From: Auricularia sp. M13
Taxonomy: Eukaryota; Basidiomycota; Agaricomycetes; Auriculariales; Auriculariaceae
Length of the DNA stretch: 64,000 nucleotides
Reading direction: 5' to 3'
Assembly: GCA_037042915.1 (NCBI GenBank)
Contig: CM073203.1
Coordinates: 2,046,001 to 2,110,000, forward strand
Under the pieces are notes generated by a model. It was not told where the DNA came from. It was given only the letters and a program-made list of their open reading frames with translations, and did no database searches. The translations under genes were made by a program, and so were the position numbers. Shown piece after piece: positions 1 through 64,000 of the stretch (positions are counted from its first letter, which is position 1; each line of letters starts with the position of its first letter).

Positions 1-180
1 TTACATTCTTTTGTCACTGTGGCATCCTATGCTTTCTGCGGGCGCGTTTGCCTCGCTGAACCCTTTTGCTGCTATCTACAATGTCACAATGTCCCAAATC
101 TTCTCGGGCTGGCCGATATAGGGAATACATGGACCATTTAATCGGAACGGGGCTCGATAGTCATAATGAGCTGATCACTC

Positions 181-392
181 GAACGAGGACGAGGTTATGA
201 TCACCGTCAACGTCGTCACCACCATCCTCCTCCTCCCTTCCCTCCGCCGGAGCGCAGAGAAGCATCACAACGTCCCTGTTCAATCTCCGTCGTTGGCAGT
301 AATGTCCACTCCTACACCAGCTTCCCCGAGCGCAAGGCGGCTGAGATCGTCGAGAACCTGAGGGACGCCGCTGCCGCGCGCATGGACTCCTT
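181..392 (+). pseudogene. Short-chain dehydrogenase pseudogene, 5' piece
   Basis: Conceptual translation gives recognisable short-chain dehydrogenase/reductase (SDR) text in two frames: a helix ending VNVVTTILLLPSL near 200-245, then SISVVGSNVHSYTSFPERKA from about 280, the strand and loop carrying the catalytic Ser in fungal SDRs. The frame changes between these blocks, and the coding text stops at 392, where a mobile element begins. The next part of the same gene (RYTVSKL, the YxxxK active site) resumes at 6892. The NAD-binding N-terminus was not found in 1-180, which holds nothing else I recognise. I infer a dead SDR gene, already frameshifted and split by the insertion. Family assignment is from motif memory, not a search. 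Confidence 0.6.
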
Positions 393-671
393 CTGTAAAA
401 ACCAAAAGTCGTTGTAGCGGCCAGGTGTGAGTCTGGAGAGAGTCGTAGCGAGACATACGTCTCCATAGCGTTTGTAGCGCCGGAGAGCGCCGGAGAGCGG
501 TAAGTCTTGCCGCGTAGACTTTGCGCCTTGATCTGGCGTGCTCACAACCCGTATAGAGCCTATATGGCCGCTATGTCCTCTCTCGCCGCTACTGGTATGT
601 ATGCATCGTCGGTTTAGGTTGCGCTTGGGTTGCGCAACCTCGTGAACCACAAAGTCCGACAAAGTTGCCCA

Positions 672-808
672 ATCTGTTGTTGACGTCGCTCAAGAGATGG
701 AAGTGCGGGCGGAATGATTTGGAGGAGGTCAGACGCAGGGGTGATGGCGTAGGCAAGTATATTGTCGAAGCCGGCGCTCTGGAGTCGAAGGCGGAAGTGC
801 TCAAGCCA
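672..808. repeat. Split direct repeat B2 (3' terminus) of the Ngaro-like element
   Basis: 137 bp repeated at 1131-1267 (B1) with a single difference noticed. It marks the 3' end of the element; host-side sequence to its left belongs to the outer transposon arm. Confidence 0.8.
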
Positions 809-885
809 GCGCAAGCTAAGTACAGACAAAAACAGGAAAACAGACGACACGGGGAGGATGTATCTAATAGGGATGTGGAGGGTGG

Positions 886-1131
886 GCGAAAGTTGTGCGA
901 GTACGAGGGTGCTACAGACGAGAACGAGGACAAGACGAGATGCGGATTCAGAGACTACAAATTGGCCTATATATATGAGGAGCAGACCACGGCGGGAGCC
1001 ACTAAAACCACGGTGAAGCGGGGAGCAAGCGGTCATAATGGTGAAGCAAACGGGACAAGCGACCACGAAGCGTAGTGAGAGGGAGGCGCTCCTGACCACA
1101 GACCGCTGATAGTGCTTACACTATCCTCCCA
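886..1131. repeat. Split direct repeat A2 of the Ngaro-like element
   Basis: 246 bp matching 5102-5347 (A1) base for base by eye. It contains a run TATATATA on both strands near 970-985. It abuts B1 at 1131, sharing one base. Confidence 0.85.
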
Positions 1132-1267
1132 TCTGTTGTTGACGTCGCTCAAGAGATGGAAGTGCGGACGGAATGATTTGGAGGAGGTCAGACGCAGGGG
1201 TGATGGCGTAGGCAAGTATATTGTCGAAGCCGGCGCTCTGGAGTCGAAGGCGGAAGTGCTCAAGCCA
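1131..1267. repeat. Split direct repeat B1 of the Ngaro-like element
   Basis: 137 bp, same as 672-808 with one difference. It directly joins A2, giving the B1-A2 junction typical of split-direct-repeat elements. Confidence 0.8.
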
Positions 1268-2210
1268 CCCAAGGCACGCGTAGGTCCGGAGGATCGGGAG
1301 CGTTGCCGAGCGCAGCCGCCAAATGAAGACGTTGCGACAAATCGAGTGAACGAGCGAGCGGGATGTCGATATAGAGGGTGTATGCGTCGGAGAGCCACCG
1401 ACCAAGCTGCTGGACTTCCAAGTCTGAATGACCTGCAAGAAATGCTGTAGTAGCGGCACCGCGTCGAAAGCTGTGACCCGAGTAGTCATTGGCAGGGAAT
1501 CCAAGAGAGGCCAGTGCTGCCTTGAGCTCGGAGATGAAGCTGGTGCGAGTGAGTGGTGTATTGACGTCATCCCAATGAAAGAGCGGGGCAGATGGGTCGG
1601 CTGGGCATGCGATGAAATATTCGCGTAGCGCGTTGACGGGACATGTTGGAGAGTTGGGAACAGCAGCGAGGGGAATGCGAACACCGGTGCGGAATGGGTC
1701 GGTTTTGGAAGCGGGTAGTTGTAGGAAAGCGTGGGTTGGGTTATCGAAGGATGGGAGGAACGTAACACATTCACGAGTCAGGTTGAAGCCAGGTTTGAAT
1801 TCAGTCACGTTGCGGACGGTGAACTCGCCGCAACGCAGGAAGCCGGTGAAAGCGGTGCACCACGCGGCACGAAGCATGAGGCCGCGGGTCGTAGACAAAT
1901 CGAGGGAGGCGACGAGCTGGCGCAGGATGCTGATCGTGATGGGGAGCTTGGGTTTGCGACCAGGCTCGCCATGTGCGCGCTTGATACCGGTGAGCACGCG
2001 TTTGAGAATTGGCTCACCGAAGCCGCCGAGTGGTGCTCCGACGTCGTTGTGGAGGGCTCGGACATGCGTGATATAGTTCTTGATGGTACGAACGTTGCAG
2101 CGGCGGGTGACAGCGAGCCAGGCAACGAATTCTGCAGCGGCATGCGCAGTGACTGGGAAGAGACGACCGTCGGATGGGCGGAACGAGGGGTGGAGCCGCA
2201 TGAATTCCAC
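1260..2210 (-). CDS. Tyrosine recombinase ORF of the Ngaro-like element
   Basis: A 316-residue frame with the layout of a tyrosine recombinase/phage integrase: an N-terminal SAM-like DNA-binding part (residues about 20-90), then a catalytic domain with an early Arg in GFLRCGEF, the H-x-x-R box HSFRRG, and a late Tyr near DAYTLYID. Established knowledge: DIRS-order elements use such an enzyme in place of a DDE integrase, which also explains the missing target duplication. The frame runs to the edge of repeat B1. Confidence 0.85.
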   Translation of the reverse strand: MEFMRLHPSFRPSDGRLFPVTAHAAAEFVAWLAVTRRCNVRTIKNYITHVRALHNDVGAPLGGFGEPILKRVLTGIKRAHGEPGRKPKLPITISILRQLVASLDLSTTRGLMLRAAWCTAFTGFLRCGEFTVRNVTEFKPGFNLTRECVTFLPSFDNPTHAFLQLPASKTDPFRTGVRIPLAAVPNSPTCPVNALREYFIACPADPSAPLFHWDDVNTPLTRTSFISELKAALASLGFPANDYSGHSFRRGAATTAFLAGHSDLEVQQLGRWLSDAYTLYIDIPLARSLDLSQRLHLAAALGNAPDPPDLRVPWVA

Positions 2211-3883
2211 GAAGGCTGACTGGCCGGTTTTGTAGGTTTTGCGTGTGGATGGGGCAAGCGCAAGCCAGAGGTAGCGGACGAGGGTGGCGGAGTAACCAGC
2301 GTGCGCTTCAATGAAATAAGGTGCGGGTTCGAGCGGGTCGGGTTGCGGTTGAGGAAGGGAGCGAGCTGGAACATGCGTGCATACGCGAAACGGGAAGCAG
2401 CGTCAGCAATTGCGTTATCTTCGGAAGGTAACCAAACGGAGGAAAAAGTGAAGTGGAGACAGGCGGCAAGCTGCAGAATGATACGGAGGAAGTGCATGAC
2501 TCCAGTGGAATCGGAGGTGTGAGAGACGAGTGCCCAGTAGACGGTGATGTTATCTGTGTGGAAAATGACGTGGCCGTTGGCCCATGTGTGACCCCAGCGC
2601 ATGATGGCTTGCAGCACGGCGTAGATCTCTTTGATCTGAATGTGCTTCGTGCGCATGCGGCGTGGGCAGCGAGTCGAGAACCACGTGGATCCAGTGTAGC
2701 CGCCGAGACCTTTGGCGCCGCTGGCGTCGGTGTAGACAGAGAACGTGGAGCGAGCTGGCTGTATGAGATGGATGCCGTTCCAGCGTGTGACATAGGTATG
2801 CCACCATCGTATATCTGCACGAGCCGCGGAAGGGATGGAACGGCGAGCGAGGGGGTGTGGGAAGGACGCCGAGAAGTCGAAGAGCCTGCGCAGGAAAGCG
2901 CGGGAGTAAGGAACGACCTGCGAGATGAATTGCAAGTAGCCGGTAAGCGCTTGAAGCTCCCGCTGTGTGCAGGAACGTAGCGTGAGCCATGTATCGAGCA
3001 GCTCTGAGACAAAGTGAAGCTTATCGGCGGGCACGCGGGCTTCCATGGATGCTGAATCGAGTTCTAGACCGAGGAATTCAATGCAGGTTGCCGGCCAAGC
3101 TGTCTTGTCGGGCTGAAAGCGTAGGCCGAGCTGTTGGCCGAGTGCCATGATCCATTCCACAGCAGCCGATGCATGAGATGAGTCGGTACTGGGGTGAAAT
3201 ATCTGGAGGAAATCGTCAAGGTAGTGTCGGTGGCGAGCAGGGATGTAGCGAGCAATGATCCAGTGGAGGGCTTCTGCAAAGAGATTGAAGATGTAGGGCG
3301 CAGAGCTCAGACCGAATATAAGGGAGACTGCGTGGTAGAACATGCCGTTCCAGTGCCAACCCATAAGGTGCCAATCAGCGCATCGGATGGGAATGTGATG
3401 GAATGCGCTCTTTAGGTCGAGCTTGGACATAAGGGATCCACGACCGGAAGCGCGCAAATCGCTGACGGCCTTGTCGAAGGTGTCGTACGCGATATGGACC
3501 TCATCTTGCGGGATTCCGTCATTGACAGAGTGGTGTAGTGGCCAGGAGAGATGGTTGATCAAGCGGAGCTTCGAGGAGTGTTTGCGCGTCGCGCAGCCGA
3601 GTGGCGATGCGCGGAAATCCGCCAGGGGCGGGGCAGCGAACGGGCCGTGGGCCGTTCCGTTGGCGACATGAGTGTGTACGGCGTCAGTGATAAAGTCAGC
3701 GTGCTCGGAAGCGGATGCGAGGTTAGTGCAGCCCTGTGAGCGGGCTGGGCCAGAGAAGCCAATATTGGCACCATGGTCAATGATGTGCAGGATAGCGTCG
3801 ACGAGGTCGCGATCTGGGTAATCACGGAGATAGAAGTCCCAGACAGGCCGAACCAGAGAGCAGGAGACGGTCGGTGGCGTCAA
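1805..3883 (-). CDS. Reverse transcriptase / RNase H ORF of the Ngaro-like element
   Basis: A 692-residue frame. Residues about 110-260 carry the reverse transcriptase palm, including KLDLKSAFHHIPI and the catalytic HYLDDFL box. Around residues 380-490 is an RNase H-like domain (VYTDASGAKGLGGY, then FHTDN and IADAASR). The tail overlaps the recombinase frame. This domain order is that of DIRS-order elements rather than LTR elements, whose integrase and protease are absent here. Confidence 0.85.
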   Translation of the reverse strand: MTPPTVSCSLVRPVWDFYLRDYPDRDLVDAILHIIDHGANIGFSGPARSQGCTNLASASEHADFITDAVHTHVANGTAHGPFAAPPLADFRASPLGCATRKHSSKLRLINHLSWPLHHSVNDGIPQDEVHIAYDTFDKAVSDLRASGRGSLMSKLDLKSAFHHIPIRCADWHLMGWHWNGMFYHAVSLIFGLSSAPYIFNLFAEALHWIIARYIPARHRHYLDDFLQIFHPSTDSSHASAAVEWIMALGQQLGLRFQPDKTAWPATCIEFLGLELDSASMEARVPADKLHFVSELLDTWLTLRSCTQRELQALTGYLQFISQVVPYSRAFLRRLFDFSASFPHPLARRSIPSAARADIRWWHTYVTRWNGIHLIQPARSTFSVYTDASGAKGLGGYTGSTWFSTRCPRRMRTKHIQIKEIYAVLQAIMRWGHTWANGHVIFHTDNITVYWALVSHTSDSTGVMHFLRIILQLAACLHFTFSSVWLPSEDNAIADAASRFAYARMFQLAPFLNRNPTRSNPHLISLKRTLVTPPPSSATSGLRLPHPHAKPTKPASQPSWNSCGSTPRSAHPTVVSSQSLRMPLQNSLPGSLSPAAATFVPSRTISRMSEPSTTTSEHHSAASVSQFSNACSPVSSAHMASLVANPSSPSRSASCASSSPPSICLRPAASCFVPRGAPLSPASCVAASSPSAT

Positions 3884-4069
3884 AGTGTTGGGTGGAGCAC
3901 GATTACAGCGAGGATCAGAGTTCGGGCGAGGTGGGGGTGGGTTTTGGGCAGGGAAAACATGCGAGTGAGGCAGAAGTGAGTCTATTTCGTGATCGGTGCC
4001 GGGTACAGGTACAGAGACGGGCGGCGCGGGTCCGCCCGCAGGCGGCGCCGCTACCGCATGCGGGACCCT

Positions 4070-5149
4070 TCACTTCGCGGGAGTCGAAGGGCCAGCGGAA
4101 GAGGTAGTGGCGGGTGTGTGCTTGCGTCCATACGGGCAGGGATCGGTGCATGCGCCGCGTTGGAAGTTGCGGCAGATGGTGTCGGAGCGGGCAACCGCTG
4201 GCGCGGAATTGCTAACGCGAGGCGGGTTCGGAGCGCGGGGTGCGAAGTTGTGGGTGTTCAAGTAGAACATCAGGCCGTTGTCTGGCTGCCACCACCCCGT
4301 GTAGTTTCCACCAAGCATTTCGGCGCGGCGGTGCATGTAGAACTGCTCGACGTAGTTCAGGATGCTGGGGAACGAGAAGGATGCCCGGAGCTGAAGCAAG
4401 TGTTGCGTAAACAGCGAGGCGCCATGCGTAATCGTCCAGATCGACTCCCAGCTGTGCAGGTTGGCGCCGAGGTCGAAGACGAGCACGTCGAAGTAGACGG
4501 AGAAGGATCCAAGCAGTGCGTCCATATCGGGAAAGATTTTGATGAAGGCCTTGTTCTGGAGACTCATCTGGCCATCCGTGAACGTAACCATCTGATCCGT
4601 GGCGGAAGCGCGAGTATAGCGAGGGTTCAACTTGATAAGATGCCGGAATTCGAGTGTATGGGAGAGCACACTCTGCAGTACCGCCTGTTCTACTGCGGGA
4701 AAACGGAGCGGGGCACTCTTACCTGAAAGAGGATTCGGGTTGAACGGGACTGGAGGCGGAGGCGGCGGTGGTCCAGATGATTGCGGAGTGGGAGGCCGAG
4801 GCGGTGGCGGTGGCGGAGGCGGCGACGACTGGTTCCCCGATTGAGCGGACAGCAGGGTCAGCGCCTGATTGAGCTGCTGTTGTATGTTGGCGAATTGATC
4901 TTTGAGATCACGGACGTCATCCTCGACCGACATAATGGGCGAGTTTCGAGGCGCAGTGGGAGATTCGGGCCGAGACAGTGGCAGCGGGGGTAAGGACGTT
5001 GCCCGTGATAGTTGGGGCGTCGGCGTATTCTTGGGCAGGAAGCGGCCTCGTGCGTCGCGCGCTGGCAGCGTATCCTTGCTTGAACTCGTCTTGGCGCTGG
5101 TGCGAAAGTTGTGCGAGTACGAGGGTGCTACAGACGAGAACGAGGACAA
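4070..5149 (-). CDS. Gag-like ORF of the Ngaro-like element
   Basis: A 359-residue open frame, first in the element. The N-terminal third is proline- and serine-rich with a poly-proline stretch around residues 110-140. The middle resembles a capsid-like helical region without a named match. The C-terminus has a zinc-knuckle-like CRNFQRGACTDPCPYGRKH (C-x7-C-x3-C-x5-H), which suits nucleic-acid binding. The start codon lies inside repeat A1. Assignment as Gag is by position and zinc motif only. Confidence 0.6.
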   Translation of the reverse strand: MSSFSSVAPSYSHNFRTSAKTSSSKDTLPARDARGRFLPKNTPTPQLSRATSLPPLPLSRPESPTAPRNSPIMSVEDDVRDLKDQFANIQQQLNQALTLLSAQSGNQSSPPPPPPPPRPPTPQSSGPPPPPPPVPFNPNPLSGKSAPLRFPAVEQAVLQSVLSHTLEFRHLIKLNPRYTRASATDQMVTFTDGQMSLQNKAFIKIFPDMDALLGSFSVYFDVLVFDLGANLHSWESIWTITHGASLFTQHLLQLRASFSFPSILNYVEQFYMHRRAEMLGGNYTGWWQPDNGLMFYLNTHNFAPRAPNPPRVSNSAPAVARSDTICRNFQRGACTDPCPYGRKHTPATTSSAGPSTPAK

Positions 5150-5347
5150 GACGAGATGCGGATTCAGAGACTACAAATTGGCCTATATATATGAGGAGCA
5201 GACCACGGCGGGAGCCACTAAAACCACGGTGAAGCGGGGAGCAAGCGGTCATAATGGTGAAGCAAACGGGACAAGCGACCACGAAGCGTAGTGAGAGGGA
5301 GGCGCTCCTGACCACAGACCGCTGATAGTGCTTACACTATCCTCCCA
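5102..5347. repeat. Split direct repeat A1 of the Ngaro-like element
   Basis: The 5' terminal copy of the 246-bp A repeat (element reads on the minus strand). It matches 886-1131 with no difference seen, the basis for calling the insertion recent. Confidence 0.85.
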
Positions 5348-5453
5348 CTCACCTTGCCCTCCTACCCCCACATCCCCGCCCACTGAGCCCATGAACACCT
5401 GAAGTCGTCGTCAAAGCTTACGAGCTCAACGGCGGTGCGCCATCAGCATGCTT

Positions 5454-6400
5454 GGTGAGTCCCAGCTGCCGCTCCGGTCGTCGCTGACGCGCGTTCCGTC
5501 GTAGACATCGCTGGCGCAGGGCTTTGTGGGGTTGCTCTCACCGTTGCGCACCTCACCTGATGACGCCGTCATCACGCATCGGTGAGTCCCAGTATTCGTT
5601 CTTAGTCCCCCGCGCCTTTCGCTGATTGCGAGGAACTTATCGCGCGCCTACACCGCTCCCGCGGTTGCCCGCGACAGCACGCAGTTGCCGCCCGTTGGTG
5701 AGTCCCAGCTTTTGTTCCCAGTCCTCCGTGACATCGCTGACGTGCGAGCCTTTCCGCGCAAAGACCCCCATGAATCAGCTCGCGAGAAACATCGCGCAGC
5801 GACACCACTCACTGCTGGGAACCATGATTTTTCCGAGCTCATGGGATAGGTCACATTTTGCAAGGCTTGGAAAACTCTGTTCAAAATTTCACATTGTGCG
5901 AAGCCACAACCATTTGGGCCCTTACCGATGGCAAAAGTTCAAATTTTCCGAAACTCGGAGAATTGACCCGGATTGTCCGAATCAGGTACAACATTGAATT
6001 TTGCGAACCGTAAAAGCCGCCTGAGCCGGAATTTTGCGAACACAAACATCCTGTTATGTCCGACGCCGGGAAAATCCCGCGGGCTTGTCCGAGTTTCGGA
6101 AAATTTGAACTGCTGCCATCGGTAAGGGCCCAAATGGTTGTGGCTTCGCACAATGTGAAATTTTGAACAGAGTTTTCCAAGCCTTGCAAAATGTGACCTA
6201 TCCCATGAGCTCGGAAAAATCATGGTTCCCAGCAGTGACTCGCGTCGGGCTTGCTCGGCCCGCTCCCACGGTTGGTGAGTCCCGGGTACTGTTCTCAGTC
6301 CTCTGTGACATTGCTGACGTGTGATTGTGTCCGCGCATAGAATCTCATAAATCTTATCGCGAGGAACATCGCGTGCGGACATCGTGACGGGCGGGCGCAT
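5454..6400 (+). repeat. Four degenerate units starting GGTGAGTCCC
   Basis: Units begin at 5454, 5581, 5697 and 6274 with GGTGAGTCCC(A/G)G. They share further text such as CAGTCCTC(C/T)GTGACAT(C/T)GCTGACGTG and GCGAGGAAC/ GAGAAACATCGCG. Spacing is 127 and 116 bp, and 146 bp for the last interval once the 431-bp MITE insertion is subtracted. The units lie in the right arm of the outer TTCTGTAAAAACC element. They could be a decayed tandem array in the transposon or repeated exon/donor-like units of a captured gene. No open frame spans them. Confidence 0.55.
5810..6237. mobile_element. CACTA-type MITE, 428 bp, with 3-bp target duplication
   Basis: The element starts CACTGCTGGGAACC and ends with its complement. 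The arms 5810-5959 and 6088-6237 are 150-bp inverted repeats differing at only a few bases. ACT flanks it on both sides (5807-5809 and 6238-6240). CACTR...YAGTG ends with a 3-bp duplication fit the CACTA/CMC superfamily. No coding capacity; the long arms should form a large hairpin. It is nested in the GGTGAGTCCC repeat tract. Confidence 0.8.
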
Positions 6401-6891
6401 TGATGAGTTTATTTGTTGCTCGAGTCTGCCGGCAGCGCCCAGCCCTCGTCATCTCGCGCGCCGAGGGCCTAGATGGGTGATTATCCGATATCCACATGTA
6501 GTGATGTTTGTATCCGTCGTATCTGCCTCGTTTCTTAATGCTAGTATTTATTCCCTGAGCTATGCACTATCCTACAATGAGAACGGAGAAACACAAAGCG
6601 GAGAAGATGGCCGAGATATCCGGGCCGTCGGCCTGCTTCTCGAGGCCACTACGAAGCACTTCCACGTGCTCTTGCTGCACTTTGTGAGCTCTTGCAGAGC
6701 GCTCCAAGAGTGCTACCGGCTCGACATACTGCCGCTACGTCGCGCAGCCATAGCGGAGCTAATGTTCTCTGACATGCTCTGTAGTGTTTCATAGCGAAGT
6801 ACCATGCCTTATAACGGGCACTTGTCTACAGCCGCTATGGCCGCTATCAGAGCTCTTGAGCTACTGGTAGCTGCTCACGGTTTTTACAGAA

Positions 6892-7137
6892 GTCGGACGA
6901 CCGCTACACCGTCTCGAAGCTCGTGCAGCTCTCGCCGCACGGGAGCTTGTCGATCTCGTCGAGGACAAGCAGCCGTTCGTCTGGTGAACACACTCAATCC
7001 GGGCTTGTGTTCCGGGCGGCATGAGGATGGCAACCCAGCGCTGGTGTACGCTCCCAAGTTGCCCGCCTCGCGCGCCGCGCGCTCCTTTGCGTCGTGGTCG
7101 ACGGTCTCCGGCTCGCCTCGCGTTGTCTGGCCATAGT
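6892..7137 (+). pseudogene. Short-chain dehydrogenase pseudogene, 3' piece
   Basis: Directly after the transposon end the SDR text resumes with SDDRYTVSKLVQL, the YxxxK catalytic helix, then AARELVDLVED in a second frame and LVNTLNPGLC in a third. The gene therefore has at least two frameshifts besides the insertion and cannot encode a working enzyme. Past about 7060 the similarity fades. 7138-7658 shows nothing I recognise. Confidence 0.6.
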
Positions 7138-7658
7138 AACATCAGCCGAGCACCTCGCTGGTGCTGTCATCGTCCACAACGATGCTCACGCCCGGAAGGT
7201 AGTACATTGGCCAAGCCATCTTCTCCATCCCATATTCCTCGCTGATACCATTTTGTATGTCCGGCGCAAACATTGGCAGCTGCTACCGGAGCCTGCAATA
7301 CTTCTGATTTCTGGCACTAATACTCAGCAATGGCACTGGGACATTATTATCCCTCACGGTGACTATGATTGCTATTGGTCACATGACCGCCGTGAAGGGT
7401 GCTCAGATCACGTGACTATGCGAGAAGCCTGTTTGGAATAAACATATACTGTAGTTGCGCGGATATGCTATACAGTATTTAATGTCTCGTTGGTTCGTTG
7501 GACGACCACGGCTTGGTGACGGTCGGATGATTGGAGTCATCAGGCGCGCGTGGTTGGTACTCCGCATCTTGCCTTCGTCCATCACCGCTCACCCTGCTCG
7601 CGATACATAAGGGCAAGCGCAGCCGGCACTTGACCGACCTCCGTACCCTCCTATAGTC

Positions 7659-8728
7659 ATGCCTTATCAGCTCGCTCAGGACTCGACTGGCCAGCCTCAT
7701 CAGCTTTCCGACCGGTTCCACGTTGCCCGGGCAAGCTGCAGGAATAGGTCCACATATGGGCACAGGCAAGACGGCGTCGAAGAATACGCCGGCCGGGTTT
7801 CAGATGATTATGGCGCTGCTCCAAGTGTCTACGACGAGCCACAGTTTTGCGCCCTGTCGACTGAACTGCGTCACACCATCGGGGAGCCGGTGTTCACAGA
7901 CAGCCTTCACCTGGGTCGTATACAGACGGTACGCCCTGTTTTTAGCAGTACTTCCCCGTACTTAGCTTCTGGAATCAGGGCGCACCAATGTTCATGTCAG
8001 TCGAACTTTCAGACTACCAGGGCATGCGATATGAGATTGGGATGGCCATGCGAAAACTCGTTCCTGCTCTCACCGAGATCGAAAAGCTGGTCCAGGGCTG
8101 CTTGCACCTCCAACTTGCGTCCTTGAAGCACGACAAAGCTTTCATGCCCAACTTCAACGCAGTTCTGGCTATCGAGACTGAGCGCATCACGCCTCGAGTA
8201 CTTGCGTTCCGACCCTTCCACCGGCCTCGTCACGACCTAGAATCCTTATTCTGGGCCTTTCTGTGGGTTGTGGCACGCGCGCGCCCTTTGAATCCAACCG
8301 AGGCGCAAGACGAGAGAGATATCGACTACTTGACCCAGTTCTGCGACGCCATGCTCCGTCAAATCATTTCTGATACGGCGGCCGACAGGCGCTCTATTTT
8401 CCTCGAACATCGTGGTCACTTTCATGGACTTTTCCACCCCGATATTTCCCCAATCGATGATCTATTCGAAAACATGGCTTGCTACCTGTCTATCCCCTGG
8501 CATTACTACGAGCGGCTTAACATGGTGGAGGTCAATAATGCTCATGTTGCATTCAGCCGCATGATCCTTCACTTCCTCCTAACGGCCGACCAAAAGATTC
8601 TGGACATGCCATTTGATACTGGCCGTCCGAGGGACGTGAACTTTTTTGTGGGGTACAACATGAAGGAGCGTGTGGGGTCACTGCAAGCATCCTCCGTGAC
8701 GCACTTCGCCTCATCTGATACAGTCTAA
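7659..8728 (+). CDS. FunK1-like kinase C-lobe, N-terminally truncated
   Basis: Two exons, 7659-7928 and 7979-8728, join in frame over a 50-bp GT-AG intron to 339 aa. The second exon has the FunK1 (fungal-type protein kinase) C-lobe landmark FHRPRHDLESLFW, preceded by TGAPMFMSVEL in the activation-segment region. The ATP-binding lobe, HRD and DFG motifs are not seen in exon 1, whose sequence is not family-like. FunK1 genes are expanded in Agaricomycetes and fragments are common. It sits next to a transposon stack, so it is either a pseudogene fragment or a kinase-dead protein. The start is the first in-frame ATG and is uncertain. Confidence 0.5.
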
Positions 8729-9434
8729 CAAAGTTCACGTTGTTCGGTCCTTTGGGCCAATGTGGTACCCATGCCTTATAGTGTATGTCACATGAGTCTG
8801 GCCCCCTACTGTACTGTATGTCATCTCAGAATTTAAACCGCATCTAGTTACGATTTTTCCATGCCTTGTGAAACTTGTGTGCCATCATAAGTTCGCTCAA
8901 TATACGATTGTGTGCGTGACGTTTAGGTTGAAGTTACGACGGAGTTTCACACGCCGCTCACGCGCCCGGTATTTGCCCTGCATCACAAGAGCTCCAAATT
9001 TCTAGGCCAGATTGTGACCCTGTTATAAGCCTGTTTCTGGCCTTGCGCGCTGCTCATGGCTCATGTCGCGCCCTGTTGAACGGGACTTCTCGCGTGCTTT
9101 TGCTATTTACTGGCTCCCTACTTTCCACGACACATCCTCCAGCTGTTGTTCTCGACAGACTCGTCGCGTCTTGATTTTCAAAGGTACTCCCGCTTGTGCC
9201 CTCTATTCTTTCTGGGATGCCGAACGTCACTGAGCGTGGAATGCATTGGTAATGCAGTGGAAGTCCTGGTCGACAATAACGCCCGTCGAGTGCTCCCCGG
9301 GCCGTTGTACTCGAGAAGGGCGCGGCCTCCTTCGCATTCCACTTTTCGTCACCTGATCCTGCCTTAAATTGCGGAACGTCATGAACTCGCATACTTCAAC
9401 GAACTATGGTCCGCACTGACACCACGCAACAACC
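8729..9434. other. Intergenic, nothing recognised
   Basis: About 700 bp between the FunK1-like fragment and the lactonohydrolase. Only short chance frames are present. No RNA gene or repeat was seen; it should hold the promoter of the downstream gene. Confidence 0.5.
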
Positions 9435-10938
9435 ATGTTAGCAATAATCTTCACCGCGACCATTGCGTTGCTGCTCTCTCCCTGCGCCCGTGCAAGCAAT
9501 GTCCAGCATTCGAGTCTTCCCAAGCAGGCGGTTGTGCGTCACAGCTCTGATATCAAAGACCCGTCGTCCACCCTTCTTACGGCTGTCGCAGCGCGTTCCA
9601 CCATCCTCCTTCGCCGCGCTAGGTGCAGATGGTCCCTTCCGCACCGACCCGTTTGCGATATTCAACCCAACCAACACGACGGCGCCTTTCTTCCAAGTCT
9701 TTGACGACGGCTTCCTTGCTCTCCTCGGCCCGAAGGCTAGCATTGCAGTCGTTGCGTCCAATCCCGGCTTTGCGTTTGCCCACGAGGCGCCCGTTTTCAA
9801 CGCCGCGACGGACGAGCTGTTCTTCGCAAGCAACGACGGTGGCGATTTGGGCTTCAGCGATATCGACCACAATAACCAGATCGCAAAAATCAGTCTGCGC
9901 GAGGCGGAAGCCGCGCTTGCGGCCAGCGGAGGCGAGTCCGTGAATGTTACAGTCACCAAGGTAGGGGTGCCCATCAGCATTGTGGTCTTCGTTGTGAGGT
10001 TAATGTGTCCTGTAGCTAGATCTGCCGGACACGGTTCAGATGACGAACGGGGCCACTGGTCCTGTCGACGGCAAGCTGCTTCTGGTGAACTCTGGACGTG
10101 GTGACCTGCCACCGTCGGTGACACTGGTCGATATCCGCGCCCCGCACAACACCACTGTCCTGCTGGATAACTTCTTCGGGCGGCAGTTCAATTCGCTAAA
10201 CGACGTGAAAGTGCACCCTACGAATGGCAAATTCTTCTTCACGGATGTCACGTACGTCCTTCATCGCCGGGCCTTGCTATTGTATGAATACATTGCACAC
10301 GAGCTCAACAATGTGGGACAGGTACGGCTTCCTGAACCACTTCAGGCCGGTACCCGCGATGCCGAACCAGGTCTACCGCTTCGACCCTGTAACAAGCGCA
10401 GTGCGCGTCGTGGCCGACGGATTTGTGCGCCCCAATGGGATAGCTTTCGACGCGAGCGGTAAGAAGGCATTCATGTGGGCTTCCTTGTCGTGCTTTCACA
10501 CCTCAGCCGCACTGACTTCGCACAAATAGTACCGATACCGGGACGACGGGTGGTTTCTTGGGTAACAATGGAACTCTTCCTGCAACAATCTACGAGTTCG
10601 ATGTGGACCCGCGCTCGAACGCGTTTTTGAATAGGCGCGTGTTCGCATTTGTCGACACTGGAGTCGCGGACGGCATCCAACTGGACCGCGACGGCAATGT
10701 CTACGCGGGATGCGGTGACGGCGTGCAGGTGCGTGTACTCATTGTGTGACGGCGGCGTAGGTTGACGGTCTCAAAGGTCTGGAATTCCGAAGGCACACTG
10801 CTTGGAAAGTTTTTCATCAATACCGTCTCTGCAAACCTTGTTTTTGCAGGAGATGGTCGCCTTGCCATCCTCGGCGAGACTGCGATCTTCCTGGTGCATC
10901 TCGCGGCGAAGGGCTTCAGCCTGTCTGGACCGCGCTGA
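9435..10938 (+). CDS. Secreted SMP-30/gluconolactonase-like lactonohydrolase
   Basis: Six exons (9435-9533, 9592-9960, 10016-10251, 10322-10474, 10530-10728, 10777-10938) join to 405 aa with every phase consistent. The N-terminus MLAIIFTATIALLLSPCARAS is a signal peptide, so the product is likely secreted. The rest is a six-bladed beta-propeller of the SMP-30/gluconolactonase/LRE-like family: NGGDLGFSDID-like loops, NDVKVHPTNGKFFFTD, RPNGIAFDASGKKAFITDTG and DGIQLDRDGNVYAG are the metal-binding Asn/Asp loops. Related enzymes hydrolyse sugar or other lactones with a divalent metal; the real substrate is unknown. Length fits fungal family members (about 400 aa). Confidence 0.85.
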
Positions 10939-11090
10939 CAACGATGTTCCCGGATCATCCGTCCGCACAGATTGAAATTTCGTACGCTCCAACCGTATAC
11001 ATATGTGACACCGAGTCGTGTGTATAATGTTATGCACGCCTCGCAACTGGGAATGTGCTCATGGTTCCAGGGTATACAAGGGACCTTCGC

Positions 11091-12796
<1,706 letters not shown>

Positions 12797-14591
12797 AGTG
12801 GGAAGAAGTAGAAGAACGGAGCTTAGATATAGACCGCGCAGTAATCTGGTTTGCTTTCAGGAGGCACCATGCAACGGCCATCATCCCCGTTGTCGGATCG
12901 ATCTAAGCTACTCCGATCAAGTTATCAACCACGCCTTGCACGGCATTGCGCATCTGAACAGCCTGCGAATGCTGCGGCAGTCTTCGGAGTCCTCAATATT
13001 TCTAGGGATATCACAGACTTGAAGGGAAGACATTGGAAGACCATCAGTTGACAGAAAAACCTCTCCCGATTCCCGAGAAATCTCTCGGCAGCAATTCCCT
13101 AACAGGATAGCGATTGTCTGAAAATCGCAGATCCTCCTACGGAAATAGGTGTACTTGGTCTGGCAGTTATGATCACAAACTCCTTGAATGGAAAGAAATG
13201 GCATAATTCTGTCTCATCTTTGAGACTGAGCGCTGCCAGTGAGCGCTCAGCTCGAGATCTGAATCGCGTCCCGAGCGTCCCGGTGGCATCGTGTTACCGC
13301 CCTGGGGCCTTCCATTTGAAGCAATGTCCGGACTCCGAAAAGACAGTCAGATAAATCGGCTGTGCGTGCTAAGGCTGATGGTTTGATGTTTCATAATGAA
13401 CAAAGGATCACGGCGAGGAGGTCAGATCAGAGGACCGAGGTGTGGATGTGTCAAGAAAATCAAGGACTCAGCGACTAGTAATGTATAGACCTGGAAACTG
13501 GTAGTATCTTCTTTCTTTCCTCATACAATATACGCGGTGAGAGGTCAATAAGGAGTTCTGTAAGATGCTGCACTAATTTTCTCAGCAGGAAACAGAGGAC
13601 GGCCAGCCGGGAGGGTTCTCTGCCCGACGCCCGTGCGCCACTGAGCGGGATGCCACCCCTTGCTAGCCAGGCGCACGGCGCGAAGTCCCCGACACCTTAT
13701 CGTGATTCTTATTTGTTGACAAGTGCCAGCCTGCACATTCGTCAGCTGTGTGCCTCTCAAGCACGTGACCTCCAAGCACGTGACTCGGCGCTTACACTCA
13801 CATTGCATTGTGAGCATTCCAACAAGCCTCGGGAAGTAAGATCGGCACTATTTTTTCCATCTTACCATATCCCAAAGGAAATTAAGCCAAGCGCACGAAG
13901 ATTGTATATGCTTCTCCAGTTTATTTTTCATTTTACTGCGCGAACTCAGCGCGACACGTGCAAATCATGCTATTACGAAGCTATTGGTAGTCAGAATATA
14001 GGCAGCCATACCGTATACCCTATCATTTGGGGACTTGGGGGTGCATTCTCTGATATCGTGATAGGAAGCCTTCGTGAGGTTATTGTACTGCGCCCGGTTG
14101 CTTGCAAATCTCGCCTTGCTCGATGCACGTGCCGCGGAAAGCACGGAGTGGGCGTCAGGTAATCTTGCCACTGAGACTATCCAAATGAAAAACTTCCTCG
14201 AGGCTAGCTGACGGTTGCGGGCCGGGGATCTCCTTGTGGCAACAGTACACACTGATTGGGTGGAAGTTGCTCTGTTTCTCTTGGCCACAGCTTCTACGGC
14301 TGCGCGCAAGATAAACTTTATCTCATGTGACAGCGTCGGCGTGCTGTGGCAAGGCTTCGATGACCAGACTGGGATCCATTCGGATCGAGATCCCGCCGAA
14401 AGCTCCTGTGGCAAAGGTCGTGCCACTCCATAGCTGAGCCGGCCGCCAGCACACCGGCCAAGATGGGTTGCATGTCCTCTACCTTGCTGTATGCAGTCTC
14501 AAGAAAGAGGGGCCAGATGGGTATTAGTGAGCATCGAATATAAGCGAGACTGCGTGAGAGATGAACGGTCGTTCGTCAAACGTGCTGCAGG
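12797..14591. other. Intergenic, nothing recognised
   Basis: About 1.8 kb upstream of the MAPK. Open frames here (for example about 13650-14162) have no family resemblance and no supporting splice pattern. No RNA gene, repeat pair or transposon end was seen. Confidence 0.45.
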
Positions 14592-15173
14592 ATGTACAAC
14601 CCACACGCTTCGTTCCAATCTGCGGCGCAGCCTCCCGCACAGCAAATTCCAGCCACCCCCACGCCAGAATCGCCGGGGAAGCAGGCTTTGTGTTGCGCAG
14701 AAGTGCAGGCCCACCGGCCGATTTGGACGCGCTGGGAGGCTCAATTCAACGCCTTCTTGGCGTGGCTCGAGCACAACGGCAAGCGGGAAGCGACGCACCC
14801 CTCGCAACTCGACCATAGCGGAGACTTGGAGTTCGTCATCAGGGTCACCACGACTGTGCGTCACGGATAGCCAGACTCGCGTCTGTGGCATTGACCTATC
14901 TGATAGATCAACTTCGGGCGGATGTGTGGCTACATGGACTACGGTCTGGTCCGCGCCGCCGAGGGCAACTACTTCCAGGGCATCCCGCCGACCTTCGCTC
15001 GCGGGCAAGGCTTCTTGACGAGGGTCGCGTTCAAGAATTATGCGTGCCAGAAGCATAATCTCTACTTCCAGCTCGACATCTTCGTCAAGTAAGCAGGTCG
15101 GGTTTGACGGGATACTCTTCATGGCTGACGGAGGTTCACTTCCAGGCCGACCACGACGACCCCCGCACAGTAA
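14592..15173 (+). CDS. Small orphan protein, three exons
   Basis: Exons 14592-14843, 14907-15088 and 15146-15173 join in phase to 153 aa over two GT-AG introns of 63 and 57 bp. The N-terminal 35 residues are Pro/Ala/Gln-rich and probably disordered. The rest looks folded, with WTRWEAQFNAFLAWLEHNGK and, in exon 2, GRMCGYMDYGLVRAAEGNYF and NYACQKHNLYFQLDIFVK. I do not recognise the family. Frames stay open only across the proposed exons, which is why I call it a gene. It converges on the FUSC gene, with stops 65 bp apart. If the second intron is retained the protein ends at 15092 with nearly the same length. Confidence 0.5.
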
Positions 15174-15238
15174 TAGTATGAACGCGACGAGGCTGTTTGT
15201 TGATGCGCCTGATGTCAAGTACGTCCGATGTATTGAGT

Positions 15239-18200
15239 CTAGGGTATAAAAAGAGCATCAAATTCTTGTCTGGTATGGCCGATGACGCCAAAGGCGTCCT
15301 GCAACTGGCAGCCGAGATAGTCCAATTCATGCGTCACGCCTTGCATCGTCAAGGCGTACGCGAAGTATAAAAGCTGACGTGAGCCCGAGACTTGGCGGTT
15401 CCGCACCACAGGCAGGTCACGCATCCTCGCAACCTGGAATTCCGAAAGCGAATCAGCAATGAGTACTGACGACGGGAAAATACGAAAATGCATACGAGCT
15501 GCTGTCGCGCCGCTTCCGCAGCGGGAAGGTAGGGAGGAAGCGGAGCCTTCGTCCGGAAGGCAGACGAGAGCGTGGAGAAGTACAGGATGATGTTCCCCAC
15601 CCTGCGAGCAGGATAAGCGCCATATTTTACGCCCCCAAAGAATGAACCCACATTTGCTTTCGTTCCTTATTCACGGGAACAATGAAGTCCCGCCTCACGC
15701 TCTGAACGTCAAGAGTCAGGGTCCTAATCCCACGCAGTTCTGCCTTTACGGGAAAAATCGTACCGTAAACCTGGAAGTGGCAAAGAGCACAGACCGTCAA
15801 TGACGAGCCCCATGACGCACAGAAGGGCGGCGAGACCGGGGGGAGGGGGGGACGCACCATTCCTCCCGAAGCGTGACGCAGCGCATGCTATGCAGCTTAT
15901 CCAGTATCTTCTGCAGGCTGGTCAAGATGGACCGATACAGCGCGACGGGGAACGGCCCCTTGAGACGCGGCTCGTTCTGCGCCTGGTTCAGCAGCACCTG
16001 CATCTGGATCAGCTTGATCTGCAGGTACAGCTCCCTGTCGCCCGCCAGTCAGCTTTAACGTCCAATTGCCCCTTGGGGTAGTTGGAAACACGGGGGTACA
16101 CCCTACGCACATCGCCATGAAATCGCCGATGGAATGGCTCAGCTCGACATGGCCGTCGCGCGTGAGCGGCAGAAGCGAGCGCCGCGAGTCGTAGTTGTCG
16201 TGTGCCAAGCGCGGCCGCTGTCCCACATTGGCGATCGCATCCTCAGAAGCGGAGTACGACGCGACCAGGCGAGTATACAGCCAACCCATCTCAAGGCAGA
16301 ACCTGAAACGAGGGACCCACGCCCAGAGAGCGAGAGACGAAGGTTAACAAAGCAAGCCAAGTCAGCTGAGCGCCACACCACGCGAAAGACGCAGTACGCA
16401 CTCGCTCAGCTTCTTCGTCAGCTCGCGCCGCGCCTCCGTGGGCCACCAGAACCGGCTGACGAACGCCGCCCAGAGCACGCCGGCAATGACCGCGGCCGAG
16501 CGCTGCAGCGCGATGGACGGCGCGGTGATGCCCTCCTCGCGCATGTTGTAGCAGAATAGACACGTGAGGTTGTAGGTCAGCAGCACGAAGCGCCCCGAGG
16601 TCGCGTACGTCGGCATGCCCACGATCACGTAGAAACACGGGAGGGCCCAGAGGAACCCGAAGATAGCGAGGATGACGGGCTGCGTGGAGAATAGAGAGTA
16701 GACTGCTGCTGCCGTGGCAGCTCCAATACTGCATGCAGAATAGAACTCAGTGAGAGGTTGCACAGGAACCATAGGACTCACAGCGTTCCGAGTACACGAT
16801 GGAGGGAAAGGAAGTTCGTCTGCGCCAGGATCAGAAAAATCCACGATATTTGAACTGACATGACATACGCCACCAATGGTGGGGGTCATAACAACGAAAA
16901 ACTGCACACAAGTCAGGACCTCCAATCCATACTTCACACCCAGTGTTCGCCACACACCGAGATAAGGGCCCACTCGCCCTTATACCTGACGAAAAACGGT
17001 CTTGTCGGGTCGTAGAAAGCAGGCGCGGCCAAAATGGCGAGCGCGATGCCCGTCTTGAACGCGTACTTCATATCGGGCTCGCGCACGCGCGACGCGACGG
17101 TCCATATCGTGCGCTTCACGCGGTTCCAGAACGACAGGCTCTCGCGCGGCGGCGTCTGCGCCGTGTTGGGCGCGTGCGGCTTCACGCGCGGGAACACGGC
17201 CGCGGCGCCGCGCGGGTTGCCCGGGCCCAGGTTCGCCGCGTGCATCGCTAGAACATAAACGCATCAGCCTCCCCAGCCTATCAAGGCGAATGAAAAGAAG
17301 GACGCACAAATCCTCCTGCGCAACCCCGGCCGTCCATTCGCCACGCCCAACGGGATGCCAAACTCCGGCGACCTCAACCACCTCAACAGCGGCCAGCCCG
17401 TCTGCCGCGCCAGCGCCTCCTCCCGCGCGCGAATGCGGCGCATAACATGCCCGAGCGTGACGATCTCCCTCGCAAACTCCTGGAACGTGAACACGAACCA
17501 GTACACGAGGAACAGGCTCTCCTCGGCGGGCGCGGTCTCCCGGACGTCGTGCTCCTCGGCCATGGTCGAGCGGCGGTAGATGCGCAGGATGGCCTGGTTC
17601 GACGTCGAGTCGAACGTGAAGAGCGCGCGGTCCAGCAGCTGGTTCGCCGCCTCGAACTCGGCCGCCGTCGAGCCGCTCGCCTCCGGCCGCCGGCGGAACG
17701 CGCCCTCCATCTGCTTCAGCGCCTGCACGCACGCGTTCTACAGTATCGCAGCAGGCATCAGCCTCGTTTCTCCCAACTTTCAGAGTAACGCGGAATAACG
17801 CACCGACAGCGCACTAAGCGGGCCGTCCAAATCGTCCACAAGCTCCGCAAAATCCGCCGCAAGCTCCTTGGCCGCCTCGTCCCCGCGTTCCTCCGCACTC
17901 CGTGTCAGCTCGCTCTGCTGGGTGATGCCGCTCCTCAAACCGCCCAGATGCTGCGCGAGGCGGTTGAGCGCGTCGACGGCGTCGTCGTACATGCCGCCCG
18001 CGTCGCGCATGCGCGAGTCCGCGAGCCACTCCGTCTTCGCCTCCGCGAGGTTCTTCTTGAGCGTCGTGAAGGACGCCTGGTGCGCCTCGACCGCGCGCGA
18101 GAGGTGCGCGCGCGGCTGCGAGCCCTCGCGCAGCAGGAAGGAGTCTGTTAGGATGGCGAGGATCGTGGAGAACGAGTCGAGCGTCTTTGTTATGTTTCCT

Positions 18201-19335
18201 CTGGGGAAAAAAATCTGATTAGGACGGCTCGACACCATTTGAAAGTGATTCTCACTGAAGTTGGTGAGTGGCGGATTGCGGCCACAAGACGAGGCAGATT
18301 ATGTTGGAGATCGAGGCTCCCAGTGCTACATGAAAAGCGATCTGGAGTAGAACGCCGACGCCGCCCTCCTTGACGACGCTGTCGCGGATGAGCTGCACAT
18401 GGTGCAAGTTACAGAGACACTCACACAATGAAGATGATGATGGAAATCATGCTGCAGGCTGTAGAAAGAATGATATGAGAAACCCTGCAAGATAGTTCTT
18501 CGAGAAGACTCACCTGTGTTGTACGACGGCTTCTCCATCCACACCTTCGACCACGAAATGAACACGAACGCGCCCGCGATCCACGTGAGGACGAGAAAGT
18601 CCGCGAGCCATTCCCAGCCGGGCGAGAGCTCGAGCGGCCAGAAGGTGGACATGGACCCGAGGCAGACGAAGGCGGCGAAGACGAGGCCGGCCATGCAGAA
18701 GAAGTCGGCTTCCATCATCGCGCCGACCGTTTTCTACATGATATCAAGCATCGACGTCACCGTCACCGTCACCGTCACCGTCACGAGCGGGGAGCGGACG
18801 CACCGCAGGGTTGAAGTACACGCTCCTGCGGAGCCGGTCAGCGCAACGAAGGGAATAGGCGCCGGGCGACGCACACGGTGGCGACGAGGTGCCCCTGGAG
18901 CGAGGGCCCCTCCTTTCCGCCGATGAGCCGGGCAAGCGCGGGCACGAACGTGAACAGCGAGCCGACGAAATACGCGATGGCGCATTTGAGCACGTTGCGC
19001 TGCAGCGTCGAGAGCGTCGGGAACGCGCTGTACGCCGACGCCGGCGACACGCGCTCTTCCGCGGGCGGCGGCGGCGGGCGCGGGCGCGGCGGCAGCTCGT
19101 CGGGCTCCTCGGTGATGTTGGACGCCGCGGACGACGACGCGGACATGTGCGCGGGCAGCGAGAGCGACGCCGACATCGACAGCGACGCCCTGCTCGGCTT
19201 GCGCGCGACCTCGTTCTGCATGACCTGCTCGAACAGCGTCCATGGCTGCTCGTCGCCGCGCCGCTCGCTCAGCCGGCTGATCCTGCTCGACCTGTCGCTG
19301 TGCGGGATCGACCGCGACGACAGCGACCGCACCAT
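15239..19335 (-). CDS. FUSC/DUF2421 (Bre4-like) multi-pass membrane protein
   Basis: A large multi-exon gene. I resolved the first exons: 19335-18875, 18825-18804 (22 nt) and 18733-18514, all in phase, giving a Ser/Pro-rich N-terminus, then NVLKCAIAYFVGSLFTFVPAL, HLVATVSVYFNPAKTVGAM and MSTFWPLELSPGWEWLADFL. Later blocks include KYAFKTGIALAILAAPAFYD (about 17100) and the membrane-rich block near 16500-16900 ending FWWPTEARRELTKKLSE; the last exon ends DAFGVIGHTRQEFDALFIP at 15239. This order fits fungal proteins with an ArAE_2_N domain, an FUSC domain and DUF2421, related to Bre4 and fusaric-acid-resistance transporters, about 1,000 aa. Substrate unknown. An upstream in-frame Met at 19440 is an alternative start. 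Remaining exon edges were not fixed. Confidence 0.8.
18755..18784 (+). repeat. Hexanucleotide microsatellite (CGTCAC)5 in an intron
   Basis: Five perfect CGTCAC units inside the second intron of the FUSC gene (18734-18803). On the transcribed strand it reads GTGACG repeats, each a potential donor-like GTGACG. Likely length-variable. Confidence 0.85.
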
Positions 19336-21002
19336 CCCGGGATGCGCCCCAGCGAAAACAAGCACTAGTGGATACGAGCTCGACAGAGCGATCGTGAGCA
19401 AGCCAACGGCGCTCGGCCGCGCCCGGAAAAGCTCACCCAAGCTTCAAAATCGAGAGGTTTTGGAGCGATGCAGAGCTTCGGCGGGCACCGCCGAGCGTGC
19501 TCTGGAGAGGCTCTGTTGCGCTCTCACACCTCCACACCGAATGTTTCCTGCTTGTCCAATAGGATTTCTTTCTTGAAGGCTTTGCTTGCATGCTTCGGGC
19601 TTTCCCAGGCTGTACTATAGAATGATTTATTGGGTCTGAAGCAAATTGTATTCCAAGGACTATGTACACAGGTAGCTACTACAACCAGGCGAATACCAAG
19701 GAAACTGCTCGCGGGTGGCGGGCGCATCACATCGCGCCAGCGCACGCCTGTCCTCCCACCGACCGTCGATGCCAAGAGGCTGTAGTGAAGCGTGAGAAAA
19801 CACATGCCGCAGGAGAAGGGAAGCGACATACAGGAAACTCCTATGCGATGTCGTCTGACATCGTGCATTGTCACGGCCTGTGCGCTGTGGAATGCCGTTA
19901 GATCGACGGTTGACAACAAACTGAAGAGGAAGACATACCCAGATATAGCAGTGTGCTGCCGAGGTGGCGAGCTCGACGGCAGGGACGGGCAGCAAGCAAA
20001 GAAACTAGATGAGAACGATGCAAGTCAGCTGCGGGCTGGACCGGGCAGGAGTGGGCGTACGTGGAGTTGTTGACGGTCGAGGTCGAGAGAGCTGGGTAGT
20101 AGAGTGACAGGACTTGTCGTTTTCGAGACGACGCGGGTGGAAGAGAGGCGACTTGGCTGAGTGCGAAGTAGACGTCCACCTTGAGAGTGTTGGGAAAACT
20201 CCCGAAGGCGGGCAAAAAATGGCGCAAAGTCGTAAGATACGAGATTTTTGTGACAAAGGATTCCGTCGAGGGGCGCGAGCTTCAGAGCGATCACGAGCCT
20301 GACTGAGCCAGCTGCAAAAGGCTGCAAATGGCTTGTTCTGGCTCTGCCGGGCTCAAACTTCCGTTTGATCGCGTCAAACGCGCTCGCAGCCGCTCACATT
20401 TGCTAGTGCGCGTTTTCACTGGGGATGCGCCATGCTTGCGGGCGACGTAATGAGAGACACGACAAGCGGAGATTCAATCCCGCGCGCACGTGCGACGCGC
20501 CATGCCGGAATGCCCAGCATAGGCCCTTCCTATCGAAAGAAATGGAGAAATGCAGCCGATCGCAGCTTTCAGCCATATTTGAGATGATCCAAAGTCGAAT
20601 AGCAAACTTTTTCCTCGACCGGGACTCGCAGGAACTGTCAGCATTCATCGTTAAACATCGACTGACCTTGGCTGAGGTCTCCTCATGTGAGATGCTCGGT
20701 GCCGCCTACAAAATGACCGTGCGTGTTGTATCTCTCAAAGCTGCTGGGAAAGAGCAAGTTGGCAGCAAGGTAAGCAACTGGAACCAACAAGACAGATTAC
20801 ATATAGAGCGAGTTTCTCCAAAAGTCAGGCCTCTCAACTCACATGACACACGAAAGGTACATACACCAAGAATCGATTTCATTTATGGAAGAACTGTGAC
20901 AGGCGCTGTTACAGTACAAGTCTTTACTATTTCAGTGGGCACACACAACAGCAGTACAAAGAGTCGTAGTCGTCGAAACGGAACATTCGGTGTGCGGGTG
21001 TC
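19336..21002. other. Intergenic, nothing recognised
   Basis: About 1.7 kb between the 5' end of the FUSC gene and the 3' end of the penta-EF-hand gene. A 193-codon plus-strand frame (20425-21006) runs antisense into the next gene's end and has no family-like text. No repeats or RNA genes seen. Confidence 0.45.
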
Positions 21003-22267
21003 TTAAGGCGCCGCAAGGACGGTCTGCATGAACTGGTCGTAGTTGATCTGGATCCATCCCGACCGCTGCGTGTCGAGGCGCTGGAAGCTCTCCGTGAGCT
21101 GCTTGATGACGACGCAGCAGCGCACAAAACTACAGTACACCCAAAACCAACACACAGTCCGCGTTAGTCTCAGAAGGAGGGAGGAGGCAGGGGGCTGAGG
21201 ACGCACCGGTCGAAGGTGATGCCAGGCGGCGGGCCGTACCCGCCCGGCGTCGGCGCCGTCGCTTTGATATCTCACCGCGTGAGAACGTAGCAGATAAACA
21301 TGGAGGATAACGCGGGTGGATGCGCGACTCACCGTACTTGCGCTCGACGAGCTGCAGCGTCTGCGGCGACAGGTTGAACCCGAACTGGCTCAGCGCCGCG
21401 GCCAGCTCGCCGCCGTCGATCGAGCCGCTGCCGTCCTGCAGGGGGCGAAACGTAGTGAGCGGTCTTGCTACCGTGGCATACAATATGGTGCGTAAACTGA
21501 GCCTCACCCTATCGAAATGGCGGAACACGCTGTAGGAAGCGGGACCGATTCGTTAGCCGCTGAACTCGGGAGGGCAAAGATGAAACGTAAACGCACTTCT
21601 GCCAGTCCTTGATGTACTTCCACAACCCGGAGAACTCGTTGAACGTCACGGTGCCGCTACGGTCGACGTCGAAGATGGTCATGAGCAGTTTGACGGTGTC
21701 CTGTCCGGCGCATGAGACACAGGCGGCACAACCGCAAAAGCAAAAGCAAACGCACAAGATCGAATGCTGCAAATGTATTCAGCATCAGTTCCAAAATGTA
21801 CTCGCTTGTATGCGCGGGACGGAATGACGCACGCGACCAGTCTCCATTCACAAGCGCCTGCTGGAGCTCGCTCGCCGAAATATGGTTGCTGCCGTCGGTG
21901 TCGACGGCCTTGAACCACTGCCAAAGCCTACAGACACAGCGGCGCTCAGCGCTCATCTGCCAATCACCACTCCATCCCGCGCCGTCACGTACTGGGGGTC
22001 TGCGCCCGGCGGCGGCCCCGCGGGCGGCGGCGCGGCGAACCCGCCGGCCTGGTGGCCCGGCGGCGGCGCGCGGCCGTATTGCTATCGTCGTTGGCGATAG
22101 GGGCAGCGTCGCGTGGGAGGTGTGCATGGTGAAGAGAGCCAGGGACGACGCGAAGCCGATGTGCGTGGATGCCGATGCGCAAGGGTGGGTGGGACTCGGT
22201 CAGCTTCCCAGCTGCTGCAGAGTCAGAGTCAGATCGGGCGTACCTGGGGGTTGTATCCGTAACTCAT
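21003..22267 (-). CDS. Penta-EF-hand calcium-binding protein (peflin/ALG-2 type)
   Basis: Nine exons (22267-22244, 22081-21993, 21927-21833, 21766-21756, 21700-21597, 21529-21508, 21435-21333, 21261-21207, 21129-21003) give 209 aa with all phases consistent. The N-terminus MSYGYNPQQYGRAPPPG and following Gly/Pro-rich stretch is typical of the family. EF-hands follow: VDTDGSNHISASE, FDVDRSGTVTFNE and FDRDGSGSIDGGE are canonical calcium loops, then RLDTQRSGWIQINYD-like degenerate hands; the protein ends FMQTVLAAP. Family members dimerise through the fifth hand and act as Ca-dependent adaptors in membrane traffic and stress. Exon 4 is only 11 nt; without it the frame breaks, and with it WSPFDLDTVKLLM reads like homologues. 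Confidence 0.9.
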
Positions 22268-22861
22268 CGTAAGTACAGTAGGGGGTTGCTGTGGGACCTG
22301 CCTGCGCCGCTATAAGTACCTGGCACTTGCGCGGACGGGACTCACTTGCAGTGGCCGAGGCTGTATCGGAGAGTTGCCGAGGCTGTGACGTACCTATACT
22401 TATGCGCACTGCTTAGCCTTTTGCACCGGAAGACACTGCAATGCAAAGTCACAGGCACCCGTGCATTTGTAAACCCGGCAGCCGAGCTCGTCGTGCATGC
22501 AATCCGCCTTTCCCGCGTCTGGAACCGAGCTTGCAAGGCATTCCCGAACTCGACCTTCTATCGATCCAGGCTATCGCGATGAGCTGACACATTGGAGGTG
22601 GCTATCTTTGTGCCAGGAGAGTCCACAATCCCGCGTTGTGAGAACGTCTTTTCTATGCGAGGACAGGCCAAGGCGGCTCCAGAACCTTTAAGGATCTAGG
22701 GACAGGAAGATTGAGGATGTAAACCAACGCCAGGGTTGGTTTTGCTAGCGCTCCTGCACTGAAGCGCCACAAGACAGCATAGTTATACAAACATAATCTC
22801 ACAGCTATACATCACCAACGATAGGATTGACCGGAGCGCCTTGGAATCCAGCCACAGCAGC

Positions 22862-23269
22862 TCAACATGGCAGTCGACCTCCATCGTCACGAACTTTCGC
22901 CAGAACCTCTCCCTTCCTCCTTAGCCGCAGCGTAATATTATAGTCAATGACCATATACGTCCCTTTGATAGCCTGAACATGGCTCGCCTCGCAGTCGGGG
23001 TACGTCGCCCAATGGCTCTCGCGCCTGCTGCGCTGCTTCCAGGTGCCGCCGCAACCACCGAGGCAGCGGTACGTCTGGCGCGACTGATACGGCCCGGGAG
23101 GCGGCGGCGGTATGTCGCGCAGGATGTCGTCGATGCGCGCGGAGACGCGCTTGCCGGGCGTTGCGAAGTGCAGAGAGGCAGCGTAAGAGCGGGGGCGTTT
23201 CGGAGGAGTCCTGACTTCGGTCGGCTCATGAGGATGGCTTGAGTGATAAGGAGACGGCTCTGCTTCCAT
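22862..23269 (-). CDS. Hypothetical protein with Cys/His cluster
   Basis: A single open frame of 135 aa from the Met at 23269 (an upstream in-frame Met at 23362 would give 166). It starts with a His/Ser/Pro-rich acidic stretch, then FATPGKRVSARIDDILRDIP, a proline run, and a Cys/His cluster RCLGGCGGTWKQRSRRESHW with a further DCEASH, which could bind zinc. The C-terminus is basic. I do not recognise a family. The frame is long for its place and its composition is protein-like, but no splice evidence supports it. Confidence 0.4.
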   Translation of the reverse strand: MEAEPSPYHSSHPHEPTEVRTPPKRPRSYAASLHFATPGKRVSARIDDILRDIPPPPPGPYQSRQTYRCLGGCGGTWKQRSRRESHWATYPDCEASHVQAIKGTYMVIDYNITLRLRRKGEVLAKVRDDGGRLPC

Positions 23270-23968
23270 AGGGCTGGCCCTTGGGAGTGCGAGGTTGCAG
23301 GTCGGAGTTGGTGCTGCACGCGAAATTGATTGGCGCGGGTCACGTGCGCACTTCGGATTCACGACTCGGAGAACTCACATCTGCTCCCACGGGATCTCAC
23401 GCCTGGGCACGACTCGTCTTCCTGACCTGCCCTGTGAACGCGTGGACATGCGAGGGGGTGGACATCGCTGGCTATGTCATGCGGCACTGGCGCCGGCAGC
23501 TGTCCAGCGCTGTCGCTCGCGGGAGGAGTCCGTCTGAGTCTGGCGGCGAGACCTTCCATGATATGAGCTTCGCAAGTGGGAGTGGCACCGTCGGCGTGGG
23601 GGTCTCAGTCTTTATGTGCTGCTGAGCGGTGCGCGAATCCTTCAAGGCGCTCCGCCAGTCCGATCTTCGTCCCGTGACTTCCGTCCGCTTCCAGTACTTG
23701 CACGCTCTCCTCGAACAGCTGAACGCTCCAACCCTCTCGAATTGCTCAAGCTCACAAGATGATATGCCGATGCATAGATGCATAGCTATTTTTCGCTATC
23801 GTCGCACATGGCGCGCATCGGTATCGGTATCAGCTGGCTCAGCCACATCTCCGAGTCCATGAGTATCACCGTGACTGGAGCCGTGACACCTGCGCACGTT
23901 GCTCGCGCTCTCTCCCTTCCCTTTCCGTTCAGCTGAAATTCTCCATTCACTGAGCTCGCCTACTCAAA
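23270..23968. other. Intergenic, nothing recognised
   Basis: About 700 bp between two divergent genes, so probably a shared promoter region. Short frames only. An ATGTGCTGCTGAGCGGTGCG at about 23614 resembles the first exon of the small Cys-rich genes but has a stop as fourth codon and no downstream motif. Confidence 0.45.
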
Positions 23969-25348
23969 ATGCGCTTCCTTCTGCCGTCCTTCATCGCGCT
24001 TCTTCGCGCCGTCGTCGCCTCTCCGAGTCCCAGCTTACTAGGTCTAGGAGGATCGCCAGTGCTAGGCCCGACGAGCCCGCACCTCGCGCAGTGCCTGCTC
24101 AGCGCGCCGGCGTACACGTTCAGCTGCGAGAACACGACGGCGGTCAACACGTGCTGCGTGCCGACCCAGGGGCTCGTGCTCCAGACGCAGGTGCCGACGC
24201 CTCTTCCCAAGTATGCACTGTTCGCGCATGCTGACTGTGAATATGGCGCTGCTCCTGCTGCTGTAGTTCTGGGACACGTATACGGGCCTGGAGGCGCTGG
24301 GCCAGAAGCTGCCTAAGAAGTCGTGGACTATACATGGTGCGTCAATAATGCGTTGAAGTTATTAATATTCTAATTCGCGTTGGTTTATCTTCAATCTTAC
24401 GTACTATGTAGGATTGTGGCCGGATAACTGCGATGGTGCGCCACGCCCTTCGTGTTTTCGTGCGCGCAAAGAGGAGCTAACTGACTCTGATAGGCACCTA
24501 TGAGCAGTATTGCGACTTCAGCAGGCAGTACGACCCCAAACCCGAGTGAGCACGCGCGAACGGTCCACGCTGTAGATATTGATTATGTTCTGTTCTCCTC
24601 AGCCCGCCGGTGCTGAACAACGTCACTGTGCCCATCGTACAAGGAGTCAAGCTCGACGAGGTCATCAAGAGCGTGAGTGAAGAGTGGACGGTCTATCCGC
24701 TGGCGCTGTCGGACACATAGCTGACGAAAACGCGCTTCAGTTCGGCAGGTACGACCTTCTGAAGTACATGGACAAGTTCTGGGTTGCGCAGGGTCAGCCG
24801 AACCCCGAATTCTGGGCGCACGAATGTACGTTCCAATGGGCTTTCCACATGCAACAGTGTACTCACTTACTTGAATGCGGCACCCAGTCTCCAAGCACGC
24901 GACCTGCTTCTCGACGTTCGACACCAAGTGCTACAGCAACTACAAACAGCACGAAGAAGTGGTCAACTTCTTCGACACGGTCGTGCAGGCGTACAAACAG
25001 GTGCGTGCGCGCGTCCTCACTTTCCCAATTTCCCGCCCTGCCCACAATATTGAATCCTTATGGCGGCAGTATCCCACCTACACCTTCCTCGCCGCGCACG
25101 GCATCGTCCCGTCCAACAGCACGACCTACACCCTGCGCGCGGTGCTGGGCGCGCTGGAGGCCGCGACGGGCGCGACGCCGCACGTCGGCTGCGGCGCGGA
25201 CGGCCAGCTCAACGAGGTGTGGTACTACTCGCACTCGTTCGGCGCGCCGCAGCTCGGCGTGCTCAAGCACCTCAACACGACCTTTGGCGCGACCTGCCCC
25301 GAGACGGGTATTCGGTACCTCTTGCGCGCGCCGGGCAGCGAGGCTTGA
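23969..25348 (+). CDS. Secreted ribonuclease T2
   Basis: Eight exons (23969-24190, 24267-24336, 24412-24435, 24494-24545, 24603-24672, 24741-24825, 24888-25000, 25070-25348) join to 304 aa. MRFLLPSFIALLRAVVAS is a signal peptide. Both RNase T2 active-site blocks are present with their histidines: WTIHGLWPDNCDG (block I) and FWAHEFSKHATC (block II). Eight or more cysteines suit the family's disulfides. The enzyme cleaves single-stranded RNA to 2',3'-cyclic phosphates in the vacuole or outside the cell. Splits inside both catalytic blocks make the spliced model strongly constrained: only these junctions rebuild the motifs. Length is normal for basidiomycete RNase T2 lacking a long C-terminal extension. 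Confidence 0.92.
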
Positions 25349-25664
25349 AGCTTGGAGCTTGGTGTGGAAAATACTTATTTGCGCCTGAGGACGTGCGCGC
25401 TGGAGCTTGGAGGTTATTGTTGTTGTATACTGCAGTGCATAGTGCTGCGATTATATCCACACATTCGTTTGCGATATGTTGTGAGCTCTCTCGGGCGGGG
25501 TCGCAAGGGTGTGAGAAAACGATGTCTAAGCATTGCTGGAGCGCAATATGGATACAACTTGGACAGATATGAGTGTAGAGTACTTTTCAGCGAAACCCAT
25601 GAAGAAAATCGATTAGATCCACAAACAGCACCGGTCGCGAGGTCTTGACGCGGAAAGCAAGTTG

Positions 25665-26254
25665 TCATGTCGAAGCCTTCGGCGCGCCCTCGACAGGACC
25701 GTGCTCGTCCGGCGCACCCACATCCTCCGACGGCACAGTCTCCTCGGTATCCTGGGGCGCAGGCGCCTCCTCGAGGTCCATCTGGTCGACCAGCCATCTC
25801 GCGCCCTCGTCCCAGCCGGCGAGCTCAGCCTCGGCGAGCGGCGTGCGGCCCGCCTTGTTCTGCGCGTCGATGAGCGCCGCGCCGCCCGCGCCGACGAGCT
25901 TCTGCGTCGCGCCCAGCTGCGCGTTCAGCGCGGCCCAGTGCAGCGGCGTGCTGCCCGCGTTGTTCGCCGCGCCCAGCAGCGCCGCGGGCACGCTGCCCAG
26001 CAGCAGATCCAGGATATCTGAAGATCGCGCGCACCGGTCAGTTCAAGTTGGATCGGGGCGTGGGGAGACGGCCGGGACGCGCCTGTGTGCCCGTTGGCGG
26101 CGGCCATGTGCAGCGCGGTGTTGCCGTTCGCGTCGCGCGTCTCGGCGAGCGGCTGCGCGCCGAACTTGGCGAGGAAGCCCTGGACCTCGTCCAGCTCGCC
26201 GTAGCGGCACGCGTCCAGCACGTTCTCGAGGTCGTCTGCGCTCGGTGTGCTCAT
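25665..26254 (-). CDS. Small ankyrin-repeat protein (Yar1-like layout)
   Basis: Two exons, 26254-26083 and 26017-25665, give 174 aa. It starts MSTPSADDLENVLDACRYGE and has ankyrin repeats NGNTALHMAAANGHTDILDL and AGSTPLHWAALNAQLGATQKL and a third ending KAGRTPLAEAELAGWDEGARWL, then an acidic tail. The layout (about 170-200 aa, three repeats, acidic C-terminus) resembles fungal Yar1-type ankyrin proteins, which chaperone ribosomal protein S3; this is an inference from size. The intron that rebuilds ANGHTDILDLLL has a GC donor (GCGCGT...CAG), the T-to-C version of the GTGCGT donor common in this window. Confidence 0.75.
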
Positions 26255-26559
26255 GGCTGGGAGCAAGTGGCGCGTGTCGGCGATCAGCGATGTCCGATCG
26301 CTGCTTCACCTCACCCTGGCAGGCATGCCTCACTGAATTCTTAGCATTCCACTACGCGTTCTTCATGTTTTCTCCTGGAGATCACCAGGGCGGCGTTCCA
26401 TACGAGTGCTAGCCTCATGAGCGCGTTGGAGACTTGGAGGCTCCCAAACTGGTTCTCGGTGCGTCGTAGCGCAACGTGCGCGCTATATCTGACAAGCCGG
26501 CTCTCCACCACGCATTTGACAACGACAAGCACAAGAGGCGCGCTCCGGACATTCAACAC

Positions 26560-27283
26560 CCCGACGCAACCAGCCCTCTCAAGCACGTCTACTACCCCAA
26601 ATGGGAGACCCGCGAGCTCTTCGACGCCGTGCGCCGAGTCTCACCTCTCGAGCAATGCGAGCTCGGATTTGGCGGCCTTCTGAGCATCACATTCCACACC
26701 GAGCACGCCTCCCACGCATTCTACGATGCGCTGCGGTGCCATAAAGGCCCGAGTCTCGGCACGAACTTCACGCTGGCGTGCCCGTAGTATACTATCCTTG
26801 CGCACTATGCCAGCGCGAGTGGGCGGCGCGGTATGGGGTTGAGGTTGGGATCGTGCGCATCAGAGTGGGGATGGAGCCTACTGAGACGATTTTGGCTTCT
26901 GTAAAAAAGGACATCGCTATAACGTGCTTTACGGTCGTCAGAGATCAGAAGAGCCCAAAGGTAACCACCCCTCTATAGCAGCGTTGTAACCTAATAGTCC
27001 ATCTTGATAGCATCATACCATAGCTTTCAAGGGCTTCAAAAGAGCTCTGAGAGAGCTCTTAAAGCCCGCCAGAGCAGGACGGATAAGGCAAGGCTTCGAA
27101 GTCGATCACTCGCAGCTTGTTTGACCTGACATTAGGGGGTATCACAGCGAGTTCGCAACAGCTCGCAACAATGCTCGCAACGAAAGCCTCAAGCGGGTCT
27201 ATGCAGCAAATCGGTTTTTACAGAAGGGGTTGGTGTCGGGCTGCGCGCTGGAGGCTGCTTCGGACGCCCAGAAAGTCGTGTAA
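26560..27283 (+). pseudogene. Cystathionine gamma-synthase tandem copy, 3' fragment, broken
   Basis: The fragment matches the C-terminal third of the intact gene 2 kb downstream: KHVYYPKWETREL and KGPSLGTNFTLACP align without gaps. It then has a TAG codon where the intact copy reads CPYTI, and a frameshift between LAHY and REWAARYGVEV. After GMEPTETILAS it is interrupted by a 329-bp MITE, beyond which KGLVSGCALEAASDAQKVV and a stop restore the full C-terminus length. No N-terminal or PLP-binding half was found upstream. It arose by partial tandem duplication and is not expected to make an enzyme. Confidence 0.75.
26897..27225. mobile_element. 329-bp MITE with splice-site-bearing inverted ends
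   Basis: It starts TTCTGTAAAAA and ends TTTTTACAGAA, an 11-bp perfect inverted repeat shared with the 13-bp ends of the element at 393-6891. Inside are motifs such as ATCGCTATAACG and TATAGCAGCG that recall the subterminal repeats of the larger element. No coding capacity and no clear target-site duplication. The ends spell a donor (TCT|GTAAAAA) and an acceptor (TTTTTACAG|AAG). Removing 26901-27223 as an intron joins codon TCT to AAG in frame. Confidence 0.7.
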
Positions 27284-27721
27284 GGTAGTAACGGCGTTTC
27301 TGCACTACGCTGATACTGTACTGAGAGATGGTGTCTTGATCCTGAATACATCCTACTACAACGTTGACGATTCGGGATGTGGCTAATTCGGGCCGGTTGG
27401 TCCGAGGTCGTCAATCACTTGTCATTCGGAACCTGACCGACATCCTCCCTTTTGGCTCTTGCCTTGCCGATCCTCCGCTGCACTTTCCAGAGTCATACAG
27501 CATAGCTATGAGTATAACGCCTCTCCGGGCTTCAGTCTAACTGAGAACTTGCGGGACTGCTTGCTGCTCTCTATGGTCGCTGGATAACCACCTAATCGCG
27601 CTATTCCCATGTTGCGCGCCTCACATGCCAGTTCTTCGACGTCCGGCGGCACAGGTCCCGTGCATCCATAAAATTCGGCTGTGCCTCATGACTACGAGCC
27701 TGGTCTTGCACCTTATCAGCC
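27284..27721. other. Intergenic, nothing recognised
   Basis: About 440 bp between the broken and intact cystathionine gamma-synthase copies. It should contain the promoter of the intact gene; no clear element beyond AT-poor sequence was seen. Confidence 0.4.
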
Positions 27722-29479
27722 ATGTCCGTCAAGCTGGGCGAAATGATCCCTACTGGCTCTCTCCATAATCTCTTGTTTTCCTTGCCGACATGGCAAGACA
27801 ATGTCGACTACAAAGAGAAAGAGGGCTACATCCTTTCTCTCGTGCGCGCGGGCTATCCGCGGTTCGTTTTTCATTCGTCGGTGAAAGAGGTATTGCTGCT
27901 GGCGTTCGTAAGCGTCAGTGCAAAGTTGACCACCTGCGCCAGCTTTCGACCTTGCTAGACGAACACGCCGCCCAACCTGGCGAGCGCCGTCTTATCTTTA
28001 CGAGCGCAAACATCGCAGCAGCTTTCCGCGCCTTCTGTGCTCGTGCTACAGCGAGTCCGCTGAGCTCGCCCATCCGGGTCGTCCCAATCGAACTCGGGCG
28101 CTTGTCCTCGGCCTCCTCGACAGATATCCACTTGCACGCCGTCTTTTATCCTGAAGAGGTCGCGTCGCGCGCCAGGACCTTCTGGATGCTCACTGGTTTT
28201 GGCGTTTCTCCACGGATGGCGGATGTCTGTCTCGCTCAGCATTCTGGCTCTGCACCCGATTTTGCGGCGTTGAATGTGGCTGGTCAGCGTGCCAAGAGGG
28301 TCACGTGCGAACGCATAGCGGCTGCTATGAAAAGCGACGCAGCTGAAGGGACTCTGAAGGCTGTTGCGCCTGATGACGTGTTTCTCTATCCATCTGGAAT
28401 GTCTGCAATCTGGTCTGCACATCAGCTCGTACTCTCAACGCGTCCCGAAGGAAGGTGCATCTGTTTCGGGTGAGTGATTCATCAAATCTGAGGGGACTGT
28501 GCGCATGCACCCTAACGAATGTTGCAGATTCGGGTATGTCGATACATTCCAGGTTCTGAAGAATTGGGGATCTGAGCACCATCTCTTTGGAGCGGGAGAC
28601 GACAAAGACCTAGAAGCTTTGGAGAGTCTTCTTTCCGTAGAAAATGCGACAGCCCTCCCAGTGCTTGCCCTCTTTTGCGAGTCTCCATGCAACCCGCTAT
28701 TGAGGTCCGTCGACCTGCCTCGCCTCCGCGCGCTGGCGAATCGATTCGATTTCATCATGGTCATCGACGAGACGGTCGGGAACTTTACCAACGTAGATGT
28801 GCTGCCGTACGCCGACATCGTGATCAGCAGCCTGACCAAGGCGTTCAGCGGCGCTCAGAACGTGCTGGGCGGAAGGTATCGTGCATCTCGTTGCAAGAAA
28901 TCCGGCCATTTGAATTCAACCTCCTTCAGCTTGGTTCTCAATCCAAACGGACGACACTATATTGGCCTGCGCAACCAACTAAAAGCATCGTTTGAAGACT
29001 TATATTGGCATGAAGACGCGATACAACTGGAGCTCAACTCTCGCGATTTTGTGCACCGCTCCCGCGTCATGAGCAAGAATGCGGAAGCCGTCGCCGACTT
29101 TCTGCATGCACATTGCGGGCCCGATCGAGTGCTGAAGCATGTCTATTACCCCAAGTGGGAGAGGCGAGAGCTATACGACATCACCCGCAGGCCGGGCGGT
29201 GGCTTCGGAGGACTGCTTAACATCACGTTCAACGACGAGCGTGCAGCTCGTGCGTATTTTGACGCTCTTCCGTGTTACAAAGGGCCCAGTATCGGGACAA
29301 ACTTCACGCTCGCATGCCCGTATACCATCATTGCTCACTACTGGGAGCTTGACTGGGTCGCAGAGCACGGCGTGGAAGTTGCTAGCGTGCGCATGAGTAT
29401 TGGTTTAGAGCCTGCCGACACACTGTTGGATTACTGTCGCATCGCGCTGTCTGCTGCAGTGGAGGCGGTCAGATCATGA
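27722..29479 (+). CDS. Cystathionine gamma-synthase
   Basis: Four exons (27722-27889, 27943-28469, 28528-28875, 28930-29479) give 530 aa. It is a Cys/Met-metabolism PLP enzyme of the long fungal cystathionine gamma-synthase type (Neurospora met-7-like): N-terminal GEMIPTGSLHNLLFSLPTW, LYPSGMSAIW (cofactor phosphate region), FCESPCNPLLRSVDL, VIDETVGNFTNVDV with the Asp that pairs with the PLP nitrogen, and SSLTKAFSG with the Schiff-base Lys. It joins cysteine and an activated homoserine to cystathionine in methionine synthesis. The first intron was chosen as 27890-27942 because it gives SVKELSTLLDEHAA without a gap. A broken 3' copy lies just upstream. Confidence 0.88.
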
Positions 29480-30044
29480 TTGGTGCGAGCTGAGAACGAC
29501 AATGATTCACAGATCCTCAACTAAATATATTTTCAGATCCCGTTATCCTTCGTTATTGCACGGTGTGAGCATGTCTTTAGTGTCTATGAAGGGGCATTTG
29601 TTCTCGAATGCTTCATGTCAAAGCTTCCGAAACTCCGATCTTCGTGCTTAAACGCTCCCTTGCCCTTAGCCCATAACAGTATGCGGCGCCCAAGCAGCGC
29701 CTTGACCATATTCATATTCCATCAATGCAAGGGAAGGGGCCTCCTGCACATTGCAACAGGTCTGCTGCTTGCGCATTCGGCCTGTTCAGCCTCGCCGTGT
29801 CATGCCGTTGGACGCAAGGAGGCTCTGAGCTAGTTGTCTTAACCGCCTTTATAATGGGAACGCTACCGCTTGCTATTTGCTCTTGCTGGGCCGCATTCCG
29901 TCTGCTCCTGTATGCTCTGAGTCTCCTTGTGCCTGCACCGTCAAATAGGCTCTGGCTTTCGCGTAGGTACAAGTTCGACGTCATCATCGCCCTGGCTCTG
30001 CCCCTGCGCGTCGAAGGGACAGACTGCTGGATCCTCCGTGTCTC
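29480..30044. other. Intergenic, nothing firm
   Basis: About 560 bp. A hydrophobic stretch FIMGTLPLAICSCWAAFRLLL can be read near 29850-29910 but I could not join it to the aquaporin fragment that follows. Confidence 0.35.
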
Positions 30045-30640
30045 TCTCCCATTCCCAGTACGTCGTCGTCGCCAACAAACCAACGAAGACCATGCTCTTG
30101 CTCCGCGACTGGAAGGTCGATCTGACAGCAGCAGCCTTCGAGTTCTGGGAACATGGTATGCTTGTCCTCATTGAGAGCTTGAATTGACATGTTCTTGATG
30201 CAGCGTATTCCTCATACTAAGCCTCGGTACCGCGCAATCAGTGACCTACCTCAACACCATTGTCAGTCTCCTCATTGATATTGAGCCATGGATCACCGCT
30301 TACTCACTGGGAACAGCTCGACTCCTCAGCCGGAGCCTCGAATACAGCTGACTTCATGTACATCTCAGCTGGTTTTGGTCTCGCCCTACTCGTCGCAGCA
30401 TGGCTTTTCTTTCGCGTATCGGGCGCACTATTCAACCCAAATATTTCGACGTCCCTCCTCCTTATCGGTGTCATTACACCGTTCCGATATATTCTCTATG
30501 TCACTGCGCAGGTAAGCGCAGGACTGTCGCATTAGCAGCGCGTTCACGATGTCCTCGGCAGCTCATCGGCAGTATCTGCGCGGCTGCTGTCGTCCAAGCC
30601 CTCATGCCGGGTCCTCTTTCCGTGAACACAGTCCCAAATC
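30045..30640 (+). pseudogene. Aquaporin-like fragment lacking the second half
   Basis: Blocks typical of fungal aquaporins can be read: LLLRDWKVDLTAAAFEF, VFLILSLGTAQSVTYLN, then YISAGFGLALLVAAWLFF followed by SGALFNPNIS (the first NPx box) and, over a 54-bp-scale intron, LIGSICAAAVVQALMPGPLS. The first junction, near 30155-30204, cannot be spliced in frame with any GT/AG I see. After the PGPLS helix the second NPA box and the last three membrane helices are missing; the sequence up to 30900 is unrelated. I infer a truncated, non-functional MIP-family gene. A sequencing error at the first junction would not rescue the missing half. Confidence 0.6.
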
Positions 30641-30987
30641 CTCTTGTAAACCGCGCACGCGTATCTGAAGCTCCACGAGTCTCAGCCTCGCAGACGGTGG
30701 ATGCCCTCGGAATCGGGATATGCAACGACGTCGCCGGGGAAGCTGTGGCAACTTGTACGCAACTGCCACGGGCCTACAAGTTTCGCGGTACTTGCGCTAC
30801 TTCCTGTGTGCCCGGGGGTTTTGTCATTCCGACTCTATGGAAGCGATACCGTACTCTCACCACTGCGCTTGAGCACCGCCGGCAAGAATCGAGCAGCTAA
30901 TTTCGACTTCAACTTGCACATGTGCGTTTGCATTTATTACATAGATGGTACAGTACATGATGAGTTTCGTATTTGCTTGATACTCAA

Positions 30988-31969
30988 CTAATGCTTCCGC
31001 CCCTGCTTCTTGCGCTTGCCATCTATCTTGGCACCAGAAGCAGTGACTAGCTCATTGAGCCCGCCAGATTTCACCAAGGCGCGGAACGCGTCCATCGACC
31101 GGATGGGGACACCGCCGATTATTGCCACGGGGAATTGATTTGTGCCAGTGAGGCGCTCCAGCAGCGGCCGCACGACAGCGGCGTCAGCTGAAGACGTTGG
31201 TGAGTACAGCGAAAACCTGGTGTAGGAGCCTGTACTCACCACGTTGGTCGACTTCGAAAATGGTCGGATCCGGGTATAAGTTCAACTGCTGAATGACGTC
31301 CTTCACTTCACGCGAATCAGGCGGATTGCCAGTTTTCAACTGTGCATCGCAATGGTGAACAAACTGAAAATTCAGCTGACGGGCGAGAAAAAAGCGCACC
31401 TCAGACAAAACGACCACTGGGTTCATCCTCCATGCATCGCGCACGGCCTCCTGCACCTCCTCGCGCATGCTCTCCTCGCGGGGGTCAAATCCGAGAACGA
31501 GGTCGGGGTTCAGGGGCTGCATAGGGTCGACGTTCGCCGGGAGGGAGTTGCTCGCGAATGCAGCCATGAACCCAATCAACGCGCCCAGCTCCTCTGCGGG
31601 CGTGGCAAACTGGAAGTCCGAGCGCTTATGTTCGCCGTTCGCTGTGCTTTGCGGCATGGTGCGCCGCTGGATAGGCCGGATGTTCTGGGGCATGTTGGTG
31701 TTGCCGGTGTGCATCGGGCGCATGAGCGATTCGAGCGCCGCGCGGTCGAGGGGTGTGTACGTCGGGACGTGCGGGGTGGCGAAGTACGCGTGCGTCAGGA
31801 GCAGCGTCGCAATGATAAATACGGCCCCAAGCGCGTAGAGGGCGACGCGGCGCGCCTGATAGGCCGTGTACGTCCGCCGCGAGAAATACGTGCGCAGGAG
31901 CGGCGACTCCGGGACAATGTGGGATTTGTACCGCGACGGAATGGGACGGTCGAAGCGGGCAGATGCCAT
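30988..31969 (-). CDS. Glutaredoxin-like type II membrane protein lacking the active-site cysteine
   Basis: Exons 31969-31400, 31339-31240 and 31187-30988 give 289 aa. After a basic N-terminus there is one membrane segment (ALYALGAVFIIATLLLTHAY, residues about 38-57), a linker, then a thioredoxin-fold domain: NPVVVLSE, DVIQQLNLYPDPTIFEVDQR, NQFPVAIIGGVPIRSMDAF. The layout matches fungal secretory-pathway glutaredoxins (yeast Grx6/Grx7). Where these have C-x-x-C or C-P-Y-S, this protein reads GNPPDSREVK, with no cysteine, so it should not do thiol-disulfide exchange. It ends in a Lys/Arg-rich tail. An in-frame Met at 32038 would add 23 residues. I chose the later start since it gives a compact cytosolic tail. 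Confidence 0.7.
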
Positions 31970-33068
31970 CCTTGAGCCAAATACCATCTTGGGGCCGAAT
32001 GCGTGAGCGATGGCCATGTGGCGCTGTGTGGGAAGCATTGCTGAAGCTGGGAGAAGTCGGGGGATGAGGCCCAGGAGAGAGTGGTGCGTGATCTGCTGCT
32101 CCAAACGTGTGACGGCTACGCAATTTATACATCCAAAGCAGAGCACACCGGCGGATACACCTCTTGGGTGGTCTTGAAATATCATCCTGGTTTGAGCTGA
32201 AATGTCCGAGGCGATCGCGGACGGGCCATATTCCGATCGAGACGAGTTTTGCACACAACCAGCCACCAGAGGACTTGACCGCCGACGCGACCGTGGCTAT
32301 ACACTTCATCAACGTCTCGAGACGCACTCCTCACGCTGCGACGAATTGTGTACCGTTTAAAAAGTGACGAAAACCGTGCTGAAACTCGCAGATATTCTGA
32401 CTGAGGTGATACCATCTCTGCACCTCTCATATTATACAACTTCTGACGAAGGTGTGCTGATCATGACAAAGATTCTCACGGGGATTCGTTCCTACACCGT
32501 CGCGATCGAGTCCGAGTCCGAGGAGGGCGAGATCTAAGGGGGCGAAGATCTTCGGGAGATCCGCAATCGCTCTGGTAGTCATTTTCACAGGATTTCCAGT
32601 TGACTTTCCAGAAGACAGAACGGCCAAGTGTCAACTCCCTCGGTGCTCGAGGGACTCTGAGTTTACGATCTGCAGATAGACCAGCTGGTTCCGCACAAGG
32701 TCTTACCCACGTTCCTGCTTATGTTGCTGGCATTACGAGGACTTTACAGCCCATAGGGACGTCAACCGTGATATCGGACTCACTCGCAGTCTCCGCGTGC
32801 GTTGAATGAGCATAAGCGCATTCAGAACTCCCCGAGATTAAGTATTCTTTGGGATTTTTATGAGAACGAACGTGTTGAAAATTAAATAAGCAAATAAATC
32901 ACTGGCCTGTCACTGAATATGTGATCGCTAATTCCCTAAAGAACAAAGTGAGGGATTCAAGATTCGGAGGAGGTGTCCTTTCTCCGACCACGTGGCTTTG
33001 GTTCCATCTGCCGGTGGCAGCCGCAGCGAACGCCGGACGGGTTCGACCTTGACGAACGTTCACACAGT
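31970..33068. other. Intergenic, nothing recognised
   Basis: About 1.1 kb between divergent genes (glutaredoxin-like and CWC15). Probably their promoters. No repeats, RNA genes or convincing frames seen. Confidence 0.45.
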
Positions 33069-34158
33069 ATGTCCACAGCGCACAGGCCGACATGGGACCC
33101 AGCGCAGGGTCGCGAGCGCGCGGCCGGCTCGCGCCAGTACTCTTCGCGCGACATGGCGCAGCAGACGAAGCTCAAGTTTCGGTGCGCCTTTATCGAAGGG
33201 TTGTCGATTTATGGCTGAATTATGATCTAACTCAGGCAACCGGGCCAAACGAGTGCTTCGGACGTCGCTAAGCGTGACCTGCGCGCTGAGCTGCTCATTG
33301 CCGAAGCGGCCGCACGTGACCGCAAGCGCAAGGCTGAGGGCAAGCCCGCGCTTTCCATTGAGGATGGACCAGCAGGCGACGACGAGGCCAACAAGCGTCG
33401 GAAAGTTCTGGAAGAAGCGCTCGACCTTGACAAGGATGATGACGACGAAGACGACGCTGCGGACAAGGCCAAGTCGAATGGCGCCAACGACGACGAGTGA
33501 GTATGGAGGCTCGGCCATCGTATGCATTTTCACGCCTGTGCAGCGACGACGACGACGACAGCAGTGACGAGGAAGACGACACAGCAGAGCTCTTGCGCGA
33601 ACTTGAGAAAATTAAGCGCGAGCGTGCGGAAGAGAAGGCGCGCCAGGTAGGGTCCTTGTTGCAAATTGCGGACGGGGCGCTGACTCTGTTTTCCCTTTTT
33701 TTTCCACGCAGGACGCAGAATCAAACGCAAAGACACAAGCAGATCGGGAAGCTGAAATTGCTACAGCCAATCCACTCTTGAACCTCGCGGCGGCCCTAGG
33801 CCAAGCAACGCCCAGTTTATCCACCAACGCGCCCGGCACATTCGCTGTCAAGCGGCGGTGGGACGACGGTACGTGCGGATGGAACGTCTGCTCCGCGCGG
33901 CCTCCCGCTTAACAACTTTGTTTCCTCGCGCAGACCTAATATTCAAGAACCAAGCGGTCAACAACGACAAGCCATCTGGGCAGTTCGTCAACGATCTGTT
34001 GCGCACGGAGTTTCACAAGTGCGTCATTCTCGCCACCCGACAACAGAGCTTCGCGGTGCTTATCTTGTCCTGCCAGGAAATTTATGGCCAAGTTCATCAA
34101 GGTGTGTCGTGTGCTGATCGGCGTCATACGTGTTGTTGACCATCCGTCCCCGCAGTGA
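33069..34158 (+). CDS. CWC15: Pre-mRNA splicing factor CWC15
   Basis: Seven exons (33069-33181, 33236-33496, 33544-33646, 33712-33868, 33934-34018, 34077-34101, 34156-34158) give 248 aa. The N-terminus MSTAHRPTWDPAQGRERAAG and SSRDMAQQTKLKFR is the Cwc15/Cwf15 signature. The middle is acidic (Asp/Glu runs) and the coiled ELLRELEKIKRERAEEKARQ is typical. The C-terminus RRWDDDLIFKNQAVNN and HKKFMAKFIK is the conserved end. Cwc15 is part of the Prp19-associated complex in the catalytic spliceosome. The last exon consists only of the stop codon. The last intron (54 nt) has no in-frame stop, so retention would add 18 residues and use the same TGA. Confidence 0.93.
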
Positions 34159-34656
34159 CTGTGCTCTTCCGCATGTAAAGGCCTCGATACATTGCATGCC
34201 TTCCGTGGGCGCGGCGGCGTCTGTCAGTGCGAATTATTTTGGCCCTGCTTGTTTGCGTATTGAACATGTTCGGCGTGGCAGCTGCAGGAGCGACGACAGC
34301 TCGTGTCTGATCCATCATGTAACTTTTGTTTGCCGTGTTTGCCATACACCGACCCTCTCTGGACTCGCGGCTCCTGTCTACCCCCTCTCTCTGCAGCCGG
34401 CGCCGTACCGCACGACGGCGGGGAGATTGAGTTCGTTGTCAAACTTTCTGATGCTTGAATGGTTGCCGAGGATTGCCATTGACAACTGCACGTCCCGCCT
34501 GTCATGCAATTGCGAGGGACATGAGCCATGACTGTTCGAAGTCGACGCTTGTGCAAGCAATTACCAGGGACGCCGCGAGACGCGGGTTTTGCAGATCTGT
34601 TTGGGGATGCGCCATGTCCGAGCTCCGACAAGCAGCTTTTGACTCGCACCGCGACA
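34159..34656. other. Intergenic, nothing recognised
   Basis: About 500 bp between CWC15 and the pseudouridine synthase, both on plus strand. Contains 3' UTR and promoter sequence, no distinct element seen. Confidence 0.4.
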
Positions 34657-37072
34657 ATGCCCGACACCGCGTCCGCGCAATCAGAGAGCGCGGAGCCGCC
34701 GCCTTCGCACGGGCGCGTAGATGCCACGTCGCGCGAGGATTCTGAATCAGAAATCGCGCCGGCGCAGGAACGCACGCCCGCGCCCGCGCCATTTGCGCTC
34801 ATTCAACAACGCCCTGGGCTGAAGAAAGTAAAGCCGTACTGGCACCCCTATCGAACCATGGCCAAAGAGCGCTGGCTCGGCCGCGAGATGCTCGAGCTCA
34901 TCTCGAGCGAGTTCCGGGACCGCAGCGTTGAATACTACGTGCGCCGTGCTTGCCGCCCGCGCAAGGGACCCGACTCCTGATCCAGCTACCAAAGCGATAT
35001 GCCCTGGAAGCGGGAGTGACGACCATAAACGGCAAACCTGCAAAGGCAGATACGATTGTGAAAAACGGAGATCGCATTGAGTGCGCGCGCCTCAACTATG
35101 CTCGTGTGCCTGCCAGTAATGTGCCGTTCTCAACGCAGAAACATCGTTCATAGGCACGAGCCTCCAGTCACCTCGACCCCAGTGCGAATATTGCACGTTG
35201 ATGAAGAAAAGGAATTTATTGTCGTGGACAAACCGGGCAGCATCGTATGGTCACCAACCCTCTCGTCTTTCCTTGCTTACGCGGAAGGCCTATCTAGCCC
35301 GTGCATGCTACCGGACGATACTTTAAGCATAGCCTTGTTGAAATTCTGCGTAATGAGCTCGGCATCGCGAAACCTCACAGTGAGTTCTAGGCTTCAGTCT
35401 ATCGACATGCTCAAGCAGGTATCGACAGCCGTTAACCGTCTAGACAGGCTCACGTCTGGGCTTATGATCATCGCTACAAGCCCTGCCCGAGCAAGGATTC
35501 TCAGCGACGAGTTTGTCAACAAAGCGATCAAGAAAGAATACATCGCTCGTTGCAAAGGCTGTTTCCCGGAGTACGGTTTCTCCTTCCTCCCATCAATGCA
35601 TAGGCCGGCTAACCTGCCCCTGGCATTTTAGAGACGAGGTCGTCTGCGATCAGCCTATGCTGACAGTCGATCGCCAGATGGGTCTCAATATCGTGCATCC
35701 TGAGGGAAAGGTGAGAGGCCGAGGCCAGTGGACATGGATCGTTTCATCAGCGCGGCCCTACGAGCCTGGCTAACCCTGCAATTTGTTAGCCCGCGAAGAC
35801 GATCTTCAAGCGCTTATTTTACGACGCGAAGACGGACTCTAGTGTGCTGCACTGTGAGTTCGTTAGGCTACCTACGCCTGCGACCCTCGCACTTCTGATC
35901 GCGTCCCTGTTAGGCCAACCTATTACTGGGCGATGTCAGTCTGCGAACGTCGCTGCGCCGTAAAATTCATCGTGTGGCTAAACTTGCACCGACAGCCCAT
36001 CAGATCAGAGTGCACTTGCAGTATCTCGGCCATCCGATTGCTAATGACCCTGTCTACTCGGACACCAAGGTGTGGGTGCGTGTGCTTTTTTGTGATGTGT
36101 CGCAGCATGCAGGCGCTGATGACGTTGGCTGGACTTTGTTGTCTGACATGGTACGTGTAGGGACCTTCGTTGGGCCGCGGCGGACTGTCATTCGACTCAG
36201 CAGAGACACAAACAACTGAAAGCCGAGATCAAACGAACACTGTTTCAGTTCCAGGACCGTTCACGCCGCAAATTGTGCAGGACATGGGCGTTCTCGCCCC
36301 AGTATCTCTGTCAGCTGAGGCGATGAATCTCATCTCAGGCATGCGAAACACAAATCCGCCTGCGTCCATGGTTGCCGGAGGAGGCCTTACTCCAGACACC
36401 GGGATAGACGCTGAAATTCTCGGTGGCGCGCCGTTCGTTGCCGAACGCGCGGCCTCCAGCAGCGCATCGCAGGAGTTCCTCACTGCGCCCTATGGCTCCA
36501 GCATCACTCCGGCAACGCCCCAGGCGCCCATCTCCGCGTCTACAGAGGTCTCCACGCAGGCGCCTTCTCCTGGTGACCATCTGACCCGCGGTCTGCCCGT
36601 AGCGGCGTTAGCCAGCAGTGCCTCGTCGACAAGCCCCCAGCCGAACCTCGCGACCAAGGCGGCGAAGGCATTACCCCGCGAGACTGGTGATGATATAGGC
36701 ACCGCATCGCCCGTCCCCCTCACGCGGGAGGCTGTTGGAATAATCTCGCGCCTCAGGAATATGAAAGATGAGGGCGAGGATTGGAGCCGCTGGCGCGATG
36801 TCATTTTCCGCGCGAAAACGGCGTTGTCCATCAAGCCCGGTCAGGACAAAAGCCCTGAGGACGACACAGCGCCCTTCGTCCCGGCCGTGCACGTAGGGCC
36901 TGACGGTCGGCAGACTCTGTACTGCCCCGAGTGCTATATGCCGCTGCACCCCGATCCCGCGCCGGAGAAGCTCTACATCTTCCTCCACGCGAAGAAGTAC
37001 TCGACATCAGAGTGGAGCTTCGAGACGGAAATGCCGGAATGGGCGCAGGAAGGATATGAGTGGGAGAGCTAG
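34657..37072 (+). CDS. RluA-family pseudouridine synthase (Pus/Rib2-like)
   Basis: Ten exons (34657-34938, 34995-35080, 35139-35244, 35298-35379, 35429-35570, 35632-35710, 35790-35853, 35914-35934, 35996-36075, 36161-37072) give 617 aa. An S4-like region [18 protein letters not shown] precedes the catalytic domain, with [15 protein letters not shown], the motif [13 protein letters not shown] carrying the catalytic Asp, and [17 protein letters not shown]. The C-terminal 300 residues are family-specific, Ser/Pro-rich, ending with [20 protein letters not shown], a possible zinc or RNA site. It fits the eukaryotic Pus8/Pus9-type enzymes that modify U32 in tRNA; no deaminase domain follows, unlike yeast Rib2. 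Exon 8 has only 21 nt. The start is the first Met with family-like context. Confidence 0.88.
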
Positions 37073-37859
37073 CCCCTCAGGCAATCGCGTCCCCGCATGC
37101 TGGTCGAAGCAATGCACGCTGTCTTTGTTTGGGATTTACGCTTCAGATTACCGGATTGTTTTCCCTACCATGTGACTTCATGGATTCAGGCGCGATGAAT
37201 ACAGGATATTTGCTCGTATCAACGAAGCGTTGGTCCGTCTGCGGTGATTCCCGCAACCGTGCCTTGCTTAGACGCCAACCGCGACGACTGCTTTCAATCA
37301 CTTCAACTTGCAATCGCCCTGCAGCACCACATGGTCTTGCCGGCTCGTTCCTGAGCGCATGTCCTGGTACTGTACTAAGCATCTTGCGGACCGTCCGAAT
37401 CATGAGCATGTTGTTCAGCCTCACAGCTTGAGTAATCCCCACAGTGACGAGGTGATGTCTTGCTTTCGTTAATAGCTCAGATTGACGCAGATTTGGGGCC
37501 ATCGATGCTCAACGGGGCGGTCACAATGAGGCTTATACCGTACTAAGCCACGGCGTGCTTATACCGTACTAATTAGCGGCGTTCAGCTGGTTCTACTGAA
37601 TGTCGAACGACGTTCCCTAGACCCTCTTTGGGAGATTCATGGAGGCGCCAGAATCATACGCGCACAGTTCGGGCCGCTCCATCAAATGCTCGTCATGAGC
37701 TGGCACCCGCTATGAAGCCTCATCGCCCTCGCACGCGAATGGAGTGGTAAGCCGGGGAATGCGGCTATAGATTCATCTATATATGACTGATGCTCAAGCT
37801 TTTTACTTGTTACAAACGTTTGACACGTCGAGTACAAGCAACGAGTCTCAATTCTCATT
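37073..37859. other. Intergenic, short repeat CTTATACCGTACTAA
   Basis: About 790 bp. CTTATACCGTACTAA occurs twice, around 37531 and 37559. No gene recognised. Confidence 0.4.
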
Positions 37860-38245
37860 TCAGCGACGGCCGGCAGCGCATCGCGGACACAGTGTCTTTA
37901 ACACTGTCGTTTTGTTCCGAATCTCCTCCTTGACGGGCTGCACCGCGTTGTCAATGTCAGGCCACACTACGGCAGGCAGGGGTTGCCGCACCCGTTTGCA
38001 ACGCTCGTCCAGACATCGCGGGTCGTGCAGAATGCTGTGAATGCATTTCGACGACCCGCAGTCGATTTTTGCTGGGCGACCACTGGGGTCGGCCATGTGC
38101 TGTGAGGAGAGCGTTAATGGCTGGTTGGCGTCGCTTCAGGAAGCCCGCCGTACTCCACAGCTATGCCGCGTTCCGTCCCTAAGCCGCATGAGTCGCGTGA
38201 CATGAGCTATGGTCCATTCCCGGCTCACCAGACGCTCGAGCACAT
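37860..38245 (-). CDS. Small Cys/His-rich protein, family member 2 (exon structure partial)
   Basis: The clear part reads IDCGSSKCIHSILHDPRC and LDERCKR, with the spacing C-x4-C-x5-H-x3-C-x4-C found at 52.7 kb, then WPDIDNAVQ and LCPRCAAGRR before a stop at 37860. Upstream, ATG at 38245 begins a 17-nt exon (Met-Cys-Ser-Ser-Val plus two bases) ending at a GTGAGC donor, like the 17-nt first exons of the other two members. The middle exon, expected to carry a C-G-H box, is degenerate here, and I could not fix its edges, so this copy may be decayed. A TATATAA box lies about 100 bp upstream. No known function; Cys/His spacing suggests zinc binding. Confidence 0.4.
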
Positions 38246-38341
38246 CGTCTCCACAACGTACTATACAGGGAGAAGGTAGGAAGAGAGGGATGGAAGGGAG
38301 TAGTCGATTAGCCACGGACTGACATCCAGAACAACATTGCT

Positions 38342-38348
38342 TATATAG
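38342..38348 (-). promoter_or_regulatory. TATA box for small Cys-rich gene 2
   Basis: TATATAA on the minus strand about 97 bp upstream of the proposed ATG at 38245. The other two members have TATA boxes 71-82 bp upstream of theirs. Confidence 0.4.
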
Positions 38349-39699
38349 GTACCCCGCGGTCGGGCGTTTGTCGATTTCCGCACGCGCTCTCCGAGGACAT
38401 GGATGATGCGACACACGGTGCGCGGATCTACCGCTGCACCAACAAAGAATGGGCTAGACAATTCTTATAGCATAATCACTAAATCAGATAACAAATGGTA
38501 ACATCGCCACGAGGTGGGGGACCGGAGGCACGTTATAAGCCTTTGACACATGGTGCCGCTTGGCTCCATGAGGACTAGCCCTTCGATTCCCCGCCCCGAC
38601 TGAATTCGCGAATAAAGTAAATTGGCAGGTTCAAACAGAGCGTCTCGGTGGCGCATGCTTCAACAAACAAGAGTTCAAACTTAGCAGCACCTGGTCTTCG
38701 CTCTGTCAGGCAGAGAATTGATCCGCCATGCACTCCGGTTCCGCCCCTCACAGGCCTCACAGCTCACAACAAGTTGAAACGGCAGGCGTGCAGCCGGAAA
38801 AGGGTGAAACGTTGCGCGTCTATTCGCCTGGGCCGTGAGTGCGGCGACAACACGACGCGGGCCAGGAAGGACGACGATCTCGTTGTCTTGCGGATGCCGG
38901 ACATCTGCGAAACGCGGATTGAGGGCCAGGGACTGAAGCAGTGAGCCTGCACATCTGCAAGCGCGTCAGACGCACAACTAATCAAACGACGGTTGCGACA
39001 CATGCCCGGAAGCCTTGGGCAGAGAGCCAGACCATGTGCAGGTAACATTGCCGCAGCTGACAGACGAAATCACTGCGCGGAGACAGCAGTTCAAGGTCAA
39101 AAACCGGGTGCCCAGACCCTGGAATCAGGACGTAAAGCACGGAATATCAATGGGAAAACGAGCAGCAGGCCTCAAGGTCTCATGCGTTGGCTCTCCGGCC
39201 AATGGCAGGACGAGCAACAGTCTGAACTGCCTTCGCGTCGTATGACGCTGATAGGGGCGCGGAAGACTAGTCGGAACAGGATTGGACACTAAACAGGCGC
39301 TCAGTGTTTGCACAGGCCCGAAAGCATGTGAATACCGTTCTGAATGCCGGTATGAGCAGACCGACCAGCATGTGGTTACGGTGTTCGTATTTGCCTTGAT
39401 GTCCCCCCGTGGGAACGCTGGCAAGCAGTGACCGATTTGAAAGCGGGATATTCCGTCAACACGTAAATTCATACAAGCTGGCACAAGTGATGAGATTTGA
39501 GTCGGCGAGATTGTGTAAGCCCCCTTCTCCGTCTGATGTGTACTGTTCTTTTTTTTCTGAGCGTTATATTCGAGACATACGAAAGACTCAGATGAGGGCA
39601 TACCGTCAAAGGCGCTCTATGGCGAAACCTCCGCCGGAGACAGGCGCTTAGGTGACCTAAGCGCGGGAACAACCGGTTTTGCACGCTCCTTGTTTCGTC
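38349..39699. other. Intergenic, nothing recognised
   Basis: About 1.35 kb with only short frames. No repeats or RNA genes seen. The last few hundred bases should hold the promoter of the downstream oxidoreductase. Confidence 0.4.
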
Positions 39700-41389
39700 A
39701 TGTCTTCGCTCGATGTACTCGTGCTCGGCGCTACCGGCTACACCGGGAAGCTCATTGCCAAGTACCTCGCAGCACATCCGGAGCGCGCAAGCTTTACTCT
39801 GGGCGTCAGTGCACGCAGCAAAGCGAAGGGCGATGCTCTACTGTCCTCGCTCGGTCTCTCGCACGACGATGTGACCCTCGTTGAGCTCGATGTGACCAAT
39901 GCGCCTCAACTGGACGAGGTTATTGCGCGTACCAAGGTAGTCATCAATACCGCTGGTCCGTTCTATCGGTTGGGGACGCCGGTCATAAAGTCGGTGACGC
40001 GGCCATTTCAGACTCTCGCACTCACGCCCCCGTCCTTTCCTAGAGCTTGTGCGAGACATGGTGTCCACTATGTCGATATTACAGGTGAATTTGGTCCTAG
40101 CATTGCCCAATCAAGGCGCTGACATTTCCCAGGCGAAACGTTTTGGATTCGCAGCATCCTCGGCGAGTTCGTCGTTAATTCGTGGTATTTTGGCTGTGGC
40201 ACTGAGGCACTCTTCCAGGGTTGATTTACTTGCGAGCAAAACCGGCGCCATCATCATTCCCTCGTGCGGCTTTGACTCGCTCCCCTCGGACATCATAGCA
40301 TTCCTTTCGGTGTCCGCCCTCCAACAGCACTGCGAATCCCAGCGTATTCCATGGCCTGGTGCTTCTGAATCGACTACTGGCTACGACGTTGCTCTCAGTC
40401 CTAGTGGGGGCACATTGGAGACGATGAGCATGTCCTTCTCCGAGGTTCCCAAGCACATTCTGCGTGCGGGCTTCGCGGCATATTCTCTCAGTCCCGGTAT
40501 GTATCAGAGCTTATTGAGTTCTTCGCGACCCAGTGCTGAATTAACTTGGTTCAGTGAAAGGAAAGGACAGCAACGCGCCTCCTTTGCCACTTCACAGAGT
40601 GCACCACATGCCTCATCGTTGGGGCAGTTTCTTTGTCATGTCCCGGACGAATCGTGCTATCGTTCACAGGAGCTGGGGTCTTTTCCAACTTCAGCAGGCG
40701 GGCCTATTTCCCGCCAGGGGCTTTCACCACTATGGCAACGACTTCAAATACGAAGAATTTTTGACTTCATCGAACCTGTTCTCCGCGCTCGTCAAGAGCA
40801 TCACAATCATGACATTCAGTTTCCTCCTCGCCTTCGTACCACCGGTATGTGCACCCTCCTTTTTGTTCGCAATATTTTCCTCTCAGACTACGAATACAGA
40901 TCCGCTGGGTTGTGAGGAAGATGACTCCTCCGGGCACGGGGCCGTCTGAAAAGTTCGATTGCTTGTTCCCAGTTTTCTTTCTGCTCATTCTGCATCACGC
41001 AGAGTTCTGAATTCTGGACGTCTCAACGTGACAAATGTCACGTACCTTGCCGGCGACAAACGCACCTTCGCCCGTACCACATTGCGGGGTAAAGGTGATC
41101 CTGGGTACTTCCTAACCAGCGGTGCGTTGTGTTACCGGAATAAGCTCAATTTTGCAGCAGGCTGATGCGCGTATGCCCTCTTATCCGAACAGTCATGGCC
41201 GCCGAGTCCGCTTTGAGCCTGCTCTTCAACGCTCCAGACAAGCTGGGGCCTCTTGCTTCGCCCGGCGGACTACTCACCCCTGCGACCGCCCTCGGGAATG
41301 TCCTGCCGGACCGTCTCCGCCAAACCGGCCTATTCGAATTCAGCAGCGAAATCGTCCGCGATTCGGGCGAGGATAGGAAGACCCGCTAA
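39700..41389 (+). CDS. Saccharopine-dehydrogenase-like oxidoreductase
   Basis: Eight exons (39700-39989, 40044-40084, 40133-40181, 40219-40496, 40555-40844, 40900-40952, 41003-41121, 41193-41389) give 438 aa. The Rossmann start MSSLDVLVLGATGYTGKLIA, NTAGPFYRLGTPVI, CARHGVHYVDITGE and IIPSCGFDSLPSD are hallmarks of the saccharopine dehydrogenase-like (SCCPDH/trans-acting enoyl reductase) family. VKSITIMTFSFLLAFVPP is a membrane segment, as in SCCPDH, which sits on lipid droplets. The C-terminus LTPATALGNVLPDRLRQTG is family-typical. It is not the lysine-pathway enzyme itself; the substrate is unknown. The intron 40182-40218 would be only 37 bp, so that junction is the weakest. Confidence 0.82.
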
Positions 41390-42550
41390 AGAGATGCTTC
41401 TGTCCGTTTCGAACCTGTTGCATTGTTGCTCGCCGCCTCTTTTCGACCAGTAATGTACTGGCTGTGCGTTCCTTCTTCGGTAATTCTCACTCAACGCGTT
41501 CGTAAATTGGCGCTGTCTCCGTCTGTGTTCGAATGCTTTGACCAACGTCCATTCTGTCGGCCGCCAGCGTCAAGGCTGCCCTCGGGACGTGGCGCTGTGT
41601 CTCATTGGAGGCGATATGTCCGCGGACTGGTCTGACAGCTCAACGTCCTCGCATACGTCAATGCTCGATCTGGGCCCGCTCACACCCGATAGAGGTGGAA
41701 CGATGAGCGAGAAAGGCTTAATTCTCAGCCCACATGACCCATCGGGATAGCTGCCTGCGACGCGCAGGCTCTCAGAACCACCTTTGTGCGGTGGTCAGCC
41801 GACCGCTCGTCCCGGGCATTACCCGCCCAGAATCATGCTTGACGATCGATACTGTCGAACGCGAATCTAGTCGCAATATGAGATTATTCCGCCCCGCTCG
41901 CTGCCAACCGCTGGGATCTGTGCGACAAGAAGTATTGTGTGTCATGATCCCATGGCCCTGGTCACCGGTAATGGGATGCTTCGCCTTCCTCTCGTATGAT
42001 GAGAAGCCGGCAGACCCTCATGTCGTGGATCGAGTGACACGGTGGCGTAGGAACTCCAGGAATCGCAGTGACCTCGTGCCTAGGCCTATAATTACGAATC
42101 TAAGCTGCCTGCAACCGCTACCGCTGGCCTCCTGCCTGGTCGGATCTGACGGGTGGAACGCGTTCTCCGCGTGTACGACAACGGAATGTTTGCGGCTAAG
42201 AGAGACAAACAATTTCGAGGGCGCGCCCTCCTTTGCATTGGAATGCCGAGGCTATGGCCAACAGCGCCTCATCTTCGCCAGATCGCCCTCTGATTCACAG
42301 TATTTGTGTGGTCTGACAAGGAGCTTGCAGAGTCGAGGCCAACCTGGAGGGTTAGGTGACATTAGGAATTGGGGATGTATTAAAGGTCATGCGTCGTGGC
42401 AATACAGGTGCGCGAGAGCGTGAAAGCGATAGGCATACCAGGCCCGAGATGGTTGTAACGCCGCACAGCAGCGATATGGGTAAGATGCAAGCCGTGAAAG
42501 ACGGGCCACGGCGAGAAACGGTTCAGGTCGATCATGTTGTGCCGTGAAGT
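41390..42550. other. Intergenic, nothing recognised
   Basis: About 1.16 kb. A 229-codon plus-strand frame (41734-42423) has irregular composition and no family resemblance, so I leave it out. Confidence 0.4.
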
Positions 42551-42959
42551 TCAACCGCTGCCGCCCGCTGCTGCTTGTGCGCGCCTGCAGTTGGGGCATG
42601 GGCCAGTTCGGCGATACAGGGTCTTGTTGATGTCGGATTCCCAATGCTGCTCAGGGATTAGCTATCAAAGTGATGTGGCAAACGCTCATTCGATAATAGG
42701 TACGCACCTTCAGGTGATTGAAGCAATTGCGGCAGTTCGGCGGATGCCTCGAGCTGTGCGTACAGGCGGGATTCTGGCAGTCGACAATGCTGAGAGGCTC
42801 AGGGCGGGTGTGATAAAAATGCTGGCAGCGATGAGATATGGCAGAGACGGCAGCAGTCCACAACATACGCCACACTCGGGATACTTATTACCCTCCCTGC
42901 GGACATGAGATACGACGAGACGATCGTATAGGAAGGACGCACCATACTCTGCAGCACAT
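42551..42959 (-). CDS. Small Cys/His-rich protein, family member 3
   Basis: ATG at 42959 starts a 17-nt exon (42959-42943; Met-Cys-Cys-Arg-Val plus two bases) with a GTGCGT donor. A later exon, 42789-42708, reads IVDCQNPACTHSSRHPPNC followed by RNCFNHLK: C-x4-C-x5-H-x3-C as in the member at 52.7 kb. After a 61-bp intron the last exon 42646-42551 reads HWESDINKTLYRRTGPCPNC and a basic tail. W-x-x-D-I and C-P-x-C also occur in member 2. Between 42943 and 42790 a C-x-H-bearing exon (RLCHISSLPAF, about 42850) is likely, but I could not choose among several AG acceptors. TTATAAAA lies 71 bp upstream. Function unknown; probably a zinc-binding peptide of about 80-90 aa. Confidence 0.5.
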
Positions 42960-43029
42960 TGTCGATCGCTTACTGAACGGATGCCGAAAGTGATGGGTGG
43001 TAGTGAACGCTCAGCCGGAAATGGCTGCG

Positions 43030-43037
43030 TTTTATAA
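43030..43037 (-). promoter_or_regulatory. TATA box for small Cys-rich gene 3
   Basis: TTATAAAA on the minus strand, 71-78 bp upstream of the ATG at 42959. Confidence 0.45.
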
Positions 43038-44426
43038 CGGAGAAAGTCGGGTCACGTGCTGAAACGTACTCCGAGCTTCCTTGTTGGAATCGATTCAATT
43101 CCGCGGCCCCGGCTGCGCTCGCCGAGACGAGCGCGCGTTGGATTGGTAGAAAGCATATGAACTCGAGCCGGTCCGCGCCAGAGATAGGGATATCTGGCCT
43201 CGCGTGGCAAGCGTGTTCTCGCTGTCGATTAGATCTCCTGCCCCTTTGCAAGTCTCAGCCTGCAGGATGGTCCAGTGGGGTATCGTAATAGAAGGCGAGC
43301 CATGCCGAGCACTCCATGCGGCGACGCCGGTTGCTCATGGGGCGGCTTGGCGCGCACAAAGGCGCGGAGACAAGGTCGGGCGTGCGGGACGAAGCTCCTA
43401 TCTCTTGCCACCTGCTGCACACCGCGTCTCGTCCAAGTAAGCAGGCGCTCCGGTGCTTCGATAAACGAGAAATCAGTCAAGCCGCAGGCCCCAGCCGCCA
43501 GCAATTCCCAAGTCGGGCGCGAAGAGCAATCGCAGTCCCACTGAATGCAGAGAGCTCGCTCGGGACGGATGGCCGGTCCTTTGTCGCACACGATTGTTCG
43601 TCATGTGAGCCGTCCTGCCGATGCCTTGTCCAGTACGCCGAGGGCGTCATGTTTGCGCGAGCAGTGCTCAAGCCGCCCTGATCAACGATCTCGCCTTATT
43701 TCCTGGAACGTCATTGATTTGTGCAAGAAGGAGAACCTTTCATCTCAATGCTTGCAGGATGACGACAGTCGTCAAGCACGCCATGGAGAACGTGAGGCTC
43801 GAAGAGTGCACTGCGACAAGTGAGATCAATTGAGAGGAGTTTATCGATAAAGAATGCATTGCGATGAGCCCCCCTGGTGTCAAAGTCAGCGCAGTCATCG
43901 GATTTATGTTGCAATAACAAGCATGAGTTGTTTTGCGTTCCTTCACTGCAGCATCGTCACACATCACCATGGCGTTGGCGCAAGGGCTGTTAGACTGGCT
44001 GGTGAGATATGACAAGTCGATCTCGTCGATTGACAAGTTCTGGCCTCATTGGTTAGCGTAAGATCACACCAAACTGGAGGAAAATCACGTACAGATACAC
44101 GTCCGATACCAAGGGCGACCCTTGCATAGTTGAATGAATCCACCGAACGGTACATTCCCGTTCATTTTGGAGTTGTTGGTGACCGGCAAGAGCTCGTGGA
44201 GCGTTGCGATGTCGGCAGTTCCGCCGATGATCTTCAGGACGAGCAGCTTCCAAGCTATCAGCTACAGCGCGACAGGTTGACCAGCAGACCCAGACTCGAG
44301 GTGGACGCCTCGCTCTCAATGCAATACTAAAATCGAGCGGATCGTCTCTACGATTCATCCATACTGCCAACGGCGTGAACGAACGAAAATGATGAAAGCA
44401 AGTCCCCGTAAATGCAGCTGTCACGT
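43038..44426. other. Intergenic with protein-like scraps
   Basis: About 1.4 kb. Two short protein-like readings were seen: plus strand from the ATG at 43970 (LLDWLVRYDKSISSIDKFW), and minus strand around 44255-44155 (IIGGTADIATLHELLPVTN). Neither could be extended into a spliced gene. They may be gene relics or chance. Confidence 0.35.
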
Positions 44427-47400
44427 TTACTCCTCACTGTCGTCACCGTCCTCCTCATCTTCAGAGACTTCGTGGCCGGCTGCGCGCAATGCTTCCTTGT
44501 CTCGCTTGCGCTTAGCGCTCAGCTCCTCAAGGAAGACAAGGAGATCTTCGTGCTCCTTCTCCTGCTCGCGCTTGCGCTCCTGTGCCGCGTCGAGCTCTTG
44601 CGCAAGATTCGCCACCTGTGCCTGTAATGCATCGCGCTGAGCAAGGACAAGAAGGTTAGCACAGGCGGTTTTCGGCAAATGCAGTCAAGCTCGCCTCTTC
44701 ATCGTGGGACCGGGCGGCCTCCTCAAGCGCCTCGACCTTCTTATGGAGTGCGGACGTCTGCGAGCAGATTAGGCTGGACATGCATCTACGAGACGCACAG
44801 GCAAACACACCTCGTCCTCGTGCGCCCGAACAGCATCCTCCAACCCCCGAACCTTCTCGAGAAGGGCTTCCCGCTTGCGGTTGCCATGTCAGGCCAGGGA
44901 CGCGAAGAAGCGCATAATAAGGAACCCGTACCTCCTCCTTCTGCGCCCGGCTAGCTTTCCGCAGGGCGTCCATGTCGTCTGCCTGGCGCTGGATGACCTC
45001 CCGGAGGGACGCGATAAGCGTGGCCGACTCAGGATTCGCAGCTAGCGCGACGAACGCGTCAGCCCTCGCCGCCACCGTCACCCAATCATCTAGTACTCAC
45101 AGTCTGCCGCGCGCGCCGCGTTGGGATCCGCGTGCACGCCACGCTGTATTGCGTCTGTTTGCGGTGCGCGGGTGAGCCGACGTAGGCGACGCGCGTGTCG
45201 GACGCACAGTAATTGCTCTTCCAAAACTCCACAAACTCCCAGGCGAACCACATCTCTCCCTCGTCTGCCGCCTCGGCGAGCAGCCGCGGGTACGGCGTCA
45301 CAGAGCCCTCGGGCGCGGCAGACCGGAACCGCTCGTCCTCGCGGAGACGCGACATCCGCGCGGCCAACGTGTCGGCGCCTAGCCGGACGATGAGCGGGTA
45401 GATTACGGTTCTGCATGAATGCGAGGCCAGGCGTCAGCCAGCGATAAAGACGGACACCTGCGATGCGATACGGGCGTTCAGACGCGTACCTTGGTATCTC
45501 GCAGTGCTCGCGATCGAACTCGTACAGTATGCCGAGCACGAACGCGCAGAGCCCCTGCACCGCGGCGTCGACCTCCTCCTGGCCGATCGGCTCGACAAGC
45601 TGCGCGTTGACGCGTCAGTCACGCCATTGGACAGATAGACGATTGGGCTCACGGTACTCAGACTGCCCGCCTCCAAGACCTCGCGCACCGCGCCCGGGTC
45701 ATCCCACAACCACTGGCTGAGCAAGCTCAGAATGCCGACGACACACCGGTCCCACTCGCGCGCCTCCCTCAGCGCGCCGTCCTGCTCCGCCCGCGAGCGC
45801 GCGAGCAGCGCCAGCGCGAGGTGCTCCGAGAGCGTCTGCAGCAGCGTCGGCGGCGGGTCGTCGTCGTCCCGTGGCGACGTCGGGCCCGGTGCAGGCTGCG
45901 CACCCCCATCTGCCGGGACGAAGAACGCGGACGTGTCGCCGGGTGCTGCGACGGCTGATGTGGGCAGGGCGGAGGGCACGATGCCGCGCGCGATGTTTTT
46001 AGCTGCTGATGAATTGCGCACGAGCGAGGCGAACAGTAAGCATGATATGTGCAGGCGCGCAGCCGAGTGGCGCGTGATGGGCGACGTCGGGAGCACCACC
46101 AGTCCGCTCAGCAGCGTCGTCACGGCGCCAGGAGCTGGCTTGCGGTCAGACAAGTTTAGCAACGGTGAGTAGCTTCGAATGTGCACCTGCATTTGGGTCG
46201 AGGTTCTTGAGCAGACGCAGCTTGACCTCGTCCGGGCGCACGTAATTCTGCGAGTCCGGCGTATATAAACAAACGTTTCCACGAGGAGACTAAATGGGCC
46301 CACCTCAAAGACTTGGACTGCCGCCCCGCGCAGCCCAAGCGACACGGCGTCCAAGGGACCGTACATCGTGCCGCTGTACTCGCCGTTTACGGCGACGTCT
46401 ACCAGAACATCCAGCGCCAACCGAGCTTCCAGGCGGTCCCATTCCTCGCCGTTCGTCTCGGGCACGGGTACATAGGGTGTGATGACTAGGTCGAGTGGAG
46501 GTGAGTGATGAGGGAGGAATTGAAGCGCCTGCAATCCTGCGACTTTAATACACGACCGCCGGGTTCACGACGCAGTGGGCGCACCTGGAGCTTCAACGCG
46601 GTTGGGGCGTTGGATGCCAATGCAAGCTCGACGAGGAAGCGAACCATGGATGAGTCTCCTCCCTACATAGGGCTGCATGAGCGAGAAGGTTGTTTCGCAT
46701 ACAGAGTATGCATTACTCACGGTGTGCCCTTTGCTTCCCGCAAGCATGCCAATGATACCCAGAACAAGCTGCGCACTTGCTGCTTTCTGCGCATCCCAGA
46801 ACTGGAGTGCAAACTCTTGAGGAGCTTGCGCGTTGGGTGGGAGGTTGGCTGGGAATAGAAAGAGGGGACATAACGTCGCTGCGAGACCGATTTCGCGGAA
46901 ATAGTTCTGCAATGGTTCAGGACATCAACCGCAGAGAATGATGAATTGAACGTACCAGGTTGGAGACGTTGAAACGAAGCAGGCTATCCATGCATGTAAG
47001 GCATTCGCCGACCACGACGCTGCCCTCGATGCCGCCCTCTTGCGTGATAATTCCTATGAGCTTTTCGAATGCTCCTCCGAATGCGAATATTTTCTGGATA
47101 TCGGCATTCTGTGCAATGAGAGCCTGGATGACGGAGAGCGCCTCTGTGCATGATGAGCAACGAATATGCAACGAATGAGCCGACCGTACCATTGCGAATA
47201 ACCTCGCGCCTGTCGTCCAAGACGTTGATCACGGTCGCCGCGTCGCTTGTCCGCAGAAAGTGGGTCTGTACTGCCTGCCTCCTGTGGATGAGCAGGGCCG
47301 AGAGCAGTTGCAACGCAGCGAAACGCGTATAGTACGTGGTGTCGGCGAGCAGGCTGAATATGGTTTGTATGGCGTTGGCGTCGGCCAGGATGGCGTCCGC

Positions 47401-47718
47401 GTGCCGCTGGCTCGAGTCGCGCCCTGAGGCGGCCTCGGTGTCGCATAGCAGCAGCAGCGTTTCGAGAAGCGCCTTGCCCAGGTCGCCGTCCACGCTGGCA
47501 TCGGGCAGCGCAGCCAGCAACGCCGGCAACGCCATGGCTGCCACCTGGTCGGCCATGTCGCGTGCCAGGCCCTTCAACGCTAGTACCGACGCCCGGCGGT
47601 CGGCGATGGACGGCGCCTGGGCCAGACGGTCTGCGAGCTTCGTGATCGTTTCCTCTGGCAGCTGCGGCGCCGCCGCTGGCCCGCGAATGGCCGTGTACGT
47701 TTGCGAGAAGAACTCCAT
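44427..47718 (-). CDS. USO1: Vesicle-tethering protein Uso1/p115
   Basis: A long multi-exon gene starting MEFFSQTYTAIRGPAAAPQL at 47718. The N-terminal two thirds is the armadillo-like p115 head: LADRLAQAPSIADRRASVLA, AALQLLSALLIHRRQAVQTH, GGIEGSVVVGECLTCMDSLL, then EFALQFWDAQKAASAQLVLG and the second-half helices down to about 45430, including AVQGLCAFVLGILYEFDRE. The C-terminus is a coiled coil (RDALQAQVANLAQELDAAQE) ending in the acidic tail SEDEEDGDDSEE, the p115/Uso1 C-terminal signature. It tethers ER-derived vesicles at the Golgi with Rab1/Ypt1. The tail is short compared with yeast Uso1. I checked the open blocks but not every splice junction. It is divergent from the tRNA gene 158 bp upstream. 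Confidence 0.85.
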
Positions 47719-47876
47719 CCGTCGCGACCGGGCTAGAGAGAAAGCTGGCAGCACGCGGAGTTACCAGGCGATCGCGTCGTGGCGGACTTGAACCAGCACA
47801 CAAGTCGAGCCGACATCATGATTCTCTCTCTGGATAATTTGGGATGGTATATGTTCAATACCTACCTTTCTACAAG

Positions 47877-47970
47877 GCCTTCTTAGCTCAGTGGAAGAGC
47901 GCGCCACTCGTATCGGTTTCAAACTCCGACAGCGATGGTGAGGTCGGTTGTTCAATCCAGCCAGGAGGCA
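47877..47970 (+). tRNA. tRNA-Thr(CGT) with a 22-nt intron
   Basis: Acceptor arm GCCTTCT pairs with AGGAGGC (one G-T pair), followed by discriminator A. The D arm is GCTC...GAGC. The anticodon stem CGCCA pairs with TGGTG; its loop reads CTCGTA before a 22-nt intron placed after position 37 and resumes with A, giving anticodon CGT (Thr, codon ACG). The T arm is GGTTG TTCAATC CAGCC. The mature tRNA is 72 nt before CCA. T5 follows at once as a Pol III terminator. Box A (TAGCTCAGTGG) and box B (GGTTGTTCAATCC) are present. Confidence 0.9.
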
Positions 47971-47975
47971 TTTTT
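47971..47975 (+). terminator. Pol III terminator of tRNA-Thr
   Basis: TTTTT directly after the discriminator base of the tRNA. Confidence 0.85.
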
Positions 47976-48650
47976 GACGTCAAAAAGCCAATGGTTTTCC
48001 TGCCCAGGCATCCCTTCCATTCGGAGCCCCTCAATTTTAAAAATTATTTGCTGCTCGGGCGTTATCTGAATTGGAAACTGAATTGTCGGTCGGGGCCGGC
48101 CCAGGTCCGCTCTTTGCACAGCCTTTTTCCCTTGATGACCTCTTACGATCCCTGCAGTTGCGCACACTTTGCTTCAAACCGTATGATACCTCTTTCCAGT
48201 CTGAGCACGAAAGCTGCAGCCTTGTTGCTTTCAAAAGGCAGCTAATCTGCACGCCCGGCTCCGTATTCTTCTTTCGTCGACGTCTCCGTGGACCGCGAAC
48301 ACTGGACCTACTAGCGCCCAGAATGACTTCGAGGAGAACTTCGACGCTTATGAGCGCAGGCTTACTCATCGACGAGCCGGCAAATGTGTCAACTGCGGTC
48401 TGCTCAGCTCGGTCCCTCTGGTGCCCATGACTAGATGTTTGCTGTTTGGGACTTGCCACCAGCTTTCCACTCCCCCAGGATTACGAGCTCGATTCATCAG
48501 TCTGCTGACCATGGTCGTGCTACTTTGAATGCTTCGACCGCCAGGCTATGCTTGTGGCGACAGAGACGTGTAGCCACGTTCTACACACCAACTTTGCTAT
48601 AAAGAGGCCTGGCCGTCTGTTAGCTGGCAGCAGTCGACAATCCTCCTCCC
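47976..48650. other. Intergenic, nothing recognised
   Basis: About 675 bp between tRNA-Thr and the methyltransferase. Frames of up to about 140 codons on either strand lack family-like text. Confidence 0.4.
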
Positions 48651-49678
48651 ATGACAACAAAAGCCCACGAAGCGTCGCTGAGCGTGGTCCCTCCTCTGTA
48701 TCCTGCAAAGCTCGTCCTGGGACCCGTCGAATCAGACTTTTTGAAGCGTCAAACGGGCATCCAGGACGACGATCTGCTGCGTCGTCATATCCTTGCAGTC
48801 CAGGAGAAGGCGTATGCTGTATTTCCCTATCCATGCATCTATGCGTTCTCCTTTCTTGGGCATGTCTCGCTCATAGCATTCCTGAAAGTTGCTAAGCATG
48901 TAACAGGATCAGGATAATGCGCTCCCCGGCGTATGAGCGTATCCTCCAGCTCGGCCGCGAGGATGCACTATTTCTGGATATTGGATGCTGCTGTGAGTGC
49001 AGCGCCGAGCTTTTGAGCCTGGAAGTAGAATCATTACCCATTTCAGTTGGAATGGATGCTCGTAAATTGGTCGACGACGGATTCCCCGCTGCGCAGGTTA
49101 TCGCGTCAGACTATCACGCAGGTGATGCACTCCGCCCTCACTTCACTGACCTGCTACTGACAACTACAAAAGAGTTCTGGCAGCTCGGAAACGAGTTGTT
49201 CAAGACAACTACCGAGCAGTGTGGAATCCACTTCATCTCTGGGGACGTCTTCGACGACGGCCTCATCGACACGGAGGCGCCGAAATCAGCAGCGCCGCCC
49301 GCATCGCTCGAGCGCTTGAACAATCTCACACCATGCCTCGGACACTTCAGCGCCATCTATGCCTCCGCATTCTTTCACCTCTTCTCCGAGGAGAAGCAGG
49401 CACTCCTGGCACGTCGTCTCCTTGCGCTGCTCAAGCCTCGACCAGGGAGTGTCATCTTCGGACATCACGTCGCCATGGAGCAAGCGGGGGTCTTACAGGG
49501 CAGCAAGGGAAGCCTTTTCTGCCATAGCCCGGAGACGTGGAGGGTCCTCTGGATTGGAATAGGCGAGCAGGTGGGCATTCGCCTCGAGGTGAAGACGACG
49601 ATGGAGAGGGTGACGAGCGAGTTCATGCAAATCGCGGAGAATGGCTTCTTCATGGAGTGGGAGGTTTCCGTCGTCTAG
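48651..49678 (+). CDS. Class I SAM-dependent methyltransferase (fungal AusD-like)
   Basis: Four exons (48651-48844, 48907-48992, 49047-49121, 49173-49678) give 286 aa. Landmarks: AVQEKAYAVFPYPCIYAIRI near the start, the SAM-binding motif I FLDIGCCFGMDARKLVDDG rebuilt by splicing, VIASDYHAEFWQLGNELFK (acidic motif II and following helix), HFISGDVFDD, and IYASAFFHLFSEEKQALLAR. The set is that of fungal methyltransferases related to AusD/VrtF of meroterpenoid pathways, many of which in Agaricomycetes stand alone. No polyketide or terpene synthase lies nearby, so the substrate is unknown. The first intron has an unusual GTTCTC donor, chosen because it alone restores the frame. Confidence 0.75.
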
Positions 49679-50124
49679 ATTCGAAGTCTACTTGTTGCAT
49701 GGCTTCAACAGCCCTGGCCCTGCCTCTGTACAATCTCGATCGACTGCCAGCTTCAACGCAAATAAGAATTAATGAAGATATTTCACTGCTATACTGTAAT
49801 TGCTGAAGATGACGCGTCTTTCGACTGAGCCATGTCTATATTGCGAGATCGGAGACTGAGAGGCGGATAAGGTCGCGCCTGCTTGCCTGGCCTCATGACG
49901 ATGTTATATCATGTACGGCCACACGAGATTGACGTGAGATTCGCTCTGATTCTCGGGCGCCTTTCTGAGATTTTTGGATCTCACCGATTGTGAGGGTGCT
50001 CAGGATATTGCTGGATTGGCGAGTTTTCCGGGCGCTTACGCAGCCCTGGGAAACGAGGGGCGCGGAAGATGCCGCTCAGCGGCTTGCCACCCGCCCTATC
50101 ACTTGGGCGACCACCAGGGTTTCT
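49679..50124. other. Intergenic, nothing recognised
   Basis: About 450 bp between the methyltransferase and the RBR ligase; likely promoter. Nothing distinct seen. Confidence 0.4.
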
Positions 50125-52074
50125 ATGGCTAGCCACAAGCCTAGCCGCCCCACTTCACGGCTGTCCAGTGACGACCTGCCTGTCCCGAAGGCAGGACTGC
50201 GCGCGTTTCAGCCTACAGTGGACGAACTGAACACGGCGGTTGCGCTGCTGCACGACTTCTTTCCTTGCGCGGACATCGCCCTGCTCAGGCAGAAGTTGGA
50301 ACAATCTTCTTCGGTGAACGCCACGGCAGACCTGGTGGCCAACACGCTCCTTGACCAGGGTCTGACCCAAGCATTGCCGACCGGAGCAGTCGCGGTTCTG
50401 GACGCCCGGCATATCTTCCGAACTGCAGAATACAAACGCGCGGTTGGCAAGATCTTGTACGTATCACTAGAATCGATCTGGGGATTAACGCTATACAATA
50501 CGCTCTAGGATTAAGGAGTTCGAAGGCCTGTCAAAGGCGACGATCGAGACTGTCCTAACTGAGAACGGTCACTCGTATTCGCATTCCCGCGCGACGCTCA
50601 AGGCCATCGCGAAAAAGTCGTGGCTCTTTACTCTGTCATCCTGGTGGCGTAGGCGCAAACCCGTATCGGATCTTCCACCGTCTCGTAGCGCTACCGGCAG
50701 CGTGGAACTGAACCAGGAGCTGCACCTACTGTACGCGCCCGAGCGAGAGAAGCAAGTGACTTCTGATTATGAACTCGCCCGGAAGATCAACGAGGAAGAG
50801 CACGATACGCTTGGGCTTCTTACCGAGTGTGGCTGCTGCTTTGCTGATGTAGTCTGGGAAGACGTGGCTGCCTGCGCCGCTGGCCATATGTTCTGCACCA
50901 ATTGTCTCGTGCGCAGTGCCCAGGACTATGCGTCTTCTACGATCCGCTGCATATCTGCGTCGACGCTGGAGACTTGTGATGCGCCCGTGCCTCGCGCTGT
51001 GCTCGAGGCTGCCCTTCCTGGAGCAGTGCTCAGGGCCTTGGACGACCGTGCGGCCCGTTTTTCAGCATCGCGCAATCGAATCTGCAACTTCTTTCGTGCC
51101 CCTTCTGTCCCTATGCCGTCTGCGAAGAGACGCCGGAATACCATGTCAAATTCCAGGCACGGCTATTATGCTATCTTGTCTTATTTACACTTCTACGACT
51201 CCTATCAGTGCGGGCTGCACTCGCATTGGCCGCTCTCGTCTGCTTGCATTCTTGCATGATGCTCACAGATCAAGCCAACCGCCACTTCTCCGCGCTTCTG
51301 GGCGCAGATGCAGGCGCGCGTGCTATTGCCGCCAAGCGGAGAGGAACGCGGTTCATCTGCCGGAACCCGGACTGTCGCCTGGCCAGTTGCACCGTCTGTG
51401 ACAAAGCATGGCCGTCTACCGCGTCGCACAACTGTGTCGAAGACGAGAAGGAAAAGCTACGGCTCTTCGTGGAACTCGCCATGGCAGACGCTGTGAAACG
51501 GACGGTGTGTTTACTGCTGTTGAGCGACTCGTTCCGAAGCCTGACTGACTCTTTCCCAGTGCCCCAAGTGCCGATGCGCTTTCGTAAAGGACGGTGGGTG
51601 TAATAAGATGACCTGCCCTTGTGGATACAAGATGTGGTGCGTCCGTGCTGCAGTGTTTCACACTAAGCGATCGGTTTGGAGGACTCACGCAAAGTTTGCC
51701 ACCTGCAGCTACCTATGCCGTGCAAACCTCGCGGAAGAAGGATACGATCACTTCTGCCGGCATTTTAGGCCACACGGTGGACCGTGCCGGCAATGCCAGC
51801 GCTGCGACTTGTACGGAGAGCTGGATGACGATATGGTGGCACGTGTGGCCGGGAAGCAGGCCGAGAAGACGTACATTGCCGCGCATGGTGATCCCACACA
51901 AAGAACTCGGATGTCGCGCCGGGAGAGCGGTATGTTTCATCCCACAATAATTACAACCCAGAACTGACCCTAGACGAGCCCTATCTTCCGTGGAGATGGA
52001 GCGGAATCTTGCACTTCTTTTCTGGGAGCATGCCCTTGCGGTGGACATCGACCAGGTATAACCTCGAGGCGTGA
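50125..52074 (+). CDS. RBR E3 ubiquitin ligase (Triad3/RNF216-like), apparent frameshift
   Basis: Exon 1 (50125-50456) starts MASHKPSRPTSRLSSDDLPV; exon 2 opens at 50509. RING1 is ECGCCFADVVWEDVAAC to CTNCLV, the in-between region has SCPFCPYAVCEE and FICRNPDCRLASCTVC, and RING2 reads CPKCRCAFVKDGGCNKMTC with the catalytic Cys in GGCNKM, then YLCRANLAEEGYDHFCRHF. The order RING1-IBR-RING2 and the ECGCC start are those of RNF216/Triad3. RBR enzymes take ubiquitin onto the RING2 Cys before the substrate. Between 51058 and 51062 there are five T where six would keep DDRAARFFSIAQSNLQLLSC in one frame; no intron fits. This is either a homopolymer error in the assembly or a real break. The last exon after 51930 is tentative. 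Confidence 0.75.
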
Positions 52075-52386
52075 GAAGGCAGAGAGGCCTCGTCCTCGGT
52101 TACTCAATCGGCCACCTCGTGTTGCGCCCGTGTCCTTCTAGGCACTTGGACCATGAACGCGGCCATGACATGCTCCGACCGTATGTATTACCCTGGCGGG
52201 AGCGACGGCGTTCCCGATTCACTTGGATTCGCCGCCGGGTCAGCTGCCTACGGAAGGAGCGCTCCCAAACGCTTCACGACCCCAGGTATCATTCGCCTGC
52301 CGACAGGTATCAACGCCGCACAACTACACCACCCGCATGGGGAGGTTCTGCGGCGTGACTGTTCATTGACCCTTGTATCGGTAACC

Positions 52387-52394
52387 TATTTAAA
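52387..52394 (+). promoter_or_regulatory. TATA box for small Cys-rich gene 1
   Basis: TATTTAAA, 75-82 bp upstream of the ATG at 52469. Confidence 0.45.
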
Positions 52395-52468
52395 CCCACC
52401 TCGTTGGACTACAAGACTTGCGCTCGCACTCCTTGCCTGACTTGACTCGTCTCTCCTCTGTCTTGGAT

Positions 52469-52997
52469 ATGTGCTGCTGGAGACGGTGCGTGCTCTGTAG
52501 CGCCCACGCCGCTGTCATCTCATCAGTGAACAGTGTTCGAAACGATTTTCTCTTGTGTGGGCATTCGTACCAGCTCGTAAGAAGCTCGTCGGAACGTCAT
52601 CGCCGCTTTGTTTCTGATGCTCTCATCGACCCGCTCCGCAGCCTGACGAGCTGGTGAGCCTTCTGACCGTGTGTTCGTGCGGCCCGTGCTCATGGATACC
52701 GCAGATTGAATGTGGGAAGCAGAACTGTCGGTTCAGCGCGTACCACGACCCTAACTGCGTCGAGCCGGAGTGTCGGAGAACTTGCGCTCAGTTGTACGTG
52801 TCGCGCCTCTTTCGCTGTGCTATGTTGTTTTAGCCAACTCAATGCCCTCGCGATAGCCGCACCTACCCGCAAGTATACAGTGAGCCAATTGTGGTTGACC
52901 CTGCAATCGCCATTGACGCTCGTGCTCCCTGACAGCGCCGCAGATCAATAGGCGGTGTCCGCCTTGCGAGGAAGCCTACAAGCGCGGGTACCGCTAA
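52469..52997 (+). CDS. Small Cys/His-rich protein, family member 1
   Basis: Six exons (52469-52485, 52534-52576, 52642-52653, 52705-52793, 52857-52890, 52944-52997) with GT-AG introns of 48-65 bp join in phase to 82 aa. It starts MCCWRRVRNDFLLCGHSYQL, continues PDEL (a 12-nt exon) and IECGKQNCRFSAYHDPNC, VEPECRRTCAQF, and ends INRRCPPCEEAYKRGYR. The spaced Cys/His (C-G-H, C-x4-C-x5-H-x3-C-x4-C, C-P-P-C) suggest one or two zinc sites. The first intron is 48 nt without a stop, so its retention gives a 98-aa form. No signal peptide. Two relatives lie at 37.9 and 42.6 kb. I know no named family. Dense exons make it invisible to ORF scanning. Confidence 0.65.
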
Positions 52998-53751
52998 ATC
53001 CTCTCCGTCTCGCATCGCGTTGCTCTCCGTCAAGTTCTTTGTCTTTCGGCCGATATGTACGAAGCTCCCTGACCTGCCTGTTGCTCGGCGTCGTTTAGCG
53101 CATCAATACATGACGACACCGCCGTCTTCTGTCTGACCAATGCTCGATCGTCAGTTGAGTAGGTGTAAATTGGCGACTGATGACGTTGTCCGGTCGTCCT
53201 GAGATATTGGTGATCATGGATACCACGCGAGCGTCAGGGCCTAATCTCACACGAATAGGTCCGATTTTTCTGCAACCGTTGGGCTGGACAACAAGCAATG
53301 TCCGTGTGATTCCCGGCTTGTATTGTCTTGACGAATCGTAATGCGCGCAACTGATGAGGGGGGTCTCCGCGGCGCATCGTGAGAAGTTGATTGCTCCGAG
53401 GAAAAGCAGAGTGACAGCCGAACTCAATCAAGTTCTATGCAGTCCTTCTGAATCCTAGCTGTCAACGTCATAATCCCGTCCTTACACTTTCCGAGCTACA
53501 GACTCTTGTAGCAGGAATAGCCTACAGTCTGCATTGTTCTGTGCCCGGCACGCCCGCCTAATTTAGGCGCCTGATGGCGAGCATGGATTGTGCATATTGG
53601 AATTGATGAGCCCTGGACGTCATAGAGGCACTGCCGCCGAGATTTTCCGTTTTGCCGTGTGGATCTGTCCTGAATATATTGCATGCAGCGCTGAGAGTTT
53701 ACGTTTCTCGCCAACCTTGATCTTGCCTTTGTCCACCGTCCCCAGACAAGG
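52998..53751. other. Intergenic, nothing firm
   Basis: About 750 bp. A 110-codon minus-strand frame (53095-53427) is open but has no recognised family and no splice support. Confidence 0.35.
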
Positions 53752-54491
53752 ATGACGCCCCCCAGCACGCCGACGTCCATCCTGCGCGCCGCGCCGCCCA
53801 CGCCCACTCGCGTACGTCCTACCCCGCATCCCCTGATTGCTTCCTTGCTTGCATTGTTAGGATGCTGAGACTCTCTGCTTTGCTGCAGGTGACCTTCGTG
53901 CCTCAGTCGCTGTGCGACGCGCTCGACCCCATCTGGCGCGAGCGGCTGCGGGGGCAGCTCCCACGTCGGTCGTCGTCCGAGTCCGAATCATCAATATACT
54001 CCTCGCCGTCGTCCGCATCATCACGCGCGTCTTTGTCATCCGCAAGCTGCTACAGCGTCGCAAGCGATGAGACCTCGCCGGAGACCACCCTCGAGGACGC
54101 CGACGAAGACGAAGACGGAGGGGAGGGTGCGGACGGCGCGCACGCGCACGACGGCCTCGTGTACCCGCCACGCGACTCGATCGAGATCTCCGTCAATCGC
54201 AAACGCGCTGCGGCGATGAACAGGCTTCAGGCACACTCGCCTGCGCCCACGCGCGAGCTCGAGAGACCGTTCTCACCGCACACGCCGCACCTGCGTGTTG
54301 TCGAGGTGACTGTGGCGGACGACGAGCTCGATTCGCACGTGCCCCCCGCGCTCGCCGCGCGGCTCTCCCTCCGTGTCAAGAAGAAGCCGAGCGCACTCAA
54401 CCTCCTCGGCCACCGCGTCGTCTCGCGTGTCAGGGACATGGTCTCCGTATCCTCCCCAGGCAAATCTCCGCGCAAAGACGCGTTTGCCTAG
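53752..54491 (+). CDS. Serine-rich hypothetical protein, two exons
   Basis: Exon 1 (53752-53811) encodes MTPPSTPTSILRAAPPTPTR and joins over a GTACGT...CTGCAG intron to exon 2 (53889-54491): 220 aa. The start resembles short N-terminal ILR...TPTRVTF motifs of kinase- or phosphatase-docking proteins (the VTFVP right after TPTR recalls an RVxF PP1-docking site), an inference only. A serine run (residues about 45-70), an acidic stretch (about 85-100) and a Lys/Arg-rich C-terminus follow. Mostly disordered. Both exons are in phase and the proximal start has good context (AGGATGACG). Confidence 0.6.
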
Positions 54492-55304
54492 TGGCTACTT
54501 GGTCTGATTGTTATCGCCTTACTTATTTGCGCTACCTTTGTGCTCGCAACTGCTTTGTCTTTATCCTCTCACTAGGCTGTCGCCTCACCCCAGTCGCTCA
54601 TTACTCAGCTGTAGCGCTCCCGCTTTGAACTCTATTGTATATACAAGTATAGTCTCTGGTGTAGACTCCGAGTAGAATAGTGTAATGCGCTACCGAATAC
54701 ACGCTGTAATACTGCGAACGATCGTCTTTGGCCTCGTCTACGTGTGCACCGTATCCCATGACGTCGAAGGCGGCGATGAGACTCAGACTAGCTTTTGCAG
54801 GGTCGTACAGTAGCATCTGTACGAAATGGCCCGTCACGACCTGAGCGTCCGCGTCCGCGCGGTCGCGCGGTAACACGGTCCGGGTGCGCGTGGCGTAAGC
54901 TCACGCCTTCGGATTTTTGCCACGCAGACCATTCAGCAGCGTCTCACATCTCACTTCTGAATAGTACTTTGACTTCTCCGACTGGCTTTCCCGACATCGG
55001 GCCGTCCGGTTCCCTCGCTCTACTTACACTTCCCCGCCGTTCCTCATCGCGCGTTCGCCCTCCTCCTTCCTGCGATAGCGTCAAACGAGATGGATATATA
55101 GTATATACCGAGGCCGCGTGCATGATCTCTCGCCGCACGAGGAACGCATACCACCGGATCCCACATGCTGTATGCCGGCATCTCGCGCTTTACGTATCGT
55201 CCTGTGGGCAAGGCGGGAACGGGAGCTTCCCATAGGGTCTCGGTACTCGCATACGCTGGTATGTAGTACGTATTGTACAAGCTTCGAGCACAGTCGCAGA
55301 ATTG
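54492..55304. other. Intergenic, nothing recognised
   Basis: About 810 bp between convergent genes. Short frames only. Confidence 0.4.
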
Positions 55305-56252
55305 CTACACGACCCAGCCAAGCAGGCCGCTGACGAGCTTGTTCCCGGTCAATATCTCCTCCTTCCTGGCCTTGAGCTCCTCGACGTCCCAATTGGCCCA
55401 CAGGAACTTGCCCCTCAGGAACTCGGCCTCGGGGCTGACTAGCCACACGAGGAAATGGCCGGGTAGGTCCACTTCAATTAAACACAGTGGTCAGTCGCGA
55501 CCATAAACTTCACTTCTCACCATGCACTCACAATCGTCAAGCGGCAGCTCGGGGTTCCATCCTTGCAGCCCGGACTTCGTCAGCGTCTCAGTCTGGATGA
55601 TCCCAGGCTGCACGTTGAAGAACCGCAATGCCGGGTTCTCCACCTGCAACGTCTCCACGACGCGCACCGCCGCGAGCTTCGCGCTCGCATAGGCGGAAAA
55701 TCCAGGAAGAGGCGGCGCGCGGTGCGCCGCGCCCGCGGAAATGTTGATGAATGCGGCATTCGGGGCGGCGGCGGCGAGGAAGTGGCGCGCTTGGAGGAAC
55801 ACGCCTTGGACGTTCACCTCGAACGCGCGCCACCAGTCGTCCTGCTGCGCCTGAGGGAGGGGCACCGTCTCGTTCAGGTGCGCGGCGTTCGCGACGCATA
55901 TGTCCACCGTAACGCCACCAGCTTCCTCGACCGCGGCGAAGAGGCGCGCCACGTCGTCCTCGCGCGAGATGTCGCCTTGCACCACTCCGATCTTCGTCGA
56001 CGGGTACGCAGTCGCAATCTTCTCAGAGACCGCCTGCAGACTGGCTGCGTCGCGGTCGATGACGAAGATATGCGCGGCGCCGGCCTGGGCGAAGGCGCTG
56101 ACGATCGCCGCGCCGATTCCGCGGCCTCCACCGCTGACGACTACGATCTTCCCCGATGCTGAGAGCTCGGGACGGGTGGGCGAAATGGCGGGGTAGGTGC
56201 TGTGATGGTATATCTTTGTGTAGTCCGTCTCCCACGGGTGTGCTGGCGCCAT
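55305..56252 (-). CDS. Short-chain dehydrogenase/reductase
   Basis: Two exons, 56252-55532 and 55471-55305, give 295 aa. The cofactor site is VVSGGGRGIGAAIVSAFAQA (G-x3-G-x-G), followed by FVIDRDAASLQ, which ends in an acidic Asp after the second strand and favours NAD(H). NAA appears in CVANAAH; the catalytic Ser lies in INISAGAAHRAP and the YxxxK in FSAYASAKLAAVRVVE. The C-terminal extension LPGHFLVWLVSPEAEFLRGK, with LTGNKLVSGLLGWVV at the end, is common in fungal classical SDRs of unknown substrate. The intron rebuilds LPLDDLDLPGHF. Confidence 0.88.
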
Positions 56253-56588
56253 GGTTGCAATTGTGGACCGTGAGCCTGTGGGACTCAGACTGGATTGGGA
56301 GACGAACTGAGGCGTAGCTGCATCTGGTATCTGGTGCCTTTATACGGTACGTTGCTGCAGCTGCAGGGCGCTTCGCCGTGAGACTTTCGCAGATTGGCGC
56401 GCTGTATTGCAGTTGAGTCAACCCAAAGCGGGAGCACCGGTGAGGTTCCACCGTGACTGCAACTGGCAGACAGTCCCAGTTCCGATGCGAGCGCGAGACG
56501 GGAGGCATTCAGCAGCATACATGTCATGATCACGATATGTAAGTACAGATGCAAAGCCCGGAGGCTGAGTTCCTCTGCAGCAAGTTCA

Positions 56589-57567
56589 CACTGTGGAACC
56601 CAGTTCGCGCGATTTTGCACCGGTCAGCAACCGGTAGACGCGAGATATTCCACTTTCTGCCGGTGTCTGGCGGAAAGAGCTCGATTCGTCCCCGGTCGAG
56701 ATTCCGCCGGATTTTCGGTGGAATTGACGGCAGTGACAAGTGATCAATGAAAGACTCCTCGTAGAGGTGGGGTTCAACAGTTTATGACTTTTGAAGAAGA
56801 TTACATTAGTTGCCCATCAGGGGAAGCTCATGGACGTGCATGGACGCTGTTCAGCGTCGGTCTGACGGAGCGCTTACGGAGCCATGAAATCTCGGGAGCC
56901 TGTGAGGAGGTTCCGAAGCGAGCCCTGACCGAATGCCGCAGCATCGGTCTCGCCAATCTCCATCTGGCCACTGCCCTCCAGACCTCGGGCGGAGCTTGAC
57001 TTGGTACTCGGATTTTGGCTCTAGGTCCTCAGGTATATAAGTGCAGCTTTTGCCCGAGTAAAGCATGTTGACATTCGGAGCCTCACGATCGTCTCTAGCC
57101 GTGATTGCCACCAAGGTCCTGAACCTTGCAGGTATGCATCCTTCTTGCTAGCTCTATGTGCTTGTGCTGACTACAGCCCTGCAGAAGATGGCCCCATGGA
57201 GCTGTTGTGTGTGCTGGAAGCAGAGTCACATCATGAATGTAAATTAGTAATGGTATAGAGGATTAACTATTGTTGCTACTTTTGTCACGTCACAGTAAGG
57301 TCTGGGAAGGGCGAATGGGAAAGCCTTTTGAAGGACCCGGGATGCGTCTCATCGCAGTATAAAATCCGGCCGGCCGAAGTCAGTTTTTCGTTTCCGAGCG
57401 TGCTTCGGGGGACTGGAGGAATGTGTCAAAAACTGCTATTTTATTGTCCGTAATGGACGGCACAAAATTTTCAGGCATGGTTTGAAAACGGCCAGAGGAT
57501 GGCTGAATTTATTCTGGAGGCTGGTGGAAAGAGCGCGCGCTTTTCGGCCGGCCAGGGTTCCACAGTG
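56589..57567. mobile_element. CACTG-ended DNA transposon, copy 1 (979 bp)
   Basis: Starts CACTGTGGAACCC and ends with the exact complement GGGTTCCACAGTG. No transposase. 56589-57415 is the same as 57568-58394, and 57407-57567 the same as 59069-59229, so copy 1 is the uninterrupted form of copy 2. The right end touches the start of copy 2 with no base between. CACTR...YAGTG ends suggest the CACTA/CMC superfamily. No target-site duplication could be assigned. A TATATAAG-bearing stretch lies near 57036. Confidence 0.75.
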
Positions 57568-59229
57568 CACTGTGGAACCCAGTTCGCGCGATTTTGCACC
57601 GGTCAGCAACCGGTAGACGCGAGATATTCCACTTTCTGCCGGTGTCTGGCGGAAAGAGCTCGATTCGTCCCCGGTCGAGATTCCGCCGGATTTTCGGTGG
57701 AATTGACGGCAGTGACAAGTGATCAATGAAAGACTCCTCGTAGAGGTGGGGTTCAACAGTTTATGACTTTTGAAGAAGATTACATTAGTTGCCCATCAGG
57801 GGAAGCTCATGGACGTGCATGGACGCTGTTCAGCGTCGGTCTGACGGAGCGCTTACGGAGCCATGAAATCTCGGGAGCCTGTGAGGAGGTTCCGAAGCGA
57901 GCCCTGACCGAATGCCGCAGCATCGGTCTCGCCAATCTCCATCTGGCCACTGCCCTCCAGACCTCGGGCGGAGCTTGACTTGGTACTCGGATTTTGGCTC
58001 TAGGTCCTCAGGTATATAAGTGCAGCTTTTGCCCGAGTAAAGCATGTTGACATTCGGAGCCTCACGATCGTCTCTAGCCGTGATTGCCACCAAGGTCCTG
58101 AACCTTGCAGGTATGCATCCTTCTTGCTAGCTCTATGTGCTTGTGCTGACTACAGCCCTGCAGAAGATGGCCCCATGGAGCTGTTGTGTGTGCTGGAAGC
58201 AGAGTCACATCATGAATGTAAATTAGTAATGGTATAGAGGATTAACTATTGTTGCTACTTTTGTCACGTCACAGTAAGGTCTGGGAAGGGCGAATGGGAA
58301 AGCCTTTTGAAGGACCCGGGATGCGTCTCATCGCAGTATAAAATCCGGCCGGCCGAAGTCAGTTTTTCGTTTCCGAGCGTGCTTCGGGGGACTGTAGGCT
58401 CGTGACCAGCCGCTTTAGAACTCCGCTGCGCTGCGATGTAAAGCGGCTGGGAACAACGGACGTCACAAACATATGTCACACTTTTTGATACTGAGCGTGA
58501 CACGGGACTTAGCCAGATCGCGCGCCCGCACCTCATGCCACTACCGTCACAAACTTATTTTTTCGTCATAATCCAAAAGTTATCATTTATCCCTTCTGAA
58601 TCGATTTATATAGGGTAATATTTATGAGTTTTGGAAGTATATAATAGCAACTGGGCACCAAGGAAGTCCAGGAATGACCCTCATTCGGTAGGGATGGGCC
58701 GTAAAGTGATTATCCTATACTTTGGGGAGTCCAGAACGCTCACGGCCGTGCGCTACAGTGGTAGCGGCGCCAGGCAGGGAGCAGACCAGACCCAGGCCAA
58801 TTCACAGCGATAGAGCAATCACCTTGCTCAAATTATTGCACCATATGGCATATTAGTACCCAGAACTAGGATATATTGACTCAAATGGACGGGACAGAAC
58901 ACAAGAATGTTGGGTGCTTGGGGAGAAGAGGCGAAATCTGGCTAAGTCCCGCGTCACGTCAGTATCAGCGCCATCACTCGGTTATGATGCTGTCCAATGT
59001 TCCCAGACGCTTCGCATCGGCCCGTCCCAATTTCAAAGTCCGATGCGTCGCGTCTGGTTACGAGACTAGGGGGACTGGAGGAATGTGTCAAAAACTGCTA
59101 TTTTATTGTCCGTAATGGACGGCACAAAATTTTCAGGCATGGTTTGAAAACGGCCAGAGGATGGCTGAATTTATTCTGGAGGCTGGTGGAAAGAGCGCGC
59201 GCTTTTCGGCCGGCCAGGGTTCCACAGTG
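57568..59229. mobile_element. CACTG-ended DNA transposon, copy 2 (1,662 bp) with nested insertion
   Basis: Same ends and sequence as copy 1, in the same orientation and directly abutting it. The extra 683 bp is explained by a 674-bp element at 58395-59068 plus a 9-bp duplication. I saw no base differences between the shared parts, so the tandem is recent. Its right end stops 170 bp before the kappa-GST start codon and may shape that gene's promoter. Confidence 0.75.
58395..59068. mobile_element. Nested 674-bp element with TAGKCTCGTRACCAG ends and 9-bp duplication
   Basis: Begins TAGGCTCGTGACCAG and ends with the complement of TAGTCTCGTAACCAG (13 of 15 match). GGGGGACTG flanks both sides (58386-58394 and 59069-59077); 8 or 9 bp of it is the target duplication. 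A subterminal hairpin, CCAGCCGCTTTA with its complement, lies at about 58407-58452. The TAG start and 8-9-bp duplication suggest a hAT-like, or alternatively Mutator-like, non-autonomous element. No coding capacity. Confidence 0.7.
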
Positions 59230-59399
59230 AATAACTGTGTTTTTCGGATGCAGGCGAAACTCAGCTCGAGTCCGTACCGGTGCACGTGCTTTTCGATCAG
59301 GCTCCGTGCACGTGCTTTTCGGCTCGTCGGACGCTCCCCCCGCCTTCCCACCCACTCTCCGCCTTCCCGCCTCGCCGCTCACTGTTTCAGACCGAGACG

Positions 59400-60473
59400 A
59401 TGGCGCGCGCCCGGATCCAGCTGTACTACGACATCATCTCGCCCTACAGCTACCTCGCGTTCGAGGCGCTCACGCGCTACGTCCGCAGCGGCGCGTGGGA
59501 CGTCGAGCTGCTGCTGTGTCCTGTAAGTGTACGGCGCACGCTTGGCCCCGCGTCTGTGTTGCTGACTCTTTCCTCCCTCCCTCGCGTTGTGCGTTTCCCG
59601 GGTGCTCGTATCGCTCGCATGCTCGCGCTGCTCGCTGTAGGCCGCGCTGGGCGGCGTGCACAAGGTGGCGGGCGTGCAGCAGATGGCGCCGGCGTTCCAC
59701 CCGCTCAAGCGGGCCAACATGGTAAGTATGCGCCTCTGCTCATCCGTTCCCTCCGTTTATTTCCCGCTCGGTGGCAGCACAGGGAGATGCGCAGGCTGTT
59801 TGCCGAGTACGGCAGTACGTCCGAGCCCTTTCATCTTGCACCATCGCATCGCAGTGCTCACTATCGTTCGCACGTGCACAGTTGAGGGCTCGATGCCCGC
59901 GACGCACCCGCAGGAGTACAACACGCTCAACGTCATGCGTTTCCTGCGCGTCCTCCAAGACCAAGACGCCTCCTCCTCCAGCGGGCTGCTAGAAGCATGC
60001 ACGCGCCGTCTCTTCGACCAGCTCTTCCGCGCGCACACCAAGCCGGGCGACGCGTCCTTCCTCGGCTCCCTCGCCTCCCTCTCGCCGCAACTTTTAACCC
60101 AGGAACAACTGGACGCGCTGGTCGCGAAGAGTCTCGAGCCGCAGAATAAACAGCGCCTGGCGGACGAGGCTGCGCGGCTTGTCGCGGACCATGGCGCGTT
60201 TGGGTTCCCGTGGATCGTTGTGCAGCGTCACGGTGCGGATGGGGATGGGGAGAGGGAGGGGGAGACGGAGACGGAGAGCTGGTTTGGGAGCGATCGGTTT
60301 GGCAATATTGCGTGGTGGTGCGTTCTTTTTCCTTTTTCTCTTAGCACTTGAAATGCGGAATGTCTTACTCAGACTGTAGGTTGGGCGACGGGTTCGAGTG
60401 GTCGGGTCCGAATCCGACGGCGCAGCGGAAGGACGGGAAGCGGACGGAGGTCCAGAAGAAGGCGGCGCTGTAG
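59400..60473 (+). CDS. DsbA-fold kappa-class GST / HCCA-isomerase-like protein
   Basis: Five exons (59400-59522, 59641-59721, 59778-59814, 59882-60317, 60380-60473) give 256 aa. The start MARARIQLYYDIISPYSYLA has the SPYSY active-site box of the GST kappa/2-hydroxychromene-2-carboxylate isomerase family (Ser in place of the DsbA Cys pair). NTLNVMRFLRVLQ begins the inserted helical domain; GAFGFPWIVV is the cis-Pro strand and WFGSDRFGNIAWWLGD the C-terminal end of the fold. Kappa GSTs are mitochondrial or peroxisomal; no clear targeting signal is seen. Exon 3 has only 37 nt. The promoter region is occupied by a transposon pair ending at 59229. Confidence 0.87.
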
Positions 60474-61314
60474 CTTTCAGCCTTTAGGTGTGCGGTGTCC
60501 CACTGCGAAGACTGAGGCCGACGGGATAGGAGGAGCGGTCGGGTCCGAAACCGACGGGCGGCGCTGTACTGGTAGCTTTCAGGCCTTAGGCGTGCCGCGG
60601 CTCAAAACGTGATTCTGTACTGTAACGCAATGTACTAGTACGTCGTTCCGAACTGGCAGCGGCGGTGTCTGTAATGAAAACAAACATTGGCTTCAAGCAT
60701 CGACTTCAGACGCCGCAGAGAGGTACAGTAAGTACCTAGATCAGGGAACCGTCGCGGCGGGCACGTGATATACAGTATACCCCGCATCGATAATAAGTAA
60801 TCGCGCTCTGGACCATTGGGCAAGGAAGATTCTGGATGAGTGCAGAATGCGGGGTAGGATTGATGCTGATAGGGGCCACGACGAGATATACCGGATATGG
60901 GCGCGTCGCGTGGCATCCCGAAAACGCCCGTGAGACGTCCCGACCGCGGTCGATAAGGCACCTCTGCAAAGCCGAGGCTTCGGCGCGCCGTCGTGCCCCG
61001 CAATCTGGTTTCCCCGGATTCACGAGTGCGGAGTGTATGGGGTAGGGATAGAGGGAGTCAATGGGCGGGCTGGACTGGGCGATGGCGATGTGGGGATGTG
61101 GACGTGGGCGGCGACGTGGGAGACGTCAGACTCAGAGGCAGATTGAGACGCCAACTGGTTCCCCGTTGTCGATCCGAGCGACAGCTGCTGTCCAGTGTCC
61201 AGTGTCGAACAGCTGTCGGCAGTTTGCGGTACGCTGCACCGGATTCGTTCAAATAGCGTCACATGCACCAACCACCAAGCACCAACCCATCCCCTCCCAC
61301 TCGCCCCACTCCCG
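60474..61314. other. Intergenic with decayed copy of the GST 3' end
   Basis: At about 60530-60605 GGTCGGGTCCGAAACCGACG, GGCGGCGCTGTA and GTAGCTTTCAGGCCTTAGG repeat the text at 60400-60490 around the GST stop codon, with a deletion, so a partial tandem duplication of about 130-bp offset. The rest shows nothing recognised. Confidence 0.45.
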
Positions 61315-64000
61315 ATGGCGCCGTCGACGTTCGCGCTGCAGAGCCAGCTGCCGAAGCTGCCCATCCCGCCGCTCGAGGACACGCTCAAGCGCTACCTGCG
61401 CGCCCTGCGCGCGCTGCAGGACGACCGCGAGCACGAGCAGACCCGGCGCGCCGTGGACGAGTTCTTGCATGGCGAGGGCCCGCGCGTGCAGCAGATGCTG
61501 GTCGAGTATGCGAAGGACAAGGATAGGTGTGTTGTGGGACGTCATGGATGTTCTGAGTCTGACCGCGCTCAGCTATATCGAGGAATTCTGGTGAGCACTG
61601 CGCGGACCGCGGACCATTCTGAAGGTACAGTCAGTTGGCTGACGCGGACCTGGACGTCAGGTATGAATCCTACCTGTCGCACTCGGACCCGGTCGTGCTG
61701 CGTCTGAACCCGTTCTTCGTGCTCGAGTGCGTCCCGGGTCTCAGACATCTCCCCACCTTCTGGTCCTAGCTGACACGCTGCCCCCTGCGCAGAGACGACC
61801 CGACGCCGTCGCGCGGCACGCAGCTCCCGCGCGCCGCGTCGCTCATCACCGCGAGCCTCGGCTTCATCCACGACCTGCGCAACGAGGTCCTCTCGCCCGA
61901 CATGGTCCGCAGCACCCCGCTCGACATGGACCAGTACCGCCGCCTCTTCGGCACCGCCCGCGTGCCCACGCCCGTGCGCTGCCAGTCCGCCTTGGGGTGC
62001 ATAGTCTGATCTGACTCTTTGAAGATGGGGTGCAGGATGGACGTGACGCCCGACTCGCAGCATATCGTCGTCATCCGTCGTGGCCAGTTCTGTGAGTCTC
62101 CTCTCTTTCCGCGTCTTGGGTGTCAGAGTGCATGCGTTCGGAGCCGATGCGAGAGACGTGTACGGCAGGAGTCCTGTTCACACAGTGGATCATCGTGAGA
62201 CACCGTTTTGGGTAGTCTGAGATACCCAAGACGGTGCACCATGATCGGATGTACTGTGTACACCGGACTCGTTGCGCGCCTTCTTTGGGCATGTACGCGC
62301 CGCTCAGCTGCTGCGCGTGCGGGGGAGAGACGCGCACGACCTCCGCGCGGCCTGTCATTGTCCTCGCCGGCGCTGCCACAACCATCTCCGCGTCCGAATC
62401 GTCTCCATCGCGTCCGAGCCACCCGTCGGGCACATATGCACCGAACCGTCCACTCCGACTCCCAACCCCAACCCCCGTCTGACCATCCCAACTGACCATC
62501 CTCCCCCTCCCCCCAACAGACTGGTTCGACGTGCTGGACGCGCAATCGCGACTCCTAATGACCGAGCGCGAGATCCTGCGCAACCTGCAGGCGATCCTGC
62601 TCGACGCGGACAAGACGCCCGTCGAGCAGGCCGCGCAGCACGCCATCGGCGTCCTGACGACGGAGAACCGCAAGACGTGGTCCGCGCACCGCCGCGCGCT
62701 GCACACGGACCGCACGAACGACGCGTGTCTGAAAGTCGTCGACCAGGCCCTCTTCGTCGTCTGCCTCGACGATGCGAGTCCCGAGAGCGCCGCGGATATT
62801 TGCAGCAACTTTTTGTGTGGAGGGTATGAGCTTACGCCGAGTGAGTCAACTGACAGTTTCGCTTTCCCTTCGTCCCCCTCCTTTCTTTGCTTGCTTTTTC
62901 GGTGCCGCCGCCCGTGACCGGTGCGTTTCGTATCTTATCTTGGGATGGGAGACGGCGATCCTGGGGAATCCGTCCGCATGCCCTCTATGGAGGCTCGTCG
63001 CGGCCTTGTGGTGACGCGTGAAGCTGGAAGCAAGGTCCGCGCGCCGTTCATAATGCATCATGGGCAGCCCGTCCTCCTCCTTGTCCCTTCGCGCGGGGCA
63101 CCCGTTGGCTGCAGCGCGCGCCGTCCTGGCATTTCTTCCTGGACGATAAACGACGAGGTCTCTACTACGGCGCCGTGCTTGACGTCCACCTCGCGTGCTC
63201 TGGGGTCGCTCTCTGCCTCGCACGTGACGGGACCATCACCTTTTCACCGTCATCGCGGCGGGCGGCGATCTGCGCGCGACTGCTCTGGTCACGCGCAGCG
63301 CGCGTGGCGATCGTCGACGACGCCGTCCATTCAGTCATTCCTATATTAACGCGGCATTCTGTCCCCACCATATCGCTTCGCGCTGAAGCTTGCATGTTTC
63401 GCGGTGTCTTTTCTTCTTCCCCCCGCTGACGGGCCAAACTCTGTCATCGTTTTGCCAACGCCAAACGTGTGCACCTTCCCTTTACTGACGGCCAAACTCT
63501 CCCCTCGCAGGCGGCGTGCAAATCGGGACGTGCACGAACCGGTGGTACGACAAGCTGCAGATCATCGTGTGCACGAACGGCGTCGCGGGCATCAACTTCG
63601 AGCACACGGGCGTCGACGGGCACACCGTGCTGCGCTTCGCGGCGGACATCTTCACCGAGGGCCTCATGCTGCTCGCGCGGTCCATCAACCCGAGCGCGCC
63701 CACCATGTTCTCCGCGCCGCTCTCGCCGCAGGCGAAATCGTACAAGCCGCCGCGCGGCGCCGGTGCCGCTGCACCGGTCAACGGCAGCGGCAAGGTCGAG
63801 GCGCGGGCGGGCGAGCCGATCGACACGACGCCGAAGAAGCTCGAGTGGACGCTGACGGCCGAGCTGCGGACGGGCATCCGGTTCGCGGAGACGCGCATCA
63901 GCGACCTGATATGCCAGAACGACTGCCAGGCGCTCGAGTTCAAGGGGTTCGGGAAGAACTTCATCACGCGCTACGGCTTCTCGCCCGACGCGTTCGTCCA
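61315..64000 (+). CDS. Carnitine O-acyltransferase, cut by the window edge
   Basis: Exons 61315-61526, 61573-61590 (18 nt), 61661-61726, 61793-61996, 62036-62091, 62520-62840 and 63511 to beyond 64000 are in phase. N-terminal LPKLPIPPLEDTLKRYLRAL, the segment WYESYLSHSDPVVLRLNPFF, HIVVIRRGQFYWFDVLD and the catalytic box FEHTGVDGHTVLRFAADIF with its His identify a carnitine/choline acyltransferase, most like carnitine acetyltransferase. It moves acetyl units between CoA and carnitine in mitochondria or peroxisomes. The stop and C-terminal third lie outside the window. Two introns (428 and 670 bp) are far longer than all others here. Confidence 0.9.

Follow-up and report, generated by a model that had tools for sequence, protein, structure and literature searches.

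A dispersed family of small Cys/His-rich proteins encoded by very short exons in Auricularia sp. M13

The window analyzed here is a 64,000-nt stretch of the Auricularia sp. M13 genome (GCA_037042915.1, contig CM073203.1, positions 2,046,001-2,110,000, forward strand), and three of its loci are, in our judgement, likely to be protein-coding genes of one dispersed family, the products of which would be small zinc-folded modules that bind a partner. That the family is real and coding we regard as nearly certain because its reading frames are intact, its exon borders are conserved, protein change is selected against in the intron-bearing members tested and a set of residues is shared. The pattern of Cys and His residues makes a zinc-structured fold probable, and a binding function is put forward more tentatively.

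Three window genes with a shared motif plan

The genes are member 1 (52469-52997, plus strand, six exons, 76 amino acids), member 2 (42551-42959, minus strand, four exons, 84 amino acids) and member 3 (37860-38245, minus strand, three exons, 93 amino acids), and the starts and stops of the models match the sequence exactly at the coordinates originally predicted. As that prediction held, all three begin with a 17-nt Met-Cys exon ending in phase 2 at a GT donor, and all three carry C-x4-C-x5-H-x3-C, here in the narrower form C-x4-C-x2-S-x2-H-x3-C, together with a C-P-x-C. A further link, overlooked in the first reading, is a C-G-H that lies just after exon 1. A signature script that combined these elements (MC...C-G-H, tolerating up to one intron before C-G-H and another between G and H, and 60-420 bases further on C-x4-C-x2-[ST]-x2-H) had members 1, 2 and 3 as its sole matches in the window, and gave no match on either strand in 60 dinucleotide shuffles of it.

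Member 1 is built entirely on the plus strand from short exons. Exon 1 (52469..52485, 17 nt) encodes MCCWR plus two nucleotides, ends in phase 2, and is identical in the paralogous locus L030 and changed by one base in L034. Exon 2 (52534..52576, 43 nt) carries C-G-H, and exon 3 (52642..52653, 12 nt) encodes PDEL; both lengths are kept at all four loci of the member 1 group, where the peptides of the 12-nt exon read PDEL, PEEE, PEEE and PDEF. The core C-x4-C-x2-S-x2-H-x3-C falls in exon 4 (52705..52793, 89 nt), and CPPC followed by the stop codon in exon 6 (52944..52997). Six exons, including the one of 12 nt, had been predicted and stand, but the proposed length of 82 amino acids does not: the longer exon 5 that it required is ruled out by the paralogues, in which this exon measures 16 nt in two of three (L034 and L030) and 23 nt in L036. 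Exon 5 is thus best read as 16 nt (52857..52872), and the protein therefore has 76 residues.

Both minus-strand genes have a phase 0 second intron between C-G and H. The exons of member 2 lie at 42943-42959, 42869-42896, 42708-42821 and 42551-42646, and those of member 3 at 38229-38245, 38154-38178 and 37860-38099, the last of them inside a 91-aa open frame. The W-x-(x)-D-I noted earlier in these two members is present, and is no family mark in an alignment of 14 members. A TATA box had been proposed upstream of every gene; literal ones precede member 2 (TATAAAA, 43030..43036, minus strand) and member 3 (TATATAA, 38341..38347, minus strand), whereas member 1 has no TATA[AT] within 150 bases upstream, only a weak TATA-like element, TATTTAA, at 52387..52393 on the plus strand.

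From the 14-member alignment, the family plan consists of Met-Cys, a C-x-H 10-11 residues on (mostly C-G-H, with the G in 11 of 14 members), C-x4-C-x2-S-x2-H, a further Cys 7-10 residues later and a closing C-x2-C; all 14 carry this signature, with C64 of the last motif kept in 13 and missing only from L011, an incomplete model. The columns M1, C2, C14, H16, C27, C32, S35, H38, C47 and C67 are invariant, partly by construction since every model was begun at Met-Cys, a script demanding C-x4-C-x2-[ST]-x2-H served to find or check some of the loci, and a type lacking C-x-H (L039) was left out of the alignment. Mean column identity is 29%, D or E precedes the first Cys of C-x4-C-x2-S-x2-H in 13 of 14 members, and the models ending in a stop codon encode 76-112 amino acids.

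Conservation and spread through the genome

The four loci of the member 1 group share a six-exon layout of 17, 43, 12, 83 or 89, 16 or 23, and 54 to 68 nt, and introns 1-4 keep their phase across them. Their coding sequences are 61-69% identical to that of member 1, while their introns, with splice-site bases excluded, are 39-47% identical to its introns, as compared with 42-43% for shuffled introns. Conservation in this group ends at the exon borders, and the introns have diverged to random identity. Some donors are unusual, namely those after the 12-nt exon (GTCTGC in L034, GTCAGC in L030), those of L040 (GTCAGC and GTCAGT) and those after the 16-nt exon (GTATAC, GTTTAT and GTTTAC).

A second line of evidence comes from inverted second copies of the three window genes at C11:367-383 kb. 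These differ by three substitutions in 768 coding nucleotides, with no amino-acid change, and by 15 in 556 intron nucleotides (pooled Fisher p=4e-4 against coding), 13 of the 15 being contributed by member 1 alone. Four of seven paralogue pairs give dN/dS of 0.11-0.42; in the remaining three, silent changes have reached saturation (pS 0.79-0.86, pN 0.19-0.28). Selection against protein change thus acts on the intron-bearing members tested.

The predicted dispersal of the family is borne out by searches of the same genome, which place relatives at at least 29 sites, and the 17-nt first exon recurs at nine distinct loci. It is typical rather than universal: nine of the 14 aligned genes have it, L047 starts with a 12-nt exon, and L011 and three intronless types lack an intron at this point. 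Nor does the exon serve as the sole diagnostic mark, a use that we reject because the Met-Cys pattern has 273 matches genome-wide against 173 for a reversed control and few matches yield family genes. The core motif was absent from the first eight matches fetched (L001-L008), and among 20 regions picked from the pattern matches the script found family genes in only two, L030 and L024, the latter without the 17-nt exon. A third region, L012, also carries a gene of the L039 type, invisible to the script because it lacks C-G-H. The recurring MCRLIV pattern proved to lie in a dispersed repeat common to L012, L016, L028 and L007 in which the script found no core motif, and none was found in the weak matches at C4:727652, C7:749096 and C1:2045124 (L049-L051). 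Another weak match, at C8:993449, contains five internal stops. At eight of 15 loci a TATA[AT] sits between 50 and 130 bases ahead of the start codon, as compared with 6.4% of random slices of 80 bases; the other seven, member 1 among them, have no literal TATA box.

Introns are absent altogether from some relatives, which form single open frames of 89-93 amino acids; the intronless types occur at five, four and two places. Because all differences among the five copies of the MCQN type are non-synonymous and two of them have C-R-H, this branch may be decaying. Two relatives 36-40 kb apart co-occur on C1, C4, C7 and C9; a 4.5-kb piece of the C1 sequence between the two matches C4 and C9 at 100% identity (rounded) and C7 at 93% over 3.6 kb. 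Some intronless relatives sit in recent repeats, one of them probably a 36-40-kb block present in four places. A Pfam search of 10 and 8 frames from the large repeats identified nothing, with no transposase in the parts read, and the codon-position profile of a 3.2-kb repeat gave no clear triplet signal except near its end.

Possible functions and alternative explanations

If the proteins are zinc-structured, the nine Cys and His residues would serve as metal ligands, in the simplest case for two zinc ions. Using member 1 numbering, one site might, for example, comprise Cys2, Cys14, His16 and Cys27 and the other Cys32, His38, Cys64 and Cys67; Cys47 would then be a ligand in reserve or one that is exchanged. 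A point against sites of four ligands each is that nine is not a multiple of four. We suspect that these would be small intracellular modules binding a partner protein or nucleic acid, that the choice of partner would depend on the variable loops separating the ligands, and that TATA-type promoters could allow strong induction of some of the genes. A more speculative idea, and a long shot in our estimation, concerns the Met-Cys start, which is present in all 14 models, each begun there by choice. Substrates of the cysteine N-degron pathway have such a start, which is cleaved, oxidized and arginylated. Were Cys2 an N-degron in addition to a zinc ligand, removal of the initiator Met would leave it exposed at the N-terminus and make these proteins short-lived regulators responsive to oxygen, nitric oxide or metal, degraded unless zinc shields Cys2. 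Mushrooms would then possess overlooked sensing modules encoded on micro-exons, with one branch residing on large recent mobile blocks.

Could the genes instead be spurious, with exons picked to fit a motif? The abundance of the bare 17-nt pattern (273 matches against 173) is what one might expect of such an artifact, but the empty shuffles, the conservation of exon borders beside randomized introns and the silent-only coding changes between second copies all speak against it, and we reject a chance origin as exceedingly improbable. It is more plausible, albeit still unlikely, that the family represents cargo or accessory genes hitching on large mobile repeats, the intron-bearing genes being settled or ancestral copies. 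The multiple placements of the intronless types and the recurring pair of relatives on C1, C4, C7 and C9 would fit this picture. However, all nine loci that share the 17-nt exon bear introns, the inverted copies of the window genes are the sole near-identical ones among the matches listed, and the repeats, as far as read, contain no transposase.

Other alternatives accept the genes as real and differ on what their products do. Metallothionein-like peptides, binding zinc or copper in bulk for storage or detoxification without a fixed fold, would likewise be small and Cys-rich, and TATA boxes at eight of 15 loci would suit them. Metallothioneins are nevertheless richer in Cys than these proteins, and the spacing of Cys and His, a Ser and the C-terminal C-x2-C are kept down to 23% identity with member 1, so that we consider this role very unlikely. 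Small Cys-rich fungal proteins are also often secreted effectors or surface peptides stabilized by disulfides, but the N-termini MCCWRR, MCCRVW and MCSSVW show by eye no hydrophobic stretch resembling a signal peptide, and His and Ser are conserved as well as Cys; we give this possibility slightly less weight again. Partner-binding, zinc-folded modules remain our preferred reading.

The result describes a protein family under selection that is spread over exons down to 12-17 bases. Gene finders prefer long exons, and the size of the family in fungal genomes may consequently be underestimated. The genes may, as first proposed, have been overlooked for want of an exon long enough for ORF calling; the last exon of member 3 and the intronless relatives do lie in open frames of 91 and 89-93 amino acids. 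The signature found here makes searching other genomes straightforward, and presumably similar MC...CGH hypothetical proteins occur in other Agaricomycetes. Should the family prove widespread, it would add an uncharacterized zinc-type module to the mushroom genes of unknown function. The conserved exons of 12 and 17 nt are, in addition, a ready-made test case for the splicing of very small exons in fungi.

Comparison with known families

The expectation that no named family would account for these genes agrees with our searches of Pfam, NCBIfam and PDB sequences. Ten of the 14 aligned genes (all but L030, L040, L054 and L056) were scanned against Pfam-A as 11 protein models, two of them versions of member 1; none scored above the gathering cut-off, the best reaching 15.5 against 27 bits. 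That score belongs to the zinc beta-ribbon Zn_ribbon_20 (PF23551), which weakly matches residues 47-72 of two member-1-type proteins (E 0.018 and 0.11; 15.5 and 13.1 bits, under the cut-off of 27) in two of the 11 models and leaves out the Met-Cys, C-G-H and C-x4-C-x2-S-x2-H parts. The three window proteins, with member 1 in its older version, hit no NCBIfam family at E up to 10, in a library built for bacteria and archaea; among PDB sequences, member 2 alone reached a best E of 0.69, and a 14-sequence profile had no match at E up to 10. Viral and prokaryote contigs yielded no relative, and a word search of open papers, from which absence is not proven, found none on such a family.

By description, another comparable case is that of the archaeon Haloferax volcanii, which is reported to have very small zinc finger proteins with C(P)-x-C motifs (PMC11241148, PMC6562870), under 70 amino acids long in PMC11241148. 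Tiny exons themselves have precedents in fungi: the P450 gene family of the basidiomycete Phanerochaete chrysosporium includes coding exons as short as 6 bp (PMC1184071), and Xlr2 of Trichoderma virens has a functional microexon (PMC11121469). Those cases belong to P450 and transcription-factor genes. Member 1, by contrast, is made up wholly of exons of 12-89 nt, and its family repeats the 17-nt first exon at nine loci and the 12-nt exon at four.

The window genes and their motifs

Every sequence test that we ran was passed by the window genes, and the central observation of the original prediction, three loci that each open with a 17-nt Met-Cys exon, was right. Reconstructed one exon at a time, member 1 (52469-52997, plus strand) has six exons of 17, 43, 12, 89, 16 and 54 nt encoding 76 aa, MCCWRRVRNDFLLCGHSYQLPDELIECGKQNCRFSAYHDPNCVEPECRRTCAQFRTYPQINRRCPPCEEAYKRGYR; member 2 (42551-42959, minus strand) has exons of 17, 28, 114 and 96 nt encoding 84 aa, MCCRVWEGNKYPECG followed by HFYHTRPEPLSIVDCQNPACTHSSRHPPNCRNCFNHLKHWESDINKTLYRRTGPCPNCRRAQAAAGGSG; and member 3 (37860-38245, minus strand) has exons of 17, 25 and 240 nt encoding 93 aa, MCSSVWDGTRHSCG followed by HMADPSGRPAKIDCGSSKCIHSILHDPRCLDERCKRVRQPLPAVVWPDIDNAVQPVKEEIRNKTTVLKTLCPRCAAGRR. 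The latter two proteins are written in two parts where a phase-0 intron separates the G from the H of a C-G-H motif, which in member 1 lies uninterrupted within exon 2. The ten introns, 46-71 nt long, all have GT at the 5' end and CAG or TAG at the 3' end. The predicted C-x4-C-x5-H-x3-C and C-P-x-C motifs were found in all three members, but C-G-H had been overlooked. A longer exon 5 originally read in member 1 was replaced by the 16-nt exon, which the exon layout of the paralogues favors.

The claim that these features exceed chance was upheld by a scripted query for Met-Cys, then C-G-H with at most one intron ahead of it and an optional G/H intron, then the core motif C-x4-C-x2-[ST]-x2-H 60-420 bases on: within the window it matched only members 1-3, versus no match on either strand of 60 dinucleotide shuffles. 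Among the other examined loci it matched only L009, L011, L024 and L030, all taken as family genes; these loci are a non-random sample because they were preselected by the 17-nt Met-Cys pattern or a protein match. On its own the 17-nt pattern is a poor marker, with 273 genome matches versus 173 for the reversed pattern, and the core motif was not seen in the first eight loci fetched for it (L001-L008).

Relatives, exon architecture and selection

The source genome (52.1 Mb, 14 contigs) holds family sites in at least 29 places, second copies of members 1-3 included, so that the predicted spread through this genome is borne out. The relatives came from protein-level searches that used individual exons or intronless members as queries, plus one pattern-picked region; the count is a lower bound because the search scores best candidates only, and members that have diverged strongly will have escaped it. 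Several relatives were first detected at E values of about 0.01-0.1 and were accepted because adjoining exons fitted. The proposed check for recurrence of the 17-nt, phase-2 first exon, made here with these protein queries, yielded nine distinct loci: members 1-3, L034 (C3:4.059 Mb), L030/L035 (C3:4.029 Mb), L036 (C4:3.100 Mb), L048 (C2:0.236 Mb), L040 (C11:2.932 Mb) and L056 (C9:2.868 Mb). L048 and L040 share the C-G/H intron split of member 3, C-A-H replaces C-G-H in L056, and the 3' ends of L040 and L056 are provisional. L047 (C4:3.111 Mb) has a 12-nt first exon, and the incomplete model of L011 (C4:3.154 Mb) has no intron at the exon-1 position. Intronless relatives comprise an MCQN type (five places, all read), an MCRN type (two places, one fully translated and the second 99.8% identical) and an MCFS type (four places, two read). 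A further type without C-G-H occupies four places, of which three were fetched and one, L039, was read by eye.

Member 1, L034, L030 and L036 have common exon sizes (17, 43, 12, 83/89, 16/23 and 54-68 nt) and identical phases for introns 1-4, the phase of intron 5 differing in L036. Coding identity of the three relatives to member 1 is 61-69%, and intron identity, with splice-site bases excluded, is 39-47% versus 42-43% for shuffled introns; when member 1 is aligned directly to L030, blocks of identity track the exons. Weighing against the exon models are less usual donors: GTCTGC (L034) and GTCAGC (L030) after the 12-nt exon, GTCAGC and GTCAGT in L040, and GTATAC, GTTTAT or GTTTAC after the 16-nt exon.

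Nei-Gojobori counts gave dN/dS of 0.11, 0.13, 0.21 and 0.42 in four of seven paralogue pairs; silent sites are saturated in the other three (pS 0.79-0.86, pN 0.19-0.28). Pooled over members 1-3 and their second copies, differences number 3 in 768 coding bases and 15 in 556 intron bases (13 of the 15 from member 1), with no amino-acid change. By contrast, all differences among the five MCQN-type copies, one to three per pair, are non-synonymous, so at this depth the branch gives no indication of selection.

Duplicated and putatively mobile surroundings

The second copies of the three window genes lie in a duplicated, inverted region of the same contig, C11:367-383 kb (L037, L009 and L032), to which window segments 36486-39566, 41190-44321 and 51207-54288 are 97.9-99.4% identical and bases 1-387 match at 91%. 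Two readings fit this arrangement: a large inverted duplication, or the joining of two haplotypes during assembly. Contig C2 carries a comparable inverted pair (7.2 kb, 97% identity), at 1093500-1103400 (L021) and 3175500-3185400 (L025). Elsewhere in the window, one peptide, stops included, is read twice on the plus strand, at 57051 and 58030; the 979-base spacing points to a ~1-kb tandem duplication.

The MCQN-type copies sit in a repeat that spans 3.08 kb or more and is 98.6-98.8% identical in three places; in a fourth it extends over 2.0 kb. MCFS-type and C-G-H-less relatives co-occur at C1:3389619-3429239, C4:2590768-2630388, C7:80703-116650 and C9:861410-901168 (L012, L039, L052-L054, L057 and L059), the first bases of their matches lying 39.5, 39.4, 35.9 and 39.7 kb apart, respectively. 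On C1, a 4.5-kb piece from between the pair has matches of 100% identity (rounded) on C4 and C9, and on C7 a 93% match that covers 3.6 kb of the piece. The agreement of three sampled points indicates one large block, which looks like a recently copied, putatively mobile segment; no transposase was found in the parts of the repeats read. A 3.2-kb stretch, 75% conserved, recurs at L024:6475-9742, C5:849448-852698 (L058) and C7:236915-240167, on contigs that also carry intronless relatives, and shows no clear codon periodicity except near its end. At C9:3049163-3088640, matches recur every ~9.7 kb, a spacing that would suit an rDNA array.

Possible role and known families

In an alignment of 14 sequences (mean column identity 29%), M1, C2, C14, H16, C27, C32, S35, H38, C47 and C67 (member 1 numbering) are invariant, C64 is present in 13, the G of C-G-H in 11 and D or E ahead of C27 in 13, in a set whose models were started at Met-Cys, whose motif was part of member finding and from which the L039 type was excluded. 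Cys and His residues at set distances, with a terminal C-x2-C, are the look of small zinc-folded domains. Given the fixed Cys/His spacing and the closing C-x2-C, we infer a zinc fold, and the proteins likely bind zinc. By eye they lack a hydrophobic N-terminal start, which suggests an intracellular location. No enzyme motif was evident, and the simplest function would be binding by a small module held together by metal. At 8 of 15 loci (members 2 and 3, L034, L030, L036, L056, L024 and L054) a literal TATA[AT] precedes the start codon by 50-130 bases, versus 6.4% of random slices; it is absent from member 1, L048, L040, L047, L011, L045 and L039.

As originally predicted, the libraries searched hold no name for the family: nothing scored above threshold in Pfam (10 of the 14 genes in the alignment), NCBIfam (three window genes) or PDB sequences. 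No relative was found by the search criterion in the prokaryote and viral contigs searched, nor any literature on such a family in a word search of open papers. Tiny exons as such are already known in basidiomycetes; PMC1184071 describes P450 exons as small as 6 bp there, and PMC11121469 a microexon switch in Trichoderma. The nearest Pfam match, Zn_ribbon_20, covers the C-terminal third in two proteins of the member 1 type and reaches 15.5 bits, below the cut-off of 27.
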